From: Marinicella sp.
Lineage (GTDB): Bacteria > Pseudomonadota > Gammaproteobacteria > Xanthomonadales > Marinicellaceae
Direction of reading: 5' to 3'
Assembly (NCBI GenBank): GCA_028284365.1
Contig: JANQRW010000053.1
Span: forward strand, 1 to 38,057
DNA: 38,057 nt
Made by a program: the position numbers and the translations under genes. The notes under the pieces were generated by a model. That model did not search any database. It saw only the letters and a list, made by a program, of their open reading frames with translations, and was not told where the DNA came from. This document shows, piece by piece, positions 1-38,057 of this stretch; the first letter of the stretch is position 1; each line of letters begins with the position of its first letter.

Positions 1-370
1 ATGTTCTGCCTAACCAAGAGCACGCGCTACGACACTCAAGCAAGGCTTCTTACCTTTCAGGTAAACCGCCATGCCCTCATTGCCTGCGCTGGTCGAGCCA
101 ATCATGGGCTCTCCAGGGATGATGTGTGTCCTGTGAAAAAAATCGCTCTGTAACAAAAGCCTCTGCTTTGCAGAATCGGAATTGTTAACAATACGGTATT
201 CTTTTGTTTGGTTTTATCTTAATAATTCAGCAATGCTCCAACCTAAATAAAACCACAGGTTTATGTCTGTTTTATTACAGATAGAATGAGGTGTCTGAAT
301 CCAAATATTTATATTTGTACAAATACATCTTTATATTTTGTCTTTTATTTGATATATTAATATTGAATTT
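1..370. other. Gene-free left edge
   Basis: I see no convincing gene here. A minus-strand frame is open for about 67 codons (roughly 10-210) but has no sensible start codon or ribosome binding site, and I do not recognise its product. The last 150 bases are very AT-rich and probably hold the promoter of the small exported protein that follows. Confidence 0.5.
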
Positions 371-391
371 ATGTCAAAACCAGGGGGGAAT

Positions 392-787
392 ATGTACGCT
401 AGAAAAATATTATTTTTAACACTTTCATTGATGGGATTCGGTTTTGGGGCTGATGCAGCGGATGCGGTAAATGTATCAGGGCATTACAAAGGAGTGAATT
501 ATACAAGTGAAGTTCCAGGGCCTAATAATGTCATCATTAATCTAACTCAAGAAGACAACTCCCCAAATATCATTGGGTATTACTGGATTGATACAGGAGT
601 TGGAGGTAAGGGTGTGGGTACCATGACAGGAGCAAACACTTTTCATATCGATTGGGTTAACACCACTCAAAACTGTAAGGGTTCATATTCTAATGACTAC
701 ATCATTAATGGAGATCAAATAACATGGACTTTTAGTGGGAAAGATTGCTTGGGCATAGAAAAAGGTCATGGCTATGCATCAAAATAA
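392..787 (+). CDS. Small exported protein of unknown function
   Basis: Predicted product is 131 residues. The start at 392 is chosen over the in-frame ATG at 371 because a strong purine-rich site (AGGGGGGAA, 382-390) lies just before it and because the protein then begins directly with a signal peptide (MYARKILFLTLSL, then a small-residue region ending near ADAADA). The mature part is about 105 residues, rich in Gly, Asn, Thr and aromatic residues, with alternating polar and hydrophobic stretches that suggest a small beta-barrel or sandwich. It holds two cysteines (NCKGSY and DCLG) that could form one disulfide in the periplasm. It stands alone, and a hairpin terminator follows about 50 bases after the stop. 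I do not recognise the family, so no function is offered beyond export. Confidence 0.75.
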   Translation: MYARKILFLTLSLMGFGFGADAADAVNVSGHYKGVNYTSEVPGPNNVIINLTQEDNSPNIIGYYWIDTGVGGKGVGTMTGANTFHIDWVNTTQNCKGSYSNDYIINGDQITWTFSGKDCLGIEKGHGYASK

Positions 788-837
788 GCTGTAAGTAACC
801 AACTAATAAGAAGGATTGGTTGTTAGATGAAGTCAGT

Positions 838-869
838 AATGTTGGGCTGATTATGTAAGGCCCAACATT
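838..869. terminator. Bidirectional hairpin terminator
   Basis: A perfect 10-bp stem, AATGTTGGGC (838-847) and GCCCAACATT (860-869), with a 12-base loop sits between the convergent small exported protein gene and the ion channel gene. A short T run follows on the plus strand. It can serve both genes. Confidence 0.75.
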
Positions 870-874
870 TTAGA

Positions 875-1672
875 CTATTGGTTTTGAGCTTTTAATAAGG
901 ATTTTATTTCATCCAGTTCTTTTTGAATTTCATCCAATTGGGTCATTTTTTCTTCGCTTTGATCCATTAAAATCTGACGGTCATGTGCGGCATTCTCTTT
1001 TTCTAATACACTGACCACAATACCAATCACCATATTTAAGAAAGCAAAAGCAGTGAAGAAAATAAAGGTCAAATAAAAAGACCAGCTTAAAGGGTAAGTG
1101 TCCATGGTCTCGTACATCACATCGGTCCAGTCTTCAAACGTCATCACTCGAAACAAGGTGAGCATACTGGTGGTTATATCACCCCAGAGCACTGGGTTGA
1201 TTTGATTGAAAAAGAAGCTGCCTACTGCACCATAAATGTAAAAGATAATAAACATCAACAGCATCACGTAAGATAACTGTGGCATGGCTTTGAGCAGTGA
1301 ATTAATCAAAATTCTCAACTCTGGAACGATTGAGACCATACGCAGTACCCTGAAAACCCGAACCAAACGACCAATCAGAGCCATCTCTGAATCTTCGATC
1401 GGAATCAGGCTAACCACAACGATTAAAGTATCAAAGACATTCCAGCCATTTTTGAAAAAATTCTTTTTGTCGTCCGAAGCGATGAATCGGATGGATATTT
1501 CTAACAAGAAAAAAAGCGTGACAGCGATATCTGCATAGGACAGAAATACAACCAAAGGTTTCGGTAAATGGTAGGTTTTAGCACCAATTAACAGGGCTGA
1601 TAAAATGATAACGGCCACCACTGACCATTCGAAAATTTTATTGTCGTGAATTTTTTTCAGAGTGGCTTTCAT
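875..1672 (-). CDS. Voltage-gated cation channel, single-domain (NaChBac/NavAb-like)
   Basis: 265 residues, the usual size of bacterial one-domain channels that assemble as inner-membrane homotetramers. Six membrane segments can be placed. S4 is RLVRVFRVLR, with arginines at 102, 105, 108 and 111 spaced every third residue, the voltage-sensor pattern. The pore loop reads TLFRVMTFEDWTDVMYE, with filter residues T178-F-E-D-W-T-D184. NaChBac and NavAb have TLESW followed by an uncharged residue; here an Asp follows the filter Glu and another lies three residues later, resembling the calcium-selective CavAb mutant (TLDDWSD) and animal Cav pores. Calcium permeation is therefore likely, by inference. 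The C-terminus (about 225-262) is a charged coiled coil (LDEIQKELDEIKSLL), as in the family's tetramerisation bundle. The gene is monocistronic. Channel identity is secure; ion choice is not. Confidence 0.93.
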   Translation of the reverse strand: MKATLKKIHDNKIFEWSVVAVIILSALLIGAKTYHLPKPLVVFLSYADIAVTLFFLLEISIRFIASDDKKNFFKNGWNVFDTLIVVVSLIPIEDSEMALIGRLVRVFRVLRMVSIVPELRILINSLLKAMPQLSYVMLLMFIIFYIYGAVGSFFFNQINPVLWGDITTSMLTLFRVMTFEDWTDVMYETMDTYPLSWSFYLTFIFFTAFAFLNMVIGIVVSVLEKENAAHDRQILMDQSEEKMTQLDEIQKELDEIKSLLKAQNQ

Positions 1673-1751
1673 AGAATTAAATGCATGGTATAAAACTCAG
1701 ACTTTATAGGGTCAAATGCAGCGACTTACAACCAATAATTGGTGTCGATAA

Positions 1752-1779
1752 AAAAGCCAGTTGGAAATAACTGGCTTTT
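1752..1779 (-). terminator. Rho-independent terminator of the MBL-fold gene
   Basis: A perfect 11-bp stem, AAAAGCCAGTT (1752-1762) and AACTGGCTTTT (1769-1779), with a 6-base loop. Read on the minus strand it lies about 20 bases past the stop of the MBL-fold hydrolase gene and is followed by a T tract. Confidence 0.9.
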
Positions 1780-1800
1780 AATCATTTGATAATTGTTGAT

Positions 1801-2739
1801 TTAATGTGAGTGACTGTGACCATTATGACTGTGGCGGTTTGCAATGTCTTTGTACAGTTGTGTGGTCATGCGCTCGGTGGTGATGAAACCCCAGTTCCAG
1901 TCTTCATGGTATTTTTGTAATGGGTTGGCTTTGAGTACTTCTTCTAAAGTTTTACCGTCTTTCACATGTTTGGCAATGATGGCTTTGGAGTCAATCAACA
2001 TATCGACCGCTGCTTGTAGCTCTTGCTTGTTTGATAAGGGACCATGGCCTGGAATGATTTTGGTTTCGTCATTGGACATACTGATCATGGTTATTTGTGC
2101 ATTGATATAACCATCAACTGAACCACCAGAGTCTAAATCAATGTATGGAAATAAACCGTTGAAAAATGTATCACCAGCATGAATGACATTGGCGTTTGTG
2201 AAGTGAATGATCGCATCACCATCGGTGTGTGCTTTGGGTACATGAATGGCTTTGGCGGGCTGGTCATTGAAATGGAAACTCATTTCGTCTGAAAAGGTTA
2301 ATACAGGTAATGCTGCTTTGGGTGCTGGCACCATACCGTTCTGAGTCTGAATGCCTTTGGTGACCAGGTGTTGGCGTAGGTTATCATGTGCCACAATGTG
2401 AGTACCAGCTTCGCCCAAGGCTGTGTTGTTGCCGGTGTGGTCTCCATGTACATGGGTGTTAATCAAAAAATCGACTGGTTTATTGGTGATTGATTTGATG
2501 GCCTGGTTCATGATGTCGAGGAAAGGAGGCATTGAATCATCAATCAGCACCACACCATCGTCACCAACCAATAGACCCAGATTACCACCAGTAAAACCAC
2601 CTTCGCCGGCCAGCATGTAAATGCCTTTACCAACTTCGGTGTTGCTGAAACTGACTTTAGGTTCGTCTTTTGCTTGGCTGACTCCTGATAATAAAATAGC
2701 CGATGCTAACAACAAGGGCTTGCTGGTTTTGAATTTCAT
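1801..2739 (-). CDS. Exported metallo-beta-lactamase-fold hydrolase
   Basis: 312 residues from the start at 2739. This start is preferred because AGAGGA precedes it and because a signal peptide (MKFKTSKPLLLASAILLSG, ending SQA) follows at once; a longer frame exists but has neither. The zinc-binding signature HVHGDH is at 96-101. Further likely ligands are H171 (KAHTDGD), D190 (HAGD) and H232 (PGHGP), so the dinuclear site looks complete. The overall plan matches the periplasmic 'MBL fold metallo-hydrolase' group, which includes SoxH-like and quinoprotein-relay-like proteins; true beta-lactamase activity cannot be inferred. The extreme C-terminus is histidine-rich (NRHSHNGHSHSH), which may bind or buffer metal. 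A strong terminator follows. The gene is divergent from the GNAT gene, sharing a 67-base intergenic region that must hold both promoters. Confidence 0.88.
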   Translation of the reverse strand: MKFKTSKPLLLASAILLSGVSQAKDEPKVSFSNTEVGKGIYMLAGEGGFTGGNLGLLVGDDGVVLIDDSMPPFLDIMNQAIKSITNKPVDFLINTHVHGDHTGNNTALGEAGTHIVAHDNLRQHLVTKGIQTQNGMVPAPKAALPVLTFSDEMSFHFNDQPAKAIHVPKAHTDGDAIIHFTNANVIHAGDTFFNGLFPYIDLDSGGSVDGYINAQITMISMSNDETKIIPGHGPLSNKQELQAAVDMLIDSKAIIAKHVKDGKTLEEVLKANPLQKYHEDWNWGFITTERMTTQLYKDIANRHSHNGHSHSH

Positions 2740-2806
2740 AGAAATGTCCTCTTTGAATAATTTTTGATAAGATTCATCATAATTGTCATTGCGTATAAGT
2801 TCAATC

Positions 2807-3250
2807 ATGAAGACCAGAAAAGCCACTATTAGTGACCTCAAAAAACTAAGTAGCCTGTTTGATGGTTACCGTCAATTTTATCAACAAGCTGCTGATTTAG
2901 CCGGAGCTGAACAATTCATTAAAGCGCGCATGGATAAAAAAGAATCAGTGATATTTGTGGTTGAAAAGGGTGGTGATTTGTTGGGGTTTACGCAGCTGTT
3001 TCCAAGCTTTTCATCGGTCAGTATGCAACGCTTGTGGATATTGAATGACCTATTTGTGACCAAAGTTGCCAGAAAACAAGGTGTTGCTGAAGCCCTGATG
3101 AACGCAGCCAGAGCTTTCGCTGAAGCGACCAACAGCAAAGGCATCATTCTGGAAACTGATTGGGACAATGTGCAAGCACAAAAACTGTATGATAAGTTGG
3201 GCTACGAAAAACAAGACAGCACATATCATTATTATTTATCCAGTTCCTGA
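2807..3250 (+). CDS. GNAT-family N-acetyltransferase
   Basis: 147 residues, the size of a single GNAT domain, cytosolic. I chose ATG 2807 (MKTRKATISDLKKL) because the family begins with a beta strand of the type RxATxxDL; an upstream in-frame ATG at 2783 would add eight residues. The acetyl-CoA-binding core is visible as LFVTKVARKQGVAEALM, a slightly altered V-x-x-x-x-R-x-x-G-x-A/G loop, and the C-terminal part GIILETDWDNVQAQKLYDKL followed by GYEK is the usual beta4-alpha4 end. The acetyl acceptor cannot be told from sequence; relatives modify small amines, amino acids or protein N-termini. It stands alone and runs into a cluster of dispersed repeats. Confidence 0.88.
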   Translation: MKTRKATISDLKKLSSLFDGYRQFYQQAADLAGAEQFIKARMDKKESVIFVVEKGGDLLGFTQLFPSFSSVSMQRLWILNDLFVTKVARKQGVAEALMNAARAFAEATNSKGIILETDWDNVQAQKLYDKLGYEKQDSTYHYYLSSS

Positions 3251-3335
3251 CCTTGGTTTTCTGAAAAGGTTTCGGCAGGTGCCATGTTGAGCTTGTCTAA
3301 ATATTCAGCTGGCTTGTTGTTTAAGTACACTGAGT

Positions 3336-3454
3336 ACTTCGACAGGCTCAGCATGACACTTGTGGAAGTGCCTTTGGAGTTGGTATGACAGTTTCTAACA
3401 GGCTTCGACAGGCTCAGCCGGCTTGAGTTTATGTGCACCGAGCCTGTCGAAGTG
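3336..3454. repeat. Cluster of three TTCGACAGGCTCAG-type dispersed repeats
   Basis: The core CTTCGACAGGCTCAGC occurs at about 3337-3352 and 3403-3418 in direct orientation, and as GAGCCTGTCGAAG at 3440-3452 in inverse orientation. The second and third copies can pair as a hairpin. A degenerate relative (CTCAGTCGAAGTG) is seen near 38,003. The same core is a common dispersed intergenic repeat in many bacteria. The block lies between the convergent GNAT and DUF839 genes. Confidence 0.8.
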
Positions 3455-3475
3455 TATGCATGCACTCAATCTATA

Positions 3476-4669
3476 TCAAATCGGTTTGAACAACTGATGT
3501 ACGTGTTCAAAAGGTCCTGTGATTTCGTAAGTGATGCCCAGTTCACCGTTTTTTGAAGGGCCCCGTTGTGAGTTGAAATACATGCGGGTGCCATCAACAG
3601 TGAACCCCACACCAGTGATTTCAGACTTGGGTTGATTTTCAATTTGTAACAAGGGGGCTGCCATACCATCCTCAGAAAGAATAACAACTTGCATGTCGCC
3701 GCCATCTTCGCAGACGTATAGGATGCCATTGTTATCAACCGTTATGTTATCCACGCCTGAGAGTACTGGGTATTGGGTGGTCTTTAAATCGTAAATGACT
3801 TTGATGGTTTGTTTATCCAGATCAAGTGCCCAAATGCGGTTATCGCCTTTGGTTGAAAAATACACAAAGCCAGCAAAATACCATATGCCTTCACCGCCAT
3901 TGAAAACAGTTGAAGCCTTGACCTGATAGCGGGTTTCTTGTTCTGGTTTAACTGGATTGGGTTTAGGTATGTCGTGCCAGATGAGTTTGGCCTTGCCTGA
4001 AAAGACATCACCTTGGACCTCGGCGACTTGTAACTGACCGCCTTCATAACTCGGATATTTAGGTAACACGGTGCGATAAAAACGACCGTCTTTTTCATCT
4101 TCAGTCAGGTAGATGGCACGATTTATTGGGTCCACCGCACAAGCTTCATGTTCAAAAGAGCCTAAACAATCGATCGGTTGTGCCAGATTGTTGCCGTAGG
4201 GATCACATTCCCAAACGCGGCCATAAGGCACTTCTTCAGCAGATAGCCAGGTGTTCCATGGTGTTTTGCCTCCGGCACAGTTGTACAGGGTATGGTCTAA
4301 AATGCGATATGCATCGATCACATCGCCTTGGGCATTGAATTTCAGTGCACCCACACCACCTGTTTTACTTTCTTCATTACAGGCATAAATCCAGCCACCT
4401 ATATTATCGCGATTGAAGTCCTCATAGACAGCACCGCCATCAGGCCTTTCGTGCCACAGGTAGTTTGAGTTTTTAGTTGGTGGCGTACCTTCAACTGCCA
4501 CGACTCTCGACTTAAAGCCATAAGGCAGGCGCAGACCATTTTTATCAGCTGGCATCAGGTGCATGGTGCTGTTGATTTGGGTTTTTTTGGCTGCGGCGAT
4601 TTTGGGCAGGGCAACTGTCAGGGCAGAGATTTTAAGTGCATTGCTGATGAGCTTTCTTCGGTTTGGCAT
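3476..4669 (-). CDS. Tat-exported PhoX/DUF839-family protein
   Basis: 397 residues. The N-terminus is a twin-arginine signal (PNRRKLISNALKISALTVAL, ending around KIAAA), so the folded protein is exported by Tat. The remainder matches the DUF839/PhoX group, a beta-propeller family that includes calcium- and iron-dependent alkaline phosphatases: WHERPDGGAVYEDFN, CNEESKTGGVGALKF, CAGGKTPWNTWLSAEE, and FEHEACAVDP followed by YLTEDEKDGRFYR. Acidic residues in the last stretches are where PhoX binds its metals. At 397 residues it belongs to the shorter DUF839 branch; PhoX itself is longer. Phosphatase activity is plausible but unproven. A small ORF-free gap separates it from hemW, which lies on the same strand upstream. 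Confidence 0.85.
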   Translation of the reverse strand: MPNRRKLISNALKISALTVALPKIAAAKKTQINSTMHLMPADKNGLRLPYGFKSRVVAVEGTPPTKNSNYLWHERPDGGAVYEDFNRDNIGGWIYACNEESKTGGVGALKFNAQGDVIDAYRILDHTLYNCAGGKTPWNTWLSAEEVPYGRVWECDPYGNNLAQPIDCLGSFEHEACAVDPINRAIYLTEDEKDGRFYRTVLPKYPSYEGGQLQVAEVQGDVFSGKAKLIWHDIPKPNPVKPEQETRYQVKASTVFNGGEGIWYFAGFVYFSTKGDNRIWALDLDKQTIKVIYDLKTTQYPVLSGVDNITVDNNGILYVCEDGGDMQVVILSEDGMAAPLLQIENQPKSEITGVGFTVDGTRMYFNSQRGPSKNGELGITYEITGPFEHVHQLFKPI

Positions 4670-4739
4670 GTTATTTAATTTTCTGATGGGCCATTTATTT
4701 TACTGATGGTGTGTTACAACGCCACAAAAAACGGATCAA

Positions 4740-5885
4740 TTATAGAAATTTTTGTAAAATGTCATCACTCATTAAAAAACCGGCATCGGTGAGGCGTAAT
4801 CCAACTTCATCAGCAATGAACCACTCTGCTGGTATTTCTTGCTGGAACTTGGTTTGAAGTGCGCTTGCATCCAAACCGGTTACAGCTTGGTATTTTTTCC
4901 AGGTAAATGTAGACTTTAAGCGCAGGCTGTTTAACAAAAACTCAAAAGTCAGGGTGCTTTCATCCAGGGTTCTGCTGTCGATAATGCGTTTTTCAGTGGT
5001 GGCATGGTTCAGATACATCTGGGGATGTTTTTGTTTGATCTGGCGTTGGATTTGGCCGTTATGACCAGTGGTGATTTTACTGTGTGCACCTGCACCAATG
5101 CCCAGATAATCACCAAATTGCCAATAGTTTAAGTTGTGTTCACTGCGGTAATTGTTTTTGGCATAGGCCGAAACCTCATATTGTTCAAAACCTTGTGCTT
5201 CCAGAATTTCCTGGCCTTGTAGGAACATGTCATGCTGTAATTCCATGTCTGGTAAATGCGCAGGTGTTTTTACAGCAAACAGGGTGTTGGGTTCGATGGT
5301 TAACTGATAATAAGACACATGTGTTGGCTCCATCTCCAACAATTGCAACAAGTCGGTTTTAGCACTTGCGAGGGTTTGTTGTGGCAGTCCGAACATCATA
5401 TCCAAATTAAAATTGGTGTAGCCAGCCTGTTGTGCAGCCTGTACAGCTTTTTTGGCTTGATGGGCATCATGTACCCGTCCGAGCATGGTCAATTGGTCAT
5501 CATCCAAAGATTGCACACCAAAGGATAAACGATTGATCCCAGCTTCCAGATAACCATCAAAGGCATCAAACTCTTGGCTGCCAGGATTGACCTCCATTGT
5601 CACTTCAGCATCAGGACGCAGTGGGAGCAAGGCGCGAATTTGTTGCATTAATTGTTGCATGGCTTGCGCCGAAAACAGGCTGGGGGTGCCACCGCCCATA
5701 AATATCGTATTGATGGTGCGGCCCCAAACATGCGGTAAATCTTGTTCCAGGTCTTTGATGAGTGCGGTTACATATTCATGTTCTGGTAAATCATGCTTGA
5801 GTTGATGTGAATTGAAGTCACAATAAGGGCATTTTTTTACACACCAGGGAAAATGCACATACAGACTGAGTTTAGGTGGGGTCAT
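4740..5885 (-). CDS. hemW: HemW, radical-SAM haem chaperone
   Basis: 381 residues from ATG 5885. This start is fixed by a 4-base ATGA overlap with the rdgB stop and by the family N-terminus (MTPPKLSLYVHFPWCVKKCP); a longer upstream frame merely overlaps rdgB. C15, C19 and C22 form the CxxxCxxC motif that binds the [4Fe-4S] cluster and SAM. Other family landmarks are FMGGGTPSLF, VQSLDDDQLTMLGR and NFNLDMMFGLPQQT. HemW was long annotated as oxygen-independent coproporphyrinogen oxidase (HemN), but HemW proteins have CxxxCxxC followed by F and act in haem delivery. It is last in the classical rph-rdgB-hemW operon. Confidence 0.95.
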   Translation of the reverse strand: MTPPKLSLYVHFPWCVKKCPYCDFNSHQLKHDLPEHEYVTALIKDLEQDLPHVWGRTINTIFMGGGTPSLFSAQAMQQLMQQIRALLPLRPDAEVTMEVNPGSQEFDAFDGYLEAGINRLSFGVQSLDDDQLTMLGRVHDAHQAKKAVQAAQQAGYTNFNLDMMFGLPQQTLASAKTDLLQLLEMEPTHVSYYQLTIEPNTLFAVKTPAHLPDMELQHDMFLQGQEILEAQGFEQYEVSAYAKNNYRSEHNLNYWQFGDYLGIGAGAHSKITTGHNGQIQRQIKQKHPQMYLNHATTEKRIIDSRTLDESTLTFEFLLNSLRLKSTFTWKKYQAVTGLDASALQTKFQQEIPAEWFIADEVGLRLTDAGFLMSDDILQKFL

Positions 5886-6487
5886 GCGTTTGTTAATTGC
5901 GCTAACAACGGAGTTATATGTCGGATCGCCAGCGCTCTGTGAGAGATTTGTTGCTTGACTGATTTTGGTAGTTCGGCGGCAGTACACTGATGATTTTCAA
6001 CAAAAAAGACTGGATCATAACCAAACCCACCTTCACCACTGGCTTGTTGAGCAATATTGCCATGCCAGATGCCCTTGGCAACGATGGGATCTGGATCTTG
6101 GTGGTGGCGCAGATAAACCAAACAACAATAAAAGTGAGCGGTGCGATTTTCAATGCCCTGCATGTTCTCAAGCAGTAGATTCAGGTTGTCTAAATCATTG
6201 CCATGCTTACCTGCATACCGTGCTGAATATACGCCTGGTTGCCCATGCAAGGCAGGTACAATTAAACCTGAGTCATCGGCTAAGGCTGGTAAAGCGCTGA
6301 GTTTGCTGGTATGGCGTGCTTTGATGATGGCATTTTCGATAAAAGTGGTGCCAGTTTCTGCGACATCGTAGGCTGCGGTTTTTGGCTGGGGCGTTAACTC
6401 AATGTTCAAATCAGCAAAGGCGTGGTTGAATTCTTTGAGTTTACCAGCGTTACCACTGGCCAGAATGACCTGGTGCTTTTGATTCAT
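5882..6487 (-). CDS. rdgB: RdgB/HAM1, dITP/XTP pyrophosphatase
   Basis: 201 residues, full length for the family. It hydrolyses non-canonical purine nucleoside triphosphates (dITP, XTP) to monophosphates, keeping them out of DNA and RNA. The sequence opens with VILASGNAGKLKEF (the substrate-binding SGNxGKxxEF motif), carries ALADDSGLIVPALHGQPGVY then SARYAG in the centre, and ends with GFGYDPVFFVE and the SHRALAIRH stretch, all diagnostic. The start lies one base after the rph stop, and its stop overlaps the hemW start (ATGA), so the three genes are surely co-transcribed and probably translationally coupled. Confidence 0.97.
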   Translation of the reverse strand: MNQKHQVILASGNAGKLKEFNHAFADLNIELTPQPKTAAYDVAETGTTFIENAIIKARHTSKLSALPALADDSGLIVPALHGQPGVYSARYAGKHGNDLDNLNLLLENMQGIENRTAHFYCCLVYLRHHQDPDPIVAKGIWHGNIAQQASGEGGFGYDPVFFVENHQCTAAELPKSVKQQISHRALAIRHITPLLAQLTNA

Positions 6488-6488
6488 G

Positions 6489-7205
6489 CTATTGGCTCAA
6501 TGCATCCCGTTGGGCAGTGATGAGTTCATTGATGCCTTTTTCGGCTAAGTCTAAAAGTTGATTCAGCTCGTCACGGCGAAATGCGTGGCCTTCGGCAGTG
6601 CCTTGAACCTCGATAAAATGACCGCCGTCATTCATCACCACATTCATGTCAGTCTCAGCATTGGAATCTTCAGGGTAATCCAAGTCTAAAATCGGCAGAT
6701 CCTTGTATATACCGACTGAGACGGCAGCGATGGCACCATGAATGGGGTTGTTCTTCAGATCACCAGATTTCAGCATTTGGCCAACAGCATCACACATGGC
6801 AACATAGGCACCGGTGATTGATGCGGTGCGGGTGCCACCATCAGCTTGAATCACATCGCAGTCAACAGTGATGATGCGTTCACCCAATGCTTTTAAATCC
6901 ACCACTGCACGCAGTGAACGTGCGATCAAGCGCTGAATCTCCAGGGTTCTTCCACCCTGTTTGCCACGCGCAGCTTCACGACCCATGCGTGAATGGGTGG
7001 AGCGAGGCAGCATACCGTATTCTGCGGTGACCCAACCTTGGCCTTTACCACGTAACCAACCAGGCACCTTGTCTTCGATACTGGCATTACACAAAACCTT
7101 GGTGTTGCCACAAGTGATCATGACTGAACCTTCGGCATGCATGGTGAAATTACGTTCAATTGAAATGCTGCGCATTTCATCGTTGTTGCGTTTAGATGGT
7201 CGCAT
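6489..7205 (-). CDS. rph: RNase PH
   Basis: 238 residues, the normal length. It is the phosphate-dependent 3'-5' exoribonuclease that trims tRNA 3' ends, acting as a hexameric ring. Family marks: [20 protein letters not shown] at the start, [37 protein letters not shown] (with the arginines that bind RNA and phosphate), [20 protein letters not shown], and [20 protein letters not shown]. It is first in the rph-rdgB-hemW operon; the promoter should lie in the 78 bases between it and the beta-helix gene stop. Confidence 0.97.
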
Positions 7206-7283
7206 AGGATTAAGTTTGTTAAAAAAATGTATTTTAACAGTTTTAAAGAATTTGATAGCGCTCCCAAGAAGCTTTTGGTTAAT

Positions 7284-8669
7284 TTACTGCCAACAATACT
7301 CAAACGGGACTGTGGGGCTTAAGTCCAAGTCAAATGGATTACCAAAATAAGTGTTACCCGAAGCGTGTCCTAAAACATTTCTAAACCTGAATGCCCAGCA
7401 GGCATTGATGGTGCTGTCCACTGCATTATCCACCAGTGTCAAGTTATCAAAATCACGGAACGCAAGATAACCATCCTTGAGTACATTGCGGCGAATGTCT
7501 AAATCTGAACTTTGGTACATATAAAAACCACAGCCATCGCACAGGTTGTCATGAATGTAGGTGGTTGCTGGGTTGGTTTTGGGTGATGAGTTTGAGTAAG
7601 CAATGATACCCACTTTTAAGTTAACCGTTAACTCTCTGACTTTGATGTAGTTATAACGAATGGTTTGATCGGCATTTTTCCAGTACACAATAGAACCGTC
7701 AGTACCTCGTCCTATACCGCGTTGTTCCATGGTGTTGTATTCAATCAATACATTGCGCCCATCGGTATTCACAATATGCCCACCACCATAGTTGATGTTG
7801 GTGTCGATGGTGCCATTTGCATAAAACAGGTTGTTGCGGATTTGTATGTCGCGACTTTCATAGCTGAGGCTCTCGATATCGATACCAAATTGAGGCGGTG
7901 TGCCATTGATGTCGTGAATTTCGTTGTACTCAACTAACAGCCTGATGGCACCAACCACTGATATACCTTGGCGGCGGTTGTAATCGAATTCGTTGTAACG
8001 GATGGTTGTATCTAGGGTTGATGTACTTGAGTTAGCGACCAGTAACACACCATCACCTGTGGCGTGGGATAAATACATGTCTTCGATCAGCACATATTGG
8101 CTGGCCTTCACACAAATGAGATGTCCTTCATCATGGGCGGTTGATCCGCCTGCTCGTGGTGTATAGATATGACTCTCGCGATCACCACGTAAGGCACCCC
8201 CGCGGATGATAACGTTGCTGCGGTTGGTTACATCCAAGACACAATAGTTCCATTTATCATTCGCTGCTATTTGAATCACGGCATGATCATCCAGTTCAAA
8301 CACCATGTCATCACGTAATACTATACCGGCCTGATATATGTCATTACCGTATTTACCGACCAGGTAGTTTCCGGCTGGTAATTTGATGGTGTTATAACCC
8401 TCGCCAAGTGCCCAATCAATTGCTGACTGGATGTTGTCTGTATTTGTGGCTGATGGGCCTCGGCCGTCATTGCGAATGCCCCAACGTTGTAACTCAATGA
8501 CATACGCATGTTCCGCCACAACGGGTAAAACAGGTCGAGGACCACCTGGTTGCTGTTGAAAGTCATTAACAAAGATATAATCCAAGCCAGCTGAGTTTGC
8601 ATTGGTTAAACCAACCAATGACAGGATTAAAAGAGGTAAGTAATTAAAACAGCATCTGTATTTATTCAT
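7284..8669 (-). CDS. Exported right-handed beta-helix protein
   Basis: 461 residues. After a signal peptide (MNKYRCCFNYLPLLILSLVG, ending about NANSA) comes a short linker LDYIFVNDFQQQ, then a pectate-lyase-like fold. The fold's start is clear: RWGIRNDGRGPSATNT then IQSAIDWALGEGYNTIKLPA then GNYLVGKYG, the usual N-terminal cap of Pectate_lyase_3 proteins. Rung repeats with I/V-x-I/V-x-x-N patterns follow (IRNNLFYANG, IEYNTMEQRG, IRRNVLKDG). No catalytic residues can be named, so it may be a polysaccharide lyase, hydrolase or structural protein at the cell surface. The linker IFVNDF resembles the IFRDGFN tail of the 1,342-residue exported protein in this window. It stands upstream of rph on the same strand but has its own 78-base gap. 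Confidence 0.82.
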   Translation of the reverse strand: MNKYRCCFNYLPLLILSLVGLTNANSAGLDYIFVNDFQQQPGGPRPVLPVVAEHAYVIELQRWGIRNDGRGPSATNTDNIQSAIDWALGEGYNTIKLPAGNYLVGKYGNDIYQAGIVLRDDMVFELDDHAVIQIAANDKWNYCVLDVTNRSNVIIRGGALRGDRESHIYTPRAGGSTAHDEGHLICVKASQYVLIEDMYLSHATGDGVLLVANSSTSTLDTTIRYNEFDYNRRQGISVVGAIRLLVEYNEIHDINGTPPQFGIDIESLSYESRDIQIRNNLFYANGTIDTNINYGGGHIVNTDGRNVLIEYNTMEQRGIGRGTDGSIVYWKNADQTIRYNYIKVRELTVNLKVGIIAYSNSSPKTNPATTYIHDNLCDGCGFYMYQSSDLDIRRNVLKDGYLAFRDFDNLTLVDNAVDSTINACWAFRFRNVLGHASGNTYFGNPFDLDLSPTVPFEYCWQ

Positions 8670-8799
8670 GTCTTTTCAGGTCAGTATATCGCCTTTCTTG
8701 GTATGAGTTACAGGATCATATACCAGTGCGATATTTTAATAATGTGATGTGGTTCTGATCTTACAAATGCCAATAAGTCCCAACTCGTCTTAGAGAAAG

Positions 8800-9261
8800 G
8801 TGAATAGTTTATGGCTTTTTGCTAAACTGTTTGTTTTTAATTTTGCGAGTGTTGTTATGTTTTTTGTATTTGTATTAACCCTCATCGTTTTAGGTACGTT
8901 GGCAGCTTCAGATCGGATTATAAAAATGGCACCAGCCACCAAAGACCTGATTACCTTTCTGCAACAGTCAGAAGGTTGGATTGGCATCGTATCTGTCTTC
9001 TTAGGCGGTTTTTGGGTGTTTCGTGTGTTGTGGTATATTGGGTATTTTAACTTCGGCTTCTTCCTTGCTTTGATTGGTGCTGTGACCATGTTTTTACTGG
9101 GTGTGCTGTATTCACAGACACTGCTGCGACAGTGGTCAAGTAAAAACAGTGGCGCCACCGATGCTTTAAATAAAGTGGTTGACAAAGCAGCACCCATTAA
9201 AGAAACACTGGGCCTGGTGGCATTGATTGTGGCGGTGTTGTTGATTGTGAGAAACATATAA
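8800..9261 (+). CDS. Small integral membrane protein, unknown
   Basis: 153 residues from a GTG start with a purine-rich site (GAGAAAG) just upstream; an ATG at about 8857 would remove 19 residues and part of the first helix, so GTG is preferred. Four membrane segments are visible: about 5-33 (FVFVLTLIVLG), 58-78 (WIGIVSVFLGGFWVFRVLWY), 83-105 (FFLALIGAVTMFLLGVLY), and 135-151 (LGLVALIVAVLLIV). Between the third and fourth lies a basic/polar loop. I do not recognise the family. A classic terminator follows within 25 bases, so it is monocistronic. The gene runs opposite to its left neighbour, the beta-helix gene, leaving about 130 bases for divergent promoters. Confidence 0.75.
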   Translation: MNSLWLFAKLFVFNFASVVMFFVFVLTLIVLGTLAASDRIIKMAPATKDLITFLQQSEGWIGIVSVFLGGFWVFRVLWYIGYFNFGFFLALIGAVTMFLLGVLYSQTLLRQWSSKNSGATDALNKVVDKAAPIKETLGLVALIVAVLLIVRNI

Positions 9262-9283
9262 ACCTCACTCCATGAAATTAATG

Positions 9284-9307
9284 AAACCCGCTGCGGCGGG
9301 TTTTTTT
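9284..9307. terminator. Rho-independent terminator
   Basis: Stem AAACCCGC (9284-9291) and GCGGGTTT (9296-9303) with loop TGCG and a run of T's directly after. It terminates the small membrane protein gene, and the A-rich left arm allows use by the convergent 61-residue gene as well. Confidence 0.93.
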
Positions 9308-9322
9308 ATGGGTTGGTTTTCT

Positions 9323-9508
9323 TCAATCAAATTGGTTTTTTCTGAGTTGTCTAATCACTTCCAAGGTATTGGTGTACTCAATGGAGTGGTTTCCTTTAGA
9401 AAAGCTTAATGCCACCAACTTTCTTTGTAATGATTTGATTCTGGCATTCTTTTCAGGGTCTAAAGAAATTTTTTTAGCAAGTTTAGGTGATGCAACAATG
9501 TGGGTCAT
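9323..9508 (-). CDS. 61-residue helical protein, paralogue of the gene at 18957
   Basis: Predicted soluble, basic, mostly helical protein. Its central stretch RIKSLQRKLVALSFSKGN followed by a helix ending VIRQLRKNQ matches the protein encoded at 18957-19172 (HIKELQKEMVRLSFQPNS then YLRDCLRKAKQ): same spacing of IKxLQ, LSF, a short polar break and LR. Two matching tiny genes with their own promoters in one window argue that both are real. The fold looks like a helical hairpin. I do not know a named family; nucleic-acid or protein binding would be a guess. About 160 AT-rich bases upstream separate it from the E2 gene. Confidence 0.7.
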   Translation of the reverse strand: MTHIVASPKLAKKISLDPEKNARIKSLQRKLVALSFSKGNHSIEYTNTLEVIRQLRKNQFD

Positions 9509-9670
9509 CTGTGTATCCTCAATCTATTTATGAGTGGTTTAAATTAATGTAACTTTTGAATGTATTTTAGTAACACAAAATCACAGAATTATCACAAATG
9601 AATTAAGTATTGATAACAACACCTTATATGCCATTTAGACTTTGAATGGATTGAAGGTGGTGACTTTTAA

Positions 9671-10915
9671 TCAGCTCCAACCTTCAATCACATTTTTGAA
9701 ATAACTCAAAAAATCATTGGTTTGATAGGCATCCAAAGCGCGATGATCAATGGTCAGACTGACATAACACATGGGTTTAATTACCATCATGTCTTGGCCA
9801 TTGTGTTCTTCGACCACCACTCGTTTTTCCATTTTACCCAGGCCTAAGATGGCAGATTGGGGTTGGTTGATGATGATGGGTGTGGCCACCAAAGAGCCAG
9901 AAACGCCATGATTTGAAATGGTAAAAGTGCCACTTTGAACTTCTTTTTGTGTGAGTTGGTTGTTTCTGGCTCTGTCAGTCAGGCGCGTTAATTCTGTGGC
10001 AATTTGCATCAAGTTCATGTTTTGTGCTTGCTGAATCACAGGTACGATTAAACCATCATCGCCCAAGGCTGTGCCGAAGCCTAAATTGACGTGTTTAAAC
10101 ACCTCCAGTCCATGTTCATGAAACTGCGAATTGATTTTGGGTTGGTGTTTTATGGCTTGTATCGCTGCCGCTACAAAGTAGGCAGTAAAAGTTAATTTAA
10201 CACCTAGTTCTGAAAAGGCCTGTTTATTGGCCTTGCGATGTTTGATGATGGCACTGAGATCTAAATCAAAAACTGAAGTCACATGGGGGGCAGTCTGGAC
10301 GCTATGTTGCATGTGTTCCGCAATGATTTTACGCATTTGGGTGTGCGGTATGATTTCGCTTCCAGCTGCTGTGGGTTCAACTGCATCTGGTATGTTTGGT
10401 GCAACGTGTATGCTTCCGGAGAGGTGTGCTTTGATGTCGCGGGATGTGATGCGGTTGTTCTTACCGCTGCCTTGAACTTGGCTGATATCGATGTTGTGTT
10501 GTTGGCTCAAACGCCGAACTGCTGGGCTTATGAAGGTAGAAGGAGGATTGGGTAACCCAGCAGTCGGGTCCTTACGAGGTAAATCGTTTGAAACATAATT
10601 TGGAGTTGTTTCGGCCCTTTCTTGTTTAATTTTTATTTCGTTCGAGGGGTTGGACACGCCAGTTTCATTAATAGTTCCCAATATTTTATTTTCTTCTGCG
10701 GGTTCACCTTCTAAAACCAGTTTTTCATGCAAGATGCCACTGGCAGGAGCCACCACTTCCATCATGACTTTATCGGTTTCCAGTTCGATGATGGGTTCGT
10801 CTTTGGTGATTGTTTCACCGGTTCTTTTAAGCCATTGTGCAACGGTGGCTTGGGTGCCTTCGGTTTGGTCTGCTGATAGTTTAATCTCTACCAATTGGTT
10901 CATTTCACTGCTCAT
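9671..10915 (-). CDS. bkdB: 2-oxoacid dehydrogenase E2 (lipoyl acyltransferase), probably branched-chain
   Basis: 414 residues. Domains in order: a lipoyl domain (about 5-80) with the lipoylated lysine K49 in ELETDKVMMEV; an Ala/Pro-poor linker; a peripheral subunit-binding domain (about 128-165, FISPAVRRLSQQHNIDISQV); and the acyltransferase domain (about 190-414). The catalytic motif is DHRALDA with H391 and D395; the usual final Gly of DHRxxDG is Ala here. The start overlaps the E1 stop by four bases (ATGA), so the two are coupled. The E1 partner and the divergent Lrp-type regulator point to branched-chain 2-oxoacid dehydrogenase (Val/Leu/Ile catabolism giving acyl-CoA). Pyruvate or acetoin substrates cannot be excluded. 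No E3 (lipoamide dehydrogenase) gene is in the window, so that subunit must come from elsewhere. Confidence 0.88.
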   Translation of the reverse strand: MSSEMNQLVEIKLSADQTEGTQATVAQWLKRTGETITKDEPIIELETDKVMMEVVAPASGILHEKLVLEGEPAEENKILGTINETGVSNPSNEIKIKQERAETTPNYVSNDLPRKDPTAGLPNPPSTFISPAVRRLSQQHNIDISQVQGSGKNNRITSRDIKAHLSGSIHVAPNIPDAVEPTAAGSEIIPHTQMRKIIAEHMQHSVQTAPHVTSVFDLDLSAIIKHRKANKQAFSELGVKLTFTAYFVAAAIQAIKHQPKINSQFHEHGLEVFKHVNLGFGTALGDDGLIVPVIQQAQNMNLMQIATELTRLTDRARNNQLTQKEVQSGTFTISNHGVSGSLVATPIIINQPQSAILGLGKMEKRVVVEEHNGQDMMVIKPMCYVSLTIDHRALDAYQTNDFLSYFKNVIEGWS

Positions 10916-13023
10916 ACTTGATCCAGCTCCATGATGCGTTCAGCAATGCTGTCGGGGTTAGGCAGGGCATGTTCCATCAAGCGTGGATCATGCGGGTTGC
11001 CAATATCTGCCGTAGCCAATCGTTCAATCGGTGCATCCAGATAAAAGAACGCTTCTTTGGCTAAAACTGCTGCAATTTCAGCACCAAAGCCAGCTGAAAT
11101 GTTATCTTCATGTACGATCAAACAACGACCAGTGCGCTTGACGGATTTCAGCACCATGTCCTTGTCCCAAGGCCTTAAGGTGCGTAAATCAATCAAGTCT
11201 GCTGTTACTCCAGTTTTTTCGATGGCACTTTCACACATGTGTACCATGCCACCCCAACTGACTACAGTCAGGCGATCTCCTTCGAGAATCTTTTTGCCTT
11301 GGCCAAAAGGTATGCTGTATTGATCGCCTGGGTATGGTCTGCGGGCCCAGATATGATCGAGCATCTTGCGGTGTTCAAAAAATATGGTTGGGTTGTTGTT
11401 GCGTAAGGCATAACGCAATAAACCAACTGCGTCTTCTGCATTTGATGGCATGGCCACTTGCCAGCCAATGGCATGGATCCACTTGACTTCGGCACATTGA
11501 GAATGCCAGGGATCGCCACAACCAAAATAACCACCAGCCATTCGCACCACCATCGGTGCAGCAAAACGGTTGTTGGTGCGCCAACGCATTGAGCCGGTTT
11601 CATTCAATTGTTCTTCGGCTGGGTCAGCATATTTCCTGAATTGAATTTCTGGCACGGGTAACAAGCCAGCCAAAGACAAGCCAATCGAGCGACCGATGAT
11701 GCCTTCTTCTGACAAACTGGTGTCAAATACCTGTGCTTCGCCGTGCTTCTCTTGTAAGCCTAAAGTCACTGCATGAACCCCACCTTTGGTGCCGACATCT
11801 TCACCAAAGACCAGCATTTTGTCATTGTGTGTTAATTCAAAATCCAGGGTTTTGCGAATCGCTGTAACCATATTGATGCGGCCAGGTTCGGCAATCACTT
11901 CTTGAGATGTGGGGGGGAAAGCGGGTTTGTTGAGGTGGGTGCCACCTTGGGTCTGGAGAATTGGCTGTTCACTGTCATCATGTTCTTCAAAAGCGTGGGT
12001 TTCAATTTGACTTGGTTCTGCAAATTCCTGCTGATCTACCTTTAAATAAGTATCGTAACAATGTTGTTTGGCAGCTTCTGCCAATTCATGCCAATCATTC
12101 TCGGTGATGTGGTTGTGACTGACTAAAAACTTTTTCAGTTTTGGCAGTGGGTCATGCTGTTTTTCAAATTTGATGCGATCTTCGCTTTTGTAACTTTGCG
12201 TATCTTGTGCTGAATGGCCATTCAAACGCGGTACAGTCAAGCGTAACAAAACAGGCTTTCTTTCACTGCGAACATGGTTGTTGGCTTGACTGATCAATTC
12301 TGCGGCTTCAGCTGGATTGGTACCATCGCCAGAGAGTAATTTAATGCCTCGGAATGAGGCCAGATTTTTTACGATGTTACCGCCTGGGGTTTGAAAGTGT
12401 GAAGGCACCGAGATGCCATAACCATTGTCTTCGATGTAAAACAACATCGGTAATTCCAAGGTGGTAGCCATGGTTAAAGCGGACCAAAATCCATTGGTGG
12501 CAACCGAACCATCACCGCCCAAAACCAATCCCATGGCTTCATTCCAATCCGAATCCTTTAACTGTTTGCGGTGGTACTCAACCGCTTGTGCCCAGCCTGC
12601 TACAGGAGTGTATTGTGCGCCTACACCACCAGACATCGGCAAAACACAAGCACCATCGTGATTGGGTTGGTTAAAAACCACGCCGATATCACGACCGTTG
12701 GAGAAGCCACCTTGTTTCATCATGGTGGCTTGTAAAAACTGTTCAACCGGTAATCCCAATGAGAGTAGCAGCGGTCTGGAACGGTAATAGCCAGAAACCG
12801 CGTCTTTTTTGCGATTGAGTATTTGTCCCAGCATGATTTGAGCCATGTCGTGTCCGCGCGCCGAGAACTGATACAGCACCTTTTTCTGTTTGACTAAATC
12901 GAACTCTTCTAGATCATCCAAAGCCCTTGAAATCAGTATGTCTTTGGCTACTTTGTGCCAGTTAAATGGGCTGTCGTTGTTGTTGGTGTTCAGTGAGTCA
13001 TCTTGGTTTTTGATCAGATGCAT
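10912..13023 (-). CDS. Fused E1 alpha-beta of branched-chain 2-oxoacid dehydrogenase
   Basis: 703 residues from ATG 13023; an in-frame TTG at 13035 would add four. Two genes normally separate are one polypeptide. Residues about 20-345 are the alpha part, with the thiamine-diphosphate/Mg motif LGGDGSVATNGFWSALTMA...EDNGYGIS. Residues about 375-700 are the beta part (ITAIRKTLDFEL-type start, VFGEDVGTKGGVHAVTLGL, FDTSLSEEGIIGRSIGLSLA, EIQFRKYADPAEEQL, MVVRMAGGYFGCGDPWHSQ). The linker is short and hydrophilic (EEHDDSEQPILQTQ). The protein decarboxylates the 2-oxoacid on thiamine diphosphate and passes the acyl group to the E2 lipoyl arm. The presence of thiamine-salvage genes elsewhere in the window is consistent with demand for that cofactor but need not be linked. 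Confidence 0.92.
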   Translation of the reverse strand: MHLIKNQDDSLNTNNNDSPFNWHKVAKDILISRALDDLEEFDLVKQKKVLYQFSARGHDMAQIMLGQILNRKKDAVSGYYRSRPLLLSLGLPVEQFLQATMMKQGGFSNGRDIGVVFNQPNHDGACVLPMSGGVGAQYTPVAGWAQAVEYHRKQLKDSDWNEAMGLVLGGDGSVATNGFWSALTMATTLELPMLFYIEDNGYGISVPSHFQTPGGNIVKNLASFRGIKLLSGDGTNPAEAAELISQANNHVRSERKPVLLRLTVPRLNGHSAQDTQSYKSEDRIKFEKQHDPLPKLKKFLVSHNHITENDWHELAEAAKQHCYDTYLKVDQQEFAEPSQIETHAFEEHDDSEQPILQTQGGTHLNKPAFPPTSQEVIAEPGRINMVTAIRKTLDFELTHNDKMLVFGEDVGTKGGVHAVTLGLQEKHGEAQVFDTSLSEEGIIGRSIGLSLAGLLPVPEIQFRKYADPAEEQLNETGSMRWRTNNRFAAPMVVRMAGGYFGCGDPWHSQCAEVKWIHAIGWQVAMPSNAEDAVGLLRYALRNNNPTIFFEHRKMLDHIWARRPYPGDQYSIPFGQGKKILEGDRLTVVSWGGMVHMCESAIEKTGVTADLIDLRTLRPWDKDMVLKSVKRTGRCLIVHEDNISAGFGAEIAAVLAKEAFFYLDAPIERLATADIGNPHDPRLMEHALPNPDSIAERIMELDQV

Positions 13024-13158
13024 ATTCAGGCTCAATTCTTTGGGATGAATATTATGTTCTATTTTTGGTGAAATGTGTTTTCAATATATGCGCTTAATGA
13101 GTTATGAAAGAAAGAATAATGCTTGAAAAATAAAATAAAAGAAATTAAATTGTTTAAC

Positions 13159-13623
13159 ATGGATTTGTATGACAGAAAGATTTTAAAAGCACTGCAAAGA
13201 GATGGTCGCGTCACCAACAAGGATTTGGCCAAACAAGTTTCCTTATCACAAGCACCCTGCTGGCGTCGGGTAGATGCATTGGAGAAACAAGGTTTGATCA
13301 AAGGCTATACGGCGATTGTTGATCAAGACATGCTGGGATTGAACATCACTGCCTTTGCGCAAATCTCACTGGATAATCACCATCCAGAAACTGTGGAACA
13401 GTTTGATCAAGGCATCCAACAATGGCCAGAAATTCTTGAATGCCATGCCACCAGTGGTGAATCTGATTACCTGTTAAAAATAGTGGCGCGTGACATGAAT
13501 GATTACAACCAATTGATCTACGAGAAAATCCTGCGCCTGCCGTCCATTCGATCCATTAACACCAGTTTTTCCATGCAACAGAAAAAGCGCACTTCGCATT
13601 TACCAATTGGAGATATGGCCTGA
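13159..13623 (+). CDS. Lrp/AsnC-family transcriptional regulator (BkdR-like)
   Basis: 154 residues from ATG 13159 (MDLYDRKILKALQRDGRVTN), the usual Lrp start; a TTG 36 bases upstream has no supporting signal. The N-terminal winged helix-turn-helix is about 2-60 (DLAKQVSLSQAPCWRRVDAL), with an unusual APCWRR in the recognition region that is typical of Lrp (SxxxxxRRxxxLE). The ligand-binding RAM domain is about 65-145 (ALSxTGESDYLLKIV type: ECHATSGESDYLLKIVARD). It is transcribed away from the E1-E2 operon with about 135 bases between the starts, the arrangement seen for bkdR, which activates the bkd operon in response to branched-chain amino acids. Control of the adjacent operon is inferred from this position. 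Confidence 0.92.
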   Translation: MDLYDRKILKALQRDGRVTNKDLAKQVSLSQAPCWRRVDALEKQGLIKGYTAIVDQDMLGLNITAFAQISLDNHHPETVEQFDQGIQQWPEILECHATSGESDYLLKIVARDMNDYNQLIYEKILRLPSIRSINTSFSMQQKKRTSHLPIGDMA

Positions 13624-13739
13624 TGAGGTGGCTGCTCATTTCAAAGTCGCAATGATTTTGTGTTTCCCGTAAGATAGTAAGAAGTGAAGGCTAAGAACTG
13701 TTGTACCAGATATGTAGAAAAAAGATATAAAGGGGTGTT

Positions 13740-16700
13740 ATGAATAAAAAGTTGGTTTTTTTTGGGTTGGTTTTGATTTCCAAAATGGTCTGTGCTCAGT
13801 CTCAAGACATCGACATCAATCAAATTGTGGCTCCAGCCAGTTGTGTTTCTGGTGCCGGCGCACAGCCTGTGACCGTTCAACTGATTAACAACGGAGCGAC
13901 CAACCTCAATGGCCTGCCGGTCACTTTGGAGTTTTCTGTCGATGGTGGGGCCAACTTCTCCTTCCCAGAGGTTTTTCTCCCCATCTTCCTGAATACCACT
14001 GGCAACACAGAATCATTCACATTCTCACAACCGGCCAATTTAAATTTCGCTCAGACCTTGGTGGTGAGAATCAACCCACAAATCCCAGGGGACAATGACC
14101 TGATTGATCAATTGGACACAACGGTCATCGCAGTTAATACAGACTTTGACATTTCGGACACAACCGTTGCTTTGGGTGCCCAGGTGAATTTTACCGACAC
14201 TTCTGAGCCTGCCATTAACTCATGGGCTTGGGACTTCGGAGATGGCAACGCATCAACCGCACAATCCCCCAGTCACACATACACAAGCGCCGGCGATTAC
14301 ACCGTCATGCTTGAGTCTGGTAACGGAAGTTGTTCTGGAACCAGCTCAAAACAAATTTCAGTCGTGCCCTTGGTTCCAGTGCCAGTTCCAGCCATGCAGG
14401 TTCTCACGGGTGATGCCACATTCACATGTCCCCAAGACAATGTCTTGGCCTTACTGGGTTCTGAGGTGGGCTTTGATTATTATCTGCGCAACACCGGCGA
14501 TCAGTCAGTGGTGGGTGGCCCAGTGGCCGGTACGGGCAGTGCCTTGGATTTTCAAACCGGCGTGATTGGTGAAACCACGGATTTCCATGTATTCGCGGCC
14601 AGTCCAAGCTTTGCCTTGGATTTCGATGGTGTGGATGATGAGGTGGTGATTCCTCACAGCAATGATTTTAATTTTACTGATGGCTTAACCATCGAAGCCT
14701 GGGTTCGACCCGATGACATCACGGTGGGTTTTCAAGAAATTTTCCGCAAAGAAAACAATGGGTCAGATCGGATCTTGTTGGGCTTTCAAGACAACGGTAC
14801 GGTTTTATCTTTTGGCATCGAAACCTCTGATGATGGATACACAGAGTTGGATGTGCCGATCAATGCCGCTGATTACAATGGTCAATGGGTGCACATCGTG
14901 GCCACCTTCGATGACCCGACAAATGCCATGCGTTTGTATCGCAATGGCATCGAAATCGGTAACAAAGCCAGCAACGGCATGATGGAAACAGCTGCAAGCC
15001 CCACCAATGCCCACATCGGTTCATTTTCAGGTACGTTAGAATTTTTTAATGGCCAAATCGCGGCCTTGCGGGTTTGGAACACCGCGCCATCTACACAATC
15101 AGAAGTGGCGGATTTGCTGCGCGCTGGCCAAGCCAATCTGTTCACGGGTCAAGAACCCGGTTTGGTGGCCTATCATGCCTTCTATGAAGGGGCGGGGGTT
15201 GTGTTAAGTGATCTGGCCAATGACAATCACGGCATCATCAATGGGGCGTTGTGGACCACAGGCATCGATGGCGGCGTGGGTGCTGTGATCAGCAATGCGG
15301 TCAGCATCACCCAGACAGGTACCTGCGAGGTGGTGCAATATGCATTGGCGAAAGCCACTGGCTTGAGAGCAATCAATATCAACAATGCCACATCAGCCAC
15401 TGCATTTGGACAGTATGTCAATGCCCCACAGCCCATCACCGTATACGGGGCTGACTTTTATGCGTATAAATCCAATGAGAATGACCCTCCCGTGGACATC
15501 GAATTGGCGGTTTACCTGGCTGACAATGAATTTTTGCCTACTGGTGCGCCATTGGCACAAAAAACGCTGCGCATCAGCAACGGTCTTGGCATGGGTTTAT
15601 TAGATGAATTGCGTGTTTCAGGTTTGTTTGATCAAGTCATCACGGTGACCCAGCCTTATGTGATTGTGGTGGAAAATGACAGCCCCATCCCGGTTGAACT
15701 CATATTCAATGACTGGGCCGCCACGCCGGCTGATGGGCTGGGTGAATTTTTGGCCAGTGCCAACATTGGGGGCAATTGGCTGCGTGGCTCAGATGTGAGC
15801 ATCGGTGTATTACCATTGGATGCGGATGTGCTGTTTGAGCCGCTGGTCAGTTATGATTTGGTCACTGATTTCATCATGACCCCCGCGCAAGACGATGGCA
15901 GCCACACGGTCAGTTTGACCAACAGCAGCAGCGCCATCTTGGCAGACCGCATGTACAACCAGGCGGCATTTGTGAATGCCATTGATCAGTCGCATGAATA
16001 TGACTTGGGTGATGGCACGGTCTTAGCGGGACCCGATGCCAACCACACCTACCGTTGTGGCAATACTTACGAAATCACCAAGACCGATACTTTGTTTGGT
16101 TGGCAGCTTGATCGCAGCAGTTCATTGACCCAAACTTGGGGCAATGGGGCGCCGTTTGACAGCACCGTTTATGTGGATTTAACGGCCACTGGTGATGAAA
16201 CCGGTTGTGATTGGCCCAATGCCTTCACCAGCATCCAACCTGCGGTGGATGTGTCCTTGGTTGATGGGATAATCTTGGTGGCTGAGGGCACCTATATGGT
16301 CACCGATGAAATCACCATCAATCAGCCATTGAGTATTCGCGGTGGTTTTCCATCCGGTGGTGGCACACAAGCCATTGAAAACCACCCAACCATCATCGAT
16401 GCCTTTGAATCCATCACAGCCAACAGACAACGTGTTATGGATGCCACTCATGCGACAGGTTTACTCAACCTAGAAGGCTTGATTTTGCAGAATGGCTTGA
16501 ATTTGTCAGATGGTGAGGGTGGTGCGATACGCACCACAGGAGATTTAATGCTGCATCGAGTCACTATACGAGACAACAGTGCATCCAATAGTGGCGGTGA
16601 AGCATTTGGCGGCGCGATCTACACGCAAACGGGGCACATCATGGTGACCAACAGTCAAATCATCGACAACACAGTGTTTGGGTCAAGTAATGCATCGGGT

Positions 16701-17768
16701 GGTATTTATTCTGTAAGCGGCAACGTCACCTTGGTTGAATCCACGCTCAGTGGAAATGAAGTCCTTGCGTCAATGAGTTTTGCCAACGGAGGTGGTATCG
16801 TGACTTCAAACGGAGACATCACCTTGGTGAACAGTACAGTCAATAACAACCGCAGCAGGTCAGAATCCTTTATTGCAGAAGGCGGTGGGCTGTTTAGTAA
16901 TGACGGCGTGATCTATGTGGTCAATAGCTTGATTTATGCCAATCAAGCGGCTACTGATTCACTTTCATCATCCGGGGCATCAGGCGGTGGTGTGAGAAAC
17001 AACAATGGATCTGTTCATTTGATCAACAGTGCGGTTGTTAACAACACAGCTTTGTCTTTCTCCTCCCCATCTTCAAGTGGCGGTGTGGCTGCGACAGATA
17101 TTAACATGCAAAACAGCCTGTTGTGGGATAACCTCATCAGCAATGATGGTGGCGTGAACTTTGCGCCCAGTGAATTCTCGGCGAATTTGTTGACCACGAG
17201 TCACAGTCTCATCAAAGGTGTGGACCTGACTGCAGGCAATGGCCTGGATGCCACTGTTCCTGGTTTTGATCCCATGTTTGCTGATGAAATGAACGGTGAT
17301 TTCTCATTGCAATCAGGTTCTCCCCTGATCGATGCCGGTGATTTTAATTTGTTACCCGCCGATGACTTTGATGTGGATGGAGATGCGGATTTGGCTGAAC
17401 GCATTCCTTTGGATTTGGTGGGTTTGACCCGCGAGTTGGGTGCGGATGTCGAGATTGGCCCTAATGAATTCCAAACTGAATATCTGGTGGGCGGTCAATT
17501 AACTGGTTTGTTGGCTGGAAATGCCATCACACTCCAAAACAACGGAGGCAATGATCTGGTGCTTAACGAAAATGGTGCCTTTGTGTTTGCCCCACCGGTT
17601 TTGGTTAATGCGGCGTATGGGGTCGGCATATTGACGCCACCCAATGATCCGATCCAACCTTGTGCTGTGATCAACGGCAACGGAACCATCACCAACCAAG
17701 ACATTACGGATGTTGTGGTGACTTGTGAGATTGGTGATGATCTGATTTTTAGGGATGGGTTTAACTAA
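13740..17768 (+). CDS. Large exported PKD / LamG / beta-helix protein
   Basis: 1,342 residues with a strong ribosome site (AAGGGGTG) at the start and a signal peptide (MNKKLVFFGLVLISKMVCAQ). Domains in order: a CARDB-like beta sandwich (about 25-130); a PKD domain (about 135-210) with SWAWDFGDGNAS and SHTYTSAGDYTV; a LamG/concanavalin-like domain (about 290-480) with LDFDGVDDEVVIP, LTIEAWVRPDD and FNGQIAALRVWNTAP; a beta-rich stretch; then a right-handed beta-helix of the polymorphic outer-membrane-protein type (about 815-1170) with many GGAI/GGGI and NS.I/NNT turns. The last residues are DDLIFRDGFN, an IFxDGF tail recurrent in exported proteins of Marinicella- and Lysobacter-like bacteria (recollection, not checked). 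Likely role: adhesion or carbohydrate contact at the surface. No membrane anchor or autotransporter barrel is visible. Confidence 0.88.
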   Translation: MNKKLVFFGLVLISKMVCAQSQDIDINQIVAPASCVSGAGAQPVTVQLINNGATNLNGLPVTLEFSVDGGANFSFPEVFLPIFLNTTGNTESFTFSQPANLNFAQTLVVRINPQIPGDNDLIDQLDTTVIAVNTDFDISDTTVALGAQVNFTDTSEPAINSWAWDFGDGNASTAQSPSHTYTSAGDYTVMLESGNGSCSGTSSKQISVVPLVPVPVPAMQVLTGDATFTCPQDNVLALLGSEVGFDYYLRNTGDQSVVGGPVAGTGSALDFQTGVIGETTDFHVFAASPSFALDFDGVDDEVVIPHSNDFNFTDGLTIEAWVRPDDITVGFQEIFRKENNGSDRILLGFQDNGTVLSFGIETSDDGYTELDVPINAADYNGQWVHIVATFDDPTNAMRLYRNGIEIGNKASNGMMETAASPTNAHIGSFSGTLEFFNGQIAALRVWNTAPSTQSEVADLLRAGQANLFTGQEPGLVAYHAFYEGAGVVLSDLANDNHGIINGALWTTGIDGGVGAVISNAVSITQTGTCEVVQYALAKATGLRAININNATSATAFGQYVNAPQPITVYGADFYAYKSNENDPPVDIELAVYLADNEFLPTGAPLAQKTLRISNGLGMGLLDELRVSGLFDQVITVTQPYVIVVENDSPIPVELIFNDWAATPADGLGEFLASANIGGNWLRGSDVSIGVLPLDADVLFEPLVSYDLVTDFIMTPAQDDGSHTVSLTNSSSAILADRMYNQAAFVNAIDQSHEYDLGDGTVLAGPDANHTYRCGNTYEITKTDTLFGWQLDRSSSLTQTWGNGAPFDSTVYVDLTATGDETGCDWPNAFTSIQPAVDVSLVDGIILVAEGTYMVTDEITINQPLSIRGGFPSGGGTQAIENHPTIIDAFESITANRQRVMDATHATGLLNLEGLILQNGLNLSDGEGGAIRTTGDLMLHRVTIRDNSASNSGGEAFGGAIYTQTGHIMVTNSQIIDNTVFGSSNASGGIYSVSGNVTLVESTLSGNEVLASMSFANGGGIVTSNGDITLVNSTVNNNRSRSESFIAEGGGLFSNDGVIYVVNSLIYANQAATDSLSSSGASGGGVRNNNGSVHLINSAVVNNTALSFSSPSSSGGVAATDINMQNSLLWDNLISNDGGVNFAPSEFSANLLTTSHSLIKGVDLTAGNGLDATVPGFDPMFADEMNGDFSLQSGSPLIDAGDFNLLPADDFDVDGDADLAERIPLDLVGLTRELGADVEIGPNEFQTEYLVGGQLTGLLAGNAITLQNNGGNDLVLNENGAFVFAPPVLVNAAYGVGILTPPNDPIQPCAVINGNGTITNQDITDVVVTCEIGDDLIFRDGFN

Positions 17769-17782
17769 TTTTTAGAAGTATT

Positions 17783-17814
17783 AATTGGGTTTATTGTTTT
17801 AAATGGGCCCAATT
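17783..17814. terminator. Possible hairpin between convergent genes
   Basis: AATTGGG (17783-17789) and CCCAATT (17808-17814) can form a 7-bp stem with an 18-base loop. It lies between the stops of the large exported protein and the M23-family protein, overlapping the latter's last codons. Weak, with no clear T tract. Confidence 0.3.
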
Positions 17815-18713
17815 TCAGGTGCTTTGATCTCACCATTTTTATGGCGCAACACAAAAGGTACTGACTCTAACTTTAGGCCTGTGTTAACTTGTACCACAAA
17901 ATGCAAATGTGGTCCTGTGGTGAAACCGGTGTTACCTGATTCGGCAATCTTTTGTTTGGCCTTAACCCTTTGACCGCGAGCAACTACGACTGATTCCAGT
18001 TTTAAATGGGCATAAACAGCCATGGAACCATCATCATGTAAGACACGTATATAGTTACCGCGTTGTAGGTTTTTTTTATCAGTGCCACCGTGATAAAAAT
18101 CATCAGCGATATCCATCACCACACCACCACGTGCTGCCAACACGGTGCTGCCTTCAGGCATGGCAATGTCTAAGGCAAACCGATTTTGTTCACCACTGTG
18201 ACTGAATTCTCCCAGCCAGCCCTGAGTGATGGCATAATGCTTGTTGGCTGGAAAAGGCAGTGAATAGACATACTCATCATTATGTATGACATTGGGGTCG
18301 CCTATGGATGATGAAACATTGTATTGAAATGACCAGGCCATGTATTTTTCTTTTGGTCTGACTTTGGCCAGATAAAACTCAGTATTACCAGGTACTATGT
18401 AAGTTTTTGGCCATGCCGGTTCAACCACCACATTTTCGCTCTGCAAAACATCTATAAAAACTTCAACCGGGCCATGGTAGCGGTTAATGGCATAAAATTC
18501 TGGTGACTCTTTAGTGCCTCGGTTGATGACTTTCAGTTCATATTCCGTGTCTTCAGGGCGTACCTGCCAGCTTTCAAACTCATCGGTGTCTTGAGGCGGC
18601 TTGTCTGAATAGTGGGTGATACCATTTTCGTCTGTGTGTTTGTAGTATTTTTTAGGCAGTGTATCTGTCACAACCAACAAAGAAGACAGAACCACCAATG
18701 TGCGCAATATCAT
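17799..18713 (-). CDS. Exported M23-family (LytM-fold) protein with DUF4124-like N-terminus
   Basis: 304 residues. After a signal peptide (MILRTLVVLSSLLVVTDTL) comes a short DUF4124-like module (KKYYKHTDENGITHYSDKPP), then a beta-rich middle domain and, from about 155, a peptidase M23 domain. Zinc-site residues seen are D182 (RFALDIAMPEGS), H236 (VYAHLKL), and H269/H271 (GPHLHFVV). The first His of the family's HxxxD motif is replaced by Arg (R178), although H172 lies nearby. This departure is also seen in relatives I recall with a YAVDFAMPEGTPV-type sequence, so the branch may be a degenerate or regulatory LytM protein or may use another ligand. Expected place is the periplasm, acting on or binding peptidoglycan. 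The gene is monocistronic and convergent with the large exported protein gene. Confidence 0.85.
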   Translation of the reverse strand: MILRTLVVLSSLLVVTDTLPKKYYKHTDENGITHYSDKPPQDTDEFESWQVRPEDTEYELKVINRGTKESPEFYAINRYHGPVEVFIDVLQSENVVVEPAWPKTYIVPGNTEFYLAKVRPKEKYMAWSFQYNVSSSIGDPNVIHNDEYVYSLPFPANKHYAITQGWLGEFSHSGEQNRFALDIAMPEGSTVLAARGGVVMDIADDFYHGGTDKKNLQRGNYIRVLHDDGSMAVYAHLKLESVVVARGQRVKAKQKIAESGNTGFTTGPHLHFVVQVNTGLKLESVPFVLRHKNGEIKAPEIGPI

Positions 18714-18956
18714 GGGCTTAATTTATCAAAATCACCACAAAACAACAAGTTAGGTTTTACTTGTTCTTTAAGAAAAACATGGTCGATATCAATCATAGAT
18801 TAGCTGTTAGAGAAATTTTAAATGTATACGTTAGAACACAAATTAATTGAGCATTTGATGATAATGATATATATTTATACCCAATGTGTGTTGTGCAATG
18901 AGCGTGTTTCGATTAATTAATCACGCAGAAATATAAACCATGTAAGGGAGCATCTT

Positions 18957-19172
18957 ATGTTTGGTACAACTGTAAAGGAACAGCCAATTGAGAATATCCG
19001 TAACAAAAAGTTCGATCTCAACGACAGCACACAAATTCAACGCCACATCAAAGAACTACAGAAAGAAATGGTGCGCCTGTCTTTTCAGCCCAACAGCAAA
19101 GCAGATATTGAAGCAGTGGTGACGGAGATGAATTATTTGAGGGATTGTTTAAGAAAAGCCAAACAGGCTTGA
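18957..19172 (+). CDS. 71-residue helical protein, paralogue of the gene at 9323
   Basis: Good ribosome site (AAGGGAG, eight bases before ATG). The product is soluble and highly helical. Its middle (HIKELQKEMVRLSFQPNS) and end (YLRDCLRKAKQ) align without large gaps with the 61-residue protein at 9323-9508, so both belong to one small family. The N-terminal 20 residues are not shared. It sits at the last conserved-looking position before the AT-rich decayed segment begins. No function is known to me; a helical-hairpin adaptor or nucleic-acid-binding role is only a guess. Confidence 0.72.
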   Translation: MFGTTVKEQPIENIRNKKFDLNDSTQIQRHIKELQKEMVRLSFQPNSKADIEAVVTEMNYLRDCLRKAKQA

Positions 19173-19317
19173 TAACGACAAACTCAAACAGTTATCTACA
19201 TAGTCTTGACAGGGTACATTCATAATAAGCAAATGACAAGGTTAGGTATATAATCAAAAATAGAAAAGTCATAACGAATTGAATCATACCAATGTTGATT
19301 AATGCAGAAATGAACAT

Positions 19318-19587
19318 ATGAAAAAGTGCTACATGTGTAATAAAGAAGGGGTTACAAAAGAGCATGCTCCACCTCAGTCTTTATTCTTACAAGGTTTTCG
19401 TGACCAATTAATTACTGTTCCATCTTGTTATGACCATAATAATAAGCAGTCTGATGATGTAGAGTTCCTGAGGGTACTTTTAACATTTTCAGCTGGTACA
19501 ACTTCTAATGTGGCTTTTGATGTTTTCAGGAGAAAAATTTTAAAAGACATAAAGCGCAAGCCTAGAAAATATGGACAATATATATGA
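19318..19587 (+). pseudogene. Truncated HNH-like zinc-binding protein
   Basis: The 89 residues begin MKKCYMCNKEGVTKEHAPPQ and continue with VPSCYDHNNKQSDD. The order CxxC, EHxPP, C..HN is that of HNH-nuclease-like proteins of mobile DNA and defence loci, in which two Cys pairs hold a zinc ion. Such proteins are usually 250 residues or more, so this looks like the N-terminal remnant only. At the stop, shifting by one base gives a further 15 residues (about NIYESFEIFGITPKY) before another stop, so the tail is also broken. It opens the AT-rich segment. Whether the 89-residue form is made is unknown; an intact short gene is the alternative. Confidence 0.5.
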
Positions 19588-19906
19588 GTCATTTGAAATA
19601 TTTGGTATAACTCCTAAATATTGATAGAGCGAAATGTAAATTGAAAGGGAGTTAAGAGGTAAACCCTCTTACAAGATGCAATTTAAACAAATATTCAGCG
19701 GAGTGAAAATGTTTGTGCCCAAATTGCAATCTTGCCATCACATTCTTCACCTAAACTTTACAATGTAATTCTCACTAATAATTCGTCCCAAATTCGAGTC
19801 GCCTACGGCGACTGAACCATTGCTGGAGAAAAGAAAAAATATATTGTCAGATAGGTCTGCTTCTCAAACAAGTTGATTTTTGGGATAAAGTATACCTTCG
19901 TTTATT
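19588..19906. other. Gene-free stretch with three inverted repeats
   Basis: No gene seen. It holds a perfect 7-bp hairpin TAAGAGG/CCTCTTA (19653-19671); directly after it an inverted repeat CAAGATGCAATTT (19672-19684) and AAATTGCAATCTTG (19721-19734) with one extra base in the right arm; and a 7-bp triloop hairpin AGTCGCC-TAC-GGCGACT (19797-19813). These could be a terminator plus a structured RNA or remains of a mobile element. Confidence 0.55.
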
Positions 19907-20206
19907 TTATAGTATTTCAAGCTTAGAAATATAATAGTTACCGAAGGGTATTTTTTTAAAAGATGCTTGAATACTCTTGCCGCCTTCAACCTTTACCTCT
20001 AAAGAAACTGTATGGAATAAAAAAAGCACATGATGAGAAGCTGTGACTACTTCTAATTGATTTTTATTTATATCTTCTTTTTCAGAAAGGACATTAAGGG
20101 CTTCTTCAAATTGGTTTTTTTTATTAGGAACAACAGAAGCAATTCCGCATAATGCTATGAATGAACCAACCATAAAATACCACTTCCTTTTACCATCTAA
20201 TTTCAT
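19907..20206 (-). CDS. Small membrane-anchored protein, unknown
   Basis: 99 residues. A basic start (MKLDGKRKWY) leads into one hydrophobic segment (FMVGSFIALCGIASVV), an uncleaved anchor or a signal peptide. The remainder (about 70 residues) is polar with alternating beta-like stretches (VLFLFHTVSLEVKVEGG, FGNYYISKLEIL), giving a periplasmic domain. I do not recognise it. It is on the same strand as the cysteine-rich exported protein upstream, separated by a MITE-like inverted repeat, so the two may once have been neighbours in one operon. Base composition is AT-rich like the rest of this segment. Confidence 0.55.
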   Translation of the reverse strand: MKLDGKRKWYFMVGSFIALCGIASVVPNKKNQFEEALNVLSEKEDINKNQLEVVTASHHVLFLFHTVSLEVKVEGGKSIQASFKKIPFGNYYISKLEIL

Positions 20207-20252
20207 TTTTCAACCTTTAAAAATATAAAAACAATTATTTTTCAATAACTGC

Positions 20253-20360
20253 CAAACTTCTGCATAACTTGAATTCTAATGTAGAAAAATTAAAACCAGT
20301 AAAGGGGCAGTTTTCACCCTTTTTTCTAAGAATTTAGAACTGCTGTATTGCAGAAGTTTG
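20253..20360. repeat. MITE-like 108-bp element with inverted ends
   Basis: The ends are perfect 12-bp inverted repeats, CAAACTTCTGCA (20253-20264) and TGCAGAAGTTTG (20349-20360). The similarity continues imperfectly to about 27 bp, including TTCTAA in both arms at the same distance. The interior is AT-rich and non-coding. No clear target-site duplication flanks it. It may instead be a large terminator hairpin for the gene upstream on the minus strand. Confidence 0.55.
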
Positions 20361-20370
20361 ACGATACTTA

Positions 20371-21042
20371 TTATTGTTCTTCTTCAGGAAAGTCAGGGTG
20401 TCTGCCACCGTGTCCATCTATAAAATAAGGAATGCCAGTTAACCAACCATTAATCCCTGGATATAATGAAGTAGGAATAACAGAACCACCAGAATCAGGG
20501 TCAGGACAAGGTTGACAAGTACAGTTAGTGCTTCTAAAACCCAAAAAACATGTTGTTGAAACTGAACTCACTCCACATGCGCAAGTAGATCCACAATAAG
20601 CATGCTCTCCTCCTGCGGATAAAGCACAGAGACCTTGTGAAATTACAATTCCTGCTCCAATGGCACATGCCGGACATTTCGCTTGGTTATTTTCGTCAGC
20701 ATTGTCAAATACATTAATTATTCTTGGAATATCCAGTACTCCAACCACTTCTTTTTTATAACTAATTGTTGCAATTTTATCTTCAACAACATACTGATAT
20801 TCAATTCCATTAATTATCATCGGAATTTTGTTGCTTGAAATATCATAATCATTACTCAACCGTATATTTAACGAGCGATCACCTAATTCTTTTACTAATA
20901 TCGAAAAAGCATCCATTTCAAACTGTGACAAAGTGATGCTATCACCATTTGTTCCATTTAAGGTTATCAAAGCTTCATTTGTTGCAGAAATACCTTCGAA
21001 ACTAATGAATAACAATAAACATATAACTAATTTTTTAATCAT
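20371..21042 (-). CDS. Exported cysteine-rich protein, unknown
   Basis: 223 residues with a clear signal peptide (MIKKLVICLLLFISFEGISA). About residues 22-115 form a polar, beta-leaning domain. Residues about 120-185 hold ten cysteines in a compact Gly/Ala/Ser-rich zone (CPACAIGAGIVISQGLCALS, AYCGSTCACG, TTCLG-like, NCTCQPCPDPDSGG), enough for five disulfides or metal binding after export. The tail (LYPGINGWLTGIPYFIDG, then HGGRHPDFPEEEQ) is Gly/Pro-rich. I do not know the family. A small secreted toxin, bacteriocin-like factor or surface protein are all possible, with no evidence to choose. It lies in the AT-rich segment beside mobile-element remains, so horizontal arrival is likely. Confidence 0.65.
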   Translation of the reverse strand: MIKKLVICLLLFISFEGISATNEALITLNGTNGDSITLSQFEMDAFSILVKELGDRSLNIRLSNDYDISSNKIPMIINGIEYQYVVEDKIATISYKKEVVGVLDIPRIINVFDNADENNQAKCPACAIGAGIVISQGLCALSAGGEHAYCGSTCACGVSSVSTTCFLGFRSTNCTCQPCPDPDSGGSVIPTSLYPGINGWLTGIPYFIDGHGGRHPDFPEEEQ

Positions 21043-21243
21043 CTAATTCTCTTTCTTGTTAAATTATATTTGCCAACATTAATTCTGTTTGCACAAATGA
21101 ATTTTATCCAAAATAAAAATAAAATGATACATAAAAATACTTACAAAATAATAAAAAACGTACAATGAAATCTTGTAGATTAGATTTGTAATTCCTAATT
21201 TATAGTTACAATTGTATCAATAAATGTTATTTATATTATTCCG

Positions 21244-22132
21244 ATGAATTCAATACAAGCTAAACAAATTCCAATTGAGAATTTTTTAGGCAGGCTTAAC
21301 CATAAACCTGTTAAAACCTCAGGTGCTGATTTGTGGTATCACAGCCCATTAAGACAAGAGGATAAAACACCCTCATTCAAGGTCAATACTATCCTCAATA
21401 CTTGGTATGACTTTTCATATGGCGGGGGTGGCTCGATCATTGATTTACTCATGACGATGTATAACGATGACGTTTCTTGTGTTTTAAACCGTCTTTCATC
21501 AAGTTATGGTGTTGTATCACCTGTAAGACAGTTTGAGACTGCCAGAGCGCAAAAAAACCTACTGTTAGCAAACTTAAACTTGAGAGTGTTACCCATATTT
21601 TTGAGAAAGGTTTGTATGCCTTTCTGAAAGACCGTTGTATTGATGTGGATATAGCGAAGCAATACCTGAAACAAATCTATTTCACCATCACAGGTAGTGA
21701 TAACAAGTGCTTTGCACTGACTGTGGAAAATGATGTGGGGGGTATGAGTTTACTAATGGTCTAAAAATGAAAGGCTATATAGGAAATAAAGCCATAACTA
21801 CTATTAAGAACGACCAAAATAAAAATGTTGCTGTATTCGAGGGTATGATGGGCTTTTTGAGTTTTTTAACCCATCAGAACATCACAGATTTTCAAAGTTC
21901 TGCCATCATCATGAACTCTGTCGCCATGAAAAGCGAAACACTCAAAGCTATCCAATCAGATGAGTTTGAGAAAGTTTATTTGTTCCTAGATAACGATAAC
22001 GCTGGTGATGATGCTAAAACGTTTTTTACCGATGGGCTTGATCTTGAGATGGTTGATAAATCAGGAATTCATTCAGATTTTAAAGACTACAATGACTTTT
22101 GGATAAGTCGGGCAAACAAAATTGAAAAATAA
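21244..22132 (+). pseudogene. Frameshifted CHC2/Toprim primase of Bacteroidota mobile-element type
   Basis: Three reading frames join into one protein. Frame 1 (from 21244) gives the primase N-terminal region, SPLRQEDKTPSFKVN then TWYDFSYGGGGSIIDL, where aromatic residues stand in place of the zinc-binding cysteines. A shift near the A7 run at 21551-21557 opens SVTHIFEKGLYAFLKDR and onward. A second shift at the G6 run near 21737-21742 restores YEFTNGLKMKGYIGNKAITT, then VAVFEGMMGFLSFL and VYLFLDNDNAGDDAKTFF, the Toprim core with its Glu and DxDxAG acidic residues. The motif order and wording are those of toprim-domain proteins in Bacteroidota integrative elements (family recollection). The gene is inactive as written unless the shifts are sequencing errors or are read through. 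Confidence 0.75.
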
Positions 22133-22147
22133 AATAGGAGAAGAAAA

Positions 22148-23011
22148 TTGGATTTAGAAAGTATCTTTAAAACATTCGCTCAAGAAATTACTGCCATACA
22201 ACAGCAAAAATCAAACCATCAGAGGTTGGCAAAACAGTCCTTCGAGCAAACAAACAGAACCATAGAACAGATTAAGGAATCCGAGGGAAAAATTGATGAT
22301 TTTACTTCTGCTGAAAGCATGTCCTTTCTTGATGTCAATGGTGAGCGTAAATTTTATGGGCACAGCACCCAAACCTTTGAAGACTTGAAATAAAATCAAA
22401 TCCATTTGTATAAGCTCCAGTTACAATGGTTGCTGGTAAATGCCTACGAGTACTTTGAAATATATCTGAAAAATCTATATGCATTATGTTGGAACAATGA
22501 AAACATTTGGAGGTTGAAACATATTGGCTCATTAACTCGTCAAGAAGCGAATGAGCTTAGTATTGAAAGAATAAAAGAACTGGCGTTTAAAGTTGAGCCT
22601 AACGAAATTTTAAATATTTTCAGGAACAAAATTCCAAATATTTCATCATTTGAAACTAATAATAAAATGGAAGTTGACCTTAAATTTTTTATCAAAGTTA
22701 TTGAAAAAATCAGGCATATTGTTGTTCACAACAATGGCTATATAAAGAACATGGATAAGTTTCAAGAAAAAGTATTTAAGGAACTGGGTTATGCGCAGAA
22801 TTCTGACAAAGCAAAAGAACTAACCGGCAGTTTTTTATTATTGGTTGATGAAGGTCATTTCATTGACCTCAGAAAGTTAGTTGATAAAGAACATGACTTC
22901 TTGCCTATCGAATACTGTAGATTTAGCATATTGATTGAAAAAATGATGTGTTATGCAGACCTGTTGAGAATGGAAGTTAAGAATTACCTTAAACAGAATA
23001 AAATATTGTGA
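22148..23011 (+). pseudogene. HEPN-type (Rx4H) gene interrupted by one in-frame stop
   Basis: A TTG start (22148) has a good AGGAG site seven bases upstream. The frame runs 81 codons (helical, FKTFAQEITAIQQQK...FYGHSTQTFEDLK), meets a TAA at 22391-22393, and continues open in the same frame to 23011. Reading across the stop gives FEDLK-stop-NQIHLYKLQLQWLLV, with continuous helix character, so one protein of about 287 residues seems ancestral. The second part has KIRHIVVHNNGY: R and H five residues apart, followed by Asn, the Rx4H catalytic signature of HEPN ribonucleases used in toxin-antitoxin and phage-defence systems. Alternatively the distal part is translated alone from TTG 22406. It follows the primase remnant by 15 bases, as if in one operon. 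Confidence 0.6.
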
Positions 23012-23261
23012 TTTTGACTGTTATGTGTAAATGATACAACGTATAAGCTTTTGGCAAACAGGTTTGTATACAAAAGATTGTAGTTGAGTTTGGTGCTGTG
23101 TTTTTTCCTGTAGCTTAAAAATTCACTTAAAACTTACACATTGTCAATTCTGTGTTCTCTCATGTTCTTTTGATAGGTGTTGATACGTCGTTGTTCCTAC
23201 TAAGTTTTCTGATTGTTATAACTTGTTTTTAGAAGTTTTTGAACTGATTTGAAACTGTAAA

Positions 23262-23281
23262 ATGGTGCCAGGAGAGGACTT
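23262..23281. repeat. Distal att core (copy of the tRNA-Leu 3' end)
   Basis: ATGGTGCCAGGAGAGGACTT repeats the sequence at 31427-31447 (ATGGTGCC, one extra C, then AGGAGAGGACTT) in direct orientation. In tRNA terms it copies the acceptor arm and half of the T arm plus the CCA end. Confidence 0.85.
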
Positions 23282-23338
23282 TTGGTGCTTTGTAAATTAT
23301 TGATATTAAATTGATTAATACAATACCTGTGTTTTTGT

Positions 23339-23357
23339 GCCAACAATTGTACCAACA
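23339..23357. other. Integrase arm-type sites, distal end
   Basis: TGCCAACAATTGTACCAACA holds two direct copies of T(G/A)CCAACA 11 bases apart. The block TGCCAACAATTGTACCA recurs with one mismatch at 31295-31311 beside the integrase. Such paired arm sites flank tyrosine-recombinase att cores. Confidence 0.65.
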
Positions 23358-23463
23358 TAAATGCAAAGTGATGCTCTTTTTTATGGGTTTTAGAACTTGG
23401 GTTGTTGATAGATATTATCGAATAATTAGTTAATAACGATAAAGAAATAATTGTAATCCATAT

Positions 23464-24570
23464 CTATTCATTACTTTCAGCAATATGAAGCAATTCACTA
23501 AATGCAAAAATAGCTGGTCTTCTACCTGCTGATTCTTGAACAGTTGTTATTACGCCTGATTCGCAAAGTTTATTTACAATACCATTTCCTGTGGGTCTGC
23601 CAAAATCTGCATATCGACATAATTCTGGTGCTGTAAATATTGGTTTATTGAAAATGAAGTCTAATGCAAGCATTGCGTATTGTGAATGAGTTGCTTCGTG
23701 AATGTCTCTTTTTGTTTCCTCATACAAGGCAACGATTTTTTGCCCTTTGTTTGTGTTTACTTCTGCTTGTGACTTTATTGCATTTAAAAAGAAAATTAAC
23801 CATTCGACCCATTGATTTTGCTCTGAAATCATTTGGAGCCTGTGATAGTACTCCTCTCGATTTCTTTCTAAGTATTGAGATATATAAAACATTGGAGCAT
23901 TGATGGCTTTTTTAAAATATAAGAATAATGGAATTAGTAGACGACCAATTCTTCCGTTGCCATCCAAAAATGGGTGTAAAAGTTCAAATTGGGCATGTAT
24001 TATCCCTGCCTGTATAAGCACATCTATATCATCAAATTGGATATATTCTTCAAATTTATTCAAATGATCTTGCAACTGTAATGGTGACGGTGGAATAAAA
24101 GTCGCATCTTCAATTTTACAGCCTTTGGGGCCTATCCAGTTTTGAGTTTTCCTAAACTTACCTGGTGCTTTATTTTGCCCTCTTACACTTTCAAGTAGTA
24201 TTTTATGTATCGAGAGCAATAAGCTCTTGTTTAATGGTCTATCCTTGATGTGTTCTTGAGCTTTTAATAGTGCCAGTCTGTAGTTTTGGATTTCTTGAAT
24301 ATCTTCGTTCTTCTGTTGGTCAAATCTCTTGCCTGATTCGTGTTTCAAAACTTCTTGTAAAGTTGCTTGAGTGCCTTCTATTTTAGAAGATAATACAGCC
24401 TCTTGATTTGCTAATGGTGAGAGTAACACAATAGGGTTAATCATTGAGATCATAATGCCATCAAATCTTGCCAGAGATGAATTTGCTTTTCCTAAAATAT
24501 GTGTCAGTTCTCCTGTCTGAAGGTTCTTAAGTGGTAATTCGCTTGGTATATAAGGTATTTTAGACATCAT
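23464..24570 (-). CDS. Fic-family protein with N-terminal autoinhibitory motif
   Basis: 368 residues. The Fic core HPFLDGNGRIGR is at 199-210, complete with the catalytic His, the phosphate-binding GNG and the final Arg, so AMP (or another nucleotide) transfer from NTP is expected. Upstream, S61-S-K-I-E65-G66 fits the (S/T)xxxE(G/N) inhibitory helix; placed before the Fic core it makes this a class II Fic. The first 50 residues match the Fic_N domain; residues about 300-360 form a winged helix (FTAPELCRYADFGRPTGNGI) able to bind DNA. This layout is common in bacterial Fic proteins, often in mobile DNA, with roles in toxin-antitoxin-like or regulatory control; no antitoxin partner is adjacent. 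It is the last gene of the island, bordered upstream by the 46-bp repeat array. Confidence 0.92.
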   Translation of the reverse strand: MMSKIPYIPSELPLKNLQTGELTHILGKANSSLARFDGIMISMINPIVLLSPLANQEAVLSSKIEGTQATLQEVLKHESGKRFDQQKNEDIQEIQNYRLALLKAQEHIKDRPLNKSLLLSIHKILLESVRGQNKAPGKFRKTQNWIGPKGCKIEDATFIPPSPLQLQDHLNKFEEYIQFDDIDVLIQAGIIHAQFELLHPFLDGNGRIGRLLIPLFLYFKKAINAPMFYISQYLERNREEYYHRLQMISEQNQWVEWLIFFLNAIKSQAEVNTNKGQKIVALYEETKRDIHEATHSQYAMLALDFIFNKPIFTAPELCRYADFGRPTGNGIVNKLCESGVITTVQESAGRRPAIFAFSELLHIAESNE

Positions 24571-24687
24571 GCTTTACTTTTGTAACGGAACATTTGTGTT
24601 TCATATTTTTGAATAAGTTTAACACAAATAAATTTGTGTTTATTTAGCTATACACAAATATTTATTAAACAAAGCAAATAAAAATGG

Positions 24688-24915
24688 TGAAAAGAGGTTT
24701 TCTAGCACGTTAGAAAACAATTTTCGGACACTATAAAAAGAGTTATTGCGTATGTTAGATAATCAGTTTTCCGACACCGTAAAAGGAGTTTTTACATACG
24801 TTAGTGATGAATTTCTTGCGACTGTAAAAAGGGAATTTTCCCACGCTATAAAAAAGGTTTTGCAGTATGTTAGATATTGAATTTATCGGCACTGTAAAAA
24901 GAGCATCACTGAGTT
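24688..24915. repeat. Degenerate 46-bp tandem repeat array
   Basis: Units start at about 24688, 24733, 24779, 24824, 24848 and 24894, giving spacings 45, 46, 45, 24 and 46. Each begins (G/A)TAAAA(A/G)G(A/G)G, goes through a T run, then CACGTTAG, TATGTTAG or ATACGTTAG, an AT-rich stretch and ends C(G)GACAC(T/C). The fourth unit is cut short and the sixth partial. The units differ at many positions yet keep the anchor boxes, suggesting binding-site constraint. It is non-coding and lies between the Fic gene and its upstream neighbour. Confidence 0.85.
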
Positions 24916-25254
24916 TCTTAAGTCCTTAAAAAAAGGAAGCTCTAAACAATTTCTGTTTAATAAGTTTCATGCACATTAGTGTGAATTTCTGAACCAATAC
25001 GCGCGTACGCGTACATATGCAAAAACTCTGACCTTCTCGTACATGAGTAATAATTCAAATGGTCACATATTAGAAATTTAAGTGAACCAAAAATTAGCAT
25101 GTACGTCCTGTCCGTTCCCCTAAGGGAGGGGGATGAGACGTACACGCATCGTTTTATGGCTCAAACGTAGGCATGGCGGCGTTTTGGCCGTTTATCTTGG
25201 TAATGTCTAACAAATCAGGGTTATTGTTCTTATAGTGCTGAGTAAATATAACAT
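24916..25254. other. Gene-free structured segment with nested palindromes
   Basis: No gene supported. It holds the alternating palindrome CGCGTACGCG (within about 25000-25016), two further CGTACA-type motifs, and a nested hairpin: outer stem TGTACGTC (25100-25107) with GACGTACA (25137-25144), inner stem CCCCT (25117-25121) with AGGGG (25127-25131). In an island of about 36% GC this GC-rich folded block is conspicuous and may be an origin, a packaging site or a structured RNA. Confidence 0.6.
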
Positions 25255-26169
25255 TCAATCAAACATATTACTTTGTATTTTTTTATGCTTTAACTGGTGT
25301 ACCTTCACAACTTTGTAAGAACTATTTCTAAATACAGGTGAACCTTTGTCTTTGGATTGCAATATATCAATATCGCATATCAAAACATCTCCAGCTGAAA
25401 AAGCAAGTAATCCTTCGGTGACTTGGTTTAAAAAAGCTTCATCGGCAATTTCTACACTAATTCTGAAGCCGTCATAGTACATACTCCATCGATTGTTGTC
25501 AGCAAATACAATTTTAAAAACTATTAACTCTACATTTTTTTTTGATTGAACTCTTGATTCTTGCTCATCACTAAATGCTTCATCTATTCTTTTTTGGCTA
25601 AAGTCATTGAAATCCTCCTTAGCCATTTCAAAAATTGTTTCACCATCAGTATCAACTAAACTTAGTCCATCCACATTTGAATCATTCCCAATTGGTTTAA
25701 CAGTCTTAGATGCTTCTTCTTTAATCTTGCCGTTTTCAGAGACCATGTTATAGATATGGGTATTTACAGTAATTTTGGTTTTGCCTTTGAAAACAGTGGT
25801 AGTGTTATTTTTTTCTTTGTGTATAACGTTACTTGGTTTTTCACCCTTTAAAAATTTTATCAACTCAAAGATAGAAACGATAGCACCTGCAAAGCCACCA
25901 ATTCCAATTAGTACACCTTTACCCCAATCGAGAATATCTTTGGCTGGTTCAATCTGGTCTAGCATTAGCTCAATAGGGAAGCTACCTGGGGGTAAGGCTT
26001 TGACTTTTATGTTAAGTTTGCTGTCCGGGTAAATACAGCTGTTTACTTCCCTAATCAATTCTGCAAAGTGCAACTGGCTAACAAATAAAGTATCAATGTC
26101 AATATATTCCAGATCCCCTTCATATTTAAAGATTAATTTTTCTTGATAGCTGTTGTCCCTTTGTGTCAT
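25255..26169 (-). CDS. Orphan protein with one central membrane segment
   Basis: 304 residues. The N-terminal part (about 1-85) is a mixed alpha/beta domain ending in KVKALPPGSFPIELML, a phrase resembling the GSF-I/V-hydrophobic stretch of uncharacterised island proteins. One hydrophobic segment follows (about 100-122, GVLIGIGGFAGAIVSIFELI). The C-terminal 180 residues are polar, with a beta-rich part (ELIVFKIVFADNNRWSMYYD, then FRISVEIADEAFL) and a short SH3-like end (YKVVKVHQL). I do not know its function. N-terminal sensor, membrane segment and C-terminal domain is a plan also seen in anti-phage membrane effectors, but that is only an analogy. It precedes the repeat array and Fic gene in the cargo end of the island. 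Confidence 0.72.
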   Translation of the reverse strand: MTQRDNSYQEKLIFKYEGDLEYIDIDTLFVSQLHFAELIREVNSCIYPDSKLNIKVKALPPGSFPIELMLDQIEPAKDILDWGKGVLIGIGGFAGAIVSIFELIKFLKGEKPSNVIHKEKNNTTTVFKGKTKITVNTHIYNMVSENGKIKEEASKTVKPIGNDSNVDGLSLVDTDGETIFEMAKEDFNDFSQKRIDEAFSDEQESRVQSKKNVELIVFKIVFADNNRWSMYYDGFRISVEIADEAFLNQVTEGLLAFSAGDVLICDIDILQSKDKGSPVFRNSSYKVVKVHQLKHKKIQSNMFD

Positions 26170-26198
26170 AAATTTTTTCCCATTATAAAAACGATTGA

Positions 26199-26474
26199 TT
26201 AATGTTCTGTCTTTTCACAAATCCGTGTGTTTCCCCAGCCCTCTCTAAATTCACAATTCAAGCCACACTCATAGTCACCAACTGATTGAAGATTGTTGTT
26301 GTATAGATAAGTAACAGCTTCATCCCTGCAATTTTCAAGCGAATCAAACACACCAAGAATTTTATATTCAGAAAGATCGCTTTTGTCTTCATATACTATG
26401 GCTTCCCATCGGTCATTTTTGCATGATGATAAAAACGATGCCATTGCCAATATAGTAAAGAATTGTATTTTCAT
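26199..26474 (-). CDS. Small lipoprotein, unknown
   Basis: 91 residues. The start is a lipoprotein signal, MKIQFFTILAMASFLSSC, with the lipobox LSSC giving a lipidated cysteine at position 18. The next residue is Lys rather than Asp, so outer-membrane sorting is possible. The mature part of about 74 residues is acidic, contains further cysteines (NCRDEAV, ECGLNCEFREGW, RICEKTEH) and aromatic residues, and looks like a small disulfide-bonded domain. I do not recognise the family. It sits in the island between the terminase-like gene and the membrane orphan. Some phages and satellites carry small lipoproteins that block superinfection, which is one possible role. Confidence 0.68.
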   Translation of the reverse strand: MKIQFFTILAMASFLSSCKNDRWEAIVYEDKSDLSEYKILGVFDSLENCRDEAVTYLYNNNLQSVGDYECGLNCEFREGWGNTRICEKTEH

Positions 26475-26547
26475 ATTAAATTAAACTCCATTTTTGTTGT
26501 TTTTAATTGTACAGTAAAAATTTGGAACACAGTAGGTGTTAATATAG

Positions 26548-26964
26548 TTACTTCAATCTATTTGATAATTCTTTAAGAGCATCATCTGACATTTGCTTGA
26601 TCTCGCTTGTTTTAAGGAAGTGGGTATTTAGTTTAACCACTTTAAGAGGTTCGACTGTTTCTATTTTCTGTTTGTCTGAATAACCAAAGTTGTGAAGCAT
26701 CAGCTTTGTAATTGATGCGTTAAACTCACCAGTAAGTCCTTTGTTAAGCAAGGTTAAATGCTGTTGATCTTTGATTCGCTCTAACGTGTCCGAAAACTCA
26801 TGCTTATCATCGTCATGTTTCCATGATGATATGGTGCTTTTGGCTATGCCTAAAACACTTGATAAACCAACTATCGAGGGGAAAAGGTGATTATGCTTTT
26901 CATAGTTAGCCAAGTAGTCTTTGGCTTTAACTAAAACTTCATCATTGTATTTTGTTGGTCTCAT
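26548..26964 (-). CDS. Small-terminase-like DNA-packaging protein
   Basis: 138 residues. It opens MRPTKYNDEVLVKAKDYLAN, has a helix-turn-helix region (about 30-52, SIVGLSSVLGIAKSTISSWK), then EFSDTLERIKDQQHLTLLNK, GLTGEFNASITKLMLHNFGY and SDKQKIE. This order, particularly GL-x-GEFN-x-x-I-x-K-L-M-L-x-x-x-GYSDK, is that of small terminase subunits/Gp3-like DNA-packaging proteins of tailed phages. TerS recognises the pac or cos site and recruits the large subunit. There is no large subunit or any other morphogenesis gene here, so this TerS could steer a helper phage's packaging motor to the island DNA, as in PICIs. The last 35 residues are variable. A role as a plain DNA-binding regulator is the alternative. 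Confidence 0.78.
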   Translation of the reverse strand: MRPTKYNDEVLVKAKDYLANYEKHNHLFPSIVGLSSVLGIAKSTISSWKHDDDKHEFSDTLERIKDQQHLTLLNKGLTGEFNASITKLMLHNFGYSDKQKIETVEPLKVVKLNTHFLKTSEIKQMSDDALKELSNRLK

Positions 26965-27212
26965 AATAATCTCACTTTGTTGTTTTTGAAGTGGCGGCGC
27001 AAATTAATAAACTTGTATTAATCTGCCACCGCCACCAGTGCGTACTTACGTCTATACAAATATCTGCCTACACTGTTAATCAAAGGCAAATCTCACTGTC
27101 ATTGCATACCCTTTGAAACTGTTGATACACAAGGTTTAGAATGAGTTTTAAGGTTCTTGTTCTTTTACTTGTCTTTATACTTATCCTTATCATTTATTTA
27201 AATGTGAAAATT

Positions 27213-27668
27213 TTAAAAATCAACCTTGCTCACTTTCGAGTAAATTAACTGCTCAGGGTGTAAATCACCGTTACTATTTTTTAAAACCTCAGTGGTAGTG
27301 ATTCGATATATGCCATTTAATTTTGATAGTGCTAATCTGTCAGGTCTCGGTTTTGGTTCGTGTGGTAATAAACGACAATACCATTCCATTAACTTGCCAC
27401 GAGGTTTAGCTACAAAGCCGCCTCTTTCGCGGGTTTTTCCTTTGTGGCGTTTGATGGAAAAGAATGCTGGTACATGTAAACCATTAAACGCACCTGATTC
27501 TATGATGCTAAATATCCATACCAGTTGTTTATCTTGTGCCTGGAATGTTACCCAGGTTTCCATCACAGCATCATATTGACCGTTTGGTACTCTGACATCC
27601 CAGCCGTTATATTTAAACTTCTTGGGCAATCCTGCAAAGTCATTATTTAAACTTACAATGTTACTCAT
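27213..27668 (-). CDS. Conserved-looking island protein, unknown
   Basis: 151 residues from ATG 27668, chosen because AAGGTGA lies just before it; an in-frame ATG at 27683 would add five residues. Its start overlaps the stop of the winged-helix gene by eight bases (ATGAGTAA), so they are coupled. The protein is soluble, with FKYNGWDVRVPNGQYDAV near the start, then WIFSIIESGAFNGLHVPAFF, a basic stretch KRHKGKTRERGGFVAKPRGK, and RLDRL/S-type text (RPDRLALSKLNGIYRITTTE). The alternating strands and basic loops suggest an OB-like or nucleic-acid-binding fold. I recall similar unnamed proteins in integrative elements near replication genes, but I cannot name a family. It could be the island's replication or DNA-processing factor; this is untested. 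Confidence 0.68.
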   Translation of the reverse strand: MSNIVSLNNDFAGLPKKFKYNGWDVRVPNGQYDAVMETWVTFQAQDKQLVWIFSIIESGAFNGLHVPAFFSIKRHKGKTRERGGFVAKPRGKLMEWYCRLLPHEPKPRPDRLALSKLNGIYRITTTEVLKNSNGDLHPEQLIYSKVSKVDF

Positions 27669-27972
27669 TTGAATCACCTTCATACCCTTTGTACCAATAC
27701 GTGGCTAGGCCGTTCCTGTTCCAGTCTTGGGTTTTCTCGATGATGTGACCAGCTTCTTTTAATTCGCTGATGCGTTTTGCGCCGGAATAATAGCCCATAT
27801 TCCGCATTTGCTCAGAACTAATGTGACCGTCACGTTTTAGTACACCTAAAATCGTCTCACGTTGGCTTACACGGCTTTTCATGCGCTGTTTGACCTGTTT
27901 GCCAGTGGGCGGTGGATTATTCGGTGGGTTGCTGTTAAAATTGCTCATAGATGAGCTTTCAGTAATTGACAT
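27661..27972 (-). CDS. Winged-helix protein, HTH_39-like
   Basis: 103 residues, with a strong AGGAGA site before ATG 27972. The first 35 residues are disordered (NSNPPNNPPPTGK). The rest is a compact winged helix: RETILGVLKRDGHISSEQMR, then NMGYYSGAKRISELKEAGHI and IEKTQDWNRNGLATYWYKG. The helix pattern QR..IL..L...G.IS...., ...AKRI.EL...GH.I matches the small helix-turn-helix family found in phages and islands (HTH_39-type). Likely role: DNA binding in control of the downstream genes or excision. It is separated from alpA by a hairpin and overlaps the next gene by eight bases. Confidence 0.75.
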   Translation of the reverse strand: MSITESSSMSNFNSNPPNNPPPTGKQVKQRMKSRVSQRETILGVLKRDGHISSEQMRNMGYYSGAKRISELKEAGHIIEKTQDWNRNGLATYWYKGYEGDSNE

Positions 27973-28015
27973 TATTATTGTCTCCTATCGTTAAGGATTA
28001 TTGGAATGCAACTCA

Positions 28016-28053
28016 AAACCCGTGCTGATCTCGCCAAAGAATGACACGGGTTT
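28016..28053 (-). terminator. Hairpin between alpA and the winged-helix gene
   Basis: A perfect 9-bp stem, AAACCCGTG (28016-28024) and CACGGGTTT (28045-28053), with a 20-base loop and four T's after it on the minus strand. It lies about 35 bases past the alpA stop and may end or attenuate that transcript. Confidence 0.55.
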
Positions 28054-28088
28054 CTTATTGCCTGGTTCAAATTGAATGGAAAGTATCA

Positions 28089-28283
28089 TCATGCGGTACG
28101 CTCCATTTTTCTTTGATTGATAAAGTCCTCGATTTCGGACTGTGGAAAGCCAACTGAACGGCCACCTAACTTAATGGGCGGGTTTAGCTTGTTTGATTTG
28201 GTTAAACGCCAAAGTGTGGCTGGTGAAATAGACAGTAATTCACATACTGCTTTAGGTCTTAGTAGTTGCAGTTCGTCCTGCAT
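28089..28283 (-). CDS. AlpA-family excision/regulatory protein
   Basis: 64 residues with a GAGGA site before ATG. It is a single MerR-like winged helix: LRPKAVCELLSISPATLWRL, then TKSNKLNPPIKLGGRSVGFP and QSEIEDFINQR. The order (helix-turn-helix, the wing PPIKLGGRSVGF, then W/F-x-x-x-E-I-x-x-F/W) is that of AlpA/Vis proteins, which activate the integrase gene or act as excisionase in P4-like elements and are master activators in Gram-negative PICIs. The integrase is some 1.7 kb upstream on the same strand; AlpA control of it is inferred from the family. A hairpin follows the gene. Confidence 0.92.
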   Translation of the reverse strand: MQDELQLLRPKAVCELLSISPATLWRLTKSNKLNPPIKLGGRSVGFPQSEIEDFINQRKMERTA

Positions 28284-28386
28284 AATCTGATCCTCATAAT
28301 TTCAAGATAATGCAGATTATTGCAGTAAATATTTTAAGCTTCAGGGGGAATCTAGTTTGATTTTTGAATATTCCCCCGATACGGAA

Positions 28387-29292
28387 TTAAATACCTAATG
28401 TGTCAACTATATATTTGTTATTAATATCATCTAAGTCTTTTCTTTGACCATAAACAAAATTTAGAGTTGCTCTGAAGAAATTAATAGTTTCTACTCGTGA
28501 AATTACTGAGAATCCTGGAAAGCAAGTATTAAAGCTACTGAATAACTTCCGGCAGAAATAATGTATATCCTTAGTCGATTTGGAAGGTTTTTTAATTAAT
28601 TTGCCTTGTTTGATTAAATCATCCAAGTACTTAGAAATTAAATGCAGCTGTAAATCTGCTTGTGGAAGTGTAATACTCAAAATTTTTTTCAAGTTCCTCT
28701 CTGCAACTTCATCAGGAGAATTTTCAGGTTTGCCATATATTCCCTCAATGCTTAACCTCAATACTCTTAGGCTATGAAATTTTCCTACACTACAAATGCT
28801 GTCTATAAAATTACTTGTTGCTCCATAGATATTCTGGGAAGTAGATAGTTTATTTAATAGCCTAGATGTTTCTTTGCATGATTCACTTATTTTTATTATG
28901 TCATGCTGAGTTAATATATCTTCGCTTATGAATATTGATTCTTGTAAAATAGAAGATACTTCGCCTAAGTACCATTTGCTTTTTGAATCATATTGTCGGA
29001 ATAATCCATTTTTGTGGCTATTAAAATCAACCTCTCTAATTGACTCTAAAGTGTCCCAAATGTACTTTAAGTCTGTGTGGTCAGTAGGCCAGTAATATAG
29101 GTACTGAGCTAATGCATAACCTAAAACGTCGTTATGGTAATTGTGAAATTTAGAATCATTTAAATTTGTTATTTTTAATAGGTGTTCATAATAAGTAAGC
29201 TTAGTTATATCTTCAATTGGTGTGCCGCTATTAAGTAGGTTGGCAAACTTAATGACTTCATCAGGCGTGAAGTTGTTTGGTGTTGGTTCCAT
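28387..29292 (-). CDS. Island protein of unknown function, all-helical
   Basis: 301 residues, soluble, with no signal peptide or membrane segment. GGGTGATG upstream can serve as ribosome site. It is predominantly helical and polar, rich in Leu, Ser, Asn and Lys (YEHLLKITNLNDSKFHNYHN, LRVLRLSIEGIYG, LPQADLQLHLISKYLDDLI). I see no catalytic motif and do not recognise a family. AT-rich codon use is more marked than for its neighbours, suggesting a separately acquired cargo gene. It lies between alpA and the small paired genes, a place where satellites often carry anti-phage genes; that is the only reason to consider such a role. Confidence 0.65.
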   Translation of the reverse strand: MEPTPNNFTPDEVIKFANLLNSGTPIEDITKLTYYEHLLKITNLNDSKFHNYHNDVLGYALAQYLYYWPTDHTDLKYIWDTLESIREVDFNSHKNGLFRQYDSKSKWYLGEVSSILQESIFISEDILTQHDIIKISESCKETSRLLNKLSTSQNIYGATSNFIDSICSVGKFHSLRVLRLSIEGIYGKPENSPDEVAERNLKKILSITLPQADLQLHLISKYLDDLIKQGKLIKKPSKSTKDIHYFCRKLFSSFNTCFPGFSVISRVETINFFRATLNFVYGQRKDLDDINNKYIVDTLGI

Positions 29293-29331
29293 ATTTCATC
29301 ACCCTTTCCCGTGATCTCTTTCAAAAAGGAA

Positions 29332-29386
29332 CCATGTGAAAGCCGTGAAAGTATCGGCCTTATCGGGTGCGCTCCCTATCACATGG
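29332..29386. promoter_or_regulatory. Inverted repeat upstream of the helical orphan
   Basis: CCATGTGA (29332-29339) and TCACATGG (29379-29386) are perfect 8-bp inverted arms 39 bases apart, in the gap before the 301-residue gene. The arm sequence CCATGT also occurs in the hairpin after the integrase (29963-29998). It may be an operator pair or part of a terminator for the gene upstream. Confidence 0.4.
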
Positions 29387-29400
29387 CTGTTGCTCTATGA

Positions 29401-29667
29401 TTATACCTTGAGTTTTTCTGCTATTTCACGCTCATACCTTTCTCTGTTGATTTCATAGTCAAGTGCATGTAATACACACTCATGAACCCAAAATAGACCA
29501 GTTAGTGTGTCGTCATTCACGTAATTTATTCTATTGGAATCATTTTTTTCTTCAAAGAAAGCATGTTGCATAAAGCGCAAGATACCATATGCCTTATTTA
29601 CCGGATCATCAATCAATGGATTGCTGTTGGGTAATGCTTCGACATCAATCTGCTTTGCTTTGTTCAT
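29401..29667 (-). CDS. Small helical island protein (pair member 2)
   Basis: 88 residues. Its ATG overlaps the upstream gene's stop by four bases and is preceded by GGAGATG, so translation is coupled. After a short lead, LPNSNPLIDDPVNKAYGILR begins a helical body (FMQHAFFEE, LFWVHECVLHALDYEINRER). The upstream protein has the same NPLI phrase followed by a helix of similar length ending with paired Ala/Leu residues, so the two are likely distant paralogues. Such paired small genes beside the integrase are common in islands and prophages, and are usually unnamed. I offer no function. Confidence 0.65.
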   Translation of the reverse strand: MNKAKQIDVEALPNSNPLIDDPVNKAYGILRFMQHAFFEEKNDSNRINYVNDDTLTGLFWVHECVLHALDYEINRERYEREIAEKLKV

Positions 29668-29924
29668 TGTTCATCTCCTTTGGTATCATCCGCTCTTATC
29701 ATGGCAAGTCTATGTTGCGCATAGCGAAGTGCGCCTGTTGCACAGAGGCTTATCCTTAGACGGGCTGAATCTGAAATACAATATTCACGATCATGTTCAT
29801 TAACCAGTGAAAGGTACGATAGTATGTCAGTTGCCCAGCCAATGGTTTCTTCAATGGAAAAAAGCGAATCACCATTAATCAATGGATTTCTGTCTGATGG
29901 TATTGTCTTTTGAGAATTAATCAT
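29664..29924 (-). CDS. Small helical island protein (pair member 1)
   Basis: 86 residues. It begins MINSQKTIPSDRNPLINGDS, then SIEETIGWATDILSYLSLVN, and a helix with RLRISLCATGALRYAQHRLA. The layout resembles small Pseudomonas-type proteins with an 'ALxxAxxLL...' helix, but I cannot name the family. It lies just downstream of the integrase terminator-like hairpin and forms an operon with the next gene (ATGA overlap). Its own promoter should lie in the short gap containing that hairpin. Confidence 0.65.
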   Translation of the reverse strand: MINSQKTIPSDRNPLINGDSLFSIEETIGWATDILSYLSLVNEHDREYCISDSARLRISLCATGALRYAQHRLAMIRADDTKGDEQ

Positions 29925-29962
29925 TTCTATATTTCCTATTTAAAAGTTAATTGAACAAACGG

Positions 29963-29998
29963 CCACCATGTAAGACTTGTGCACGGTTTACATGGTGG
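29963..29998 (-). terminator. Hairpin directly after the integrase gene
   Basis: A perfect 11-bp stem, CCACCATGTAA (29963-29973) and TTACATGGTGG (29988-29998), with a 14-base loop, starts 10 bases past the integrase stop. The following T tract is weak (TTTGTT), so termination may be partial. Confidence 0.6.
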
Positions 29999-30007
29999 TG
30001 TTTGTGC

Positions 30008-31222
30008 TCAATCAGCTGATTGTTTGTTGCGGTTGATTGGGATGATGTTTTTGCCATCAGCGTTATCAACCAGGTCTGCCCAGAGCTGCATCATTTTGAT
30101 GCGCTCGGCCAGATATTCTGCTTTGTTGTATGTTCCTGCTATCACGTTTTTGTTTTCGTGGCTGAGTTGTTTTTCTATGTGTCTTGGGTCAAAGCCACAT
30201 TCGTGTAAAGTCGTACTGGCAAGATGGCGAAAGCCGTGTGTGGTCATTCGGTGTTTCCATCCAAGGGCGTAAAGCGCATTGATCAGGGCGTTGCTGTTCA
30301 TGGGCTTTTGATCTGGCTCCACATTACTGGCAAAAACGTACTTGTAATGGCCTGTGATGGGCTGTAAGGCTTTCAGTATGGCTATGGCTTGAGTTGACAA
30401 AGGTACGATGTGATCACGCTTCATTTTCATGATTTCGGCTGGTATATGCCAAAGCGCATTTTCAAAGTCTATGTGCTGCCATTCTGCAAATCTGATTTCT
30501 TGGGTTCGTTGAAACGTCAGTAGGGCGATTTTAAGTCCTGCCTTGACCGTTGGTGTCAGGTTGCCCAATTCAATCGACTGTACAAGCTCTGGTAAGTCCT
30601 GATAGCTGATATGGTTGTGATTTTCTGCAATGTGCTTTCTGAATTTTAGTGCAAGGGTAGGATTGTTGTCAGTCATCCCCTCACTGATCGCATAGTTAAA
30701 AACGGCGCTACACCGTTGTTTGACTTTTTTCAGTAGTTCGGTTGCGCCGCGTTTTTCCATCTGTTTCAAGACTTCCTTGATCTCTGGTGCTGAAATGTCT
30801 TTGATGTCTTTGTGACCAAAGTAAGGAAATACATTCATTTCAAGGGTGCGCCAGACTTTTAATTCATGGTTACGTGACCATTCTTTGTTTTCCACGCTTT
30901 CATTGCGCCACAGTCGAGCAATGTTTTTAAAGTTAAATTTGTCGTCTCGTTTTTCTTTGGTTTGTCTCTTTGCGGCTGATGGGTCAATGCCTTGGGCAAT
31001 CAATGTTTTGGCTTCCATCGTCTGATCTCGGGCTTCTGCCAGGCTGATCATCGGGTACACACCCAAAGCCAAGGTTTTCTGTTTGCCCTCAAAACGATAA
31101 AACAACCGCCAATACTTTGAACCATTTGGATGTATGACCAGATTCAAGCCTCTACCATCACTGACCTTGTATTGTTTGTCTTTTGGCTTGAGGGCTTTGA
31201 TCTGTGTGTTGTTCAGTTTCAT
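30008..31222 (-). CDS. int: P4-family tyrosine integrase
   Basis: 404 residues, full length. The N-terminal arm-binding DUF4102 domain is about 1-85 (LNNTQIKALKPKDKQYKVSD, LALGVYPMISLAEARD), followed by a core-binding SAM-like domain (about 95-185) and the catalytic domain. Catalytic residues visible: R239 (TFQRTQEIRFAEW), H329 and R332 (THGFRHLAS), H355 (KQLSH), and Y365 (AGTYNKAEYLAERI). The set is complete, so the enzyme should be active. It sits next to the tRNA-Leu 3' end, transcribed away from it, with arm-type repeats in the 208-base gap. It catalyses recombination between the att site in the tRNA gene and the element's att site; excision would need a directionality factor, for which AlpA is the candidate. 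Confidence 0.96.
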   Translation of the reverse strand: MKLNNTQIKALKPKDKQYKVSDGRGLNLVIHPNGSKYWRLFYRFEGKQKTLALGVYPMISLAEARDQTMEAKTLIAQGIDPSAAKRQTKEKRDDKFNFKNIARLWRNESVENKEWSRNHELKVWRTLEMNVFPYFGHKDIKDISAPEIKEVLKQMEKRGATELLKKVKQRCSAVFNYAISEGMTDNNPTLALKFRKHIAENHNHISYQDLPELVQSIELGNLTPTVKAGLKIALLTFQRTQEIRFAEWQHIDFENALWHIPAEIMKMKRDHIVPLSTQAIAILKALQPITGHYKYVFASNVEPDQKPMNSNALINALYALGWKHRMTTHGFRHLASTTLHECGFDPRHIEKQLSHENKNVIAGTYNKAEYLAERIKMMQLWADLVDNADGKNIIPINRNKQSAD

Positions 31223-31251
31223 GGTTCACTCGTGATGATCACATTTTCATT

Positions 31252-31311
31252 TGTTGGTATGTACCAACATGGAATTTTGCAACAATGGCTATAATGCCAA
31301 CAAATGTACCA
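31252..31311. other. Integrase arm-type sites beside int
   Basis: A palindrome TGTTGGTA-TG-TACCAACA (31252-31269) and, further on, TGCCAACAAATGTACCA (31295-31311), which differs by one base from the block at the far end (23339-23355). The repeated unit is T(G/A)CCAACA. The sites overlap the likely int promoter, so integrase may repress its own gene. Confidence 0.65.
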
Positions 31312-31426
31312 TCATCTGTGATGCGTTGTAAAGAGGGCTTATGAAACCTTATGAAGCTGATAAGTTAGCTATATGGTGATTTTAAATGGGCAAATGGTGC
31401 TTAATGAAATCTTCTGAATATTGAAG

Positions 31427-31447
31427 ATGGTGCCCAGGAGAGGACTT
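31427..31447. repeat. Proximal att core in the tRNA-Leu 3' end
   Basis: ATGGTGCCCAGGAGAGGACTT covers the encoded CCA, the acceptor strand and part of the T arm of the tRNA gene on the minus strand. It recurs at 23262-23281 minus one C. The tRNA is intact, so integration restored it. Confidence 0.85.
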
Positions 31448-31514
31448 GAACCTCCACGGCCTTGCGGCCACCAGCACCTGAAGCTGGCGTGTCTACCAAT
31501 TCCACCACCTGGGC
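31428..31514 (-). tRNA. tRNA-Leu (anticodon CAG), with encoded CCA
   Basis: Acceptor stem GCCCAGG pairs with CCTGGGC, with discriminator A and an encoded CCA. The D arm contains GGTAGACAC-type Leu sequence; the anticodon stem-loop is CCAGC-TTCAGGT-GCTGG with anticodon CAG. A long variable arm (TGGCCGCAAGGCC region) and T loop GGTTCAAGTCC follow, all features of a class II leucine tRNA. Without CCA it spans 31431-31514. It is the integration site of the island to its left. Confidence 0.96.
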
Positions 31515-31604
31515 AGGTGTGCTGAAGGAATCATTCAACAGGTGGTGTATTCTACTTGATAGTTGCATTTAAAAAAAGTCATTCGGCTGAACTTAGAATT
31601 AAAT

Positions 31605-32351
31605 TCAGGGGCTTTCGTGTGGCCACAGCTTCATCATGGCGTGAATCATGCGTTTGGCGGGTTTGACCCAAACCGGGTTGATGTTTTCTGGGTAATGTTC
31701 AGATAAATCCAATTGAGACTCATGTTCAAGAATCAGCCAATCCAACAAAGGATGTCCTTGTCCAGCAAATTCCCAGTCGATGATGGTCAGTTGTTTGTTG
31801 CCCAACAAGTTGTTCAGGTTCAAGTCAGAATGATATAGGGTGTTGTTGGCTTTCCAAAAGCCGAGAAAATCAAGTTTCTGGATGGTTTCGAGTAGTTCAA
31901 TGGTGGCCTTTTCTGGAATCTTCTTGATGTTTTTAAGGTACAGTTTTAAACGATGGTCTAATCTGCTGGGTAGGTATTCATAGTTGATGGCATGGTATTG
32001 TTGCATGCTGTTTTCTAGCGCAGCCAGTTTAACCGGGTTTTTTAAATCTGATTTTTGCCAAACAGGTTGATCGATGAATTCGGTGATTAAGTAGCCAGCT
32101 TTGGGATTGTTCTCAATCACATTGGGTCCAATCCTTAAGGGTTGTAGTTTATCCAGAATGCGTTGTTCCTCAAATCGGCAGATACCCATTGCAGCACGGT
32201 TAAAGCGGACTATCCAAATTCCAGCATCAGTCAATACTTTAAAAATATGGTTACTGGTACCGGAGTCCAGCGGTTGCCACTCAAGGAGTCCAGCATGGTT
32301 GATGGTATTGATTGATTTAAGCTTGTTGTACCAGTCTGTTTTGCTTGGCAT
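31605..32351 (-). CDS. Thiamine-kinase-like phosphotransferase
   Basis: 248 residues of the choline/aminoglycoside-kinase fold. Kinase marks: LYHSDLNLNNLLG (catalytic loop HxDxxxxN) and LTIIDWEFAGQGHPLLDW (the DxE/D metal-binding motif). The N-lobe is short, with GTSNHIFKV acting as nucleotide loop and WIVRFNRAA carrying the usual lysine-equivalent strand. ThiK-type enzymes phosphorylate thiamine to thiamine monophosphate. Its place at the end of the TPP-riboswitch operon argues for thiamine rather than choline. The start overlaps the pnuT-like gene by 35 bases, with GGAGT as ribosome site. Thiamine monophosphate would still need ThiL to reach TPP; alternatively the enzyme could pyrophosphorylate, but it does not resemble thiamine pyrophosphokinase. 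Confidence 0.82.
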   Translation of the reverse strand: MPSKTDWYNKLKSINTINHAGLLEWQPLDSGTSNHIFKVLTDAGIWIVRFNRAAMGICRFEEQRILDKLQPLRIGPNVIENNPKAGYLITEFIDQPVWQKSDLKNPVKLAALENSMQQYHAINYEYLPSRLDHRLKLYLKNIKKIPEKATIELLETIQKLDFLGFWKANNTLYHSDLNLNNLLGNKQLTIIDWEFAGQGHPLLDWLILEHESQLDLSEHYPENINPVWVKPAKRMIHAMMKLWPHESP

Positions 32352-32934
32352 ATTGCTGACTCCAGTTAATGTAGCCTATGATGGTAAGAATTACATATAA
32401 CACAAACATGGCTGCGGTTAAAAAAAGTTCTTTATGCGTAAAAATATATACCGATGTTATGTTAATCACCAGCCAGTAATGCCAGTTTTGTAGTACTTTA
32501 TGTGCCACCATTGCGGTTGCGAGGACTGCAAAACAGGTGGTGAAAGCATCCAGGTAGGGCATGGATGCACCCAAATGCTGCATACCATAGCCTAGTACTG
32601 GAACCAGTAAACCAGTCAGCAGGATTAAGATGCTGTGTTTTTGCAATGACCAACTGATGATTTGGCGTGGCTGATTGTGTCTGCCTTGGCGCCATTGATA
32701 CCAGCCATAGATAGCCATGACTAAATAGTAAATATTGAGTAAAGATTCTGATAACAATGATACCTTGTGAAACAAATAAATGTAGATGGCGGTGCTGATA
32801 AATGCAAACAGCCAACACCATATGTTTTCACGGATTGCTAAAACCAGATAGGCAATCGCGGTTACCACTGCCAGTACTTCAAGTGGTTGTTGTGCTTGCC
32901 AGGCTGTAACGATTTGTTGCCAGATGTCAGCCAT
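32317..32934 (-). CDS. pnuT: PnuC-family transporter, probably thiamine (PnuT)
   Basis: 205 residues with seven or so membrane segments, the PnuC size. Marks: LEVLAVVTAIAYLVLAIREN, then WCWLFAFISTAIYIYLFHKV, LSESLLNIYYLVMAIYGWYQ and WRQG, which are the PnuC signature. PnuC proteins carry vitamins by facilitated diffusion with trapping by phosphorylation: nicotinamide riboside for PnuC, thiamine for PnuT, riboflavin for PnuX. The TPP riboswitch upstream and the kinase downstream assign this one to thiamine. Its start shares a base with the preceding stop (TAATG), so translation is coupled. The C-terminal residues overlap the kinase start. Confidence 0.88.
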   Translation of the reverse strand: MADIWQQIVTAWQAQQPLEVLAVVTAIAYLVLAIRENIWCWLFAFISTAIYIYLFHKVSLLSESLLNIYYLVMAIYGWYQWRQGRHNQPRQIISWSLQKHSILILLTGLLVPVLGYGMQHLGASMPYLDAFTTCFAVLATAMVAHKVLQNWHYWLVINITSVYIFTHKELFLTAAMFVLYVILTIIGYINWSQQYAKQNRLVQQA

Positions 32935-33188
32935 TAGCTTTCAGGTGCTAAATCACCGTTCAAGACTTTCATCACAAATGCAGCTTTTGGTGTATTTTTG
33001 TGGGTACGTTGCATTTCAATGTTAAGAATTTCTAACACTGTGGCATATTCACCGTACACTTGGGTGCTCATGGTGTTACCAATAACTTTTAACTCTTCAT
33101 AACTTTTTAAACGATCAATGAAGTCTTGGATCGGTGGGATGTAGTTTTGGTCTAAAGGATACAATGAGATTTCTACGGATACTTTCAT
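32934..33188 (-). CDS. YkoF/MTH1187-like thiamine-binding protein
   Basis: 84 residues, one ferredoxin-like domain: MKVSVEISLYPLDQNYIPPI, QDFIDRLKSYEELKV, then GNTMSTQVYGEYATVLEILN and IEM. The opening V-S-V-E-I-S-L-Y-P-L and the MSTQVYGEY stretch match the thiamine-binding YkoF and MTH1187 groups, which bind the hydroxymethylpyrimidine or thiamine. YkoF is a double domain; here there is one, so a dimer or tetramer is expected. There is no signal peptide, so it is cytosolic and could hold thiamine after uptake. It follows the TonB receptor by about 150 bases and is joined to pnuT by a TAATG overlap. Confidence 0.82.
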   Translation of the reverse strand: MKVSVEISLYPLDQNYIPPIQDFIDRLKSYEELKVIGNTMSTQVYGEYATVLEILNIEMQRTHKNTPKAAFVMKVLNGDLAPES

Positions 33189-33273
33189 GACTTTACTTCT
33201 GTTAAATGTGTTTTTATGGTGAGGTAAGCTAACACAGGTGCGTGAAATTTACACATACTGATCAATCAACCGT

Positions 33274-33304
33274 CCTGATTCTACGGTCAAGCCCTAGAAT
33301 CAGG
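33274..33304. other. Hairpin between the receptor and the YkoF-like gene
   Basis: A perfect 10-bp stem, CCTGATTCTA (33274-33283) and TAGAATCAGG (33295-33304), with an 11-base loop. There is no T tract on the minus strand, so it is more likely a processing or stabilising hairpin that lets the receptor and transporter messages be made in different amounts. Confidence 0.55.
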
Positions 33305-33336
33305 GTGAAAAACCAATGGTTTTACCGAAAATAGCA

Positions 33337-35424
33337 TCAAAACATGAAGTGAGCAGTGATGCCAAAATGTTGTGGATCGCCTAAGTGTTTGTATAAAATG
33401 TCTTCAAAATTAGGCGGCTCTAAACCAAAAAAGAATCCTCTGACCGCGTATTCCTCATCAGTGACATTGCGACCCCAGAGATAAACGGACCAATTGTCAG
33501 CCTGATATCCCAGTTTTAAATTAAGCAGATTTTTACTGGCAGCGATTTGATCATGTGAATCAGAAAAGTAAAATTCGTCGCTACCATTCAAGTCGGCGCG
33601 GGCAAACCAGCCAGTATCACCTTGATAGGTCATGCCGATGTTATAAGTATAATCTGGTGCGTGTGCTTGTTCTCGACCAGTCAGATCAACTTCGGTGGTG
33701 ACGTAATCTGAGAATGTGGCATCCAACAGGCCAATGGCGCCATGGATAGACCAGTTGCGATTGATTTGATACAGCCAGTCCATTTCTAAGCCGAGGTTCT
33801 CACCTTCAGCAGCATTGCCGGTAAAAAACACAAAAGTCAGAGGGTCGGTGGGATCTTCTTGAACTGAAGTGCTGACTTGCATGTCACGACGTTCTGAATA
33901 GAAAGCACTGACATTCAGGTTCAACCGATGGTCTAATAAAAAGGCTTTCATACCTACCTCAAAATTAACCAAATATTCAGGGTCGTAGGCTCGTCTGGAT
34001 TCTGGTAAGGAAATACTTAAGTTGAAGCCACCGGCTTTATAACCTCGCGAGAGAGTTGCGTATATGTTTTGTTGATCATTCAGGCGATGATTCAATGAAA
34101 TTTGTCCTCCCCACATATTATCCGTTGGAGATAAGTTTAAGCCATTGCTGTCTTTGTAGTCACTGCTTCGTTGTTCAAAGCGTAAACCTGTGGTTAGTAC
34201 AGTTTGTTCACTCAAATGAGTGTCTAATTGTCCAAAAATGGCCCAGTTTCTGGCGCTGAATTTGCTGTCAATTTGTCGGAACACTTCATCGTTGAAGAAC
34301 TCATCAATTTGGTTGTCTTCGTCTAAATCTGAAAAGTACACACCTAATAGCCAGTCAGTTGATTCACTGAAAATACGTGCACCTGGCTTAGATAACAATC
34401 TGAATTCCTGGGTCAAATTGGTGCGATCACGGTCATTGTTAGAAGTGAAATCATAAGGTGCAAACTCACCCCAATAAGTATCATTTCCCCAGTCACCATC
34501 AAAGAAATACTGGATGTCGGAGTCGGTGTGGCTGGTGATGCTTATGAAATCAAAATTATTGGCGCCACTATATTGGTGTTTCATACTGAAACCAACTGAA
34601 CGTTGGTCATCAATTCCCAGGTCATCTGAATGGGTAGTGAAGGTGTTTTCAGGATTCCACTTGTCAAAGCCATTGTTGATGTCAACCAATAACAAGTTCA
34701 GGTTTATTTGCCAATCATCACTGACATCGAACCTGAACTTGGCTCGACTCATCAATTCATCTTTACCATCGGTGTCATCGCGATTGAAAAAGTCGTTATA
34801 GCGAAAGCCATCGCTGTTGTATTGGTGTGCTGCAAAACGATAGGCAGCGCGTTCAGAATCGCCAATGGCGCCAGTGGCACTGAATCCGGCAGCATAAGTA
34901 CCGTTATCAGCGACAGTGGTTTCTAGGCGATATGCCTGATCAAAACTGGGGTCTTGGCTGCGTACATAAATCAATCCGGCCAGCGCATTGGCACCGTAGC
35001 GCGTGCCTTGAGGTCCGCGAAGTACTTCAATTTGTTGTAAATCAAATAAGGTTGCTGCGCCGCCGATAGCAGTGAAGTCCATATCATCGATGATGAAGCC
35101 CACCGATGGATTGGGGGCTCCTTCATATTGTGAGCGTTCGCCGATGCCTCGGATTTGAAAATAACGAGGGCGGCTGGTTGAACCAGCCCAATTGATGTTT
35201 GGCACCAGTCCCATCACATCTTCAAAGTGCTGAATGCCGGCTTGGGAAAGGGTTTCATCATCTAAAACCGTTAAGCTGGTGGCAATTTCTCGGGTGGTGG
35301 TGTCTTCCCTTAAGTCAGCTGAAACCGTCAGATCGTCAAGCTGTTCGGCATCGGTGTTGTTTTGTGCCAACAGATTGTTGGAAGTGGCCATTAAGCAGGC
35401 CGCGTAAATAGATTTTTTTAACAT
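33337..35424 (-). CDS. TonB-dependent outer-membrane receptor, thiamine uptake
   Basis: 695 residues from ATG 35424 (signal peptide MLKKSIYAACLMATSNNLLA); a TTG start 12 bases upstream is less likely. The plug domain is about 30-150: EIATSLTVLDDETLSQAGIQ, then FEDVMGLVPNINWAGSTSRP, RYFQIRGIGER, and QQIEVLRGPQGTRYGANALA. The 22-strand barrel follows (LTQEFRLLSKPGA, AGGFNLSISLPE, ending YKHLGDPQHFGITAHFMF with a terminal Phe). No clear TonB box can be stated. The ligand is inferred from the TPP riboswitch directly upstream and the thiamine transporter and kinase downstream; such receptors (omr1-type) are known in TPP-regulated operons of other phyla. The receptor could bring thiamine or a precursor across the outer membrane. 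Confidence 0.93.
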   Translation of the reverse strand: MLKKSIYAACLMATSNNLLAQNNTDAEQLDDLTVSADLREDTTTREIATSLTVLDDETLSQAGIQHFEDVMGLVPNINWAGSTSRPRYFQIRGIGERSQYEGAPNPSVGFIIDDMDFTAIGGAATLFDLQQIEVLRGPQGTRYGANALAGLIYVRSQDPSFDQAYRLETTVADNGTYAAGFSATGAIGDSERAAYRFAAHQYNSDGFRYNDFFNRDDTDGKDELMSRAKFRFDVSDDWQINLNLLLVDINNGFDKWNPENTFTTHSDDLGIDDQRSVGFSMKHQYSGANNFDFISITSHTDSDIQYFFDGDWGNDTYWGEFAPYDFTSNNDRDRTNLTQEFRLLSKPGARIFSESTDWLLGVYFSDLDEDNQIDEFFNDEVFRQIDSKFSARNWAIFGQLDTHLSEQTVLTTGLRFEQRSSDYKDSNGLNLSPTDNMWGGQISLNHRLNDQQNIYATLSRGYKAGGFNLSISLPESRRAYDPEYLVNFEVGMKAFLLDHRLNLNVSAFYSERRDMQVSTSVQEDPTDPLTFVFFTGNAAEGENLGLEMDWLYQINRNWSIHGAIGLLDATFSDYVTTEVDLTGREQAHAPDYTYNIGMTYQGDTGWFARADLNGSDEFYFSDSHDQIAASKNLLNLKLGYQADNWSVYLWGRNVTDEEYAVRGFFFGLEPPNFEDILYKHLGDPQHFGITAHFMF

Positions 35425-35425
35425 A

Positions 35426-35452
35426 GGATCTCTCAAAAAATTATCAGAGACC
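35426..35452 (-). promoter_or_regulatory. Expression-platform hairpin occluding the receptor's ribosome site
   Basis: TCTCT (35429-35433) pairs with AGAGA (35446-35450), extended by GG (35426-35427) with CC (35451-35452). On the minus strand this hides the GAGAGA ribosome site five bases before ATG 35424. It fits translational shut-off by the TPP riboswitch when TPP is bound. Confidence 0.6.
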
Positions 35453-35473
35453 CGGTTCAGGCGAGTTGGTTTG

Positions 35474-35567
35474 TGTACCCATTCCTACGCCGGTATTAAC
35501 CGGATCAGGTTCAAAGGGTTTGTCATTTGACATCTCAGGCTGATCATTCAGCCACCCCTCGGATGTA
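35474..35567 (-). promoter_or_regulatory. TPP (THI-element) riboswitch
   Basis: Read on the minus strand: GAGGGGTG, then GGCTGAATGATCAGCCTGAG closing with CTGAGA, then ACCCTTTGAACCTGATC, CGGTTAATACCGG, and CGTAGGAATGGGTA. These are the conserved THI-box blocks in order (GGGGTG, CTGAGA, ACCCTTTGAACCTGATC, CGTAGG). P3 is a neat GGCTGA/TCAGCC hairpin and P5 is CCGGT/ACCGG. The receptor start lies about 50 bases downstream. High TPP should lower expression of the whole thiamine-uptake operon. Confidence 0.97.
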
Positions 35568-35573
35568 GCAGAT

Positions 35574-35582
35574 TTTATCACA
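35574..35582 (-). promoter_or_regulatory. Possible extended -10 promoter of the thiamine operon
   Basis: On the minus strand, TGTGATAAAAT gives TGn followed by GATAAA (4/6 to TATAAT). Transcription would begin near 35567, exactly at the riboswitch 5' end. No good -35 box is seen, fitting an extended -10 promoter. Confidence 0.4.
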
Positions 35583-35705
35583 ATGAATGATTTATGTATT
35601 TAAAGTTAAGATATATTATTCTAATTTGCTTTGACCAATAACTTAAACTGGTTATGGAATCTAATTATTTGTAAAATGTTCCACAACTGATCGGATTCAT
35701 CACCC

Positions 35706-37352
35706 ATGCAAATACTCAATAACATCAGGTTTGACAACATCAAGGGCGATGTCTTTGGTGGCCTGACAGCAGCCATTGTTTCGCTACCGTTGGCTTTGGC
35801 TTTTGGGGTGGCCTCAGGTGCTGGCCCGGTGGCTGGTTTGTATGGAGCTGTTTTGGTCGGTTTATTTGCTGCCTTATTTGGTGGCACATCAACGTTGATT
35901 TCTGAACCAACCGGTCCGATGACAGTGGTCATGACAGCTGTGTTAACTTCATTGATTGCGACCAATCCTGATAATGGGTTGGCCATGGCATTTACGGTGG
36001 TGATGATTGCGGGCCTGTTTCAGATCACGCTAGGTTTGTTGAAACTGGGTAAATACATCACGCTGATGCCCTACAGTGTGATTTCAGGTTTTATGTCTGG
36101 TATTGGTGTGATACTCATACTGTTACAGTTGGCACCATTTATGGGCCAGGCGACACCGTCAGGTGGTGTTAGTGCCACTTTATTTGCGCTGCCGGAACTG
36201 TGGCAAAACATCAAGCCTGTCGAAACCATTTTGGGTTGTTTAACTCTGGTTATATTGTTTTTGGTACCCAAAAAATGGGCCAACTTTTTACCTCCACCAT
36301 TATTGGCATTGGTGGTTGGGACATTGGCTTCATTGTGGTTTTTCGGTGACACTGACGTCAGACGGATTGGTGAAATTCCTTTGGGTTTGCCTTCTTTGAT
36401 TATCCCGACGTTCACCCCAGAACAAATAACGTCGATGATTTTAGATGGCATTGTATTAGGAACACTGGGCTGCATTGATGCTTTGTTAACGGCCATGATT
36501 GCTGATAGTTTGACTCGACAAGAACACAAATCTGATAAGGAATTAGTCGGACAAGGGGTTGGGAATCTGATCTCGGGTTTGTTTGGTGGTTTGCCTGGTG
36601 CTGGTGCCACCATGGGCACGGTGGTTAACATCCAAAGTGGGGCTAAGACTGCACTTTCTGGGGTGGTGCGAGCGTTGATTTTATTGGTGGTGATATTTGG
36701 TGCAGCCAAATTAACAGCTAATATTCCTTTGGCCGTGCTGGCAGGTATTGCTATCAAGGTAGGCATCAATATTCTGGACTGGAGTTTTGTAAAACGGGCA
36801 CACAAAGTGAATTGGGAGGCGGCACTGATCATGTATGGTGTTATGCTTCTGACCATTTTTGTCGATTTGATTGTGGCTGTGGGCATTGGTGTGTTCATTG
36901 CCAACATCATCACCATTGAACAGCTCAGTGCCTTACAATCTAAAAATGTTAAATCCATCAGTGATTCTGATGATCGCATCTCTTTGAGCGCTGATGAAAA
37001 AGCTTTGCTTAAAGAGGCAAATGATCAAATTTTGGTGATGTATTTAAGTGGCCCAATGATTTTTGGGGTGTCCAAAGCCATAGCAAGAGAGCATCGAGCG
37101 ATAGAAAACTACCAAAGCGTTTTATTGGATTTAACCGACGTCCCGCACATGGATACCACCGTTTCACTGGCCATTGAAAATGTTATCAAACATGCTGTTG
37201 GACTTAGTAAAGAAGTTTATTTAGTCAAACCAGGTGCACATGCTTTCCAAACTTTAGAAAAATTAGGTGTTTTTGAAATCATACCATTAGATCATGTTAA
37301 AGCTTCCAGAAGAGAAGCCTTACAGCAAGCCAAGGATGACTTGACTATTTAA
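35706..37352 (+). CDS. SulP-family anion transporter with STAS domain
   Basis: 548 residues. The first 20 residues lead into the SulP signature GDVFGGLTAAIVSLPLALAF, followed by GAGPVAGLYGAVLVGLFAAL and TSTLISEPTGPMTVV. About 12-14 membrane segments cover residues 15-420. GLPGAGATMGTVVNIQSGAK matches the second inverted repeat's conserved stretch. The C-terminal STAS domain (about 430-545) carries ILVMYLSGPMIFGVSKAIAR and LLDLTDVPHMDTTVSLAIEN. SulP proteins move sulfate, bicarbonate or other anions across the inner membrane; the ALAF/EPTGPMTV form resembles the BicA-type bicarbonate branch, but substrate is uncertain. The gene is monocistronic and its end overlaps the convergent next gene by eight bases. 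Confidence 0.93.
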   Translation: MQILNNIRFDNIKGDVFGGLTAAIVSLPLALAFGVASGAGPVAGLYGAVLVGLFAALFGGTSTLISEPTGPMTVVMTAVLTSLIATNPDNGLAMAFTVVMIAGLFQITLGLLKLGKYITLMPYSVISGFMSGIGVILILLQLAPFMGQATPSGGVSATLFALPELWQNIKPVETILGCLTLVILFLVPKKWANFLPPPLLALVVGTLASLWFFGDTDVRRIGEIPLGLPSLIIPTFTPEQITSMILDGIVLGTLGCIDALLTAMIADSLTRQEHKSDKELVGQGVGNLISGLFGGLPGAGATMGTVVNIQSGAKTALSGVVRALILLVVIFGAAKLTANIPLAVLAGIAIKVGINILDWSFVKRAHKVNWEAALIMYGVMLLTIFVDLIVAVGIGVFIANIITIEQLSALQSKNVKSISDSDDRISLSADEKALLKEANDQILVMYLSGPMIFGVSKAIAREHRAIENYQSVLLDLTDVPHMDTTVSLAIENVIKHAVGLSKEVYLVKPGAHAFQTLEKLGVFEIIPLDHVKASRREALQQAKDDLTI

Positions 37353-37833
37353 AAATAACCGCACTAACGGCATAAAAAATTGCCATACACCCTGAGAACA
37401 AAGAACTGACCAAGAAACGATGGTTCATGGGTACTTTGTTTTGAATCAGGTAGTTCACTACCACCGAAACAGGCATACCATAGATAAAAGATTGCCAGGC
37501 TGCGCCAAGCACACCCCAAGTGATGGCTTGTTGATTTAACAAATAAATGAAACACATGTGTCTTGCAATCCACAATGGGTTGAAATAAATCACAGTCATT
37601 AAGGTTTTGTACCAGTTACCTTTGATCGGGCTCATGGCCCCGCTTTTGTCTTGAATCCAAGCAAAGAAACTTGGAATTTCAATGGCATAAACAGTGGCAC
37701 CAATCAAGCTCATTCCAACCAAACGCAACCAACTGAATTCCCCCAGGATAATCGCTGCAATGGTATCAAAAACACCAAAGGTCAGGGCGCCTTTGATGCT
37801 TTCAGTCTTGCTCATGATGAATTTAAATGCCAT
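37345..37833 (-). CDS. Small four-helix membrane protein, possibly AlaE-like exporter
   Basis: 162 residues; an in-frame ATG at 37812 would give 155. Four membrane segments are visible: about 12-30 (GALTFGVFDTIAAIILG), 36-54 (LRLVGMSLIGATVYAIEIPS), 86-105 (FNPLWIARHMCFIYLLN) and 140-160 (FSGCMAIFYAVSAVIF), with a less hydrophobic stretch in between. The plan, with D-T-I-A near the first helix, an I-P after the second and a basic interhelical loop, loosely resembles the L-alanine exporter AlaE (about 149 residues, four helices). Sequence identity appears low, so I keep this as a membrane protein of uncertain role. Tail-to-tail overlap of eight bases with the SulP gene. Confidence 0.7.
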   Translation of the reverse strand: MAFKFIMSKTESIKGALTFGVFDTIAAIILGEFSWLRLVGMSLIGATVYAIEIPSFFAWIQDKSGAMSPIKGNWYKTLMTVIYFNPLWIARHMCFIYLLNQQAITWGVLGAAWQSFIYGMPVSVVVNYLIQNKVPMNHRFLVSSLFSGCMAIFYAVSAVIFK

Positions 37834-37882
37834 AAATAATGAGTTTTAAAATATACCAATCATAAGGAATGCTTTTGGGCCT

Positions 37883-37980
37883 TCGGTCTCTGTTCCGGAC
37901 TCGACTCTAACACCTATATCCCTATAGGCGTCGGTCTCCGTTCCAAACTCGACTCTATCTCCTGCATCCTTGCAGTCGTC
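37883..37980. repeat. 48-bp tandem repeat with covarying hairpins
   Basis: Two copies 48 bases apart: TCGGTCTC at 37883 and 37931, ACTCGACTCT at 37899 and 37947. Each copy contains a hairpin at the same place: CCTATA-TCCC-TATAGG (37913-37928) and CTGCA-TCCT-TGCAG (37962-37975). A-T and T-A pairs of the first become G-C and C-G in the second. The block is non-coding, upstream of the small membrane protein gene. Confidence 0.8.
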
Positions 37981-38036
37981 ATTCAAATTTGCGTTGCACT
38001 GAGCTCAGTCGAAGTGTTCCCGACTCATTTGAAAGC

Positions 38037-38056
38037 CACCGCCAAGGATGGCGGTG
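38037..38056. terminator. Strong hairpin at the window edge
   Basis: CACCGCCA (38037-38044) and TGGCGGTG (38049-38056), an 8-bp GC-rich stem with a tetraloop. It looks like a terminator for a gene beyond the window or on the minus strand, but the following bases are not visible. Confidence 0.55.
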
Positions 38057-38057
38057 T

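What the first reader, a model, noticed from the sequence alone, without database searches (positions are those of the whole stretch)
23262..31430. PICI-like satellite with a lone terminase small subunit in a new tRNA-Leu site
The island has intact int, AlpA and a TerS-like gene, but no large terminase, capsid or tail gene, in about 8.2 kb bounded by duplicated tRNA-Leu ends. In Gram-positive PICIs, and a few Gram-negative ones, TerS redirects a helper phage's packaging motor. Here no known pri-rep gene is seen, so either the orphan gene at 27213 or the decayed primase to the left once supplied replication. If functional, this is a satellite lineage in a poorly studied marine group, with Fic and membrane-protein cargo.
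Basis: partly seen in the sequence, partly recalled or inferred. Interest (0 to 1): 0.72.

Follow-up and report, generated by a model that had tools for sequence, protein, structure and literature searches.

The report
Phage-satellite islands with swappable packaging gene
This 8-kb island in a marine bacterium belongs to a group of small mobile elements that share an integrase and a DNA-binding protein but carry very different versions of the phage gene that selects DNA for packaging, as expected of parasites that ride in different phages.

Summary
An 8.17-kb, low-GC island sits at the 3' end of tRNA-Leu(CAG), bounded by 20- and 19-nt repeats. It carries an integrase, AlpA and a true lone TerS (PF16677, E 2e-23); no TerL or capsid gene was found. 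Five relatives have the neighbouring genes with the site empty.

Best reading: small satellites that choose a helper's packaging motor through an exchangeable TerS. Mobility, helper and packaging are untested. PICI or PICMI membership is not met (no primase/rep found). The primase remnant to the left lies outside the att sites.

The parts
31428..31514 (-). tRNA-Leu(CAG); its 3' end (31428-31447) is the int-proximal attachment copy
   Evidence: ARAGORN; Rfam tRNA; repeats
23263..23281 (+). distal attachment copy, identical to the tRNA 3' end but for one missing base
30008..31222 (-). tyrosine integrase (404 aa)
   Evidence: PHROG 1 3.7e-67, NF007246 4e-84 but under its cut-off; 84.5% identical to the integrase of G011 C35 (L022); dN/dS 0.056 with dS 1.83
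29664..29924 (-). small ORF, 86 aa, unknown
   Evidence: no family
29401..29667 (-). small ORF, 88 aa, unknown
   Evidence: only weak hits, below cut-off: PF16286 0.0028, PHROG 31987 0.023
29318..29386 (-). int-alpA RNA (Rfam RF02996)
   Evidence: 35.8 bits, equal to the gathering score; at or above gathering in 6 of 16 further loci
28387..29292 (-). variable gene between int and alpA, 301 aa, unknown
   Evidence: none; one weak PHROG hit E 0.053; no BLAST relative at this place in the other islands mapped
28089..28283 (-). AlpA-like activator/excisionase (64 aa)
   Evidence: PF05930 7.7e-10, PF12728 4e-10
27661..27972 (-). winged-HTH protein (103 aa)
   Evidence: PF14090 4.2e-5, above its cut-off; 88% identical in L006
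27213..27683 (-). hallmark SSB-like OB-fold protein (156 aa)
26978..27099 (-). structured leader between the SSB-like gene and TerS (model R1)
   Evidence: 31 pairs, 92.2% of cells paired against at most 50% when slid, 6 pairs with a change on both sides; fold z-scores of five copies -0.85 to -3.68, window -3.49 (folded as DNA); search hits
26548..26964 (-). terminase small subunit (TerS, PF16677 family)
   Evidence: PF16677 2e-23; PHROG 309 3.2e-8, 606 2e-7, 2538 0.0011, all TerS; dN/dS 0.10-0.25 over three pairs
26199..26474 (-). 91-aa ORF; its start reads like a lipoprotein signal (by eye)
   Evidence: no family above cut-off
25255..26169 (-). LAPAL-family / PDC-S42 protein (304 aa), cargo
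   Evidence: NF053583 5.7e-53; PADLOC PDC-S42 3e-35; PHROG 3243 4.7e-37
23464..24570 (-). Fic protein of the SoFic type (368 aa), cargo
   Evidence: PF02661 1.3e-20; PADLOC SoFic 2.1e-111; NF046030 only 170 bits against a cut-off of 550

Best explanation
A small phage satellite, one of a lineage in Marinicella and a sister genus. Shown: integrase plus tRNA-end repeats, and an empty site in relatives; AlpA plus int-alpA RNA; a conserved gene whose model is an SSB-like OB fold; a covarying structured leader; then a TerS gene without any TerL. Shown across relatives: the TerS belongs to one of three sequence families and differs between sister islands that share a tRNA site. Inferred: when a helper phage infects, AlpA switches on int and excision; the circle is replicated with the SSB-like protein and host or helper enzymes; the island TerS binds a site on the island and hands it to the helper's TerL, so that island DNA fills helper heads, probably as a headful concatemer because 8.17 kb is far below a phage head; defence-type cargo (SoFic, PDC-S42) favours the host. 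Exchange of TerS would let a lineage use a different helper motor.
For: TerS profile; no TerL in any of 24 island loci by profile or tblastn, whereas TerL is adjacent in 8 of 8 phage-context loci (L123 and L124 look like near-copies). All five PF16677 genes in 33 family genomes lie in integrase-bearing islands or, for G004, at a contig end. SSB-like profile in 15 of 33 family genomes, 18 places, against 5 of 369 class genomes, one of them the window's own. TerS directly downstream in 8 of 18 family places, a ninth split over two contigs of G004. Sister pairs with different TerS: W/L022 100/99, L025/L026 100/99, L027/L028 92/99; their TerS share 29% over 65 residues, nothing, and nothing meaningful. 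Similarity ends at the module start in W/L022. Purifying selection on TerS. Att repeats above shuffles for 8 of 10 TerS islands tested, 5.0-9.2 kb: W, L006, L008, L025-L029. Empty site. PADLOC hits in both large cargo proteins of the window and in 6 of 10 proteins scanned from other islands, one weak. Prophage-like contig with TerS 58% identical to that of L022 plus TerL and portal.
Against: No excision, replication, helper or particle was observed. No primase or rep gene was found. 9 of 18 places with the SSB-like gene have no TerS, so TerS is not essential to the lineage. AlpA was recognised in only 4 of the 8 complete TerS islands with an SSB-like gene (W, L006, L028, L029). The own genome has no TerL match by three models (PF03354, PF04466, PHROG 2), so no resident helper is known. 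No relative of the SSB-like gene in viral contigs (a pattern-limited search) or phage records, so the island has not been seen in particles. TerS could act as an interference protein instead. One cargo protein bears the name 'putative phage structural protein' in NCBIfam. Att repeats were not found for L022 and L023.
Confidence: 0.72

Rival explanations
1. The TerS is a weapon rather than a packaging gene: it sabotages packaging of an infecting phage by competing for TerL, so the island is a mobile defence island.
For: Cargo is defence-like in several islands; 9 of 18 places with the SSB-like gene lack TerS; in a decayed island of G003 the leader stands before an ATPase-like gene (function read by eye).
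Against: TerS sits at one fixed place after the conserved core in the TerS islands with an SSB-like gene, apart from variable cargo; TerS-directed packaging is the established role in SaPIs (PMC6092414, passages). Interference and packaging are compatible.
Confidence: 0.15
2. A decayed prophage that kept only integrase, AlpA and TerS.
For: Lone phage genes can survive decay; an older decayed remnant lies next to it (19.2-23.3 kb).
Against: Integrase, SSB-like gene and TerS recur in this order in 8 loci at five tRNA genes; genes compared are under purifying selection; TerS differs while the neighbours stay.
Confidence: 0.05
3. An ordinary integrative element spread by some other route, with the TerS-like proteins serving as DNA-binding regulators.
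For: No helper or particle seen; weak HTH hits beside the TerS matches; islands without TerS persist.
Against: Three TerS families fill the same slot; a regulator role would not predict exchange among packaging families. No conjugation gene appeared among the 11 window island proteins, 10 scanned per library.
Confidence: 0.08

Closest known systems
Phage-inducible chromosomal islands (PICIs; SaPIs and Gram-negative PICIs; PMC6092414, passages seen)
   Same: Integrase, AlpA in Gram-negative members, sometimes a terS homolog that directs packaging, accessory cargo
   Different: No primase/rep module found; an SSB-like OB-fold gene and structured leader instead; 5-9 kb; TerS of three families among close relatives; main genes all on one strand; no helper known
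PICMIs of Vibrionaceae (PMC10803314; outline, abstract and sections 7 and 10 read)
   Same: Marine gammaproteobacterial hosts; 6.7 kb on average; int, a gene of many families between int and alpA, alpA; no capsid-remodelling gene; protection from phages
   Different: PICMIs require prim, sit at fis, and no terS homolog was found in PICMI115; these islands sit at tRNA or tmRNA genes, no prim was found, and many carry terS
int-alpA RNA (Rfam RF02996)
   Same: Window match at 29318-29386 between int and alpA
   Different: The RNA alone does not define the element; the phrase 'int-alpA RNA' is in no paper of the library
PrgE of plasmid pCF10 (8s4t)
   Same: Best structural match of the hallmark model, solved with DNA

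Membership tests
Terminase small subunit, PF16677 (GP3_package) | Whole-protein score above the curated cut-off | tested here: met
   82.9 bits against 29.4, profile 1-105/105
PICI | Site-specific integrase and att repeats | tested here: met
PICI | AlpA activator (Gram-negative members) | tested here: met
   PF05930 7.7e-10 in the window; recognised in 4 of 8 complete TerS islands
PICI | Replication module with primase (pri) and rep | tested here: not met
   No primase or rep among the 11 island proteins (10 scanned per library); an undescribed Rep, such as the 301-aa protein, is not excluded
PICI | Two divergent gene blocks around a repressor (layout described in the introduction of PMC6092414) | tested here: not met
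   All 11 chosen genes lie on the minus strand and no repressor gene was named
PICI | Induction and packaging by a helper phage | not testable with these tools
   needs infection experiments
PICMI | prim gene together with int and alpA | tested here: not met
   no primase found in the island
PICMI | Integration next to fis | tested here: not met
   tRNA-Leu(CAG) 3' end
PICMI | No terS homolog (stated for PICMI115) | tested here: not met
   TerS present
ssDNA-binding proteins (SSB, PrgE) | OB fold | tested here: met
ssDNA-binding proteins (SSB, PrgE) | Sequence homology to a known SSB family | tested here: inconclusive
   PHROG 7778 in 4 of 13 members, best 8.2e-5, not the window's; none by Pfam or PDB sequences
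int-alpA RNA RF02996 | Score at or above gathering | tested here: met
   35.8 against 35.8 bits, borderline; up to 50.5 in relatives

The most novel reading that the evidence does not exclude
A separate family of minimal phage satellites, defined by an OB-fold SSB-like protein and a structured leader, in which the leader is a fixed docking point after which complete TerS modules of different families are exchanged, so that one island lineage moves between helper phages with different packaging motors and replicates without its own primase.
Probability: 0.45. Interest if true: 0.78.

Novelty: new variant of a known kind. Interest (0 to 1): 0.64.

Why it matters
How satellites change helpers is an open question. 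Here sister islands keep the integrase, tRNA target, SSB-like gene and leader but differ in the one gene expected to choose the helper's motor, which makes helper switching directly testable. It also points to satellites in Marinicella: the search for 'Marinicella' with 'prophage' listed two papers, neither about its phages by title. The hallmark gene gives a handle for finding more. The replication route without a recognisable primase is unexplained.

Tried and rejected
Third att copy left of 23262, which would join the primase remnant to the island: none above shuffles. Primase pieces as part of the island: they lie outside the repeats; searched apart, their best primase-named hits are E 9e-6 and 0.082. 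The leader as a TerS-specific pac site: unlikely, because it is 86% identical over 257 bases in L022, which has a different TerS family. The leader as an intrinsic terminator: no T run follows the hairpin (read from the sequence). Helper prophage in the own genome: none by PF03354, PF04466 or PHROG 2; PHROG 2 matched 22 of 33 family genomes, but most matches are weak and the same search rings in 11 of 14 controls, so they were not counted as helpers; the three strongest are G032 C125 and two in G018, of which only G032 was followed. Relatives of the SSB-like gene in viral contigs and phage records: none. TerS of L022 in viral contigs: none. PDB sequence matches for the TerS alignment: best E 0.29. 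The mir-71 and mir-2513 hits are below gathering and were dismissed. Att search failed for L022 and L023 and was not above shuffles for L030.

Limits: the TerS clade has 85/92 support and L027/L028 92/99; dS exceeds 1 in most pairs and reaches 3.2, so dN/dS values are rough. The G004 island is inferred from two contig ends (L023, L007), not joined. Covariation rests on five leader sequences counted on the alignment from which the structure was derived; one of its measures (further pair types, 109 of 500 shuffles) is not above chance. Fold z-scores are weak in L006 (-0.85) and L007 (-1.66). The best PHROG of the window TerS is 309, as for L022, so these two are distant relatives.
Full report
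What is there. The window holds a tRNA-Leu(CAG) gene at 31428-31514 on the minus strand. Its last 20 bases recur at 23263-23281 with one base missing, above shuffled sequence (16.5 against a maximum of 12 in 30 shuffles; 18.5 against 13 in 10). Between them lie 8166 bp at 36.7% GC against 44.2% outside. The main genes all lie on the minus strand, in this order from the tRNA: integrase, two small ORFs, a 301-aa unknown, AlpA, a winged-HTH protein, a 156-aa protein, TerS, a 91-aa ORF, a LAPAL/PDC-S42 protein and a SoFic-type Fic. The TerS call is firm: PF16677, E 2e-23, full profile length.

Empty site. Of 16 tRNA-Leu(CAG) loci fetched from other genomes of the genus, one is the island of G011 C35 and five (G003, G004, G005, G007, G008) show the peptidase-like gene (name recalled) of window 17799-18713 within about 150-580 bp of the tRNA, with the genes of window 31605-32934 on the other side; in the other ten that gene was not seen in the stretch fetched. 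In G003 even the small gene at window 18957-19172 is kept and ends about 20 bp from the tRNA. So the inserted DNA is about 19,180-31,428: the island plus a 4-kb remnant with pieces of a primase. No third repeat was found.

A family of islands. The orphan at 27213 is the key. As a single protein it was found in 11 of 61 genomes, own included; as a 13-member profile in 15 of 33 genomes of the family at 18 places, and in 5 of 369 genomes across the class, one of them the window's own. It has no relative in 50,697 phage records. The usual order is tRNA or tmRNA, integrase, variable gene, often AlpA, small DNA-binding gene, the hallmark, then TerS or cargo. AlpA was recognised in 4 of the 8 complete TerS islands with the hallmark (window, L006, L028, L029), and the integrases of L025 and L026 match the family profile only weakly (3e-10 and 3e-9). 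Of the 18 family places, 8 have a TerS gene downstream on the same strand: the window, G011 C11, G011 C35, G014, G027, G032 C425, G029 and G031; small ORFs lie between in some. In a ninth, G004, contig C2 ends about 190 bases after the hallmark gene and C1 begins with the leader and TerS; that join is inferred. The other 9 places have none. A further TerS island at the tmRNA (G003 C18) lacks the hallmark, and a 3.9-kb contig of G013 carries a TerS with island cargo. Sizes by repeats are 5.0-9.2 kb for the 8 of 10 TerS islands where repeats were found.

TerS of three families in one slot. The window, L006, L007 and L028 carry PF16677 TerS; L022, L025 and L029 carry PHROG 309 TerS (L022 5.8e-46 and L025 8.2e-43; L029 by profile); L026 and L027 carry PHROG 83 TerS (9.3e-19 and 3.7e-21; PF05119 0.0016, below cut-off, for L026). 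The first two are distant relatives: the window TerS has PHROG 309 as its best PHROG (3.2e-8) and shares 29% over 65 residues with that of L022, while L022 scores only 12.7 bits with PF16677, cut-off 29.4. In the tree of the hallmark gene the TerS islands fall in one group of ten (85/92; nine with TerS, counting G004). Its three sister pairs share the tRNA but differ in TerS family: window/L022 at tRNA-Leu(CAG), L025/L026 at tRNA-Phe, L027/L028 at tRNA-Arg; for the last two pairs BLASTP finds no meaningful similarity between the TerS. The four labels together need at least 6 changes on the tree. Window and L022 are 84-85% identical in integrase and hallmark protein. Their DNA similarity runs through the intergenic leader and stops 7 bases past the next start codon in both (window 26957, L022 9845); in L022 an 89-aa gene comes before TerS. 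In L025/L026 it stops about 4 bases past a start codon in both, that of TerS in L025 and of a 15-codon ORF in L026, whose TerS module begins about 190 bp further on. In L027/L028 it stops 55 bases into a small shared ORF before the TerS module. TerS is under purifying selection (dN/dS 0.10-0.25 for PF16677, 0.15 for PHROG 309).

Lone TerS against phage TerS. A TerL profile and tblastn with seven TerL proteins found nothing in 24 island loci. All eight phage-context TerS loci examined have TerL directly downstream: 2 of the 63 phage records that match, five viral contigs, two of them near-copies, and a prophage-like contig of a genome of the sister genus, G032 C125. That contig has a PHROG 309 TerS 58% identical to that of L022, then TerL, portal and head genes, so phages with this packaging type do occur in the bacterial family. 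The window's own genome gave no TerL match with three models, so a helper would come from outside or use another TerL.

Non-coding elements. Rfam's int-alpA RNA lies at 29318-29386, at the gathering score, and in 6 of 16 further loci. Between hallmark and TerS lies a structured leader. In five islands 92.2% of cells pair against at most 50% when partners are slid, with changes on both sides in 6 of 31 pairs; G-U pairs suggest that it acts as RNA (inference). The model finds the syntenic sites in L025 and L026 as weak hits (E 0.006 and 0.026; the next, elsewhere, are 0.2 and up) and one further copy in G003, before an ATPase-like gene in what looks like a decayed island. L027 and L028 have a hairpin and a similar A-rich tail at the same place. 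Since the leader is shared by islands with different TerS families, it is more likely a control region or a replication signal than a TerS-specific pac site (inference).

How it most likely works. Excision by Int with AlpA; replication with the SSB-like protein; TerS directing the helper's TerL to island DNA; packaging in helper heads, probably as concatemers (inferred from size, as reported for PICMI115 in PMC10803314, section 7); cargo that protects the host. None of these steps was observed. PICI-like function is the best reading; membership fails on the primase/rep module and the divergent layout (PMC6092414, passages), and PICMI membership fails on prim, site and terS (PMC10803314, sections 7 and 10).

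Literature. Eight searches of the open library were made: satellites with terS, AlpA and PICMI, terS and marine (25 of 87 listed), SSB and tRNA, Marinicella with prophage, modular exchange, int-alpA RNA (the latter 6 of 218 listed), and SoFic with phage satellite. No listed paper describes, by title or start of abstract, this lineage or TerS exchange among sister satellites. Unlisted papers, subscription journals and preprints are not covered. Pac- and cos-type packaging in satellites is already known (PMC6092414 passages), so diversity of packaging modules as such is not new. Passages of PMC12595487 were also seen: tmRNA-site islands of Pseudomonas with intY and alpA, moved by a jumbo phage; the word 'terminase' does not occur in its main text.

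Noticed in passing
window 19180-23262: Low-GC remnant between the empty-site boundary and the distal att copy: pieces of a primase (21244-21627, 21767-22132), a PHROG 35492 protein (22406-23011) and a secreted-looking protein (20371-21042, by eye); probably an older element at the same tRNA.
   Followed up: partly
window 26978-27099; model R1: Structured, covarying leader with a long hairpin and a CTTC(C)AAAAA tail between the SSB-like gene and the TerS module; may be an undescribed regulatory RNA or replication signal.
   Followed up: partly
window 23263 and loci L006, L029, L061: In four islands the distal att copy lacks exactly one G next to the same CACC motif of the tRNA 3' end.
   Followed up: no
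L059-L063, L031, L032: A second branch of the SSB-like family (100/100) has no TerS; L031, L032, L059 and L060 carry a pair of small genes that looks like HigBA toxin-antitoxin (name recalled) nearby.
   Followed up: no
G000 C8 3072-3197 (L120, near tRNA-Phe): Short TerS-like fragment (PHROG 309, E 1.6e-6, 66-aa frame) elsewhere in the window's own genome, perhaps a dead island.
   Followed up: no
L119 (G032 C125): Prophage-like or phage contig with primase, TerS, TerL, portal and head genes in a genome of the sister genus: a possible helper type for PHROG 309 islands.
   Followed up: partly
L008 (G003 C18) and L030 (G017 C12): tmRNA-site islands with defence cargo: type IIG restriction enzyme plus PDC-S50 (L008, with lone TerS), Dsr1 in two frames (L030).
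   Followed up: no
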